A stretch of 41,542 nucleotides of DNA, taken from positions 1 to 41,542 of IMG/VR virus record IMGVR_UViG_3300044846_002890; one strand, written 5' to 3'. Position 1 is the first letter of the stretch; every line of letters begins with the position of its first letter. The translations under genes were made by a program, and so were the position numbers. The notes beneath the pieces were generated by a model. It saw nothing but the letters and a program-made list of their open reading frames with translations, was not told where the DNA came from and did no database searches. Shown piece by piece: positions 1-41,542 of the stretch. This DNA comes from a virus.

Positions 1-2797
1 ATTTTATACCGTTAAGAACTGTGTAAGTTGCACCAATTAATGTATGGTCATATCCACCTGTAATGTCAAAAACAGTTGTTCCTGTACCAGGGTAACTTGA
101 ACTTTCATATGCATCAAGTTGAATAACCAATCCTGAACTTACAATACTTGGTGTTGTAGATGGTGTTGGTGTGTTGGTATTTGTTGGAGTTGATGTAATG
201 GTTGGGGTTTCAGTTGGTGTTAGTGTATTAGTTGGTGTTAGTGTATTAGTTGGTGTTGGAGTAGGTGTTTGTGTGTTAGTTGGTGTAACCGAAGGAACTA
301 CGGTACAAGAACTAAATCCACCTATCTCAAAACCATTTGAGTCTAATTCAACAACTAACCCACTATAACTATAATATCCCGACATATCACCAATAACGGT
401 TCCATTTAGATTATTATAGAATTGTGTATTAGTATCAAAAGATAAATTTTCTGCATATATTACTCCAATAACACCACTATCACAAGCAATATTTGCGGTT
501 GAACCTGAAGTTATATTAAAAACATCTAAGGCATTTGTTGGGGTTGGGGTTGGTGTTTCGGTTGTAGTTGGTGTAGGAGTTTCGGTTGTAGTTGGTGTGT
601 TTGTTGGCGTTTCTGTATTTGTCGGGGTTTGAGTTACCGTTGGTGTATTTGTTGGCGTTTCTGTATTTGTTGGGGTTTGAGTTACCGTTGGTGTATTTGT
701 TGGCGTTTCTGTATTTGTCGGAGTTTGAGTTACTGTTGGTGTATTTGTCGGAGTTTGAGTTACTGTTGGTGTATTTGTCGGAGTTTGAGTTACTGTTGGT
801 GTATTTGTCGGAGTTTGAGTTACCGTTGGTGTTGGGGTAGGTTGAATTATCTCATAATACAAATCATTCGCAGGTATACTAATATATGATAAATCATTAT
901 CAGGTATTGTTATGTAATATAAATCGTTTGACGGTATTGTTATTCTACAATTAGGGCAATCAGGATTTAATAAATTATATGTGTTTTTTAATATTTTAAA
1001 GTTGTGTTTTATTTGTGCAGGATTTAATGGTTCAGTATACATTCTAAATGCACTGATATCACCAATCATACTACCACCAAAAAGTTCTTCTAATCTAATA
1101 TGTGTTGTTAAACCTGAATAGATTGTATTATCTAAATCATATGTAGTTAAACATTCAGGGTCCTGTTGATATTTTAAACCACTTAAATCAGTGGGGCATC
1201 CACCTGAGAATGTTAAGTTATCGTGAAGACCTTGGGTACCACCACCAATTGAAATGTTGTACCCAACACCAATTTGTTTTTCTTTTTCAACATTTAATAA
1301 TCTTGGAATAATTTCTTCAAAGTTTTCGGCAACCATGAATAACTTACCATTAACATAGAACTTAAGTGTACCTAATCTGTACTTTTGTTCTTCAGTCCAC
1401 ATGTCATTAAATGTAACAACTTCAGTCGACGCTGGGTCATAAGGTTGTTCACGGGTAATTGGAGGTTCAATTAACGAAACACTTCTACCTTCAATTGTTG
1501 CAAAATATACATCTTTAACTAATAACCCTAATCCACCTTTGTCATAAAGGTCACAAGTGTCAAACCATTCATATCTTTGGAATACGGCATCAATTTGAGC
1601 CCAATGTTCAACATTTTGATATGTAGTACCTGAACAATCATCAAAGATACCTCTTGTTGAACACCATTCAGTTACCGAAGTACCTGTAACATAAGTTATA
1701 CCTGTTAAACAAGTTCCAGTACTTTCACATCCTCCTGTTATTCTATATGTTTTAACACACAATCTTGGACTACCTGTATCACCACTCAATCTTAATGATA
1801 ATGCGTTTGAAACTTCATCATACATTGGGTCTTTTTCAGGATATTGTGCGGTGGTTGTACAATCACATGAACACCCACAAGTACATGTTGTTATTGTCCC
1901 TCCTGATGGTTGATACACTTGAAGACATTCTGATGATGTATTTGCACTACTCGCACAACCGCAAGTGTGCATACAAGTTAAACCTGAGGTAACTCTTGTA
2001 TATCCTGTATCTTGTTTTGGACTACCATCAGCATAATGATAAAATTTATTTTCGGCTCTTGCCCCCATATAAAAGAAGGTTCCTTTATTTTCTGGGTATC
2101 TAACATTTAATCCAACTGATGTATTACCTGTCCATCTATATTTTAACATGAACTCTGCGGTCCAACCTAAACTAACTCTTTCAGGGAAAACTTGATAATC
2201 ATATCCTGCAAGTTTGTAAAACCCTTGATAGAAACCACCATTTAAAGTTGCAACATATCCAATATCTCCGCCAGCGTTTGTGTAAGATAAATCATAATTG
2301 TATGAACCATCATTCCATAATCTATTTTGTGTTGTTGTAAAACCAGTAATAGGATGAAGTTTCATTCTCCTATCATATTTGTATCTGCTAAATTTATCAG
2401 AAATATTTGTATATAACCCTGTTGTTACTTGAATAGTTTCTCCTGACATATTCTGAACTAATCCATTGTCAATACCTGTCAGACCAATATCACATAAATT
2501 AGTCACAATAGGACAAAAATTTGGGTCAGTATCTGTGGGGTTCCAATAATTTTCAGAAACGATTGTATCACTACTAAAAACACAAGGTGAAACCTGACAT
2601 AATGTGGTACCGCTACTATTAAAATTAAATTTGAATGGCATTCTATTACCATCGTCTTCACCAATTAATAACGGTGAAAAGATTACTTCTTGGTCATAAT
2701 CTTTTTCATCTGAAGCAAGACATAAGTCGGTCACTTCATTGACAGGTTTTAGACCAAATCTTCTAAAATTATATTGATTAATATTTTGATATGCCAT
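1..2797 (-). CDS. Large adhesin / tail-fibre-like structural protein with Thr-Pro repeats (3' end outside window)
   Basis: An open frame runs from an ATG at 2797 (reads [16 protein letters not shown]) to the window edge with no stop, about 932 codons, so the C-terminus is missing. Around residues 475-485 the stretch [10 protein letters not shown], followed by an IGGG segment, looks like a LamG/concanavalin-type lectin fold. A second such segment starts near residue 885 ([19 protein letters not shown]). Residues about 270-315 hold a Cys cluster (TCMHTCGC, then CTCGCSCDC). Residues about 617-650 carry three copies of I(T/S)IPxNDLxY, and residues about 652-752 and 832-879 are Thr-Pro repeats ([10 protein letters not shown]). 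It is divergent from the plus-strand gene at 2851. LamG folds on long linkers are common in phage adhesins and surface-binding virion proteins, so a host-binding or glycan-binding virion role is inferred. The exact structural position is unknown. Confidence 0.75.
165..282 (-). repeat. Second Thr-Pro repeat tract in the adhesin gene
   Basis: A shorter degenerate tract of GTTGGTGTTAGTGTATTA-like units, read on the minus strand as [19 protein letters not shown] and similar. It separates a domain ending near position 300 from the C-terminal LamG-like segment at the window edge. Confidence 0.8.
541..840 (-). repeat. In-frame Thr-Pro minisatellite inside the adhesin gene
   Basis: Three exact 30-bp copies lie at 721-750, 751-780 and 781-810, with a partial fourth at 811-831. 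Two copies of a related 48-bp unit start at 627 and 675. On the minus strand they encode [10 protein letters not shown] and a 16-residue variant containing NTETPTN. The repeats stay in frame, so copy-number changes would lengthen or shorten a mucin-like linker without breaking the protein. Confidence 0.9.
847..945 (-). repeat. Three ITIPxNDLxY protein repeats
   Basis: The minus-strand translation holds three consecutive 10-residue units: [20 protein letters not shown] and [10 protein letters not shown]. They sit just before the Thr-Pro tract. The DNA copies are diverged, so this is an older duplication than the neighbouring 30-bp repeats. Confidence 0.8.
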
Positions 2798-2805
2798 ATT
2801 ACAAT

Positions 2806-2813
2806 GATAAATA
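2806..2813 (-). promoter_or_regulatory. Candidate late-promoter-like element TATTTATC
   Basis: On the minus strand TATTTATC lies 8 nt before the adhesin ATG. It belongs to a set of sense-oriented TATTTAT elements before transcription units in this window. The opposite-strand reading, GATAAATA, resembles the T4 late consensus and lies 37 nt before the plus-strand gene at 2851, so orientation is not settled. Confidence 0.35.
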
Positions 2814-2826
2814 CCTTGTGAGCTAG

Positions 2827-2834
2827 TATTTATA
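2827..2834 (+). promoter_or_regulatory. Candidate late-promoter-like element TATTTATA
   Basis: TATTTATA lies 16 nt before the ATG at 2851. Its reverse complement is the exact T4 late consensus TATAAATA, 29 nt before the divergent adhesin gene, so this one site could serve either gene. Confidence 0.4.
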
Positions 2835-2850
2835 AGATAAAAAAGAAGAG

Positions 2851-3681
2851 ATGATTACAACAGATACAGAATTTTATTCATCACCATACTATTTTCTTTT
2901 AAGAGATAAGGGAGAAAAATACTCTTTATACTACTCTGTGGAGGAAAATTTAACAGAAGCTCGTAAAAAAGACGAGGTAATTCATTTTGAAAAAAGTAAA
3001 GGTGCTAAGGTTAAAAACCATCTTAAGAAAGTCGCCAAAGAGAAAAAAATTAAAACAACTAAAGGTCTTAAGAAAGATTTGGAAGAATTAGTGAATTTAG
3101 ATGGTGCATTATCCAACTCTAAAATACCAATTCTTGACCCAAGACTTCACCCAAAGAAAACTATGGACCAAACTGTTGCGGCGGCAAGAATTACAAATGA
3201 CCCTATTTCTCGTGGTTATAGAACATATTATGGTGAGTCAGTTGAGGAAGTTAGTGAGATTGATATGTCAGGAGCTTTCGGTTATGAAGAAACAGAAAAT
3301 ATGGACGGAGCTGAAACTTACAAATATTTAATTAAGAAGATGGGTATGGACCCTGATGAAGCAAAAGAAAGAACAAAACAAAAAGGTCAAGACCCAACAG
3401 GTAATAAAGATAAAAAATCAAAATATTATAAAGACAAAAATTTTGTAACAAGAGCGACTCTATCAGAAATTCAAAAACAAAAAATGATTAAAGTTGTGGA
3501 AGATATGTTGATGAATAAAAAAAATTCAGATAATTCTGAAGTTAGTAAAAAAGAAATGGGTAAAAGTATTGATGAATTACCATTGTTAATTAGAAAAAAT
3601 TTAAAGTCTCTTTTAAATCATGTTGAAAAAAATGGTTACTCAAAAGAAGATTTAATTAAACTCATAAAAAAAGGTGAATAA
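2851..3681 (+). CDS. Lys/Glu-rich protein of unknown function
   Basis: A 276-residue protein, first in the plus-strand unit, with a purine-rich AAGAAGAG directly before its ATG. It is strongly charged. Residues about 50-85 are Lys-rich (repeated KK/KV), a central segment contains [18 protein letters not shown], and the C-terminal part (about 210-275) looks helical. No enzymatic motif or membrane segment is visible. It shares a divergent 53-bp intergenic region with the adhesin gene and overlaps the next gene by 8 nt, so co-expression with the small proteins downstream is likely. The [18 protein letters not shown] stretch suggests a phage-conserved family, but I do not recognise the function. 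A virion or internal head protein is possible but unproven. Confidence 0.7.
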
Positions 3682-4141
3682 AAGTTTATACGATAACGAA
3701 ATAGAATTCCCATCCGACAAAAGGGAACATATGAAAAAATGTTTTCATATGGTAAAAAATGCGGATGAAAATACTGAAGGTTATAATAGAAACAAAGAAC
3801 TTCAATCTCAAAAATTTATCAATTATAAACAATTAAAAAGAATTAAAAACTTTTTTGATAACTTTAAAGGTAACCACAAAGAACCTTCATTTATTTTAAA
3901 TGGTGGTGTTGAAATAAAAAATTGGGTTAACGATGAATTAAGAAAAATGAGGGATTATGTTAAGAATACCAAGACAAACAAAATGAATGGTGGTATGATG
4001 AACCAATTTATTGACCCTCATGAGAAAAAAGATTTTACAAATGTAAGACCATCTCAAGAACATTCAAAAACTGTGGACAAATATAATCCATCTGTTAATG
4101 AAAGTGTTAAAAGAATAAACGAACTAATATCAAAAATATAA
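3674..4141 (+). CDS. Hypothetical protein, GTG start
   Basis: A 155-residue protein whose most upstream plausible start is GTG at 3674, overlapping the previous stop by 8 nt. The next in-frame ATG, at 3731, would remove 19 residues, so the start is uncertain. It is rich in Lys and Asn, mostly hydrophilic and probably helical. A central stretch (KQLKRIKNFFDNF) could form an amphipathic helix, and FILNGGVEIKNWVNDEL follows. No catalytic motif, signal peptide or transmembrane segment is seen. Tight packing between small unrecognised genes suggests a shared virion or morphogenesis role, but this is inference. Confidence 0.65.
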   Translation: MNKSLYDNEIEFPSDKREHMKKCFHMVKNADENTEGYNRNKELQSQKFINYKQLKRIKNFFDNFKGNHKEPSFILNGGVEIKNWVNDELRKMRDYVKNTKTNKMNGGMMNQFIDPHEKKDFTNVRPSQEHSKTVDKYNPSVNESVKRINELISKI

Positions 4142-4145
4142 TAAT

Positions 4146-4439
4146 ATGGCACAACAAACACCAGTTGATTTAAATCAAACGGAACCAAACACACTTTCCG
4201 CTGTCGCTGACCAAGAAAGAGCTAAATTAATCCCAAAAAACGACTACAATAAAGTTGGTAATGAATACTCAGTAGTTAATAAAGATGCAATCGCAGATGG
4301 TGATGCACGAGGTAGAGGAACAGGTACATTTTTAGATGTTTATAACACTAACGCAGGAACTGTTAATGATATCACCGAAAGAAAGGAAGATATAAAAATC
4401 AACAAATTTAACTCATCTAAAGTATATCCTAATTTCTAA
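4146..4439 (+). CDS. Small hydrophilic protein of unknown function
   Basis: A 97-residue protein starting MAQQTPVDLNQTEPN, with an ATG in the TAATATGG context that recurs in this phage. The sequence is polar, low in hydrophobic residues and poor in secondary-structure signals. GDARGRGTGTFLDVYNT near residue 53 suggests a short folded segment. Its last base overlaps the ATG of the next gene (TAATG junction), implying translational coupling. No family was recognised. Short disordered proteins like this are often minor virion or assembly proteins in large myoviruses, but nothing in the sequence proves that. Confidence 0.6.
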   Translation: MAQQTPVDLNQTEPNTLSAVADQERAKLIPKNDYNKVGNEYSVVNKDAIADGDARGRGTGTFLDVYNTNAGTVNDITERKEDIKINKFNSSKVYPNF

Positions 4440-4894
4440 TGAAACTACAAGGAGCATTAAAAGGTTTAATTTGTGAAATCGCTTCTTTAGATAGTATTAT
4501 TGATGCTATTAAAGGACGAAAAGTTGTTATTATTTACTATGATGGTGACGAACCAGGTGGTAGAGGTATACGTCAAATTGAACCTGTATGCTTAGGAGTT
4601 AGTAAAGCGGGTAATAAAGTTTTAAGGGCTTGGGATAGTGAAGGAGCATCTCATACAGGATATAAGGGTGAACAACCATTACCTGGTTGGAGACTTTTTA
4701 GATTAGATAAAATACTATCAAACAAACCTACAGGTGAGGTTTACAATGAACCTAAACCAGGTTATAATTTTAACGGTGATAAAAGTATGGTCAGTGTTAT
4801 AATAAACGCTAAGTTTGATAATAATCCTCAAACACCACAACCTCAAACACCACCAACTCAACCTCAAACACCCGAAGAAGAAAATATAACATAA
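4439..4894 (+). CDS. WYL-like domain protein with Pro/Gln/Thr tail
   Basis: A 151-residue protein. Residues about 27-95 have the shape of a WYL domain: a beta strand VVIIYYDG, then RGIRQIEPVCLGV, a strand ending KVLRAWD, and WRLFRLDKI. WYL domains are Sm-like folds that in bacteria bind ligands or nucleic acid and regulate transcription or defence systems. The usual N-terminal HTH is absent; only about 25 residues precede the domain. Residues about 128-150 are a low-complexity tail (PQTPQPQTPPTQPQ). It starts on the last base of the preceding stop and is followed 2 nt later by the next gene. Whether it senses a ligand or is a structural variant of the fold cannot be told from sequence. Confidence 0.6.
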   Translation: MKLQGALKGLICEIASLDSIIDAIKGRKVVIIYYDGDEPGGRGIRQIEPVCLGVSKAGNKVLRAWDSEGASHTGYKGEQPLPGWRLFRLDKILSNKPTGEVYNEPKPGYNFNGDKSMVSVIINAKFDNNPQTPQPQTPPTQPQTPEEENIT

Positions 4895-4895
4895 T

Positions 4896-5531
4896 ATGGA
4901 TAGATTAATGGAAAAATTAGCTTTGTCTAAAGCAATTATGGATAAAGCAGATGGAATTAAAAGTTCAAATTCTATGAACGGAGGATTACCACCGACATCA
5001 TTACAACAACTAAATTCACCTGAAACATTTGATATTCCAAATGCGAAATACAATATTCCTGCAGAATTTTTACAGGAAACTCAAGAAATACATCAACCTT
5101 ACTTATCAAATGTACCAAGAGAAAATACAAAGCCAGTTGGTGTGCCAACAGTAGACGCAATTAAAAATTCTAAGTTACCTGATGAAATTAAAAGGTTAAT
5201 GATGGAACACCCAATTGCTCAACCTCAACAACAAACCGCAACAATATCTAACGAGTTAATTGAGAAAGCTACAAGGTTGATGAATCAAAACAAAGAGGGA
5301 TATATCCCAGAATCATCAAAACCAAAACAACAAGTTCAACAAACACAACCATCTGTAGGTGGAATTGACTATAAATTAATTAAAAAGATGATTAATGAAG
5401 CGGTTAATGAGGCATTACATGAAAATGGTTTAATTACTGAAAGTTCTGAAAAATCTAATGAAATTTTCAGTTTTAAAGTTGGAAAACACATCTTTGAAGG
5501 TAAGGTCACCAAAATTAAAAAATTATCCTAA
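4896..5531 (+). CDS. Hypothetical protein with Gln-rich middle and conserved-looking C-terminus
   Basis: A 211-residue protein. The N-terminal half looks disordered (SMNGGLPPTSLQQL). The middle is Gln- and Pro-rich (QPQQQTATI and later QQVQQTQPS). The C-terminal 60 residues look folded: a helix (IKKMINEAVNEALHENG), then a beta segment (FSFKVGKHIFEGKVTKIKKL). A helix plus short beta-hairpin after a flexible linker suggests an assembly or attachment module. No enzyme motif or membrane segment is seen. It is the last gene of the small-protein run; 56 nt downstream a new unit begins with glycosyltransferases. Function unknown; a virion-associated role is a guess. Confidence 0.6.
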   Translation: MDRLMEKLALSKAIMDKADGIKSSNSMNGGLPPTSLQQLNSPETFDIPNAKYNIPAEFLQETQEIHQPYLSNVPRENTKPVGVPTVDAIKNSKLPDEIKRLMMEHPIAQPQQQTATISNELIEKATRLMNQNKEGYIPESSKPKQQVQQTQPSVGGIDYKLIKKMINEAVNEALHENGLITESSEKSNEIFSFKVGKHIFEGKVTKIKKLS

Positions 5532-5537
5532 CCACTT

Positions 5538-5545
5538 TATTTATT
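5538..5545 (+). promoter_or_regulatory. Candidate late-promoter-like element TATTTATT
   Basis: TATTTATT lies in the 56-bp gap before the first glycosyltransferase gene, 42 nt from its ATG. It matches the sense-oriented TATTTAT set. It is the only element of this set found before the glycan cassette, which otherwise consists of overlapping or nearly abutting genes. Confidence 0.35.
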
Positions 5546-5587
5546 AGACTTGAATTACTATATTTTTATAAAATATATTAATTTATT

Positions 5588-6796
5588 ATGTCTAAAATCA
5601 AAGTATTAGTTGTCCCCTCTGATAGAACAGGTGTGGGTAAATTTAGGTCTGTTGACCCTCACGTCTTTTTACAAAATCTTTACGGTGACGATTTCCACGT
5701 AGATATTATCTACGAACCATCATACGATGATATGAATTTTTGGAAGGAGTATCAAATTGTTGCATTCCATAGAAGTATTGGCTCTGATTTTGACAGAGCA
5801 AACAGATTAATCCAAACGTTAAATTCATTAGGTATTATAACGGTTTGTGATATCGATGATTATTGGATGCCAGGAAAAGAACACCCAATTCACGACATTA
5901 TTAGAGTTAATAAGATTAACGAAAAAATCATGGCAAACCTTAAGGTTTCAAAATATGTTACAACGACTACAACAATTTTTGCGGATGAAATTAAAAAATT
6001 AAACAATAATGTTGTCGTATTTCCTAACGCAATTAATCCAAACGAACCACAATTTAAAGAACCTACCCCTGAGTCAGACCGATTAAGGGTTGGTTGGTTA
6101 GGTGGTTCATCTCACTTACATGATTTACAATTATTAGATTTAGGAAGAGTGTCTCAATATAAAGACAAGTTACAATTTGTTTTATGCGGATTTGATACTA
6201 GAGGTACAGTTACTGAAATAAATCAACAAACAAAAGAACAAAAACAAAGAAACATCTTACCTCATGAAACTGTTTGGGCTCAATATGAAAAAATCTTTAC
6301 ACAAAATCTAACAACCGTTTCTGAAGATTATAAAAAATTCTTATTAAATTACACTCAAGAATCATTTCCAAACGAAATGAATGAACCTTATTTACGAGTG
6401 TGGACAAAACCTGTTACATCTTATGCTAAAAATTATTCAAAATTTGACGTATCTTTGGCACCAATTAAAGACCATATTTTTAATAGAGTTAAATCACAAT
6501 TAAAAGTCATTGAGGCGGGTTTCTATAAAAAAGCTATTATTGCATCTAATATTGGACCTTACACTATTGATTTAAAACATTGTTTAAAAAATGGTGAATA
6601 TGTTGATGGAAATGCAATGTTAGTGGATGAAAGAAGAAACCATTCTGATTGGTCTAAATACATTGAAAAATTAATTAAAAACCCAAATATGGCGAAAGAT
6701 ATGGGTGAAAGATTATATGAAACAGTTAAAGACAAATATGATTTAAATAACGTAACAAAAGACAGAGCACAATTTTATAAATCAATAATCAAATGA
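5588..6796 (+). CDS. GT-B fold glycosyltransferase (GT4/GT1-like)
   Basis: A 402-residue protein with a two-Rossmann GT-B layout. The N-terminal domain begins IKVLVVPSDRTGVGKFR and contains VVFHR-type and VCDIDDYWM strands. A linker near residue 148 (VVFPNAINPN) leads into the C-terminal donor-binding domain (RVGWLGGSSHLHDL). Near the C-terminus, SQLKVIEAGFYKKAIIASNIGPY matches the conserved E-x-G/A-P nucleotide-sugar site of GT4 enzymes. Length is normal for the family. It overlaps the downstream exonuclease gene by 4 nt. Donor and acceptor cannot be read from sequence. It opens the glycan cassette, so it probably transfers a hexose or deoxyhexose to a phage or host glycan in the cytoplasm. 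Confidence 0.8.
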   Translation: MSKIKVLVVPSDRTGVGKFRSVDPHVFLQNLYGDDFHVDIIYEPSYDDMNFWKEYQIVAFHRSIGSDFDRANRLIQTLNSLGIITVCDIDDYWMPGKEHPIHDIIRVNKINEKIMANLKVSKYVTTTTTIFADEIKKLNNNVVVFPNAINPNEPQFKEPTPESDRLRVGWLGGSSHLHDLQLLDLGRVSQYKDKLQFVLCGFDTRGTVTEINQQTKEQKQRNILPHETVWAQYEKIFTQNLTTVSEDYKKFLLNYTQESFPNEMNEPYLRVWTKPVTSYAKNYSKFDVSLAPIKDHIFNRVKSQLKVIEAGFYKKAIIASNIGPYTIDLKHCLKNGEYVDGNAMLVDERRNHSDWSKYIEKLIKNPNMAKDMGERLYETVKDKYDLNNVTKDRAQFYKSIIK

Positions 6797-7494
6797 TAAA
6801 CACACCAATTACAAAATTATTATTCTTAGACATTGAAACCGTAGGTATTCAACCTGATTGGAAATCTCTTGAAAAAAACAGGCCTGAATTGGCCTTTCAA
6901 TTTCAAAATTACCATGATTGGTTTCAAAAAAGATTTCCTGAAGACGCCGACAAACCTGTTGGCGATATGTTTGTTAATAGAGCGGCATTGGTTCCTGAGT
7001 TTGCAAGAATTGCATGTATCAGTGTTGCGTTCGTTACAGATAAGGGCGAAGTCAAAATGCAATCATTTAGTGACCCTGATGAAAAAAAACTATTACAAGA
7101 CACTCAAAAACTATTATATAGAGTTGGTGAACTTGGGTTTCATTTATGTGGACACAATGTGAAAGGGTTTGACATTCCAATGATGGCAAAAAGAATGATT
7201 ATGAATGGTATTATGCCGCCTAAAATTTTACCAGGTCACGACACAAAACCATGGGAAATTAAAGCTTTGGATACCAAAGAGGTATGGCAATATGGTGGGT
7301 ATGGTTCAATTGCTTCGTTAGAACTTATGTGTGTTTGTTTAGGTGTTGAATCATCTAAAACAATGGAAATTACAGGTAATAAAGTTCACGATGCTTTTTG
7401 GATTAAAAAAGATATTGAAGGTATTGTAAAATATTGTGAAAAAGATGTGTCAGTATTAATTGATGTAATAAAAAAATTAAACGAATTAAAATAA
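6793..7494 (+). CDS. PolB-type 3'-5' exonuclease (DnaQ superfamily)
   Basis: A 233-residue stand-alone exonuclease domain. The three DEDD motifs are present: Exo I LDIET (Asp13, Glu15), Exo II HNVKGFD (Asp127) and Exo III YCEKDV (Tyr214, Asp218). The YxxxD form of Exo III places it in the DEDDy group, and the overall arrangement fits the predicted 3'-5' exonucleases related to the DNA polymerase B proofreading domain. There is no polymerase domain. Likely roles are proofreading in trans, recombination or trimming of DNA ends during phage replication. It overlaps the glycosyltransferase gene upstream by 4 nt and the dUTPase gene by 1 nt, so it sits in a nucleotide-metabolism island inside the glycan cassette. 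Confidence 0.88.
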   Translation: MINTPITKLLFLDIETVGIQPDWKSLEKNRPELAFQFQNYHDWFQKRFPEDADKPVGDMFVNRAALVPEFARIACISVAFVTDKGEVKMQSFSDPDEKKLLQDTQKLLYRVGELGFHLCGHNVKGFDIPMMAKRMIMNGIMPPKILPGHDTKPWEIKALDTKEVWQYGGYGSIASLELMCVCLGVESSKTMEITGNKVHDAFWIKKDIEGIVKYCEKDVSVLIDVIKKLNELK

Positions 7495-8117
7495 TGGTAG
7501 ACTTAGGAAATCTTGGTCATTTTGACCCAAAAATTAGAGAAGAGATTGAAAAACAATTTCAAAAAATTCAATCTGAGTTAGGAATTGAACCTGATGAAGA
7601 ATATCAAAAAGAATTAGAAGACATGTTAGGTCTTTCATTTGAAGATATGGAAAAAGAAATTAACAATATTGCTAAATTAAGAGCAATTAAAGTTGAATTA
7701 GTACATGAAGACGCGGTTCTTCCAAAATACGCATATCCTTCAGATTCAGGTTTTGACTTACATGCAACTGAAGAGGTTATTATTGGGCCATTTGGTAGAG
7801 CCTTAATTCCAACAGGTCTAAAAGTTTCTTTTGAAGAAGGTTATGAAATACAAGTTAGACCAAAAAGTGGTTTAGCGATTAAACAAGGGTTGACGGTTCT
7901 TAACACTCCAGGAACAGTAGACCAAGGATATACTGGCGAAATACAAGTTATTGTTTTTAACACCAACAACACAACAGTAACAATTCCAAAAGGAATGAAA
8001 GTGGGTCAAGGTGTTTTATGCCCCGTAGTTCAAGGTAAATATGTTAGCATTGAACAAGTTGGTCAAGTTGAGGATAAAGATAGAGGTAACAACGGTTTTG
8101 GTAGTACAGGAATATAA
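7494..8117 (+). CDS. dut: dUTPase with N-terminal extension
   Basis: Hydrolyses dUTP to dUMP and pyrophosphate, limiting uracil in phage DNA and feeding dTMP synthesis. All five trimeric dUTPase motifs are visible: SDSGFDL (84-90), RPKSGLA (122-128), NTPGTVDQGYTGEI (137-150, with the catalytic-region Asp and Tyr), the GVLCPV segment (173-178) and the C-terminal RGNNGFGSTG (197-206). The core starts near residue 62; the first 60 residues are an acidic helical extension (KIREEIEKQFQKIQSELG and more) not found in standard dUTPases of about 145-150 residues. The ATG overlaps the preceding stop (TAATG). Catalytic function is well supported; the role of the extension is unknown. Confidence 0.95.
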   Translation: MVDLGNLGHFDPKIREEIEKQFQKIQSELGIEPDEEYQKELEDMLGLSFEDMEKEINNIAKLRAIKVELVHEDAVLPKYAYPSDSGFDLHATEEVIIGPFGRALIPTGLKVSFEEGYEIQVRPKSGLAIKQGLTVLNTPGTVDQGYTGEIQVIVFNTNNTTVTIPKGMKVGQGVLCPVVQGKYVSIEQVGQVEDKDRGNNGFGSTGI

Positions 8118-8503
8118 TGGAAAATAATATTAGCCCCGTATTACCTGATGGTGTCAAAAATTATTTAATTGACATTGATGGAACAATCACTGATGATATT
8201 CCAAATGAAGAACCTTGGAGGATGGAAACATCATTACCATATGATGGGTCAGTAGAAATGGTTAACTCTTGGTTTAATAAGGGTCACATAATTACTTTTT
8301 TCACTTCAAGAGTTGAAGAACATAGAAATATAACCGAAACTTGGTTGAAAAAAATGGGGTATAAGTACCATGGATTATTAATGAACAAACCTCGTGGTGG
8401 CAATTACCATTGGATTGATAATCATATTGTTAGAGCAACAAGATACGATGGTAGGTGGAGTGAATTAATTAAAAAAGAACACAAAATAGAAGTTTTTAAA
8501 TGA
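8117..8503 (+). CDS. Small HAD-superfamily phosphatase
   Basis: A 128-residue HAD hydrolase. Motif I is DIDGT (nucleophile Asp19, acid/base Asp21), motif II is FTSR (Thr63/Ser64), a candidate motif III Lys is Lys91 (NKPRGGNYH), and motif IV is WIDN (Asp101 with Asn102 rather than a second Asp). The small cap-less size fits phosphatases that act on sugar phosphates or small phosphoesters. Its ATG overlaps the dUTPase stop by 1 nt and its end overlaps a bifunctional glycosyltransferase by 4 nt. It could serve nucleotide or sugar-phosphate metabolism; the substrate cannot be determined. Motif I is intact, so it is probably active. Confidence 0.8.
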   Translation: MENNISPVLPDGVKNYLIDIDGTITDDIPNEEPWRMETSLPYDGSVEMVNSWFNKGHIITFFTSRVEEHRNITETWLKKMGYKYHGLLMNKPRGGNYHWIDNHIVRATRYDGRWSELIKKEHKIEVFK

Positions 8504-10125
8504 TAACAATAGGATATTCAACAAGAGAACATAACCCAAAATTTATTGAATACTTGAAAAAAAGTTCAGGGAATAAAAAAATTGAGGTGATTGAAAAAAT
8601 TAATAATGGGGAAAAATCCCTTTCTCAAGTTTATAATGAAATACTTGAAGAGTCAAAAACCGACATAGTTGTGTTATGCCATGATGACATTTACTTTGAT
8701 ACAACAAGTTGGTATTACAAATTAAAAACTCATTTTGAAAATACCGATTATGGTATTTTAGGAGTTGCGGGAACAACTGAAATGCCAGCGTCAGGTCAAT
8801 GGTGGGAAACACGAAGAAAAATGATTGGCATTGTAAATCATGAAAGTGGTGGAAAAAAATGGACATCAAAATACTCTGAAGATTTAGGTAAATCAATAGG
8901 AGAAACCGTTATTGTTGACGGTGTTTTTATTGGTTTAAGTAAGTCAAGAATTAAACATAATTTTGATGAAGAGTTTAAAGGTTTTCATTTTTATGATATT
9001 GGTTTTTGTTTTAAAAATCAAATAGAAGGTGTTAAGGTTGGTGTTATTTCAAACATTAGAATTACTCACAAATCTATTGGACAAACCAACGAACAATGGG
9101 AGGAAAATAAAAATTTATTCGCTCAAAAATATAGTGAACATTTACCAGTTAAAATTCCATTCGACCCTAATAAAAAATTAAAAGTTTTATTGTCTTGTAT
9201 TTCATTTAGAAACTTTACGGGTTCAGAATTGTATGTTTTTGAATTAGCCAAGAGTTTAATTAAGTTAAACTGTAGTGTTACCGTATTATCACAAATTGGT
9301 GGTCCAGTAACCGATATGGCAAAGAAACTTGGAATTAAATGTGTTTCATTTGAAAACGCACCAGGTTTTAAACTTGGTGACGGACAATGGGGTATGAATA
9401 CACCTGAAGGATTTAAACCCTCAACCCCAAACGCATTATATAGAATTTCAGATGTGGACTATGACATTATTCATTTCCAACATAAACCTGTCGCTGAAAA
9501 AATACTTAACATGTATCCTGAATTACCTAAAATAAGCGCAATTCACTCAGAAGTTATTTCATTAGAAGACCCTGTTGTTGACCCAACAATTAAAAAATAC
9601 ATTGCAATTCGTCCTGAAATTAAGGAACACATGATTAACAATTTTGACATACCTGAAGAAATGATTGAGGTAATTTATAATCCTGTTGATAATGAAAAGT
9701 TCCAATCTAAAAAAGTATCTGAAGAAAATTATGTTTTGTTTGTTGGTACAATAGATTATTTGAGAAAAGAAACAATCTTAGATTTAATTGAATATACCAG
9801 AGAACTTGGAAAAGAACTTTGGTTAGTTGGTGAAAACAATGGGAATTATTTGGAAAATGTTTTGTTGGAAGACCACGTTAAACATTTCCCATCAACTTGG
9901 AAAATTGAAGACTTTATTTTAAAGTCGTACGAAACCGCAGGAATTCAATTAGGTAGAACAACAATTGAAAGTTGGATGTGTGGAAAATCAAGTTGGATTT
10001 ACAAAGTAGATAAGGGTGGATTTATTTTATCAAAAGAAAAATTTGACCCACCATCTGACATTGAAAAATACCACACTTTAAAAGTTGCTCAACAAATAAA
10101 AGATGAATATTTAAAAATTTTATGA
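8500..10125 (+). CDS. Bifunctional glycosyltransferase: GT-A (GT2-like) fused to GT-B (GT4-like)
   Basis: A 541-residue fusion. Residues 1-225 are a GT2-like GT-A domain: start MITIGYSTREHNP, and CHDDIYFD near residue 65 supplies the metal-binding DxD-type acid cluster. GFHFYDIGFCF and the downstream THKSIGQ match the catalytic half of this GT2 subgroup. Residues about 228-541 are a GT-B domain: KVLLSCISFRNFTGSELYV, IIHFQHKP, a linker IYNPVDNEKF, then VLFVGTIDYLRKE and a TTIESWMCGKSSW donor-site region. Stand-alone versions of both domains occur in the same cassette, so the fusion probably couples two sequential transfers. Four-nt overlaps join it to both neighbours. Donors and acceptor are unknown. 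Confidence 0.82.
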   Translation: MITIGYSTREHNPKFIEYLKKSSGNKKIEVIEKINNGEKSLSQVYNEILEESKTDIVVLCHDDIYFDTTSWYYKLKTHFENTDYGILGVAGTTEMPASGQWWETRRKMIGIVNHESGGKKWTSKYSEDLGKSIGETVIVDGVFIGLSKSRIKHNFDEEFKGFHFYDIGFCFKNQIEGVKVGVISNIRITHKSIGQTNEQWEENKNLFAQKYSEHLPVKIPFDPNKKLKVLLSCISFRNFTGSELYVFELAKSLIKLNCSVTVLSQIGGPVTDMAKKLGIKCVSFENAPGFKLGDGQWGMNTPEGFKPSTPNALYRISDVDYDIIHFQHKPVAEKILNMYPELPKISAIHSEVISLEDPVVDPTIKKYIAIRPEIKEHMINNFDIPEEMIEVIYNPVDNEKFQSKKVSEENYVLFVGTIDYLRKETILDLIEYTRELGKELWLVGENNGNYLENVLLEDHVKHFPSTWKIEDFILKSYETAGIQLGRTTIESWMCGKSSWIYKVDKGGFILSKEKFDPPSDIEKYHTLKVAQQIKDEYLKIL

Positions 10126-11279
10126 TAATAGGTATTATTGGTGGTGATAAAGTAGGACTTTCATTTGGGTTATTGTGTGAAAAAAACGGTTATGAAGTTA
10201 TAATTTACGATGAAAACAAAGATTATGTTTATAACCTTAATCAAAAAATTTGTACAACAAATGAACCAATGATTCAGTCCATGTTATTTGATGTTAAACA
10301 ATTTAGTGCAACAACAAATACGTTAGAAGTTATTAAAAACTCGGACATAATTTTTACTTATGTTAATACACCAATTAATATAGATGGAGATTATGATACA
10401 AGAAAAGTTTTTGAAGTTGTTGCCGATTTTTATAGTGCATCTTCATTAGAAATTCCGTTGTATGAAAAAAAATTTGTAGTTGGTAGTACAACAAATGTTG
10501 GGGACGTATCTCAAATACAAGAAAGGTTAAACATGTTTAATATACAAGTTGCATATAACCCTATAAACTCACCAAACGGTAATATAATATGTGGTATTGA
10601 ATCTTCTGACATTATTTTAATTGGTACCGAATATCAAGAATTAAGTAACGAATTAATTAAAATTTATAACAAAGTTTTAAAAGTTCCTGTTAATGTTTAT
10701 AACATGTCAATTAAAGCTGCAGAATTAACTAAATTGGCAATTAATAGTTTTGTTGCAACTAAAATCACATATGCAAATATGATTGGGGATATTATGTTAA
10801 AATTAGGTCTTCAAAGTGAAATTGATATGGTTTTAACAACAATTGGCGGTGATTCAAGAGTTGGGAAAAAATCATTAAAATATGGGTTCGGATATGGTGG
10901 ACCTTCACTACCTAATGATAATAGAGCATTAGGTTTTTTTACTAAAAATCTTGGAATTGAATCTAACTTACCTCTGTATACTGATATTATCAATAAAGAA
11001 CATTCATCATTTCTTAAGAATTTTTTTATACAACAAAATCCAAATAAAGAAATACCATTTGTTATGGAACATATAACATATAAAAAAGGTACAAATATTT
11101 TAGATGAATCGCAACAATTTCAATTATGTATTGACCTATTAAACGAAGGTTATTATTTAAACGTAATTGAATATGATGAAATATCTAAAAAGTTAAATTC
11201 TTTGAGCGAATCATATAACAACCGACTTAAATTTTTTAAAGTTGGTTCTAACCCTGACGGATATAAAATAAAACTATAA
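10122..11279 (+). CDS. UDP-glucose/GDP-mannose dehydrogenase family protein lacking the catalytic Cys
   Basis: A 385-residue protein. Residues 1-30 form a Rossmann fold (IIGIIGGDKVGLSFG). Family hallmarks follow: EPMI (48-51), YVNTPINIDGDYD (80-92), VVGSTTNVGD (119-128) and the central helix KAAELTKLAINSFVATKI (198-215, with Lys204 and Asn208 kept). The active-site loop reads GFGYGGPSLPND (255-266), where the family has GxGGxCFPKD. The nucleophilic Cys is therefore Ser262, and the following Lys is Asn. In UDP-glucose dehydrogenases that Cys forms the thioester intermediate, so full oxidation to a uronic acid is doubtful. It may reduce or oxidise a different sugar, stop at the aldehyde, or be non-catalytic. 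It sits between glycosyltransferases with a 4-nt overlap upstream. Confidence 0.8.
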   Translation: MIIGIIGGDKVGLSFGLLCEKNGYEVIIYDENKDYVYNLNQKICTTNEPMIQSMLFDVKQFSATTNTLEVIKNSDIIFTYVNTPINIDGDYDTRKVFEVVADFYSASSLEIPLYEKKFVVGSTTNVGDVSQIQERLNMFNIQVAYNPINSPNGNIICGIESSDIILIGTEYQELSNELIKIYNKVLKVPVNVYNMSIKAAELTKLAINSFVATKITYANMIGDIMLKLGLQSEIDMVLTTIGGDSRVGKKSLKYGFGYGGPSLPNDNRALGFFTKNLGIESNLPLYTDIINKEHSSFLKNFFIQQNPNKEIPFVMEHITYKKGTNILDESQQFQLCIDLLNEGYYLNVIEYDEISKKLNSLSESYNNRLKFFKVGSNPDGYKIKL

Positions 11280-11281
11280 AG

Positions 11282-11992
11282 ATGATAATATTAACCACAT
11301 CATATAATTGCGAAAAATTTATTGAAAAATCTTTGTTAAGTATAATGGGTCAAAGATTTAAAGACTTTAAATGTTACATTACTGACGACTTATCTACAGA
11401 CAATACTGTCGATATTATTAAAAAAACAATTCAAGGGGACAACAGATTTATTCTTATTGAGAATAAAAAAAAGATGTTTCAACCAGGTAATTACGACCAA
11501 ATAATCAGAGGTATGGATATTCCTGATGAAGAAATTTGTGTTGAAATTGATGGTGACGATTGGTTACCAAACTCAAGTGTTTTAGGGTTAGTTAGTAAAA
11601 CTTATGAAGATGATAATGTTTGGATGACAAGTGGTTCATTTAAATACAGTAACGGGGCTCAAGGATTTTCAGTACCGCCTGCAAACTTCAATAATATTAG
11701 GAATCAAAATTTTACATTATCTCATATGAGAACTTGGAAATCTTGGTTATGGAAAAAAATTAAAGAAGAAGACCTAAAAGATTCTGAAGGAAATTATTGG
11801 AGTGTTGCGGGAGACCTATCTTTTATGTTTCCAATGTTTGAAATGTCAGGTAAAAATCATTATAAACACATCTCAGAAACAACCTACATTTATAATGAAA
11901 CTAATCCATTGAATGACCATAAAGTCAATATGCCAATGGTCAATTTAATAGTGAATATAATTAGGCGTAAACCAGAATATAAACCCCTATGA
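11282..11992 (+). CDS. Family 2 glycosyltransferase (GT-A)
   Basis: A 236-residue single-domain inverting glycosyltransferase. The N-terminus MIILTTSYNCEKFIEKSLLS and DDLSTDNTVDII are textbook GT2 nucleotide-binding motifs. EIDGDDWL near residue 90 carries the DxD metal-binding site, and WSVAGDLSFMFPMFE near residues 170-185 supplies the likely catalytic acidic region. Length is typical for short GT2 enzymes. No membrane anchor is seen, so it is probably soluble. It ends with a 4-nt overlap onto the GT11 fucosyltransferase gene, implying joint expression and perhaps consecutive steps of one oligosaccharide. The sugar transferred cannot be inferred. Confidence 0.88.
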   Translation: MIILTTSYNCEKFIEKSLLSIMGQRFKDFKCYITDDLSTDNTVDIIKKTIQGDNRFILIENKKKMFQPGNYDQIIRGMDIPDEEICVEIDGDDWLPNSSVLGLVSKTYEDDNVWMTSGSFKYSNGAQGFSVPPANFNNIRNQNFTLSHMRTWKSWLWKKIKEEDLKDSEGNYWSVAGDLSFMFPMFEMSGKNHYKHISETTYIYNETNPLNDHKVNMPMVNLIVNIIRRKPEYKPL

Positions 11993-12798
11993 TTTATTTA
12001 AATTTAAAGGGCGGATTAGGTAATATGATGTTCCAAATTGCCACAACCAAGTCAATTTCATTGTCAAAAAAAACAGATTATTCTTTTCCAAATTTAAATA
12101 ATCACATAAATTATTTGAGTATTGAAAATACATACAATCCAAATGTTAACTATTGTTCTGAATATTTGGAATTACCCTTTTTAAAAGGTGCTAAGACGAC
12201 TCAATCTTTTTTACCTGTTAAAACAATTAATTATCCGTTTCATTTTGAAGATATTACATTACCAATATCAGACATTATAATTGATGGGTTTTTTCAATCA
12301 GAGAAATATTTTAAAAATCATGAAAAAGAAATTTTAGAATTATTTTTACCTGATGAAAAAATTAAAACTTATATTGAAACAAAATATTCTAATTTATTCT
12401 CTGAAAGAACAACATCAATTCATGTAAGGCGAGGAGATTATATTAGAAACAGTAGTTATCACTTTGTTCAAGATATAAATTACTTTAATGATGCAATCAG
12501 TATTGTTGATTCCAACACGGACAAATATCTTATTTTCAGTGATGATATTGAATGGTGTAAAGAAAATTTTAAGGGAGACAAGTTTATTTTTATTGAAAAT
12601 GAAAAAGATTATATTGAGATTTATCTAATGTCAATGTGTTCAAATAATATTACATCGAACTCAAGTTTTTCTTGGTGGGGAGCGTGGTTAAACCAAAATC
12701 AAAACAAAGTGGTAATTGGACCTAAGAATTGGTTTGGTCCGTCTTTACAGTCGTTAAAAACTGACGACATTATACCTAATAATTGGATTAAAATATAA
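11989..12798 (+). CDS. GT11 alpha-1,2-fucosyltransferase
   Basis: A 269-residue enzyme that by family transfers L-fucose from GDP-fucose, usually to galactose in alpha-1,2 linkage. The GT11 signatures are clear: GGLGNMMFQIA (8-18), HVRRGDY (145-151, the GDP-fucose-binding region) and SNSSFSWWGAWL (223-234). The length matches bacterial GT11 enzymes. It is followed 2 nt downstream by a divergent gene with a related HIRL motif, and a GDP-mannose 4,6-dehydratase gene 3.8 kb downstream could supply the donor precursor. Acceptor unknown. This is the best-supported functional call in the glycan cassette apart from the dehydratase. Confidence 0.92.
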   Translation: MIYLNLKGGLGNMMFQIATTKSISLSKKTDYSFPNLNNHINYLSIENTYNPNVNYCSEYLELPFLKGAKTTQSFLPVKTINYPFHFEDITLPISDIIIDGFFQSEKYFKNHEKEILELFLPDEKIKTYIETKYSNLFSERTTSIHVRRGDYIRNSSYHFVQDINYFNDAISIVDSNTDKYLIFSDDIEWCKENFKGDKFIFIENEKDYIEIYLMSMCSNNITSNSSFSWWGAWLNQNQNKVVIGPKNWFGPSLQSLKTDDIIPNNWIKI

Positions 12799-12800
12799 CT

Positions 12801-13547
12801 ATGGAAACACGATTAAATGTTATCGGAGGAGGAATTTTTTCAAAATTTATGAGATTAATTCAGTACACCCAACAAGAAAATTTAATTGTTGAAAACACTT
12901 ATTTAGATGTTATTGATACAATGTTCAACATTAATGAGAATATGATTGATTATTGTATACAACAAGAACAAATGCCAAATGTAGAAATCACAGAGTGCTC
13001 AAATTATGAAACTTTTGATAAAAAAAATAGAATTGAGTCTTCTATCAGGATTATAACATTTAAATCAATGTGTGAAAAAATAATTTTCACAAAAAAATTA
13101 AATGATTTAATTGAATTATATACTCAAAAATTTGTTTTTGATTCCAATACTATTGGTGTTCATATCAGATTATGTGATATGAATATTATGCACGCCGAAA
13201 ATTATGGTAAATATAACTTTGAAAATTTTACAAATAAACTAGATAAAATATTAACACCTGAAAGTAAAATATTTGTCGCGTCTGACAACAATGAATCTTT
13301 AAAAAAATTGGAGTTAATTTACGGTGATAAAATTTTTTTTGTACCTAATATGATTAGGGTAGATAAAGAAGACGACAACTCATATCAATTACAAGTTGAT
13401 AATTTGTCAAACCCTGATTTTTGGATTGAATCTTTTTTAGAGATGATTTTATTATCAAAATGTTCTAAATTAATTTGTAGAACAAGTAATTTATCAAACG
13501 CGTCTTTATGTTTTTCTAAAACAATAGAAGAAGTCATAAGGTTATAA
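12801..13547 (+). CDS. Divergent fucosyltransferase-like (GT-B) protein
   Basis: A 248-residue protein. GVHIRLCDMNIMH near residue 118 resembles the HxRxGD motif of the GT11/GT23/O-fucosyltransferase group, but RxGD has become RLCD. IFVASDNNESLKKLELIYGDKIFF fits the following Rossmann strand-helix unit. LLSKCSKLICRTSNLSNAS near the C-terminus matches the S-x-F/L-S donor-site region where GT11 has SSFSWW. The order of these elements supports a relaxed fucosyltransferase fold. It lies 2 nt after the GT11 gene, so it may be a diverged paralogue. Activity is uncertain because of the altered motif. The gap after it (13548-13586) is T-rich with no clear hairpin. Confidence 0.6.
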   Translation: METRLNVIGGGIFSKFMRLIQYTQQENLIVENTYLDVIDTMFNINENMIDYCIQQEQMPNVEITECSNYETFDKKNRIESSIRIITFKSMCEKIIFTKKLNDLIELYTQKFVFDSNTIGVHIRLCDMNIMHAENYGKYNFENFTNKLDKILTPESKIFVASDNNESLKKLELIYGDKIFFVPNMIRVDKEDDNSYQLQVDNLSNPDFWIESFLEMILLSKCSKLICRTSNLSNASLCFSKTIEEVIRL

Positions 13548-13586
13548 TTCTATTTCTTTAATAATTTTTTTTTGTAAATTTTATTC

Positions 13587-13997
13587 ATGGAAAATATATA
13601 CTCAAAAGTAGACCCTAACAAATTACTCCATGTTATTGTTAGAAAGGAAGATTTAATTAAAGGTAGAATTGAAGTTGTCCCTGAAAATAATTTTATACAA
13701 TGTGCTCTTCTTAATATGGATGAAGGTAAAACATTTAAACCACACAGACATATTTGGAAAGAAAGAACAAGAAATGTTATTGCTCAGGAAAGTTGGATTG
13801 TAATTGCGGGTTCGGTTAAGTGTACGTTCTATGACATTGATGACCAAATTATTGCAGAACCTGTTCTACAACCTGGTGACGCATCATTTACTCTTGAGGG
13901 TGGTCATACATACACCATTTTAGAAAACGATACATTAGTTTATGAATACAAAACTGGCCCATATGAAGGACAATCTTTAGATAAAAAATTTATATAG
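13587..13997 (+). CDS. WbuC-like cupin-fold protein
   Basis: A 136-residue single-domain cupin. HRHIWKERTRN near residue 52 holds the first His pair. ESWIVIAGSVKCTFYDID, LQPGDASFTLEGGHTYTI and EYKTGPYEGQ follow in the order of the beta barrel. The C-terminal KTGPY resembles WbuC-type cupins of O-antigen clusters. The nucleotide-sugar 3,4-ketoisomerases (FdtA type) are another small cupin family of similar size and are an alternative. Metal binding is plausible because several His and Glu remain. It starts after a 39-bp gap and precedes the methyltransferase gene by 3 nt. A sugar-modifying or sugar-sensing role is inferred from context. Confidence 0.7.
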   Translation: MENIYSKVDPNKLLHVIVRKEDLIKGRIEVVPENNFIQCALLNMDEGKTFKPHRHIWKERTRNVIAQESWIVIAGSVKCTFYDIDDQIIAEPVLQPGDASFTLEGGHTYTILENDTLVYEYKTGPYEGQSLDKKFI

Positions 13998-14000
13998 TTT

Positions 14001-14612
14001 ATGCCAAGTTTAAATAGTGTTGAAATTAGTAAATGGTTTGCAGCGAATGGTGATAATACACACAACGTAACATACGATTTAAATGAAGATTCAGTTATAA
14101 TGGATTTTGGTGGATATGCTGGTGTTTGGGCACAACAAATGATTAATAAGTATAATCCAAATGTCTACGTATTAGAACCAGTACCAGAATTCTATAATCA
14201 AATGGTTACAAAGTTTGCCAATAATTCTAAAGTTCGACTAATGAATGTTGGTGTTGGTATTGAAAATAAAGAAGGTATGATTTTTATGTCGGGTGATGCC
14301 ACATCATCAAATATAAGTAGTAATAAATCAATTGATATAAAATTTAATACTGTTGAAACAATATTAAAAAATTGGGGGTTAAGTGAAATTGATTTAGTTC
14401 AAATAAACATTGAAGGGGACGAATATTCACTTTTAGAACACATGTTGGAAACTGGTGATATAAATAAATTTAAAAATATACAAGTACAGTTTCATTTAGG
14501 TGTTGAAAATGATATTATCAGAAGAAATAACATACGTGAAGGATTAATTAAAAATAGATTTGAAATAAATTTTGATTATCCATTTGTTTGGGAATCTTGG
14601 AAAAAAAAATAA
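14001..14612 (+). CDS. FkbM-family SAM-dependent methyltransferase
   Basis: A 203-residue class I methyltransferase. The SAM-binding motif I is IMDFGGYAGVWAQQM near residues 33-47, motif II is VYVLEPVPEFY (acidic residue that would bind the ribose), and a later strand reads DLVQINIEGDEYSLLEH, a hallmark of FkbM enzymes. FkbM methyltransferases O-methylate sugar hydroxyls in polysaccharides and glycoproteins. The size is compact but complete. Flanked by a cupin and a hexapeptide acetyltransferase, it is likely to cap or decorate the same glycan. O-methylated sugars are known in Bacteroidota protein glycans, which fits the inferred host, but the target here is unproven. Confidence 0.85.
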   Translation: MPSLNSVEISKWFAANGDNTHNVTYDLNEDSVIMDFGGYAGVWAQQMINKYNPNVYVLEPVPEFYNQMVTKFANNSKVRLMNVGVGIENKEGMIFMSGDATSSNISSNKSIDIKFNTVETILKNWGLSEIDLVQINIEGDEYSLLEHMLETGDINKFKNIQVQFHLGVENDIIRRNNIREGLIKNRFEINFDYPFVWESWKKK

Positions 14613-14615
14613 GTT

Positions 14616-15152
14616 ATGGTATTAGGAATTGATGTTATTTTAGATAGTGATATTGTAATAAAACAAAATGAATCTACATCTGTTGGAAATCATGTTGCAA
14701 TTGATAAAGGATTCTATTGTACTACTAATCTTACAATTGGAGATTACGTTCATATAGGTCCTTATGTTACAATAATTGGTGGTAAAGAAAGTGATTTCAT
14801 TTCAAAAGGTTTTAATAATATTATGGCTGGGGCTAAAATTATATGCGGCTCCGATAGGTTTGATGATAGCGGATTATTTGGCGCCATGATACCAAAAGAA
14901 TTAAAAGGAACTCAGATTATTAAACCTGTTATTATGGAAGAATTTTCAAACATTGGAACAAATTCGATAGTACTTCCTGGCTCAATACTTAGAAAAGGGG
15001 TTTTATTATCTGCAGGTAGCCTATTGATGGGAGATACAGAAGAATGGGGAGTTTATAAAGGTAACCCAGCAATTTTAGTAAAAAAAATTGACGGAGCTAA
15101 AATAATAGAAAATGCAAAAAAATTAGGATACTGTGGTTATGAACAAAGTTAA
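14616..15152 (+). CDS. Left-handed beta-helix (hexapeptide) acyltransferase
   Basis: A 178-residue protein of hexapeptide-repeat design. Repeats such as VGNHVAIDKGFYC, IGDYVHIGPYVTIIG and IGTNSIVLPGSILRKGVLL build the parallel beta helix. VYKGNPAILVKKI near residue 150 is the characteristic C-terminal turn where acetyl-CoA binds in sugar O- or N-acetyltransferases. The usual catalytic His on the loop after the third coil is not obvious; HIGPYV near residue 49 is a candidate. It probably acetylates a sugar or nucleotide sugar. It overlaps the GT10-like gene by 14 nt. PerB- or FdtC-like N-acetylation of an amino sugar is possible given the nearby aminotransferase homologue. Confidence 0.82.
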   Translation: MVLGIDVILDSDIVIKQNESTSVGNHVAIDKGFYCTTNLTIGDYVHIGPYVTIIGGKESDFISKGFNNIMAGAKIICGSDRFDDSGLFGAMIPKELKGTQIIKPVIMEEFSNIGTNSIVLPGSILRKGVLLSAGSLLMGDTEEWGVYKGNPAILVKKIDGAKIIENAKKLGYCGYEQS

Positions 15153-15936
15153 AGTTAATATGATTGGTGGAGGATTTCAGCATTCAATATCCACAAATGG
15201 TATAACCCCAAAGTATATAGAATGGGTTAAAGGACCCCGTACTGCTCCAACATCAATTTATATTGATGGTGCTATCTTATGTGAAGTAAATCCAACAACA
15301 AAAAACTACGCATGGTTATGTGAATCCAAAACAATAATTAATGAAATATATAAATGGTGTGCAAATAATATAGAAATTTTAAAATCTAGATATATCTCAG
15401 TTTTTACTCACGATGTTGAGTTAGCATCGACATCAGATATTTTTGTTTTAACCCAATGTAGTGGAAAGTCATTTTTAACACACGGAGAGATTTATCCAAA
15501 AAATAAATTAATTTCAATGATTGCCTCAAATAAACGTATGTGTATAGAACATATATATCGACAAAAAGTGATTAAAAAATTTTCAAGTAAATGTGACCAT
15601 TTTGGTGTGGGTTTTAACGAAATTAAAAACAAAGAAGATGGGTTAAAAGATTATTGTTTTTCTTTTGCTTTGGAAAATGCAACATATCCAAATATGTTTA
15701 CAGAAAAAATAACTGATTGTTTTATGACAGGAACAATTCCAATTTATTATGGTATTAAAAATATAAGTGATTATTTTAATCCCGATGGTATAATAACATT
15801 AACAGACGATTTTAAAATTGAAGATTTAAGTTTTGATTTATATGTTTCAAAATTAGATGCGGTCAGAGAAAACCTTAGATTATCTATGGATTTATTATTA
15901 GCTGAGGACTACATTTGTAAAAACTTTTTAATGTAA
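15139..15936 (+). CDS. GT10 alpha-1,3/1,4-fucosyltransferase-like protein
   Basis: I place the start at ATG 15139, giving 265 residues. A GTG two codons upstream (15133) is also possible; both lie inside the preceding gene. The C-terminal half carries the GT10 signature: a SNKRMCIEHIYRQKVIKKF segment with Lys/Arg-rich helix, then CDHFGVG, then FALENATYPNMFTEKITDCF followed by TGTIPIYYG. This matches the family pattern F-x-F-E-N-S-x-x-x-D-Y-x-T-E-K and the P-V-Y-x-G donor loop. GT10 enzymes use GDP-fucose to make alpha-1,3 or alpha-1,4 linkages. The N-terminal acceptor domain is short and divergent. Together with the GT11 gene it implies a multiply fucosylated glycan, or a related GDP-6-deoxyhexose donor. 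Confidence 0.78.
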   Translation: MNKVKVNMIGGGFQHSISTNGITPKYIEWVKGPRTAPTSIYIDGAILCEVNPTTKNYAWLCESKTIINEIYKWCANNIEILKSRYISVFTHDVELASTSDIFVLTQCSGKSFLTHGEIYPKNKLISMIASNKRMCIEHIYRQKVIKKFSSKCDHFGVGFNEIKNKEDGLKDYCFSFALENATYPNMFTEKITDCFMTGTIPIYYGIKNISDYFNPDGIITLTDDFKIEDLSFDLYVSKLDAVRENLRLSMDLLLAEDYICKNFLM

Positions 15937-15977
15937 TATACATTAATATAAACTAAAAGAAATGAAAAAATTAAGTT

Positions 15978-16580
15978 ATGAATTTTAATGTGGTGACGGA
16001 ATTTGAAGAAAAAATTGCCAAGTTTTTTGGTTCTCCTTATGCAATTGCCGTGGATAGTTGTACCCATGGAATTGAATTATGTTTAAGGTATACCAAAGAA
16101 ACAAAAATAAATGTACCGAAAAGAACTTACTTATCAGTTCCATTTTTGGCCGAAAAACTTGGGATTGAGAGAGAATGGAGAGACGAAGAATGGGAAGATT
16201 ATTATACGGTAAATTATAATAATAAAAGGATTATAGATGCCGCGGTTCTTTGGAAAAAAGATAGTTACATATCAAATACATTTATGTGTGTTAGTTTCCA
16301 GTATCAAAAACATTTATCTTTAGGTCGAGGTGGTATAATTTTACTTGATAATGAAAATGACTACATTAACTTAAAGAAAATGTCATATGATGGAAGACTA
16401 CCAAACATACCTTGGAGAGACCAAGACATTGATTGTGTTGGATACCATTATTACATGACACCTGAAACCGCACAAATGGGATTAAATAAATTAGAAAACG
16501 CCATTAATACAAATCCAAGAAAATGGGTAGTAACTGATTGGCCCGACTTAACACAAATGAAAATTTTTAAAAAAATATGA
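15978..16580 (+). CDS. Short DegT/DnrJ/EryC1-type aminotransferase homologue
   Basis: A 200-residue protein, against about 370-390 for full-length DegT sugar aminotransferases. It keeps the PLP-binding core: SCTHGIELCLRY near residue 27 (phosphate-binding loop), IIDAAV with Asp87 (pyridine nitrogen contact) and SFQYQKHLSLGRGGIILL with Lys111 as the Schiff-base lysine. The C-terminal small domain is missing, and the reading frame ends cleanly, overlapping the GMD gene by 4 nt. Joined to GMD, a full enzyme could make GDP-perosamine (PerA reaction), but this short form may work only as a dimer with shared parts, do something else, or be inactive. The 41-bp gap upstream holds no clear hairpin. 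Confidence 0.75.
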   Translation: MNFNVVTEFEEKIAKFFGSPYAIAVDSCTHGIELCLRYTKETKINVPKRTYLSVPFLAEKLGIEREWRDEEWEDYYTVNYNNKRIIDAAVLWKKDSYISNTFMCVSFQYQKHLSLGRGGIILLDNENDYINLKKMSYDGRLPNIPWRDQDIDCVGYHYYMTPETAQMGLNKLENAINTNPRKWVVTDWPDLTQMKIFKKI

Positions 16581-17557
16581 AAAAAGCGTTTATAACAGGA
16601 ATTAACGGACAAGATGGTTCTTATTTAGCGGAATACCTACTAAGCTTAGGTTATGAAGTACATGGTATTGTAAGAAGAAATTCAGTATCAGAAAATCAAC
16701 AAAATAGATTCTCAGACGAGATTAGAGAAAAATTAAAAATAAATTATGGTGATTTATTAGACCAAGGTAGTTTAGAAAGACTATTAAGCGAAATACAACC
16801 TGATGAAATTTATAATCTTGCAGCACAAAGTCATGTTCGAGTTAGTTATGAAATACCACAATTTACAGTTCAAACAAACGCGTTAGGGGTTCTTAATATT
16901 TTAGAAGCATATAGAAGAACTTGCCCAACCGCAAAATTCTACCAAGCAAGTTCATCAGAAATGTTTGGTAATTCTGTAGATGAAGATGGATTCCAAAGAG
17001 AAACAACAAGAATGACTCCTGTTAGTCCCTATGGTTGTTCTAAAGTATTTGCGTACAATATAGTTAAAAACTATAGAAACGCATATAATTTACACGCTTG
17101 TAATGGTATTCTATTTAATCATGAATCACCAAGAAGAGGTTCAAACTTTGTAACCAACAAAGTGGTTAAAACCGCTGTTAGAATTAAGTTAGGTCTTGAA
17201 AATAAACTTGAATTAGGTAATATGGATTCTTACAGAGATTGGGGTCATTCTAAAGATTATGTTCGAGCAATGCATTTAATTATTAATAATGAATCTCCTG
17301 ATGATTTTGTTGTATCAACAATGCAAACTCATTCAGTTAGAGAAATGGTTGAATATGTTTTTGGTAAACTTGAATTAGATTATAACCAATATGTTAGCCA
17401 AAATTTAAAATTTTTAAGACCTGAAGAATTAAAATATTTAAAGGGTGATTCAACAAAAATTAGAACAAAATTAGATTGGACCCCAGAATATACATTTGAA
17501 ACCATGTTGGATGAAATGATAGAATATTGGATAAACTATTACACAAATAATAAATAA
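16577..17557 (+). CDS. gmd: GDP-mannose 4,6-dehydratase
   Basis: Converts GDP-D-mannose to GDP-4-keto-6-deoxy-D-mannose, the branch point to GDP-L-fucose, GDP-D-rhamnose and GDP-perosamine. The 326 residues read as a full extended SDR enzyme: TGINGQDGSYLAEYL (7-21, NADP binding), NLAAQSHVRVSYE (80-92), SSSEMFG (125-131), the catalytic Y-x-x-x-K as SPYGCSKVFAY (Tyr152, Lys156), NHESPRRG (181-188) and SYRDWGHSKDYVRAM (substrate-binding tail). No GDP-fucose synthase (Fcl/GMER) gene is present in the window, so the next step must come from the host or another part of the phage genome. It overlaps the DegT-like gene by 4 nt. Confidence 0.96.
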   Translation: MKKAFITGINGQDGSYLAEYLLSLGYEVHGIVRRNSVSENQQNRFSDEIREKLKINYGDLLDQGSLERLLSEIQPDEIYNLAAQSHVRVSYEIPQFTVQTNALGVLNILEAYRRTCPTAKFYQASSSEMFGNSVDEDGFQRETTRMTPVSPYGCSKVFAYNIVKNYRNAYNLHACNGILFNHESPRRGSNFVTNKVVKTAVRIKLGLENKLELGNMDSYRDWGHSKDYVRAMHLIINNESPDDFVVSTMQTHSVREMVEYVFGKLELDYNQYVSQNLKFLRPEELKYLKGDSTKIRTKLDWTPEYTFETMLDEMIEYWINYYTNNK

Positions 17558-17940
17558 TGATACAAATTCCTGTTAGCGTTGGAGAATTAATTGATAAACT
17601 ATCAATTTTACATATAAAGAAAAATAAAATATCTAATACTGAAAAATTAGAATTTATCAGTAAAGAATTTGAGTTACTATATAATATGTCATCATATTAT
17701 TTGAACAATGAAAACATTTCAAAACTGTATCATCAATTAGTTGAGGTTAATTTAAAATTATGGGAAATTGAAGATGAATTAAGAGTTATTGAATCAACCA
17801 AAGATTTTAATACTACTTTTATTGAATTAGCAAGACAAGTATACCACACTAATGATGAGAGGTTTTCATTAAAAAATAAAATTAATGAGTTAACTAATTC
17901 TGAAGTTAGAGAACAAAAAGATTACGTAAATTATCGTTAA
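17557..17940 (+). CDS. DUF6165-like protein
   Basis: A 127-residue protein with the start IPVSVGELIDKLSILHIKK, which I recall as the signature of the DUF6165 family often found in LPS and capsule clusters. The rest is helical (EFELLYNMSSYYLNN, LWEIEDELRVIES), probably a coiled-coil bundle. There is no catalytic motif. Its ATG overlaps the stop of gmd (TAATG). Context supports an accessory role in glycan synthesis, perhaps scaffolding or regulating the enzymes, but the biochemical function of the family is not known to me. It closes the main glycan block; PhoH follows 18 nt later. Confidence 0.7.
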   Translation: MIQIPVSVGELIDKLSILHIKKNKISNTEKLEFISKEFELLYNMSSYYLNNENISKLYHQLVEVNLKLWEIEDELRVIESTKDFNTTFIELARQVYHTNDERFSLKNKINELTNSEVREQKDYVNYR

Positions 17941-17958
17941 ACTAAAAATAAAAAATAG

Positions 17959-18708
17959 ATGGCAAACACAAGACAGAAAAAATCACCAGTTCCGACCCCT
18001 TCAGTAGAAGAAGGTCACAATAAAACAAGAAAAGAAGTAATCTGTTCAATATTAAAAAAGAAAACCAAAGAAAAATTTCTAACTCAAACACAAAAAAGAT
18101 ACTACGATACATTAACCTCAAGTGAAGTAACAATATGTTCAGGTCCAGCAGGGGTAGGTAAAAGTTATATTACTATGAAAGCTGCAATTGATTTACTTTC
18201 GGACCCAACAACACCTTACGAAAAAATAATCATTGTAAGACCAGCGGTTGAGGCTGAAGAAAAATTAGGAAGTTTACCTGGTAATGTTGAAGAAAAACTA
18301 GACCCTTATATTTTTCCATCTTATTATTTATTAAATAAAATTATAGGAAAAGAAATCAGAGAAAAATTAAAAGAACTTGAGATTGTTGAAGTATTTGCAT
18401 TGGCGTTTATGAGAGGTATGAATATTGATAACTCAATTTTAATTTTTGAAGAGGGACAAAATGCAACACCAAGTCAAATGAAATTATTATTAACAAGAAT
18501 AGGGTTCAATAGTAAATTTTTTATATCTGGTGATGTTGAACAATCAGATAGATACAAAAATAAGACTCATAGTGGATTATGGGATGCAATTGAAAAGTTT
18601 AGAGACGACAAATATATTTCTACATTTGAATTTAAAGATAAAAACGATATTGTTAGAAATCCTTTAATTAGTAAAATATTACAAAAATACGATAACGAAA
18701 CAGAATGA
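17959..18708 (+). CDS. phoH: PhoH-like ATPase
   Basis: A 249-residue P-loop ATPase of the PhoH family, common in marine and freshwater phages; its cellular role is debated (RNA metabolism or stress). Walker A is GPAGVGKS (62-69), and VRPAVEAEEKLGSLPGN (about 93-110) is the PhoH-specific segment with Arg and the LGxLPG motif. Walker B is ILIFEEGQN (160-168), where the usual DEAQN has become EEGQN. The sensor strand FISGDVEQ follows. The N-terminal 40 residues are basic and probably unstructured. The 3' end overlaps the next gene by 4 nt. ATPase function is well supported; the substrate is unknown. Confidence 0.92.
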   Translation: MANTRQKKSPVPTPSVEEGHNKTRKEVICSILKKKTKEKFLTQTQKRYYDTLTSSEVTICSGPAGVGKSYITMKAAIDLLSDPTTPYEKIIIVRPAVEAEEKLGSLPGNVEEKLDPYIFPSYYLLNKIIGKEIREKLKELEIVEVFALAFMRGMNIDNSILIFEEGQNATPSQMKLLLTRIGFNSKFFISGDVEQSDRYKNKTHSGLWDAIEKFRDDKYISTFEFKDKNDIVRNPLISKILQKYDNETE

Positions 18709-19301
18709 GAATTGCGATAGAATTAAATGGTGTTTTACGAGATACTTTAAAAAAAATACAACAAGAGTATGAAAAATGGTATTTGGATAATCCATTCAAA
18801 GAAGACGAGGAAAAATCTGAATATCAGGTAATTTCTGATTTGAGTAGTTTAGATATTGGTAAACACTTGAAATTTAAAGACGAAGATGAACTGTATAATT
18901 TTTTATACAAAGAACATACCATGGAAATCTTTGGTCATGCAGGTTCAGTTGAGGTATCAAGTATGATGGATTTCAACGACTTTTATTTAGATATGAGAGA
19001 CAATCATGATATTATAATTGTTTCCGATGAAATTGGTAAATCAAAACCAGCATCTCTATTTTTTATTTCAAAATTTGGTTGTCTTGTTGAAATGGTTAAA
19101 TTTTATAGTGAACCAACAATTAATTCAATGTGGGATTCAATAGACATTTTACTTACAGCAAATCCTAACTTATTATTAAATTATCCAAAAGGAAAAACTG
19201 TTATTAAATATGAAACATCATATAACCAAGACATTGAAGTTGAAAATTCAATAACAAAATTAAAAGAATTACAAACAAAAATAAAACAGCTATATGATTA
19301 A
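18705..19301 (+). CDS. HAD-like protein with degenerate active site
   Basis: A 198-residue protein whose N-terminus MRIAIELNGVLRDTL lines up with the DxDGVLRDT motif of 5'-nucleotidase-type HAD enzymes, but both catalytic Asp positions are changed (Glu6, Asn8). A strand DIIIVSDE with following GKSKPASLFFISKFG fits HAD motifs II and III, with Lys kept. MWDSIDILLTANPNLL near residue 145 is where motif IV should lie, with Asp148 remaining. The fold is likely HAD but phosphoryl transfer through an aspartyl intermediate cannot occur, so it is probably a binding or regulatory protein. It is coupled to phoH by a 4-nt overlap and to the next gene by 8 nt. Confidence 0.65.
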   Translation: MRIAIELNGVLRDTLKKIQQEYEKWYLDNPFKEDEEKSEYQVISDLSSLDIGKHLKFKDEDELYNFLYKEHTMEIFGHAGSVEVSSMMDFNDFYLDMRDNHDIIIVSDEIGKSKPASLFFISKFGCLVEMVKFYSEPTINSMWDSIDILLTANPNLLLNYPKGKTVIKYETSYNQDIEVENSITKLKELQTKIKQLYD

Positions 19302-19575
19302 AGTATTAGGAGAAAACTACTATATTGATTTAGACAGGGTTGAAGAATATTTGGACATGTCTGACCAATATCCTGAAGATTCCACTTCAGGTAACACAGA
19401 AACAAGGATTAACATCATAAAATTTGAAATGGTAAAAATGTTGATGGATACCGTTTTAACTGAACATGAAGACATTGATGAGCAGTTAGGGATGAAATCA
19501 AGTACAAATACAAGTATACCATTTAGACTAGCCTTTAACAGCTTATTAAATAAAAAACTTATAAATCACTATTAA
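19294..19575 (+). CDS. Small acidic protein of unknown function
   Basis: A 93-residue protein starting MIKVLGENYYIDLDRVEEYL. A short beta strand is followed by acidic helices (INIIKFEMVKMLMDTVL, EDIDEQLG). Near the C-terminus IPFRLAFNSLLNKKLI looks amphipathic. No known motif is recognised. It overlaps the degenerate HAD gene by 8 nt and is separated from the next glycosyltransferase by 1 nt, so it belongs to the same operon. The compact composition and operon position argue that it is real. Function cannot be inferred. Confidence 0.65.
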   Translation: MIKVLGENYYIDLDRVEEYLDMSDQYPEDSTSGNTETRINIIKFEMVKMLMDTVLTEHEDIDEQLGMKSSTNTSIPFRLAFNSLLNKKLINHY

Positions 19576-19576
19576 T

Positions 19577-20629
19577 ATGGATACATCGTTAAACGAAAAA
19601 GTAAAACTATCGATTCAGAACCTAAAAGATAAGAAATCAAGAATTTATTTTCTTATTCAAGATACCAAAGGTAATGCAAGGGCTTCTGTTAGATTAATTT
19701 ATCAAATGGCAAAGTCGCTATTGGATGCAGGATTTAATCCTATAATTCTTCACGAGAAAAAAGAATATGCTGGTGTTGTTGCTTGGTTAGATGAAGAGTA
19801 CATGTCAATTCCTCATAGAGCAATTGAAGGTCAAAATTTAGAAATTGCTCCTGAAGATTTTATTATTGTGCCTGAAATATTTGGGTATGTTATGGAACAG
19901 ATTAAAAATTTACCTTGTGGTAAAGTTGTTTTAACTCAAAACTATAATCATATTGTAGAAACTCTACAACCTGGTCAAAATTGGGCTCAATACGGATTTC
20001 TTAAATGTTTGACTACGACAAGAAAACAACAAGAATATATTGAAACTGTTATGAGACAATCTAGTTTTGATATTATTAAACCTTTAATCACTGATAATTT
20101 TTATCCAAAAAATTTACCTCCAATGCCTATCATTGGTGTTCACACTAAAAATCAAGAAGATACTATTAACATTATTAAGACTTTTTATTTAAAGTTCCCA
20201 CAATATAGATGGTTTACATTTAGAGACTTAAGAGGACTTTCAGAAAAAGAATTTGCGAACTCATTAAGAGATTGTTTTGTTAGTGTTTGGATTGATGACG
20301 AGAGTGGTTTTGGTACCTTCCCATTAGAATCTATGGCATCAGGAGTACCTGTTATTGGTAAAACTCCAAATATTCAACCTGAATGGATGAATGATGATAA
20401 TGGTGTTTGGTTAACAAACAAAACAATGATTTGTGATTTTATTGCTGACTATATTCAAAATTGGTTAGAAGATAACATCAAGGCTGAACTTTATGAAAAC
20501 ATGAAAAAAACGGTTGAAAACTATACTAATAAACAAGAATTTGACTCTACTGTAGTTTCATTGTTTGAAAATTACTTAACAGTAAGGGCAGAATCATTCG
20601 AACAACAAATATCTAAAACAGAAGAATAA
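19577..20629 (+). CDS. GT-B fold glycosyltransferase (GT4-like)
   Basis: A 350-residue protein. The N-terminal Rossmann domain begins SRIYFLIQDTKGNARASVRL and includes PIILHEKKEYAGVVAWL and IIVPEIFGYVM. The C-terminal domain has PIIGVHTKNQEDTI (about 190) and SGFGTFPLESMASGVPVIG, the conserved GT4 nucleotide-sugar site with its E-x7-E-like pattern. No GGSG-type acceptor loop is obvious at the N-terminus; GNARASV may replace it. It is 1 nt after the small acidic gene and is followed 1 nt later by a GT-A gene, making a second glycosyltransferase pair beyond the phoH island. Substrates unknown. Confidence 0.82.
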   Translation: MDTSLNEKVKLSIQNLKDKKSRIYFLIQDTKGNARASVRLIYQMAKSLLDAGFNPIILHEKKEYAGVVAWLDEEYMSIPHRAIEGQNLEIAPEDFIIVPEIFGYVMEQIKNLPCGKVVLTQNYNHIVETLQPGQNWAQYGFLKCLTTTRKQQEYIETVMRQSSFDIIKPLITDNFYPKNLPPMPIIGVHTKNQEDTINIIKTFYLKFPQYRWFTFRDLRGLSEKEFANSLRDCFVSVWIDDESGFGTFPLESMASGVPVIGKTPNIQPEWMNDDNGVWLTNKTMICDFIADYIQNWLEDNIKAELYENMKKTVENYTNKQEFDSTVVSLFENYLTVRAESFEQQISKTEE

Positions 20630-20630
20630 T

Positions 20631-21437
20631 ATGAACGAAAAATTATCACTATCAATCATACTACCTATCAAATCATCAAAATCTAGAGATTTTAATGACT
20701 ATTTTGAAAAGGCAATAACCTCAATTAAAACACAAACTGTTGATATTGAAGAGTTAATAATTGTACACACATCTGAAGAATCATTAGTTAACTATTTAAA
20801 TGACTATGATTTTGGAGATATAAATGTTATAAAATTATTATGGGATAAAGAACCTAGTTATGCAGAACAAGTTAATTTTGGGGTTAAAAACGCAAAAGGT
20901 ATTTGGGTTTCATTATTTGAATTTGATGACGAATACTCGTCAATTTGGTTTAAAAATGTTAAAAAATACATTGACTCATATCCTGAAACTCAAGTTTTTT
21001 TACCAGTGGTTGTTGAAACGGACGAAAAAGGTTTATTTGCTGGGTTTACCAATGAAGCAACCTTTGCGGCAAACTTTAGTCAAGAAATGGGTTTCCTAAC
21101 TAACGAGACTTTACAAGACTATCAAAATTTCCAAACAGCGGGTGCGGTTATTAAAAAACAAGTTATTGAAGACTTTGGAGGTTTTAAACCTTCAATTAAG
21201 CTAACGTTTGTTTATGAGTTTTTATTAAGATTAACCTACAATTCTGTATCAATTATGACAATACCTAAACTTGGGTATAAACACACTAATATGAGGGAAG
21301 GTTCAATTTTTTGGAATTATAAGTTTGGTGAAAACAAAATGTTAGAAGACGAAGTTAAATTTTGGGTTCAAACTGCAAAAAAAGAATTTTTCTTTATTGA
21401 CGATAGGGTCATAAAATATCAATCAGAAAATGGATAA
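20631..21437 (+). CDS. GT-A family 2-like glycosyltransferase
   Basis: A 268-residue protein. SLSIILPIKSSKSRDFNDYF at the N-terminus, then SIKTQTVDIEELIIVHT, fit the GT2 nucleotide-binding half. SLFEFDDEYSSIWF near residue 100 carries the acidic metal site (EFDDE instead of a canonical DxD). The C-terminal part has AGAVIKKQVIEDFGGFKPSIK, the usual GT2 pattern in which an acceptor-binding loop follows a G/A-x-x-x-x-K segment. It is the last recognisable glycan gene and abuts the sigma factor gene (TAATG junction, 1-nt overlap), so the final glycosyltransferase and the sigma factor are translationally coupled. Confidence 0.8.
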   Translation: MNEKLSLSIILPIKSSKSRDFNDYFEKAITSIKTQTVDIEELIIVHTSEESLVNYLNDYDFGDINVIKLLWDKEPSYAEQVNFGVKNAKGIWVSLFEFDDEYSSIWFKNVKKYIDSYPETQVFLPVVVETDEKGLFAGFTNEATFAANFSQEMGFLTNETLQDYQNFQTAGAVIKKQVIEDFGGFKPSIKLTFVYEFLLRLTYNSVSIMTIPKLGYKHTNMREGSIFWNYKFGENKMLEDEVKFWVQTAKKEFFFIDDRVIKYQSENG

Positions 21438-22186
21438 TGCAAGAAACTCTATCTGCAACAACAGAAGATGTTTCATCTAAAAAAAGGGGTAGGAAAACGG
21501 TAAATATAAATTATTTTGATGTTAGAGAAGAGACCGCAGTAAGAAATTTTTTATTAGCAGAAACTTCAGAAGAGAAGAACAAAATATATAACGAATTCTT
21601 AAGAGGTCCTTTAGATAAGATGATATCATCTATTATTAGACGATATAAGTTATATCGTAAAGATATGGATTTTACTGAAATCCATTGTGATACTCATTCA
21701 TTCTTAATGACCAAGGTTGACAAATTTAAACCTTCAAAGGAAAAAAAAGCATATTCTTATTTTGGAACCATTTGTAAAAATTACTTAATGGGTCAAATAA
21801 TAAAAGACCAAAAAGAAACTAATAGAAAAGTTTCTTATGAGGATATGTCAGAAAGTATTGAGGAAAGACCTGATATGATGTATCGTATTGATGACGACAT
21901 AGTTGACACTAGTATTATAATTACAGAATATCTAAAAGAATTAAAGGATTTTATTGAGGGGGAGAATCTAAATGATAATGAAAGAAAATTAGGTTACGCA
22001 CTTATAGATTTATTTGATAATTACGAATCAATCTTCTCAGGTGCGGATAATAATAAATTTAATAAAAATGTAATTCTTTTGTCTTTAAGAGAAATGACAA
22101 ATTTAAGTACAAAAGAAATACGCAGTTCAATGAAAAGATTTAAAAAATTATACATTTTTATTCAATCTAAAATGAAAACTGATTAA
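21437..22186 (+). CDS. gp55-like late RNA polymerase sigma factor
   Basis: A 249-residue sigma-70-family-like protein. After a basic N-terminus (SSKKRGRKTVNINYF), residues about 50-115 form a region 2-like helical unit: FLRGPLDKMISSIIRRYKL, HCDTHSFLMTKVDKFKP and KAYSYFGTICKNYLMGQII, the last being the region 2.3/2.4-type F/Y-x-x-x-x-x-x-x-x-I pattern. A C-terminal helical segment (LREMTNLSTKEIRSSMKRFKKL) resembles a region 4-type HTH. The size is near T4 gp55, which directs host RNA polymerase to late promoters. Its target is plausibly the TATTTAT-type elements found before many transcription units here. Identification is by pattern only. Confidence 0.75.
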   Translation: MQETLSATTEDVSSKKRGRKTVNINYFDVREETAVRNFLLAETSEEKNKIYNEFLRGPLDKMISSIIRRYKLYRKDMDFTEIHCDTHSFLMTKVDKFKPSKEKKAYSYFGTICKNYLMGQIIKDQKETNRKVSYEDMSESIEERPDMMYRIDDDIVDTSIIITEYLKELKDFIEGENLNDNERKLGYALIDLFDNYESIFSGADNNKFNKNVILLSLREMTNLSTKEIRSSMKRFKKLYIFIQSKMKTD

Positions 22187-22190
22187 AAAG

Positions 22191-22198
22191 TATTTATT
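22191..22198 (+). promoter_or_regulatory. Candidate late-promoter-like element TATTTATT
   Basis: TATTTATT sits in the 15-bp gap just after the sigma factor gene and only 3 nt before the next ATG. If it is a -10 box, transcripts would be leaderless or start inside the gene, so this copy is weaker support for a promoter role. Confidence 0.25.
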
Positions 22199-22201
22199 GA
22201 T

Positions 22202-22570
22202 ATGCCTAGACCACAACGTAAAGAAATTAATTTTAGTAAAGATTCAATCCTATCTTTAATGCAAGAAATTTATAATGAACTTGTAGAGCAAAGACAAACT
22301 GCAATTAGGATTCAAAATAAAATGCTTTCAATGTTGAAAGACCCTAATGATATGATGACTATTGGTCCAGTAATTGAGAAACAACAAAAAATTGTTAATG
22401 ATTGCGTTGAGAAAAAAATTAGCCTATCTAAATTACAATCAAGTATTTGGGAAAAATCTAATAACAATAATAACGAATCGTTTTCTCTTGCAGATTTAGA
22501 TGATGACCTTATTCAAAATTTAATTGATAAGGATGTTTCTAATGATGAGGAAACTTATAAAATGAAGTAA
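22202..22570 (+). CDS. Small coiled-coil protein next to the sigma factor
   Basis: A 122-residue protein starting MPRPQRKEINFSKDS. The body is a long predicted helix (ILSLMQEIYNELVEQRQTAI, then VIEKQQKIVNDCVEKKISLSK), and the C-terminus is acidic (LADLDDDLIQNLIDKD). No catalytic motif. It follows the sigma factor by 15 nt and precedes the 700-residue protein by 5 nt. In T4 the late sigma works with the small coactivator gp33; size and position would suit such a partner, but I see no sequence evidence for it. It could equally be a small assembly protein. Function unknown. Confidence 0.6.
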   Translation: MPRPQRKEINFSKDSILSLMQEIYNELVEQRQTAIRIQNKMLSMLKDPNDMMTIGPVIEKQQKIVNDCVEKKISLSKLQSSIWEKSNNNNNESFSLADLDDDLIQNLIDKDVSNDEETYKMK

Positions 22571-22575
22571 TAATA

Positions 22576-24678
22576 ATGGCAGATTTAAATCAGAGTTTTG
22601 ATAGTGCAAAAAGCCAAATAAATTCAATCAAAACTTATAAAGAAATTTCGGCGGGAGAAAAACAATTAAAACGTTCTGCAGGAAATTCATTTGCACAATC
22701 TACCGCAAGTTTAAATACATCTTTAGATAAAATATCAAATCAACAAAAAAGATATTTAAGAAACCAACCAACTTCTTTTGACCAACTTTTAGAATTAATT
22801 AATATTACAAATGGTAGTGGATTAAGTTCTGTTGTTTATTTGAAAAGAAAACTTTTAGAAGTTGTTGTAAAAATAGAACCTCAAATTCAAAAAATTATTA
22901 GTGAAGAAGCGTTAAAAGCTTTGGGTTGTTCTCAAGAACAATCATTTAATGGATTTGATTCGTCAAATTTACAATTAAATCCATTAACAACACTTCCCGC
23001 TGGTGAAGGTATATATGTACCAGTACAATCTTTAGATTTGGCTAATTTACTAAAAAATCCTGTTGATAGTAAATTAGGTAAAATTTCATTTGAAAAAAAT
23101 AACCCAAATGCAACTTCAGGGGTGTTCAAACCTTACTCAGGACCTCTTCCATTCCCAATGAATAAGACATTAAATCTTAGAATGGAGAATTCAAATTTAA
23201 CTAGGTCATATCAGCAGGAGTTTGGTAAATATTACAAAGGAACCTCAAATTTAGACTTATTTGATTTCGTATATAGTCCAACAAACCAATTTGGTGTTAA
23301 TCAACCTTGTTACAGAGTTGCGTTAATTAATAAACCAACAAATACTTTAACAGTATCTGGTGTTACATCTCCAGGAAAAACTCTTAATAAAGTTGGTGAA
23401 TTTTTAAATGATTATTATTCAACAATTAGATTAATAGATAAAGTTAATTTTGTAGAAATACTTTTAAATGTTATTTCGGGAGCTATTAGTATTAATTCCA
23501 ATTTAAGTGCACAAGAAATAGAAAAAGGAACACAGTTTTCTTTAATTATTCAAAGAATATTAGGTCTTTGTTTTGATAGTAGAAGAGAAATTGATGTTAG
23601 TGGTGTTTCAAAAGTTGCCGAATTAGATGGTGTTGATGATTCATTTTTTGAATTAACTGAAGTTGATTTAAGAAATATTGAAATTAGAATATCTAATATT
23701 CAAAATGGTGTTATGGAATTTGAAGATTGTGAGAATGTTAAATTACCTGTTGATTATGAGACATTAATTGATGAGTTGATTAAATTTAGAGATACTGTTG
23801 ACGACCAAACACCTGAACAACAAGTAAACAGTATTAGTAATATTTTAGATACTCTATTTCAAAATCCTGATTGGCAAGCATTTTTACCAACAAACTTTAA
23901 TTTAGAATTAGCAGTTAATAAAGAATATATAAAACAAATTCCTTTAGCAGTTGCGTCAGCAGTACTTAGTCCAAAAGTTTTATTTCCAATCATGACTTTA
24001 ATTCAAGTAGTTGAAAGCCAAGCAACGAATACGTATAATACAGCGGTAACATCAGGAAATACATTTGTACAATCAGGTAATACAACTCTTGGTGGAGTTA
24101 ATAATGTAATAAATAACGGCGTAGATTTTTTAAAAGTTTTTAAAAGTTTTAACATTCAAGTCGTTTCAAAAATAGGTGCGATTTTTATAAAAACTTTGTA
24201 TGATATCTTAAAAAAAGATATTTTAAATTTAGTTACTTCAGTAATTGCGGATATTTCAAGGTCTGCAAGATTAAAAAAATACGCAATAATATTAAGGTTA
24301 GTTAATATACTTTTAATATTAGCTCAATTAGTAGATGACTATCGAAAATGTAAATCACTAATTACTGATATTTTATTATTGTTAAAAACAATATTTGGTA
24401 GGTCAGACGGTTCCATTCCAATGCCCTTATTATTGTTAACACAATTTTTACCAGGTACTTCACCTGAGAGAGCAACAATTAATACAATTGAATTATTACA
24501 GTCGGTTGGTATTCCGACAGGAACTTTACCTGATGGTTCACCAAATCTAATGGGTATATATAATTTAATGACACATAAAGGAGCAGATAAAGAAGAAGCA
24601 GAAAACGGTAAAGTTGAAGGTACGATGATTGACCCTGGAGTACCTGGTATCTACCGTGTTTACGGTAAAAAACGATAA
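22576..24678 (+). CDS. Large putative virion structural protein
   Basis: A 700-residue protein starting MADLNQSFDSAKSQINSIK. The N-terminal 90 residues are helical. The middle includes beta-rich segments (PAGEGIYVPVQSLDLANLL, PYSGPLPFPMNKTLNLRM). Residues about 520-620 contain hydrophobic stretches (KKYAIILRLVNILLILAQLV and LITDILLLLKTIF) that could be buried helices or membrane-active. The C-terminus ends with a Gly/Pro-rich VPGIYRVYGKKR. There is no enzyme motif. It lies directly upstream of a small coiled-coil gene and the gp5-like baseplate protein, so a baseplate or tail role is likely by context. Such large proteins beside baseplate genes are commonly virion components in myoviruses. 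Confidence 0.65.
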   Translation: MADLNQSFDSAKSQINSIKTYKEISAGEKQLKRSAGNSFAQSTASLNTSLDKISNQQKRYLRNQPTSFDQLLELINITNGSGLSSVVYLKRKLLEVVVKIEPQIQKIISEEALKALGCSQEQSFNGFDSSNLQLNPLTTLPAGEGIYVPVQSLDLANLLKNPVDSKLGKISFEKNNPNATSGVFKPYSGPLPFPMNKTLNLRMENSNLTRSYQQEFGKYYKGTSNLDLFDFVYSPTNQFGVNQPCYRVALINKPTNTLTVSGVTSPGKTLNKVGEFLNDYYSTIRLIDKVNFVEILLNVISGAISINSNLSAQEIEKGTQFSLIIQRILGLCFDSRREIDVSGVSKVAELDGVDDSFFELTEVDLRNIEIRISNIQNGVMEFEDCENVKLPVDYETLIDELIKFRDTVDDQTPEQQVNSISNILDTLFQNPDWQAFLPTNFNLELAVNKEYIKQIPLAVASAVLSPKVLFPIMTLIQVVESQATNTYNTAVTSGNTFVQSGNTTLGGVNNVINNGVDFLKVFKSFNIQVVSKIGAIFIKTLYDILKKDILNLVTSVIADISRSARLKKYAIILRLVNILLILAQLVDDYRKCKSLITDILLLLKTIFGRSDGSIPMPLLLLTQFLPGTSPERATINTIELLQSVGIPTGTLPDGSPNLMGIYNLMTHKGADKEEAENGKVEGTMIDPGVPGIYRVYGKKR

Positions 24679-24679
24679 T

Positions 24680-24892
24680 ATGAAAAAAGAAGAATTTGAC
24701 GAAATACTAAAAGATTTAGGTGATATAAAAAATGTCCCTAATAGTAAGTTAATTGATGATATGGATAAATTAACCACAGATTTTGAATTAACTAAAAATA
24801 ACATAATAAATTTAACCGTTTATTTGGATAATGTTGAAGAATTATACAATAAAATATTAGAAGAATATCAATCAAGAACCAATGGAAAATAA
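24680..24892 (+). CDS. Small coiled-coil protein before the baseplate gene
   Basis: A 70-residue protein. I start it at ATG 24680 (MKKEEFDEILKDLGD), 1 nt after the preceding stop; an upstream in-frame ATG at 24629 would lie inside the previous gene and is less likely. The sequence is acidic and helical throughout (IDDMDKLTTDFELTKNNIIN, VYLDNVEELYNKILEEY), consistent with a short coiled coil. It overlaps the OB-fold baseplate gene by 11 nt. The tight linkage suggests a small baseplate or assembly partner. No family recognised. Confidence 0.6.
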   Translation: MKKEEFDEILKDLGDIKNVPNSKLIDDMDKLTTDFELTKNNIINLTVYLDNVEELYNKILEEYQSRTNGK

Positions 24893-26420
24893 TTCAATAT
24901 TTTTTCAAGCTCAAGTAATTGATAATGTAGACCCGATGATGTTGGGCCGCATTAGGGCCAAGTTACTAATTGATAACTACAATGATATTATTAAAAGTAT
25001 TAATGACCCAATATGGAATGAAGAAAAAGATAAATGGACTGCAAGGGACCCATTTGTGTTTAATCCTTTAATGCCGTATTTTATGTATCAAGTTCCGTTA
25101 ATAGATGAATTAACACAGATAATTTATGTTAACAAAGATTTTAAATTTTTAAATCAATATTATATACAAAGCACTTTTTCAAGTCCAACAACAACAAAGT
25201 TTGAATATTATGTCGGTGGAAATAAATTTACAGGAACAGGTAGTCAATTAACCGCACCAAAACCATTAAAAAATCAAGATGGTACTTTTACAGACCAAGC
25301 GGTTCACAGAGGAGTGTTCCCTGAACCAGGTGATAATGGTGTTTTAGGCCGTGGTAGTGCCGATTTAATTATAAAACAAGATGAAGTATTATTAAGGGCA
25401 GGTAAATTTAGGGGAGCATCTCTTGAGCCAAATATCCCGCCAGTAGGTAACCCTAAAAGAGGATTTTTACAACTATCAAGATTTGGATTAAGAAAACAAA
25501 AACAACCTGATAAAATCATAACTCAACTTAATGAAGTTGTGGTTCAAGTTAATTATTTAATTGAATGGGTTATAACTAATCCTGAAAATACTCAAGAAAA
25601 ATTTGCGGGAACGGTTTATCTGTATAAACTAAAACCTGATTTATCGACAAATTCTAAAAACCTAACGGTTGATACGGTTGTCAAAGAAAATTTAAAATCG
25701 TTAATTGCCTCGGAATCGTTTAGTTTGTTATCTAAAAATGAGGCTGCAACGTTTATTAATAATTTTATTCAAACTTGTAATACTTCTAATGTTACAAAAT
25801 CAGGGATTCAATTATTTGCAGATTCTAACAATAAGTTTCCAATTTTTTATAGACCAAATAATTTAACTTACTCAATTATGAAGTCATCTGTACCTACCTC
25901 AGGTACAACTGCAAATTCAGATGCGTCAATAAAAAACGTAACCGATATTTACAACCAAATAAAATTAAAACCAGCACTTAGAGTTGGTGGTTATGGTTTA
26001 ATCTATGCGAAGGATAAAGTTGGTACTCCGTTAAACACAACTTCCACAAACGTACCTCAAGCAGCATATTATGCCGACCCAACAACTTATGGTGCAATAG
26101 CTAGTGATTATTTATTCTTGTTATCCCATAACTCATCAATACCTGGAAAAGGTAATATTAATTTTGATAATACATTATATGGTATTTCGTTAGACCAATT
26201 TGTTGACGAAATAACCCCAAAAACATCAAGTTTAGTTAGAGGTGAAGAGTTATTAGAGTTAATTAATATGATTGTTAGATTCCTAACTACACACACTCAC
26301 GCGTATCCAGGATTACCACCAGTATCGGTAACTCAAGATGGTTCAAACATTCCTGATATGTTAACTGAACTTCAAAATGCATATACAAAAATTCTTAACA
26401 ACAATATTCGACTTAATTGA
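24882..26420 (+). CDS. gp5-like baseplate hub/spike protein with N-terminal OB fold
   Basis: A 512-residue protein. Residues 8-100 match the phage hub OB-fold pattern: FFQAQVIDNVDPMMLGRIRA at the start (V-x-D-x-x-D-P-x-x-x-G-R-x-R is the gp5/gpV hallmark), DPFVFNPLMPYFMYQVPL, then IDELTQIIYVN. The middle has a Gly- and Pro-rich stretch (GVFPEPGDNGVLGRGSADLI) that continues the spike-type architecture. The C-terminus contains a HTHAYPGLPPV segment (near residue 467), an HxH motif like the metal-binding tip motif of phage spikes. No lysozyme domain is apparent, so any cell-wall enzyme must be elsewhere. It is coupled upstream to the small coiled-coil gene and ends right at a candidate late-promoter element. 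Confidence 0.78.
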   Translation: MENNSIFFQAQVIDNVDPMMLGRIRAKLLIDNYNDIIKSINDPIWNEEKDKWTARDPFVFNPLMPYFMYQVPLIDELTQIIYVNKDFKFLNQYYIQSTFSSPTTTKFEYYVGGNKFTGTGSQLTAPKPLKNQDGTFTDQAVHRGVFPEPGDNGVLGRGSADLIIKQDEVLLRAGKFRGASLEPNIPPVGNPKRGFLQLSRFGLRKQKQPDKIITQLNEVVVQVNYLIEWVITNPENTQEKFAGTVYLYKLKPDLSTNSKNLTVDTVVKENLKSLIASESFSLLSKNEAATFINNFIQTCNTSNVTKSGIQLFADSNNKFPIFYRPNNLTYSIMKSSVPTSGTTANSDASIKNVTDIYNQIKLKPALRVGGYGLIYAKDKVGTPLNTTSTNVPQAAYYADPTTYGAIASDYLFLLSHNSSIPGKGNINFDNTLYGISLDQFVDEITPKTSSLVRGEELLELINMIVRFLTTHTHAYPGLPPVSVTQDGSNIPDMLTELQNAYTKILNNNIRLN

Positions 26421-26428
26421 TATTTATA
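26421..26428 (+). promoter_or_regulatory. Candidate late-promoter-like element TATTTATA (palindromic)
   Basis: TATTTATAAATA (26421-26432) directly follows the baseplate gene stop and lies 11 nt before the next ATG. The palindrome holds both the sense TATTTATA and the exact T4 late consensus TATAAATA on the plus strand. It is therefore the strongest late-promoter candidate of the set, although orientation cannot be judged from it alone. Confidence 0.5.
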
Positions 26429-26439
26429 AATAAAAAATA

Positions 26440-27960
26440 ATGTCAATTTTAAGGTCATACGTAGATAAGAACAACACAATACAATCAAATTCATATGTTA
26501 ATACGGGTAGAAACCCAATTATCGAATTGAATTTTGGTGCGTCTGATTTTATTGTTCCAAATTATGGTTATAGTAGACTACTGTTTAACTTAGATTTAGG
26601 TCTATTAAGAGAAAATATTGCATCAGGTGTAATATCAACAGGATGTACAACAGGAATGACTCACGTTCTTAGTATGACAAATACGTCGTCATTTGATAAT
26701 GAGTTATTAAACACATTCATGTCAAATGAAAGAAGAAGAGCAACTTCATTTGATTTAATATTATTTAGAATACCAAAAACATCAGGTAGCACAGGAGACC
26801 CACAAAATTGGGATGAAGGTGTTGGTTTTGATTATAGTGATTCTAATCTTAACCAAAATAGCCCATATGGTGGTTCTACTCCAATTACTTATGTTGATAG
26901 TAGAGCATTCTCAACAAGACCATCAAATTGGTACCAAACAACCACACTTAGTGGATGGTCTCAACAAGGTGTTTATAATAACAAAAACGAAGGTTCCGTA
27001 AATTTCTCAGATTTAACTATTGTTGCAAGACAACATTTTGAACTTGGAAATGAAAACATTAACATGGACATGTCCGATGAAATTAACGGAATATTAAATG
27101 GTACAATAACTGGAGTTACAGGTTGGGGGATTGCATATCTACCACAAATAGAAAATATTACAGGGTTAACAGACAGTTATAGTGTTGCATTCTTTTCTAA
27201 AAACACTCAAACATTTTATCAACCATTCCTTCAAACAACGTATGATGATTTAGTTGAAGACAATAGAAATTTATTTTTAAAGAGTCAGGAAAACAAACTT
27301 TATTTATATGTTTATCAGAATGGTGATTATGTTAATTTAGATTCAGACCCTGTTGTTAGGATTGAAGACCGAAATGGTGACGCAGTCACAGGTATGGCAA
27401 CATTACCAACGTGTTTAAGAACTAAAGGAATCTATGAAGTTATAGTACCTAATGGATTTTCAGGTTCACCAACACCATGCCAATATTATGATATATGGTC
27501 AGGTTTAACAATTAATGGACAAGCGTTACCAAATGTTACAAATCAATTTACATTACAACAATATAGTGCAGGTATCCAAATTGGTTCAACATCAAAAGAA
27601 CCTGAGATATATGGATTTGATTTCTATGGTATATTACAAGATGAAAAAATATTAAATTCTGATATTAGAAAGGTTGGTGTTACAATTAAAAAAGCATACA
27701 CTGGTCAAGTTTTATTACAAAATATTTCGGCACTTTATAGAGTATATGTTAGAGAGGGTACAACTGAAGTGTTAGTTCAGGATTGGACTGAAATTAACAG
27801 AACACCAAATGAATATTACTTTATATTTGACATGAGAGATAAAATCCCTAACCAATATTATGTTGACATTCAAGTTAATACTTCAGGTCAGAAAGATACT
27901 TATAAGAAACAATTAACCTTTAACATAGTAAATAAAAAACAAAATTATCCCACAATATAA
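26440..27960 (+). CDS. Beta-rich virion structural protein
   Basis: A 506-residue protein. The first 70 residues (SYVDKNNTIQSNSYVNTGRN, then SRLLFNLDLGLL) resemble the N-terminus of DNRLRE/carbohydrate-binding beta-sandwich modules found in secreted and phage surface proteins. ARQHFELGNENINMDMSDEI marks a middle segment. The C-terminal region carries beta strands and SALYRVYVREGTTEVLVQD. There are few charged helices and no enzyme motif. It follows the baseplate hub gene and a palindromic late-promoter element, so late expression and a tail, baseplate or fibre location are likely. Its stop overlaps the ATG of the next gene. Confidence 0.68.
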   Translation: MSILRSYVDKNNTIQSNSYVNTGRNPIIELNFGASDFIVPNYGYSRLLFNLDLGLLRENIASGVISTGCTTGMTHVLSMTNTSSFDNELLNTFMSNERRRATSFDLILFRIPKTSGSTGDPQNWDEGVGFDYSDSNLNQNSPYGGSTPITYVDSRAFSTRPSNWYQTTTLSGWSQQGVYNNKNEGSVNFSDLTIVARQHFELGNENINMDMSDEINGILNGTITGVTGWGIAYLPQIENITGLTDSYSVAFFSKNTQTFYQPFLQTTYDDLVEDNRNLFLKSQENKLYLYVYQNGDYVNLDSDPVVRIEDRNGDAVTGMATLPTCLRTKGIYEVIVPNGFSGSPTPCQYYDIWSGLTINGQALPNVTNQFTLQQYSAGIQIGSTSKEPEIYGFDFYGILQDEKILNSDIRKVGVTIKKAYTGQVLLQNISALYRVYVREGTTEVLVQDWTEINRTPNEYYFIFDMRDKIPNQYYVDIQVNTSGQKDTYKKQLTFNIVNKKQNYPTI

Positions 27961-28427
27961 TGAAAACAGTTAAATTATCAGAATCAGATATCACAAGATT
28001 AGTTAAAAGAGTATTATCTGAACAAGAAGTTGAAAATACGAACTATATGTTCTTTTCTAATTTAAAGCAAATGAAAAGACAAATTGAAATGATTATGGAA
28101 ATGGACCCTAACATGATTGATGATATTATTCAAAATGGTCATGATTGGGCTGATGACCACATTTCAGAAGCAAAAACAAATATGGACCAAGTATTTGATT
28201 TTTTAAAAAATGAAATGGATAAAGAATCACAATATGTTGATTTTGAAGAAATGAATGAAGGTAGGAAAAAAACAGGAACTCCACTTTGTGCTAGAGGTAA
28301 ATCCGCAGCTAAATCAAAGTTTAAAGTTTACCCTTCAGCTTATGCAAATGGTTATGCCGTTCAAGTATGTAAAGGTAAAATCAAAGGACTGGATGGTAAG
28401 AAACAATGTTCAGGAGCGTATTGTTAA
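27960..28427 (+). CDS. Small protein with YPSAYANGYAVQVCKG C-terminal motif; possible processed head protein
   Basis: A 155-residue protein in two parts. The N-terminus MKTVKLSESDITRLVKRVLSEQ is an amphipathic helix ending in LSE, the (I/L)xE form cleaved by T4-type prohead proteases. The middle is acidic and Met-rich. The C-terminus (about residues 103-155) has the motif YPSAYANGYAVQVCKGK with four Cys and many Lys, a compact basic module that I recall in other phage proteins. A similar Lys/Cys-rich module, with PPCGR and YPKCRAAGVA, ends the minus-strand protein at 29221. It may be an internal head protein or DNA-associated factor, but this is inference from the LxE site and composition. 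Confidence 0.65.
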   Translation: MKTVKLSESDITRLVKRVLSEQEVENTNYMFFSNLKQMKRQIEMIMEMDPNMIDDIIQNGHDWADDHISEAKTNMDQVFDFLKNEMDKESQYVDFEEMNEGRKKTGTPLCARGKSAAKSKFKVYPSAYANGYAVQVCKGKIKGLDGKKQCSGAYC

Positions 28428-28465
28428 TTTTTTTAAATACGTTTTTCTTATTCAAATTTTTCGAT

Positions 28466-28473
28466 TATCTTTG
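28466..28473 (+). promoter_or_regulatory. Bacteroidota-type promoter -7 box (TAtcTTTG)
   Basis: TATCTTTG matches the Bacteroidota housekeeping -7 consensus TAnnTTTG and lies 24 nt before the ATG at 28498 in a 70-bp AT-rich intergenic region. The -33 region about 19 nt upstream is a T-run rather than a clear TTG. A host-sigma promoter is therefore likely but partial. Confidence 0.45.
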
Positions 28474-28497
28474 TTGTGTTATATTAATCCAACAAAA

Positions 28498-28899
28498 ATG
28501 AATTCACATCTACACAAACTAAGACGACTAGTCCAAAAATGGTATATCTCATTAGTACGAATGACAACTCCTCATATAGAGAAGTCTGAATACGAAAGAG
28601 ACTGCATTGCAATTTGTAAAAAATTAATTTCAAAAGAAGACACGGTACTTTTACTTACACCAATTTCACACAAACGTTATATTAGAAATGAAGAATTACA
28701 AATCTTTGTGATTCTTGAAGGTCATACTGTTAAAGTTATTAACCACGTATATTCTTACACTGTATTTTTAGAACAAAAAGAGTGGGATAACGTTCTACTT
28801 TACTTTGATACTGAAGTAGAAAAACGTAGAGAAGAATTTGAAAAAGAAATTACTTCAAATATCAAACACTCATTACAAAACATTTTACAGAATATCTAA
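28498..28899 (+). CDS. Hypothetical protein, possibly early-expressed
   Basis: A 133-residue protein. I use ATG 28498 because it follows a TAtcTTTG promoter box; the frame stays open far upstream, but that part overlaps the previous gene and lacks a coding look. It begins MNSHLHKLRRLVQKWYISLV, a basic amphipathic helix. Strands DTVLLLTPISHKRYIRNEEL and IFVILEGHTVKVINH suggest a small alpha/beta fold, and the C-terminus is a charged helix (KRREEFEKEITSNIKHSL). No family or catalytic motif is recognised. It overlaps the membrane-protein gene by 1 nt. With its own host-like promoter it may be expressed earlier than the virion genes around it. Confidence 0.65.
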   Translation: MNSHLHKLRRLVQKWYISLVRMTTPHIEKSEYERDCIAICKKLISKEDTVLLLTPISHKRYIRNEELQIFVILEGHTVKVINHVYSYTVFLEQKEWDNVLLYFDTEVEKRREEFEKEITSNIKHSLQNILQNI

Positions 28900-29228
28900 T
28901 GAAGAAAAATAATTCATTTAAGACGACATTCTACTTGGGGTTAATTATATTATTAATTATTGGGTCGGTAGTATCCTTAATTGTAGTTAACGTATTTAAT
29001 TTTTTAGCCCCTAAATTTACTAAAGATAAAGTTGAAATTTATATTGATGATGTTACACCTGAAAAAGAAATTATTCACGATACAGTATATATTGACAAAC
29101 CTACTGTTAAAATTAACAACACTCCTAAAAATGTTACCACTGTAACTCCAAAAAGTTTACCTGTAACACAAAGTGAAAAGGATACCGATAATGTAACTAA
29201 ATCAATAATTACGGATACGATTAAATAG
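28899..29228 (+). CDS. Single-pass membrane protein (possible holin/spanin-type or envelope protein)
   Basis: A 109-residue protein with one N-terminal transmembrane helix (residues about 9-35, YLGLIILLIIGSVVSLIVVN) preceded by a short basic segment (KKNNSFK). This predicts an N-in orientation and a soluble C-terminal domain outside the inner membrane. That domain is Thr/Lys/Val-rich and low complexity (KNVTTVTPKSLPVTQSEKD). The architecture fits a signal-anchored i-spanin-like protein, a regulator or a small envelope protein, but no lipobox-bearing partner or endolysin was found next to it. The 3' end overlaps the convergent gene at 29221 by 8 nt. Membrane location is well supported; lysis role is only a possibility. 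Confidence 0.65.
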   Translation: MKKNNSFKTTFYLGLIILLIIGSVVSLIVVNVFNFLAPKFTKDKVEIYIDDVTPEKEIIHDTVYIDKPTVKINNTPKNVTTVTPKSLPVTQSEKDTDNVTKSIITDTIK

Positions 29229-29913
29229 AATTTTTGTATTCGTTAAGTATTGTTATAATATTTTCTCTTAACGATTCATTTTTAGGTTTGTATGATACCA
29301 TAGTTGGTTTGTTACCTTTACCAATTTTAGGGTCTTTTTTTTCTTCTCTTCTTTTTTGAGAACATGCTGATTTTTTTTGAGCATCTGTCATTTTAGACGC
29401 AACACCTGCGGCTCTACATTTAGGATAACCTTTAGAATCTGCTTCAGGTCTACCACATGGTGGATGTCCCCCTCCTTCTTTTTTTCTACATATATTAACC
29501 CAAGGACCACTAGGTTGTTTACTACCTTTTGGTTTTTTCTTGGTTCCAAACCAAACGGCTAAATCTTCTTTAAGTGGTCCAACAACTTGATGGATTATTT
29601 TTTCAGGTGATTCAACATCACCAAGAACACTTCCATCCTCATCATTTTGACCAGTATAAAAACTTTTAAGATAAGCATCTATTCTAGATATTTTATCGGT
29701 TCTTCTTTCAATGCGGGCTCTTTCTTTAGGAGTTTGTTTAAAGTCACCATCAGCCTCTTCATACGCTAATTCGGCATTATTGTAGCTATATACAGAATCT
29801 GTAAATGGAGCAATTTGATTTTCTTTCCACGGTTGTGGAGATAAAACTATTGGTACTTTAAATGCTCCTGCATTTCCCGCTCCAGTTGCTTCACTTATTC
29901 TATTTTTTTTCAT
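29221..29913 (-). CDS. DUF5872-like Lys/Cys-rich protein with a predicted prohead-protease propeptide
   Basis: A 230-residue protein. It begins MKKNRISEATGAGNAGAF. ISE followed by A-x6-GAF has the same spacing as the predicted cleavage site of the capsid protein in this window (LINEASSTSDTGAF), so a propeptide of eight residues removed by the prohead protease is likely. The C-terminal half holds PSGPWVNICRKK, GGGHPPCGRPEAD, YPKCRAAGVASKMTDAQKK and ACSQKRREEKK, a Cys/Lys-rich module that I recall as DUF5872 in phages and marine genomes. The four Cys may bind metal. This suggests an internal head or DNA-binding virion protein. It converges with the membrane-protein gene at 29228. Confidence 0.7.
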   Translation of the reverse strand: MKKNRISEATGAGNAGAFKVPIVLSPQPWKENQIAPFTDSVYSYNNAELAYEEADGDFKQTPKERARIERRTDKISRIDAYLKSFYTGQNDEDGSVLGDVESPEKIIHQVVGPLKEDLAVWFGTKKKPKGSKQPSGPWVNICRKKEGGGHPPCGRPEADSKGYPKCRAAGVASKMTDAQKKSACSQKRREEKKDPKIGKGNKPTMVSYKPKNESLRENIITILNEYKNSI

Positions 29914-29923
29914 ATACTTATAC

Positions 29924-29931
29924 TATAAATA
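29924..29931 (-). promoter_or_regulatory. Candidate late-promoter-like element between divergent genes
   Basis: The plus strand reads TATAAATA, the exact T4 late consensus, 15 nt before the ATG at 29947. The minus strand reads TATTTATA, 10 nt before the start at 29913. Either or both divergent genes could use it. Confidence 0.45.
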
Positions 29932-29946
29932 TACGGATAACAGATT

Positions 29947-30153
29947 ATGGAACAACAGAAGCAACCAATTTTACATCTATTTGAAGAAGTCGCAATATAC
30001 AAACCTGAAGACATCGATAATTTGATTGATAATTTAAGTGAAGACCAAGCAAAATTTATGTTAATTAGAGCAGTTCAAATGGCATACAGAAATGGTTTGT
30101 ATTCTTTAACTGAATCAGAAATTATTTCTAAATCACTTAGAACGTTAAAATAA
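29947..30153 (+). CDS. Small protein of unknown function
   Basis: A 68-residue plus-strand protein, divergent from the DUF5872-like gene. It reads as three short helices (EVAIYKPEDIDNLIDNL, EDQAKFMLIRAVQMAYRNG, SLTESEIISKSLRTL) and resembles a compact helical regulator or structural protein. The start follows a TATAAATA element by 15 nt, and the stop lies next to a strong bidirectional hairpin terminator (30155-30180). This single-gene unit with its own promoter and terminator is good evidence that it is real. No family recognised. Confidence 0.65.
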   Translation: MEQQKQPILHLFEEVAIYKPEDIDNLIDNLSEDQAKFMLIRAVQMAYRNGLYSLTESEIISKSLRTLK

Positions 30154-30154
30154 A

Positions 30155-30180
30155 AAAAGGAGTCTCACGGGACTCCTTTT
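30155..30180. terminator. Bidirectional hairpin terminator
   Basis: AAAAGGAGTC, a 6-nt loop (TCACGG) and GACTCCTTTT form a 10-bp stem with A and T runs on the two sides. It lies between the convergent genes ending at 30153 (plus) and 30184 (minus) and can serve both. Confidence 0.9.
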
Positions 30181-30183
30181 TAT

Positions 30184-30945
30184 TTATAATTTATTTCCGC
30201 AAGACGGACAAAACTTATATTTTGATTTTGTCTTGGTACCACATTCAGTACAGTAGTGTTTAATATCTTCCGTTGTAGCATTTTTAATACCCAATGGTAA
30301 TATCTTGAAAATAATTTGACGAGACGCATTATATTCAAAATTTTGATACGAATTAGTAAATTCTTGTTTTGATTTTTCACCTTTTTCAACTCTTCCAGTT
30401 TCAATGGTATTACTAACGGATGAAGTGTTAGAATAGTACGAAGCCATTGGAGCCGAACTTGATGTTGTAAATGTGATATCACCATAGTACGGTGAACCTG
30501 TATTGATATCACCATAGTACGGTGAACCTGTATTGATACCTGACCAACCAGTACCCCAATTACCACCCGAAAGATGAGGGTATTGAGTATATGTTTGTTC
30601 ATTATAGAACTCAATCCTTACGTCCCCATTTAAATCGATTGCCGTCCTGTTTGCCGACGTATCTTTTACTTCGTAGGTACTGAACTCAAACTTGTTGTTT
30701 GTGTCAAGGAAACGTTCTAAAAACACTCTCTGACCTGGTCGAATAACGACACCACCTGTGGAGATGTATTCACCATTTAGTTTGATTTTACAGAGAACTG
30801 ATTTTTGGGTTGGGTTATGAATTTCAAATTCAAAATTATCCTTATCTCCAAGGAAAACGGTGTTACCGTTGTAGACTTTAAGACGCGACTTTTTCTTTGT
30901 GATGTGAGCAGTCGGTTTGCTCACGATGTTTGTTGTGTAATACAT
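30184..30945 (-). CDS. Zinc-ribbon protein with N-terminal beta domain
   Basis: A 253-residue protein. Residues about 20-125 form a beta-rich domain (LKVYNGNTVFLGDKDNFEFE, SGGVVIRPGQRVFLERFL-like strands), a pattern seen in virus and giant-virus surface or internal proteins. Two copies of NTGSPYYGDI follow at about residues 138-157, then a low-complexity linker. The C-terminus YCTECGTKTKSKYKFCPSCG is a CxxC-x11-CxxC zinc ribbon. A zinc ribbon on a beta domain is consistent with a capsid- or nucleic-acid-associated protein. It has a long leader (30946-31085) with a TATTTATT element, and shares the terminator at 30155. Function unknown; late expression likely. Confidence 0.7.
   Translation of the reverse strand: MYYTTNIVSKPTAHITKKKSRLKVYNGNTVFLGDKDNFEFEIHNPTQKSVLCKIKLNGEYISTGGVVIRPGQRVFLERFLDTNNKFEFSTYEVKDTSANRTAIDLNGDVRIEFYNEQTYTQYPHLSGGNWGTGWSGINTGSPYYGDINTGSPYYGDITFTTSSSAPMASYYSNTSSVSNTIETGRVEKGEKSKQEFTNSYQNFEYNASRQIIFKILPLGIKNATTEDIKHYCTECGTKTKSKYKFCPSCGNKL
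30475..30534 (-). repeat. Perfect 30-bp tandem duplication
   Basis: Two exact 30-bp copies (30475-30504 and 30505-30534) encode NTGSPYYGDI twice in the zinc-ribbon protein. The identity at every base, including wobble positions, indicates a recent duplication that kept the frame. Confidence 0.95.
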
Positions 30946-31085
30946 TTTCTTTAATTTTATAATAGTTAATGACTATGTTACCAATACCTTTGTGTCCGTG
31001 AATACTCTACAGCTTGTTAGGGCTGGGGACTGATAAACTAAAATCTAAAAATAAATATAATCAATTTGAAATTTCTGTAAACAAA
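30946..31085 (-). other. Long leader of the zinc-ribbon gene
   Basis: An intergenic stretch of about 140 nt between the zinc-ribbon gene and the capsid terminator. A TATTTATT element lies at 31050-31057 on the minus strand. No ORF, tRNA or convincing riboswitch structure was seen; if the element is a promoter, the mRNA would have an untranslated leader of about 100 nt, unusually long for this phage. Confidence 0.4.
31050..31057 (-). promoter_or_regulatory. Candidate late-promoter-like element TATTTATT
   Basis: On the minus strand TATTTATT lies about 104 nt before the zinc-ribbon ATG and shortly downstream (minus sense) of the capsid terminator, the expected place for the promoter of the next unit. 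Confidence 0.4.
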
Positions 31086-31115
31086 AAAAGGGAGACAATT
31101 TCTTGTCTCCCTTTT
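31086..31115 (-). terminator. Terminator after the major capsid gene
   Basis: AAAAGGGAGAC, loop AATTTCTT, GTCTCCCTTTT: an 11-bp stem with a T-run on the minus-strand 3' side. It lies 21 nt past the capsid stop and isolates the capsid unit from the zinc-ribbon gene. Confidence 0.9.
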
Positions 31116-31136
31116 GGTATCTAAATAAGATATTGA

Positions 31137-32948
31137 TTATCTCAATTCTCTTAAGTCGAATGTTCTAACACCATCTACTGTAATTCTGCCGTAAAATCTA
31201 TTATTCACCATTTTCTTAGCGTATCTAGTCATGATACCTTTGATTGGTGTAAAGTTGAACGGATTGTACATTGTAGGTGTTAATTGTAGAGGTACATACG
31301 GTGCGTAAATGTAACCTGTGTCTAACAATGATGTTCCTTTGTGTCCCATTAACACTTGGTTTGGTGGGAAGTAAGGGTCACGGTAAACTTGGTAACGACC
31401 TGCTAATGTACCAACTCTTTCAATACCCATGTTGTATTGGTCTTGCTCAGGAGCAGCATTTGATACGTGGAAATATTCCAAGTCATCAAAGATAGCACTG
31501 ATTTCAGAAGAAACAACAATCCAGTTTGCTCCACCTCTTAATGTAGATTTGTGGATTTGTGCTGAAATTTGGTTGATTGCTGTGATTAAAGTTTGGTTCC
31601 AATCTTTTTGAGTGTAAGGAACTGCACTTGAACCCAGACGCTTCCAACCATTGTAGTCCCATCTTAAGTTCCAAGCAGCACCTTTACGTAAATCTCTTAA
31701 GATTTCACGGTCGATTTCAGCCGCAACTTGCTCAGACAATAAAGCTGTTAATTCAGCTTCAGCATCGATGTTGTGGAACGCTGCAACGTCTTGTGCCATT
31801 TCTGGAGACCATTGAGCTCTTAATTTTCTTTCAGTTACAGAAACTGTTACTGACATAAGGTCAAACGATACCTCACCGATTCTATCTTCAAACTCTAAGT
31901 TTTTGTAGATTCTATATGTACCTGTAAACGCTTGAGAATTACTTGCGATTGTTGACGAGAATGTTGAACCTGTGTAACCGTCCATAGAACCGCCACAAGT
32001 AATACATACTGGTACTTGTAAGTCAACTTCTAAGTAGATTTTACCTTCAGCATCACATAAGTTGTCATATTGACCACCATCAGTTCTACTATTAGGGAAT
32101 ACCAACGTAGCGTTGTTATTACCGTACTCAACTATACCTTTACCATATCTCTGAGTTACAACTCTGAATAAGTAAGGGTTGTTAGTGTTAGCAGATGTTG
32201 TTGCATTACCAGCAGCACCTTTAATTGTTAAGTCAGATAAGAAAGCTTCATTATCCATTGGTTGACCATCTGGTCCGATTAATTTACCTGCTCCAGCAGA
32301 TGCAAAACCTGACAAAACTATTAATACTTTTCTGTAATCAGATTCAGTATAAGCAGAAGGAACTAACAAACCTGCAGAATCCCAAGCCACAGTTGTTACG
32401 TTTGCTGTGATTGCAGAATATTGTCCTTTTGAATAGTCAAATAAACCTGGTGGGTCTAATGCTGGTTCGTTACCTTCGTAGAATCTATCATAAAGGTCTT
32501 TAGTTGTGTTGTAGTCGTAACCACTGTTTGGTGTTTGGTTATCAGCTGCGTTTGGTGAACCATACGGTGCGTAGTGAATACCTGTATTCGCTAAGTTAGT
32601 TGGGTCAGTGTACGCTTGAATGTTAGGTACAAAGTAGAATAATTTACCGATTGGTAAGTTCATTGCTTGTACTGAAACGATGTCGTTTGCTAATAATTTA
32701 GAGAATACACGTCTAACGATTGGGAAAACCACTGTTTCAAATGCACCTGTATCAGATGTAGATGATGCTTCATTAATTAAATATGATGCTTGGTTTTCGT
32801 ATAATTGTGCTACGTTTTCTCTCATGTGACCTTTAAGACCTTCTAAAAAGCCTAATTTGTCCCATTTGTTGATTGTGTCTTCTTTGATAACTTTAAGGTG
32901 TTTTAACCCGATATTACCAACAAGACCTGATTCTAATAATGCTCCCAT
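31137..32948 (-). CDS. 23: Major capsid protein, gp23-like
   Basis: A 603-residue T4-type capsid protein, longer than T4 gp23 (521). Near residue 34 FLEGLKGHMRENVAQLYENQ matches the gp23 N-terminal region. LINEASSTSDTGAF places a likely prohead-protease cut after Glu60 (T4 cuts after Glu65). VVFPIVRRVFSKLLANDIVS, VSVTERKLRAQWSPEMAQDV, FHNIDAEAELTALLSEQVAA and AEIDREILRDLRKGA are the core gp23 segments. Near the C-terminus, TLAGRYQVYRDPYFP, GTSLLDTGYIYAPYVPL and GIMTRYAKKMVNNRF complete the match. The middle insertion (with VPVCITCGGSMDGYTG) may be a capsid-surface domain. It is followed by a strong terminator and lies 43 nt after the core protein gene. Confidence 0.93.
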   Translation of the reverse strand: MGALLESGLVGNIGLKHLKVIKEDTINKWDKLGFLEGLKGHMRENVAQLYENQASYLINEASSTSDTGAFETVVFPIVRRVFSKLLANDIVSVQAMNLPIGKLFYFVPNIQAYTDPTNLANTGIHYAPYGSPNAADNQTPNSGYDYNTTKDLYDRFYEGNEPALDPPGLFDYSKGQYSAITANVTTVAWDSAGLLVPSAYTESDYRKVLIVLSGFASAGAGKLIGPDGQPMDNEAFLSDLTIKGAAGNATTSANTNNPYLFRVVTQRYGKGIVEYGNNNATLVFPNSRTDGGQYDNLCDAEGKIYLEVDLQVPVCITCGGSMDGYTGSTFSSTIASNSQAFTGTYRIYKNLEFEDRIGEVSFDLMSVTVSVTERKLRAQWSPEMAQDVAAFHNIDAEAELTALLSEQVAAEIDREILRDLRKGAAWNLRWDYNGWKRLGSSAVPYTQKDWNQTLITAINQISAQIHKSTLRGGANWIVVSSEISAIFDDLEYFHVSNAAPEQDQYNMGIERVGTLAGRYQVYRDPYFPPNQVLMGHKGTSLLDTGYIYAPYVPLQLTPTMYNPFNFTPIKGIMTRYAKKMVNNRFYGRITVDGVRTFDLRELR

Positions 32949-32991
32949 TTTAGTTTTGTTTTGTTTTTAGTTTATTTAAAATTTTTATTTG

Positions 32992-34533
32992 TTACCCTAA
33001 TTTACCCATTAAATCTTTCATTCTTAAGAACTGAGGATTTTCATAAGTTTTTGATTCAATTAGAGTAGTTGATGAACCTGTAGATACTGTTTTGTTTAAT
33101 TTTGCCCCTACTGATTCATTGATTGATTTTGTTTCTACCTTAGATAATTCGTCTTTGATTGACTTATAAAGATTTTTAGATTCTTTTAAAGTTTCAACAT
33201 CGTCAAATCTTCTTAGGATGTTTATTTTTTCTTTTTTAGTAGTTGAGTGTTCTGTGAACAATCTTGTAGCGTAAGCTAAATTTGAATTGAAGATTGCAAC
33301 TTCATTAAGTTTTTCTCTGAAAACATTTAATGCTTTTCTGTACTCTTCATTCTTTTCTCTCAACATTCTAACTTCTTCTTGTGTAGATTCAACTTTAACA
33401 CCATTTTTACCGTAAACATAGTTTCTGTTATTAGTGATGCCTTTTCTTAAACCTCGACCTTCTTTAGAACCCATACCATAAGTTCTTGCAGCTTCTTTGG
33501 TCTCTTCTTTTTCAAAAGCTTTTTCTCCTTTAGAATTTGTCATACCTTTTTTAGTTGTGTAATCTTCTTTACCTTTCATGGTTTTAGATTTATCACCCTT
33601 ATTCATTCCGTAATTACCTTCCTTAGTTTCAGCTTTAACAACTTTAGACTTACCTTCCATGTTAGCACCTTTTTTGTAATCAAATTTAGCTTTACCAGTA
33701 CCAACAGATTTAGGACCTTGTTTCATGTCTTCTTTAAATCCACCTGTTGTTTTCTTGTAACTAAATTTAGGTTTACCCATACCAACACCTTTAGGTTTGT
33801 AGGTTTCATTAGTTAAATCTTCCATGTCATCTTCTTCCATCATTTCAGAATCTTCCATATCATCTTCTTCCATCATTTCAGAATCGTCATCTAATGTGAT
33901 TTCGTAAACAACGTCATCGTCATCTTCAGAGTCAACACCTGACATATCTCCACTAAATATAGCGTCAATTACGTCATCAACTGATTCGTCAGTTTCTTCC
34001 ATCATTTCAGAATCTTCCATGTCATTTTCTTCCATTTCATCTTCTTCCATCATTTCAGAATCGTCTTCCATCATGTCATCTTCTGATTCACCAAGCTTAA
34101 CAAGATATTCTACATCAGCGTTATCGTCAGTTAAATGAACATTCTCACCGTCTTTTTTAACAATGATTCCGTCATTTTCACCCATCGCTTTAAACACTTT
34201 CAAAATTTCTTCGTCAGAAGCGTCAGTTAAATCAATTGGAGTTTCGTCTGAATCCATACCAAAGTCCATTTCCATATCGTCATCAAATTCCATATCGTCA
34301 TCTGAGCCAATAGTCATGTCCATGTCTACTTCATCATTATCAGCGGACATATCCATGTCAGCATCTAATTCAACCTCATCTTCGTCATCTTGTTCGGAAA
34401 GAGATTCTTTTACTAGTTGATTGATTTCTTCCTTCATAGTAGAAGCAAGTATTCCTTTTGCGTTTTCGGCTATAGCTTCTTCAACTTGTTTCATTTGAAT
34501 AAGAGCCTCTTGAACTAATTTGTTTTCTTTCAT
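32992..34533 (-). CDS. 22: Prohead core/scaffolding protein, gp22-like, with acidic and Lys/Gly repeats
   Basis: A 513-residue protein placed between the protease block and the capsid gene, where T4 has gp22. Residues about 50-240 are an extreme acidic tract with repeated DSEMMEEDDMED-type units. Residues about 245-370 switch to basic GK-rich repeats (GKPKFSYKK, GKAKFDYKK). The C-terminal third has helices (VRMLREKNEEYRKALNVFRE, YATRLFTEHSTTKKEKINIL) like the scaffold core of T4-type phages and ends LMGKLG. SLSE and LIES are possible (I/L)xE protease sites. An acid/base split of this size is unusual and suggests a polyampholyte scaffold. It ends 43 nt before the capsid gene, in the same unit. 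Confidence 0.78.
   Translation of the reverse strand: MKENKLVQEALIQMKQVEEAIAENAKGILASTMKEEINQLVKESLSEQDDEDEVELDADMDMSADNDEVDMDMTIGSDDDMEFDDDMEMDFGMDSDETPIDLTDASDEEILKVFKAMGENDGIIVKKDGENVHLTDDNADVEYLVKLGESEDDMMEDDSEMMEEDEMEENDMEDSEMMEETDESVDDVIDAIFSGDMSGVDSEDDDDVVYEITLDDDSEMMEEDDMEDSEMMEEDDMEDLTNETYKPKGVGMGKPKFSYKKTTGGFKEDMKQGPKSVGTGKAKFDYKKGANMEGKSKVVKAETKEGNYGMNKGDKSKTMKGKEDYTTKKGMTNSKGEKAFEKEETKEAARTYGMGSKEGRGLRKGITNNRNYVYGKNGVKVESTQEEVRMLREKNEEYRKALNVFREKLNEVAIFNSNLAYATRLFTEHSTTKKEKINILRRFDDVETLKESKNLYKSIKDELSKVETKSINESVGAKLNKTVSTGSSTTLIESKTYENPQFLRMKDLMGKLG
33820..34085 (-). repeat. Acidic coding repeats in the core protein gene
   Basis: Imperfect repeats on the minus strand, encoding EMMEEDDMEDS-type units with alternating Met, Glu and Asp. 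DNA units of roughly 33 bp share CATCATTTCAGAATC-like stretches on the plus strand. They extend the acidic domain of the scaffold and stay in frame. Confidence 0.8.
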
Positions 34534-34557
34534 ATAGAAAATCTATTTATTTTAACT

Positions 34558-34565
34558 AATAAATA
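34558..34565 (-). promoter_or_regulatory. Candidate late-promoter-like element TATTTATT
   Basis: TATTTATT on the minus strand, 24 nt before the core protein ATG. Together with the distal copy at 34665-34672 it makes the gap before the core and capsid genes the densest regulatory region of the window. Confidence 0.4.
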
Positions 34566-34664
34566 TTACCAAAAAACAAAAAATATCGTTTTTTAATTAT
34601 ATATCTTTAATTTTTTGGTGTTTTATGAATTCTAATCTTGCAGAAATGCAATATTGTATCAACA

Positions 34665-34672
34665 TATAAATA
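34665..34672 (-). promoter_or_regulatory. Candidate late-promoter-like element TATTTATA (distal)
   Basis: TATTTATA on the minus strand, just after the terminator of the upstream unit (34688-34710) and about 131 nt before the core protein ATG. This is the expected place for the main promoter of the core/capsid unit. On the plus strand it reads TATAAATA with no suitable gene downstream. Confidence 0.45.
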
Positions 34673-34687
34673 TACCCAAGCAAAAAA

Positions 34688-34710
34688 AAAGTGGTCACAA
34701 GGACCACTTT
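34688..34710 (-). terminator. Terminator of the packaging/protease unit
   Basis: AAAGTGGTC, loop ACAAG, GACCACTTT: a 9-bp stem followed on the minus strand by a T-run. It lies about 25 nt past the stop of the DUF4494-like gene and separates the terminase-portal-protease unit from the core-capsid unit. Confidence 0.88.
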
Positions 34711-34734
34711 TAAACAATTTGAATGTAATAACAA

Positions 34735-34944
34735 TTATTCAATTACTTCGTCTATTTTACTTTCAGAAACAGAGGTTATTCTCCAATCATGAGTAAAACC
34801 TTCATATTTTGTAGTTACCTTTGCTTCTACATCGGTAACAGAATATCCTCTTACAAGTTTTTCTTCTCTGATTTTTTTAATTTTACCACTATTTTCGTCA
34901 GGTAAATCATACTGAACTTTTGCTACAAAAAATTTTTCTTCCAT
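34735..34944 (-). CDS. DUF4494-like small protein
   Basis: A 69-residue protein. FFVAKVQYDLPDENSGKIKK, then REEKLVRGYSVTDVEAKVT and EGFTHDWRITSVSESKIDEV fit what I recall of DUF4494, a small beta-rich family found in Bacteroidota and their phages (F/W-x-x-K-V-x-Y near the N-terminus, an A-x-T/S-F-T/V-E/D-A-E-A segment in the middle). It lies 8 nt after the protease gene and ends before a terminator, so it is the last gene of the packaging unit. Role unknown. Its presence supports a Bacteroidota host. Confidence 0.65.
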   Translation of the reverse strand: MEEKFFVAKVQYDLPDENSGKIKKIREEKLVRGYSVTDVEAKVTTKYEGFTHDWRITSVSESKIDEVIE

Positions 34945-34952
34945 AATTAATT

Positions 34953-35675
34953 TTATTTTCCCAAATAATCGGTTAATTTTTTCATTAAGTCAACTCCTTT
35001 GGATTGAAATTCTGAATTTTCTGGTGAATTATGTCTTTTTTCTTCTTCTAAGTTTTCTTCATACTTACTTCTATCGTCAGGATTAGTAAACAAATATGCT
35101 CCTGGAGTTGATGGGGATGATACCAAGTCAAAACAAATTAATTCAAAATCATCTTGTACTTCGTTTCTTTCACCAACTTTTTTTAAGGAACCTACACCTC
35201 TTGAGGAAACTCCCATTGTAACACCTTGTCTCATTAAGTTAGCTGCTTGGTCTCCTTTAGTTGATACAATACCTCTTTCGTGAAATCCTGGTGATGTTAA
35301 TAATTTAAGTTTACCCATTAGGATATTTTTATCCCACCATATGTCTGTAATAATGTGTGATACCCTATCTAAGTCAATTAAAGACGACTCAGGGTGATTA
35401 AGTTCTGAGGTTGATAACCCCTTGGCAATCGCCTTCTTATAGTTTTCAGCTTCTCTTTTTAATATCCTTTCAGGATAAAATCTTCCATTTCTATTTGGTG
35501 TGTCGTATTTTTGTAACACAGCATAAAACTCAAATGGATTCCTATAATCTAAATTTGCTGCTTCCTTTAACATTTCTGAATTACGTATGTCTTTTGGGGA
35601 AACCCAACCAGCATCCATCTCTATCAATATACCATGACCGACTTCACTTGCTTCTAAAATTCTTAATTGTTTCAT
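34953..35675 (-). CDS. 21: Prohead protease, gp21-like (S80 family)
   Basis: A 240-residue serine protease that, in T4-like phages, processes the core and capsid proteins before DNA packaging. VLQKYDTPNRNGRFYPERIL (about 53-72) is the conserved N-terminal segment. ELNHPESSLIDLDRVSHIIT holds the catalytic His94, and MGVSSRGVGSL holds the catalytic Ser (157 or 158). FELICFDLVSSPSTPGAYL is the conserved C-terminal part of the fold. Length is close to T4 gp21 (212). It is preceded by a TATTTATC element at 35689 and lies between the 143-residue gene and the DUF4494-like gene. Its expected (I/L)xE specificity matches sites noted in the capsid and other proteins here. Confidence 0.93.
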   Translation of the reverse strand: MKQLRILEASEVGHGILIEMDAGWVSPKDIRNSEMLKEAANLDYRNPFEFYAVLQKYDTPNRNGRFYPERILKREAENYKKAIAKGLSTSELNHPESSLIDLDRVSHIITDIWWDKNILMGKLKLLTSPGFHERGIVSTKGDQAANLMRQGVTMGVSSRGVGSLKKVGERNEVQDDFELICFDLVSSPSTPGAYLFTNPDDRSKYEENLEEEKRHNSPENSEFQSKGVDLMKKLTDYLGK

Positions 35676-35688
35676 TAATAGTTTTTAA

Positions 35689-35696
35689 GATAAATA
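35689..35696 (-). promoter_or_regulatory. Candidate late-promoter-like element TATTTATC
   Basis: TATTTATC on the minus strand, 13 nt before the prohead protease ATG, in a 37-bp gap after the 143-residue gene. Confidence 0.4.
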
Positions 35697-35712
35697 TATC
35701 AAACACTCATCT

Positions 35713-36144
35713 TTATTTACTTTTTGATATTGAAAAATCAAAGTATTTGTTTTCAATAACATTATCTCTTATAATATTTCTCACAATTTTTTTAATTGAT
35801 TCTTTTAATTCGGGCGATTTAAAATCAAATTCTTGGTTAGTATATAAATTAACTTCTAAGTTAAAAAATGATTTTTTCCCGTGTGATATTCCACTTGTTC
35901 TTAGGTCTAAATCAACAATACTGTTTTCTTTAAACAAACTTGAGTCTATTGAATTAAAGACAGAATGTTTTATTTCTCGGTTTAGATTACACACGACCCG
36001 ATTCCAATTGTCGTGTTCAAATTTGGGGGAAACCCATGATTGAATGTTTATGTATAATGATTTTAAATTTTTAGAATCTACTGTACCATATACCGATTTT
36101 ATCGGACTGAATAGATTTAACTTTACACTTTTTCCTTTTTTCAT
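35713..36144 (-). CDS. Hypothetical protein in the gp67/gp68 position
   Basis: A 143-residue basic protein starting MKKGKSVKLNLFSPIKSVYG. It reads as a mix of strands and helices (SLYINIQSWVSPKF, WNRVVCNLNREIKHSVF, FFNLEVNLYTNQEFDF) and ends with a helix (IKKIVRNIIRDNVIENKYF). No enzyme motif. In T4 the small prohead proteins gp67 and gp68 lie between the portal and protease genes, and this gene and the 232-residue gene occupy that place, so an analogous prohead role is inferred from position only. The neighbouring bS21 gene is on the opposite strand; the divergent gap (36145-36246) is T-rich and holds no terminator. Confidence 0.6.
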   Translation of the reverse strand: MKKGKSVKLNLFSPIKSVYGTVDSKNLKSLYINIQSWVSPKFEHDNWNRVVCNLNREIKHSVFNSIDSSLFKENSIVDLDLRTSGISHGKKSFFNLEVNLYTNQEFDFKSPELKESIKKIVRNIIRDNVIENKYFDFSISKSK

Positions 36145-36246
36145 TAATTTTCATTGATGTCAATGTTTATTTGTTTTTTTTTAAAAATAACACAAATAAC
36201 TTCCATTGTCAAAAATTTTTTAATAAATTGCGATATTTCTAATAAT
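36145..36246 (+). promoter_or_regulatory. AT-rich leader of the bS21 gene
   Basis: A 102-bp divergent gap before the plus-strand bS21 gene. A TTG at 36208-36210 and AT-rich candidate -7 boxes (TAAATTG, TATTTCTA) are present, but spacing does not fit the TAnnTTTG promoter well. There is no Shine-Dalgarno sequence before ATG 36247. A promoter must exist for this isolated gene, but I cannot pinpoint it. Confidence 0.3.
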
Positions 36247-36435
36247 ATGCTAATAGTACAAGTAAAAAAAGACGGAATAGAAAAAGCCTTAAAAACTTTA
36301 AAATCTAAAGTTATTAAGACTAAACAAAATCAAATTCTATTTGAAAAAAAAGAATTTGTTAAAAAATCTGTGGTAAGACGAGCTCAGATATTGAAAGCGT
36401 CGTATGTTCAAAAAGTAAAAAATTCTTTAAATTGA
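36247..36435 (+). CDS. rpsU: Phage-encoded ribosomal protein bS21
   Basis: A 62-residue protein; I start at ATG 36247 because the in-frame region upstream is AT-rich and unlike bS21. MLIVQVKKDGIEKALKTLK matches the bS21 N-terminal strand and first helix, and VKKSVVRRAQILKASYVQK matches the second half, especially the Bacteroidota form with KPSVxKRAQxxKAxYVQ. The length is normal for bS21. bS21 is a small-subunit protein near the 16S 3' end that affects initiation and, in Bacteroidota, occlusion of the anti-Shine-Dalgarno sequence. It is on the plus strand alone among minus-strand head genes and overlaps the convergent 232-residue gene by 9 nt. Probably redirects or supports translation during infection. 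Confidence 0.9.
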   Translation: MLIVQVKKDGIEKALKTLKSKVIKTKQNQILFEKKEFVKKSVVRRAQILKASYVQKVKNSLN

Positions 36436-37125
36436 TTCTTCCAAGTTCTTTAACTTAAGAAAATTCAATTGGTCAAACTTTTCAGTTTTTAACCTATCTA
36501 TGGTTTCAGACAATTTTGTCTTTAATTCAAACTCCTCTTCTTTCTCCAAAATAACATTAAGTTTGTTGATTGCGCTTTCACGAATAGTTTCAAACTTGTC
36601 TTCAAGAGATTTTGAATCTTCAGATATTAATTGAAGAAATTCTTTTTTAGATGACTCATCAAGATTATCAACATATTTGTTTAAAGTCTGATTCGCAATA
36701 CTAACCATTGATTTTAATGGAATATTGATAGATTCTTTAACAACACTATTTGTTGAGGTTAACACACTTGTAATATTTTTTTTAGAATTTACTCTCTCTA
36801 ACAAATTTAACTTATTTGTATAAACAAGAGCGTCAATATCAGAATATTTGTTCGTAACATTTTCTGATAGAGTTTTTGGTAATTTAATACTCGGCAGTAA
36901 TTGTTGAATTAAACTAATACCTTCTTCTAAAAAGTCTTTAGCATCAGATTCGTTTAGTCCTTGAGGTGTACTCAGTTGTTCGTATAAAGAATACAATTTA
37001 GACATAGTTTTGTTATTCAAAACATTATGTTTAAATTCTTTTAACGATTTCTTGAATTCCTTTTCATCTTTGTAGGATTCAATTAGATTGTTTTCAATTA
37101 TGGATTTGATTTTTCCGAAAGTCAT
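36427..37125 (-). CDS. Helical protein in the gp67/gp68 position
   Basis: A 232-residue protein, almost entirely helical and charged (KEFKKSLKEFKHNVLNNKTM, AINKLNVILEKEEEFELKTK). FLEEGISLIQQLLPSIKL is the most hydrophobic stretch, but no transmembrane helix is clear. NNLIES near residue 12 contains a possible (I/L)xE protease site. It follows the portal gene by 24 nt, so by position it is analogous to T4 prohead proteins gp67 or gp68, a scaffold-like role. There is no sequence evidence beyond composition. The 3' end overlaps the bS21 gene by 9 nt. A TATTTATA element lies in the gap before its start. Confidence 0.6.
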   Translation of the reverse strand: MTFGKIKSIIENNLIESYKDEKEFKKSLKEFKHNVLNNKTMSKLYSLYEQLSTPQGLNESDAKDFLEEGISLIQQLLPSIKLPKTLSENVTNKYSDIDALVYTNKLNLLERVNSKKNITSVLTSTNSVVKESINIPLKSMVSIANQTLNKYVDNLDESSKKEFLQLISEDSKSLEDKFETIRESAINKLNVILEKEEEFELKTKLSETIDRLKTEKFDQLNFLKLKNLEESI

Positions 37126-37141
37126 TATAGTGTGTTTTCAA

Positions 37142-37149
37142 TATAAATA
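37142..37149 (-). promoter_or_regulatory. Candidate late-promoter-like element TATTTATA
   Basis: TATTTATA on the minus strand abuts the portal stop codon and lies 16 nt before the ATG of the 232-residue protein. Its position in a 24-bp gap makes a chance match less likely than in longer spacers. Confidence 0.45.
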
Positions 37150-39003
37150 TTAGGAGTTTAGTAACTTATCCAATTCTTTTGAAATTTCTCCTAAAGATTG
37201 TTGCCCTTGACCTAAATCTAAAAATGTTGACCCCTCTAATAAGTTACTTTCAATCAATAAATTCATGTTTTTCATTCTTGATTCTGGAGTAACTGCAGTT
37301 TCTCCACCTTCAGGTGCCCCGCCTTCAGCTGGTGGTGGTGCAACTTCTTCTCCACCTCCCGCAGGCGGTGGTGCGGTTTCAAATCCACCTCCACCTCCAA
37401 ATGATTCTTCACCACCTGTAGTTGTTGATGCTGTTGCGGTACCTCCTGTGGTACTACCATAAAGTTTATCTATATTATCAAATAAACCTGTCTTAGTAAT
37501 AACTGTAGGAGTAGCTTTAAGTTCTTCACCAACAGCTCTTTCAATTCTTTGTTGTTGTAAATCTAATCTAATTTCTTCGTCAGACCAATTGAAGATGTGT
37601 TTTTTAGCCCAAGTAGAAGATGTAGGTTGAATACCGTTTCCTGGGTCAGCGACTAAATCTTTATATAATAAAACTTTTTCTTTCCAAACATCAATTTTTA
37701 ATAAATCCGCTTGTGTAGATGGGTTAGATAGACCTAATGTAAAGTTTTGTAATTCGTCTTCAAATCCTAATAAAAATAAATGCACAATCGCAATTTTATT
37801 TAATTCGGCAATCATACTTTTTTGAATTCTGTTGATTGTACGAGCAAAACGAATATCTTGTAATGATAAGTTTTTACCATCACCAACAACTTCTTCAAAT
37901 CCTAAAAACGCTTTAGGTACACGAAGTGCTGTTAATAATTTCTTTTGAATATATTCAATGTCGGCAATCTCTGATAAGTTAGTCGCACCAGGTAATGTTG
38001 TAATTGGGTCTGGTGCCGCAGGGTCACGAACAGGAATAAAGTAATCTTGGTCAACCGCCATTTGGTTGAATCTCATATCCACATTTCCTGTTTTGGCGTC
38101 CACAATTTGTTCTCTTTTAAACTTATTGGCAACACGGTTTACGTATGCTTCAACGTCATCATCATTCATGTTTCCAACGAATACTTTAAACATTCTTCTT
38201 TCAGGTGCACGTGATGTACGATAGATTAACATTGCATCTTCTGATAACAATAATTGTTTCCAAATACGTCTTGCTTTTTCCAACATAGAAGTACCATAAG
38301 GAAGTTTTCGGTCATCACCCAATAATCTAAAGTGAGCTATTTCCCATGATTGAAATTCCATGTTTCTATTTTTCCAAGTAAAATGAAGAGCCTTTTTATT
38401 CTCATCTTTTTCTTGTGTAATATCAACAGTAATTTTAGCACTAACTCCAACCTCATGTCTTTCAATTTCAATTGTCGGTAATTGTTGACAACCAACAATA
38501 CCTTTTTCAGGGTCTAGTTTAAGGTAAACAAAGTTATCACCATACTTACAAGTGTTTCTTGTCCACATTGGTAAGTTGGTGTTAATATCTAAATTGTTGT
38601 TAAATAAATCAGCTAATACTGATTTAATACGTTTTGATTCAGAATAAATTTGAAGGATAAAACCATCTTCGTTTGTTGTTGTAGATTCTTCAGAATAAAT
38701 GTCCAACGCCGCTGAAATCTCAGGAGTATATTCCATTGATTCGTAATCATACTGAGCGGATAATCTTGATGGTTCATAATAAATCGCTTGAGAATATAGG
38801 TTGTTTTCAACCTTAGCCCATTGGTTTGTTAAATAAAATGTTTGTTGCGCTTGGAGTTTTTCTCTTTCATAATCATCACGATTTGGAGTACGCAAAAGTT
38901 CTTTCTTATCAAACTTAAAAGTTGGATAATCTTGTTTTAATAATGAATTAGGTCCAAATGTTTTTGACAGTCTCTGCCATACCGTAAGATTATTATCGCT
39001 CAT
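37150..39003 (-). CDS. 20: Portal protein, gp20-like
   Basis: A 617-residue T4-type portal, somewhat longer than T4 gp20 (524). The N-terminus (TVWQRLSKTFGPNSLLKQDY) leads to YTPEISAALDIYSEESTTTN and DINTNLPMWTRNTCKYGDNF, the conserved dodecamer wing. GTSMLEKARRIWKQLLLSED, YRTSRAPERRMFKVFVGNM, TNLSEIADIEYIQKKLL and RVPKAFLGFEEVVGDG are typical gp20 segments; the stem and crown follow. Residues about 520-580 form a Gly/Pro/Glu insertion (GGGGGFETAPPPAGGGEEV and more) just before the C-terminus, absent from T4. The gene lies directly after the terminase, with a TATTTATA element in the gap. Confidence 0.92.
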   Translation of the reverse strand: MSDNNLTVWQRLSKTFGPNSLLKQDYPTFKFDKKELLRTPNRDDYEREKLQAQQTFYLTNQWAKVENNLYSQAIYYEPSRLSAQYDYESMEYTPEISAALDIYSEESTTTNEDGFILQIYSESKRIKSVLADLFNNNLDINTNLPMWTRNTCKYGDNFVYLKLDPEKGIVGCQQLPTIEIERHEVGVSAKITVDITQEKDENKKALHFTWKNRNMEFQSWEIAHFRLLGDDRKLPYGTSMLEKARRIWKQLLLSEDAMLIYRTSRAPERRMFKVFVGNMNDDDVEAYVNRVANKFKREQIVDAKTGNVDMRFNQMAVDQDYFIPVRDPAAPDPITTLPGATNLSEIADIEYIQKKLLTALRVPKAFLGFEEVVGDGKNLSLQDIRFARTINRIQKSMIAELNKIAIVHLFLLGFEDELQNFTLGLSNPSTQADLLKIDVWKEKVLLYKDLVADPGNGIQPTSSTWAKKHIFNWSDEEIRLDLQQQRIERAVGEELKATPTVITKTGLFDNIDKLYGSTTGGTATASTTTGGEESFGGGGGFETAPPPAGGGEEVAPPPAEGGAPEGGETAVTPESRMKNMNLLIESNLLEGSTFLDLGQGQQSLGEISKELDKLLNS

Positions 39004-39031
39004 ATGTTAAATTTACTAATTACCTTGATAA

Positions 39032-39039
39032 TATAAATA
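39032..39039 (-). promoter_or_regulatory. Candidate late-promoter-like element TATTTATA
   Basis: TATTTATA on the minus strand, 28 nt before the portal ATG and immediately after the terminase stop codon. Confidence 0.45.
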
Positions 39040-39040
39040 G

Positions 39041-40804
39041 TTAACGACCACCAAATAACCAACCGTATTTTTGGTAGTCGGCCTTAGTTGCGGCCCCATT
39101 ATTATTCAAATTATTGTCTCTTCCCATTTGCGGCACCATTGGATTAAAAAAGTCGGAAGAGTTTTTATTTTCATTCACAGTTGTTGCCCATGAATTTATC
39201 ATCGCCTTTGTATGATTCGTAACTTTTTCTAAAGATTGGAATGATTTTTCCGCAACATATAATGCCATAGAAACCCCCATAATACAATCATCGTGATGTC
39301 CTTTTTGGTGGTCAGGTCTTCCATTTATATAAATAAATGTGTTCATTTCATTGTATAATCTATTTGAATATACTTTAAACCCATGCCTTACACCCTCTTC
39401 AAACGCTGCAATAATTTGAACTCTTTTTGAATTAAAATTAATCCCTGGTATTTTATCATTTATTTTTGGGTCCCATTTCCACTTATTACTTGTATCAACA
39501 TTATCAACATATAATCCAGCTTGATAATTTAACTCTTGTAACTTTCTTGCAGTAGAAATACCCATACCACCTGTGATGTCAATAACACAATAAGCATTAT
39601 ACATTGTTCCCCATTTATATGCAATTTCTGCTAATACATCTGGTGGGATTTTTGCAACGTATTCTAACACTTGTTCTCTTTCATCAAAATCAATGATTTG
39701 AATACACGAGAAGTCTTCAGAATCACCTCTTGATACATCCACACCCATTACATATTTGTGACCGTTTACGGGTTCTTTAAATATCCATAATGAACCACCC
39801 ATAAGTTTAGCTTGGGGCTCACGTAAAGTATTTTTGGCAATACCTTGCATCAATTCTGATTCAAATACATTATCACCCGAACCTAAGAAGTTACATTCCA
39901 ATTCCTGAGCAACTTTTCTTCGGTCAAACTTTAACTTCTTAACCATACTTTCAAACCATGATGAACATGGTTTATATCCCTGACTAATGTAATCAGTTAC
40001 GATTGAATGGTCTCTGTCATATGGATTTTCCATTGACAAGTTAATAATATCCTTATCAGTATATTCTTCTCTATTTAATAAAAAATGAACCAAATCGTTT
40101 GTTTTAACCATATACAAATCTTTTGTATATCTTGGGTCACGATACCAAAACATCTCAGATATTTTGAAATCATTCATATTCCTTAATGATTGGTCGTAAA
40201 TCTCATAGTAAATTTGGTCATATCCGTTTGGAGTGGATACTACAATTACTTTACCCCCTGTTGATAGGGATGCCATACACGCAGACCAAAAATCTGAGTC
40301 CGCTTCAATAAACGCAGCCTCGTCAAATACAAGAATTGTTGGAGTATAACCCCTCAAAGCATCTTTTGATGTTGCAACAGCCTTAACTTCACAATTATTA
40401 TTAAGTTTAAAGTGTCTTTGGGAGTTTTTTTCTTTTGAGAATGAAATACCAACCCACGCGGGCCATTGTTCAGTAAACCCTCTAACCTTGTTAGCCATCT
40501 CCATTGATGTGTCTAACTTGTTGGCAATAATAAGGATTTTTTCAGGTTTGTTCTTTTGTGCAAATGCCAATTTTTTTGATATCCAAGCGGCGGTTACTGT
40601 TGATACACCTGCCTGACGATACTTTAATGCAATGTTCTCATTGTATTTGTCGTAATCTTCAATTAAACTAACTTGGTCTGGGAATAAATCTAATGGGACG
40701 TATTTTGATACGGTATTATCGTATGTCTGTAAATAAGTTCGAAGTGCGTAAGGAGTATTCCTCATGCACTTCGTTAATTCTATAATAAGTTGTTCTCTAT
40801 TCAC
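39041..40804 (-). CDS. 17: Terminase large subunit, gp17-like
   Basis: A 587-residue DNA packaging motor and nuclease. The ATPase has a deviant Walker A (KYRQAGVST, about 61-69), with Lys before the loop instead of the usual GKT/S, as in several terminases. Walker B is ILVFDEAAF (157-165) and the coupling motif is VVSTPNG (near 188). The RNase H-like nuclease holds GVDVSRGDSEDFSCIQI (first metal Asp), YCVIDITGGMGIST (second) and HHDDCIMGVSMAL (third Asp). Length is close to T4 gp17 (610). It is followed by the portal gene with no tail sheath or tube genes between, unlike T4 (17-18-19-20). It lies 6 nt after the partial gene at 40811. Confidence 0.94.
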   Translation of the reverse strand: MNREQLIIELTKCMRNTPYALRTYLQTYDNTVSKYVPLDLFPDQVSLIEDYDKYNENIALKYRQAGVSTVTAAWISKKLAFAQKNKPEKILIIANKLDTSMEMANKVRGFTEQWPAWVGISFSKEKNSQRHFKLNNNCEVKAVATSKDALRGYTPTILVFDEAAFIEADSDFWSACMASLSTGGKVIVVSTPNGYDQIYYEIYDQSLRNMNDFKISEMFWYRDPRYTKDLYMVKTNDLVHFLLNREEYTDKDIINLSMENPYDRDHSIVTDYISQGYKPCSSWFESMVKKLKFDRRKVAQELECNFLGSGDNVFESELMQGIAKNTLREPQAKLMGGSLWIFKEPVNGHKYVMGVDVSRGDSEDFSCIQIIDFDEREQVLEYVAKIPPDVLAEIAYKWGTMYNAYCVIDITGGMGISTARKLQELNYQAGLYVDNVDTSNKWKWDPKINDKIPGINFNSKRVQIIAAFEEGVRHGFKVYSNRLYNEMNTFIYINGRPDHQKGHHDDCIMGVSMALYVAEKSFQSLEKVTNHTKAMINSWATTVNENKNSSDFFNPMVPQMGRDNNLNNNGAATKADYQKYGWLFGGR

Positions 40805-40810
40805 AAAATG

Positions 40811-41542
40811 TTATTTAGGTAATGATATACCTAAACCACCTAAAAAGTCATCTAAACCATCATCATCATCCTCATCTGAATCAATATTTTCCTCTTCTTT
40901 GTAGTTTTCAAATTCTTCTTTCATTTGAATAGCTTCTTTCATAATTTCTTCAAATCTTGAAGTTGCTTTTCTAACTTTTGAAGAATCTTCAGAGATGGCA
41001 TTTCCAATAATTTCTAAAAACTCTTGTGCTGGTATTTGGTATAACAATATATGGAACCAGTTTATTAGTCCTTTATTATCTTGGTCGTACATTTCATCGG
41101 GTAATGCAAATCTAATTTTTTCAACTATTTCAGGACCGATTCTTAATTGCATTGGTTCGTTAGATAAAATGTCTGTTTGACCTTGTACTTTTTGACGAAG
41201 ACCTGGCTCTTTTGGTAGTCCATGTCTACCTTTAGCCTCTTCTAATCCTTTAATAATTTCATGACAAAGAATTGGGAAAATCATACCTGTGGCCATGATT
41301 TTTGTGTCGGGTTGTGATTCACCTTCTTCACCACCTTCTTCTTCATCGGCGTCACCTAATTCAACTTTACCTGCAACACCTTGACCTGTTTGACTCATCA
41401 TTTCAATCATTTGTTCCATACTAAAATATAAGAAATCATTGATTGCCATGATACCCAAATAATCTCTATATAAAGACGGGTCAATGGCATCTAATCTAGC
41501 TTTAATTTCAGGTTTTTGGAAAAGGTAGTGTCCTTTTTTTGC
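40811..41542 (-). CDS. Protein of unknown function upstream of terminase (5' end outside window)
   Basis: The frame is open to the window edge on the minus strand, reading AKKGHYLFQKPEIKARLDAI in its first visible codons, so the N-terminus lies outside. The TTG at 41458 and ATG at 41449 are internal. At least 243 residues remain. A segment MATGMIFPILCHEIIKGLEE, then EPMQLRIGPEIVEKIRFALP and GLINWFHILLYQIPAQEFLE look alpha-helical. The C-terminal 40 residues are very acidic (EEENIDSDEDDDDGLDDFLG). Its position 6 nt before the terminase gene suggests a packaging or head role, but no small-terminase HTH is visible. Function unknown. Confidence 0.7.
   Translation of the reverse strand, partial: AKKGHYLFQKPEIKARLDAIDPSLYRDYLGIMAINDFLYFSMEQMIEMMSQTGQGVAGKVELGDADEEEGGEEGESQPDTKIMATGMIFPILCHEIIKGLEEAKGRHGLPKEPGLRQKVQGQTDILSNEPMQLRIGPEIVEKIRFALPDEMYDQDNKGLINWFHILLYQIPAQEFLEIIGNAISEDSSKVRKATSRFEEIMKEAIQMKEEFENYKEEENIDSDEDDDDGLDDFLGGLGISLPK

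Follow-up and report, generated by a model that had tools for sequence, protein, structure and literature searches.

A divergent bS21 gene preceded by a conserved promoter-like box in the head-gene region of a freshwater Bacteroidota phage

The window that we analysed is the whole of a 41.5-kb virus record (41,542 nucleotides). Its head-gene region contains a small gene for the ribosomal protein bS21 (36247..36435, plus strand) whose translation, MLIVQVKKDGIEKALKTLKSKVIKTKQNQILFEKKEFVKKSVVRRAQILKASYVQKVKNSLN, is 62 amino acids long. The gene stands alone on the plus strand, as the sequence-only reading of this DNA had said, and the genes around it all lie on the minus strand. They are a divergently oriented conserved hypothetical gene of 143 codons (35713..36144), a convergent conserved hypothetical gene of 232 codons (36427..37125) whose tail overlaps the 3' tail of bS21 by 9 nt, and the genes for a T4-like portal protein gp20 (37150..39003; PF07230, E 4.2e-75), the large subunit of the terminase, TerL (39041..40804; PF03237, phrog_2), a gp21-like prohead protease (34953..35675; PF03420, phrog_207) and a gp23-like major capsid protein (31137..32948; PF07068, E 1.3e-71). 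TerL had no match of at least 60% identity among annotated phages, the best among the matches listed being 25-28%, and a search of the window for Rfam families and tRNAs gave no match. Elsewhere, a 253-residue protein whose C-terminus carries a zinc ribbon is encoded between the tail genes and the capsid gene (30184-30945), and a large minus-strand protein with a repeat tract, possibly a tail protein or adhesin, reaches the contig end (2-2797). A run of genes at 5588-17940 resembles, by reading, sugar or surface-polysaccharide functions and includes apparent glycosyltransferases, nucleotide-sugar enzymes and an FkbM-like methyltransferase.

bS21 is the most common of the ribosomal proteins encoded by phages. 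The protein described here belongs to the bS21 family: it matched the Pfam profile PF01165 (Ribosomal_S21) with an E value of 7.1e-7 and a score of 29.3 bits, above its cut-off of 27 bits, over profile positions 2-54 of 55, which is the full domain. It scored 16.9 bits against TIGR00030, the NCBIfam equivalog for bacterial bS21, whose cut-off is 28.95 bits, and because this score is under the cut-off for the cellular equivalog we regard the phage protein as a divergent form. Its nearest solved relative is the bS21 of Flavobacterium johnsoniae (7jil_z; E 3.8e-9, residues 1-61 aligned), in which Tyr54 corresponds to Tyr53 of the phage protein. It thus has the aromatic residue at F. johnsoniae position 54 that defines the Bacteroidia type. 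The original description of a 62-residue bS21 of Bacteroidota type is borne out by the Pfam score and by this relative, and the alignment with a Flavobacteriia-type bS21 that had been proposed as a check runs from end to end. That the gene is real and not a chance open reading frame follows from its 481 relatives in IMG/VR, from its tail overlap of 9 nt and from a median dN/dS of 0.11 (dS about 1) among 38 distinct bS21 genes of the bS21-anchored set described below. A search of annotated phages for relatives of the protein found none.

The bS21-anchored set was made up of the best 80 of the 481 relatives retrieved with the bS21 query. In every locus with room for them (74/74), both hypothetical neighbours were present and lay on the strand opposite to bS21. 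As a remedy for a set chosen by bS21 itself, 80 loci were fetched by means of the prohead protease. bS21 was found in 69 of these protease-anchored loci, always on the opposite strand and between the two hypothetical genes; in nine the contig stops short of the bS21 position, and in two (L203 and L208) bS21 is naturally absent and the genes for the 143-aa and 232-aa proteins are adjacent. Since these two loci keep both neighbours, the neighbours do not require bS21 and bS21 is dispensable in some backgrounds; L203 and L208 are natural controls for the role of the gene. Neither neighbouring protein matched a family at E<=0.001. The 143-aa protein is at least 78% identical across the relatives, and its predicted structure (pLDDT 65) had as its sole match an uncharacterised myovirus protein (A0A8S5L9A5, E 4e-6); a ribosomal S6-like fold was considered for it and set aside, the matches being not significant (E about 0.1). 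The predicted structure of the 232-aa protein is mostly helical and of low confidence (pLDDT 55). The 143-aa protein is a candidate for the bS21_CN of Chen et al., although that protein was reported absent from outgroups (PMC9723584), whereas the 143-aa and 232-aa genes both persist in L203 and L208.

Two parts of the phage protein are strongly conserved. At position 54 (F. johnsoniae numbering) an aromatic residue was present in all 50 distinct full-length phage bS21 proteins of the protease-anchored set, as Tyr in 41, His in eight and Phe in one. Residues 14-28, which belong to the N-terminal helix, hardly vary among phages and differ from those of hosts: in F. johnsoniae numbering, most phages have T, L, S, V, I, K, Q and N at positions 18, 19, 21, 23, 24, 27, 28 and 29, where 31 host sequences have K/R, F, K/R, F, E/D, G, V/T and L/V. 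The possibility that this invariance was an artefact of fetching relatives by their peptide patterns was rejected, as the protease-anchored loci largely upheld it, with one divergent group (of the T[FL]KYKVNKT type). A constraint on the nucleic acid at codons 14-28 was likewise rejected: synonymous entropy in the bS21-anchored set is 0.96 bits there and 0.68 elsewhere. Because synonymous sites in these codons vary freely, the constraint acts on the protein. In a tree with 32 host sequences, the phage proteins are set apart on a single long branch with support of 100/99, a value drawn from only 63 alignment columns.

The region between bS21 and its divergent partner contains two conserved elements. 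A promoter-like box, GATATTTCTA (36232..36241, plus strand), ends 5 nt before the bS21 ATG; among the 48 distinct upstream regions of the protease-anchored loci, 47 had its core, ATATTTN, which ended 5-8 nt before the ATG. The form of the box in relatives is GATATTTGTA, and in one of them (L191) it is exactly TATTTATA. The other element, the TTGTCAAAAA block (36206..36215, no strand assigned; TTTTTGACAA in reverse), has GTCAAA or ATCAAA in all 48 regions and is probably the -33/-35 element of the 143-aa gene, with TATTTTTA (36182..36189, minus strand) as its possible -7/-10 element, to judge from the letters; TATATTTTAAC occupies the corresponding place in the bS21-less relatives. The ATATTTN box is lost in L203 and L208, which keep a TTTTGAC element ahead of the 143-aa gene. 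Because the bS21-less relatives keep the one element and lose the other, we assign the GTCAAA block to the promoter of the 143-aa gene and the ATATTTN box to bS21. A host-type -33 TTG box for bS21 was also considered and rejected as the main reading: GTCAAAA is constant whereas the TTG can also read TAG or ATG, and TTTTGAC is retained ahead of the 143-aa gene in the relatives without bS21.

The bS21 box resembles a promoter motif, TATTTATA, that is enriched before other phage genes. Of 174 genes, 81 had TATTTAT upstream, whereas the count on the reverse strand was 22 (Fisher p 3e-12). This p value is optimistic, since two of the three sources are related phages, which makes the counts non-independent. 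With start codons called mechanically, 19 of 84 TATTTAT motifs ended no more than 5 nt ahead of the start codon, and near-leaderless genes may consequently be common. The TATTTATA motif was strand-biased upstream of many genes in the window and in L115-L130, and its distances to the ATG fell into clusters of 3-5 and 10-18 nt; it is probably a phage promoter, with a class of leaderless genes. A possible late sigma factor of the gp55 type (21437..22186, plus strand) is a candidate reader of the motif, although its match to phrog_234 is weak (E 3.7e-4) and that to TIGR02937 (E 0.0016) is below the cut-off of that model. At Bacteroidota promoters and at T4 late promoters, transcription starts a few nucleotides after the box. 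If it does so here, the bS21 mRNA would have a leader of 0-4 nt. bS21 probably has, on this reading of the sequence, its own phage promoter at the start codon and an mRNA almost without a leader.

The translation signals of the phage are in keeping with the earlier statement that its genes largely lack Shine-Dalgarno (SD) sequences: predicted anti-SD pairing reached -7 kcal/mol in none of 44 genes in the window, compared with 6.9% of random window positions, and in none of 80 phage bS21 leaders. In 31 host rpsU genes, which served as a positive control, nine were at -7 kcal/mol or stronger and seven at -13 kcal/mol or stronger. In many host Bacteroidota, rpsU has a leader with a very strong SD and is autoregulated, whereas the phage gene has no SD and is probably leaderless. 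Two freshwater Bacteroidetes MAGs (L082 and L083) have a host rpsU that lacks an SD and contains a KKSVVRRAQILKA segment identical to that of the phage; they are possibly near the host lineage of the phage.

These findings bear on the proposal that the phage bS21 could replace the host copy and tune initiation on phage mRNAs. It is in Bacteroidota that bS21 is known to control access to the anti-SD. In F. johnsoniae, bS21 governs that access, and a very strong SD is the means by which rpsU is autoregulated; when bS21 or its C-terminus is missing, ribosomes initiate faster on the strong-SD rpsU message and worse on SD-less mRNA, and most Bacteroidia mRNAs are SD-less (McNutt et al. 2023, PMC9976891). 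The Bacteroidota-type protein, its aromatic residue at the Tyr54 position and the SD-less phage genes all fit the proposal. One step of it is weak: because phage and host messages are both SD-less, sequestration of the anti-SD cannot by itself tell them apart, and we found nothing in the start regions that sets phage apart from host. Any selectivity for phage mRNAs must then, as far as these sequences tell, have another source, such as leader structure or the N-terminal helix that is fixed in the phages.

The explanation that we favour is that bS21 is transcribed from its own phage-type promoter near the ATG, with a leader of no more than a few nucleotides, and that it would probably be made together with the head proteins, which would place it late in infection in the window phage; in lake samples bS21 was transcribed with head genes, a late co-expression (PMC9723584). 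The phage protein would then most likely take the place of host bS21 in 30S subunits late in infection, where the Tyr54 contact would hold the 3' tail of 16S rRNA sequestered, and SD-less initiation, which all the phage genes here need, would stay efficient during heavy late synthesis, as the F. johnsoniae work suggests (PMC9976891). The phage protein could also cut the supply of host bS21: ribosomes filled with bS21 should translate a strong-SD rpsU poorly, and host rpsU might in that way be shut off and the exchange become self-reinforcing. This autoregulatory step may not apply, since a clear SD was present in only 9 of the 31 sampled Bacteroidota rpsU genes. Taken jointly, from phage promoter and near-leaderless message to sustained SD-less initiation and possible rpsU shut-off, we give this account an even chance of being correct. 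A stronger form of it we consider unlikely: that a leaderless bS21 expressed from a phage promoter escapes the SD-based autoregulation of the host, fills bS21-free ribosomes and silences rpsU, bringing about a one-way switch of the ribosomes to the phage form, with its mRNA-side helix fixed across the group. The leaderless, SD-less prediction does make a concrete question of whether the phage copy escapes, and then shuts down, the feedback on host bS21.

The helix is also the centre of the published idea of a specialised ribosome, in which the N-terminal helix of the phage bS21 shifts mRNA choice towards phage messages. Its position over the mRNA path (Chen et al., PMC9723584), and the near-fixation of T, L, S, V, I, K, Q and N at the level of the protein, speak for such a role; the fixation may, however, reflect any phage-specific contact, and start regions that are SD-less in phage and host alike offer the ribosome no distinguishing feature that we could find. 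We consider this possible but less likely than not. The opposite reading, that a host-like bS21 simply covers a shortage at times of high demand, with neither selectivity nor an effect on rpsU, accounts for the purifying selection and for the retention of the Tyr54-equivalent aromatic and other C-terminal positions, but a plain substitute should have a more host-like helix 1 and the phage sequences form a long branch of their own. This makes it somewhat doubtful in our estimation.

Functions away from the ribosome are much less probable. A small basic RNA-binding protein might act in the virion or help in building the head, and the constant position of bS21 between head genes and the virion packaging of bS21 suggested in PMC9723584 would agree with that; the conserved C-terminal bS21 positions, with the aromatic at position 54, and a location on the opposite strand behind a promoter-like box of its own argue against a role in a structural operon, and we consider it very improbable. 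Least probable of all is that bS21 is of little importance and hitch-hikes between essential genes: its natural absence from two relatives is what one would expect of a passenger, but a dN/dS of about 0.11, retention by nearly all of the relatives sampled and conservation of the box upstream are not.

Phage-encoded bS21 is known from Pelagibacter phage HTVC008M, whose protein was shown by Mizuno et al. 2019 (PMC6375957) to enter E. coli 70S ribosomes; that phage differs from ours in host lineage and its bS21 is not of the Bacteroidota type. The host bS21 of F. johnsoniae is of the same family as the phage protein and has the same anti-SD-contacting Tyr54 position, and differs from it in helix 1. 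Closest of all are the 47 Bacteroidetes phages of Chen et al. 2022 (PMC9723584), for which a Bacteroidota host was predicted and in which bS21 is encoded on the reverse strand, flanked by two hypothetical genes, in the region of TerL, portal, protease and major capsid protein, vanishing from near TerL below about 70% TerL similarity. The window phage has that same arrangement, and shares with these jumbo phages the aromatic residue at Tyr54, the divergent N-terminal helix and PhoH and dUTPase genes elsewhere; judged by the published description, we found no difference between them. It is most likely a member of this freshwater Bacteroidota-phage group, and the bS21 finding as first stated was already known and goes no further than that study, which also put forward the hypothesis, discussed in PMC9976891, that the phage bS21 replaces the host copy and favours phage mRNAs. 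What our analysis adds to the work of Chen et al. is the tests for SD sequences, the bS21-less relatives that keep both neighbours, and the conserved boxes with the prediction of a leaderless bS21 message, the last being the only fresh lead, and a modest one, as the main text of Chen et al. (PMC9723584) mentions neither promoters nor leaders.
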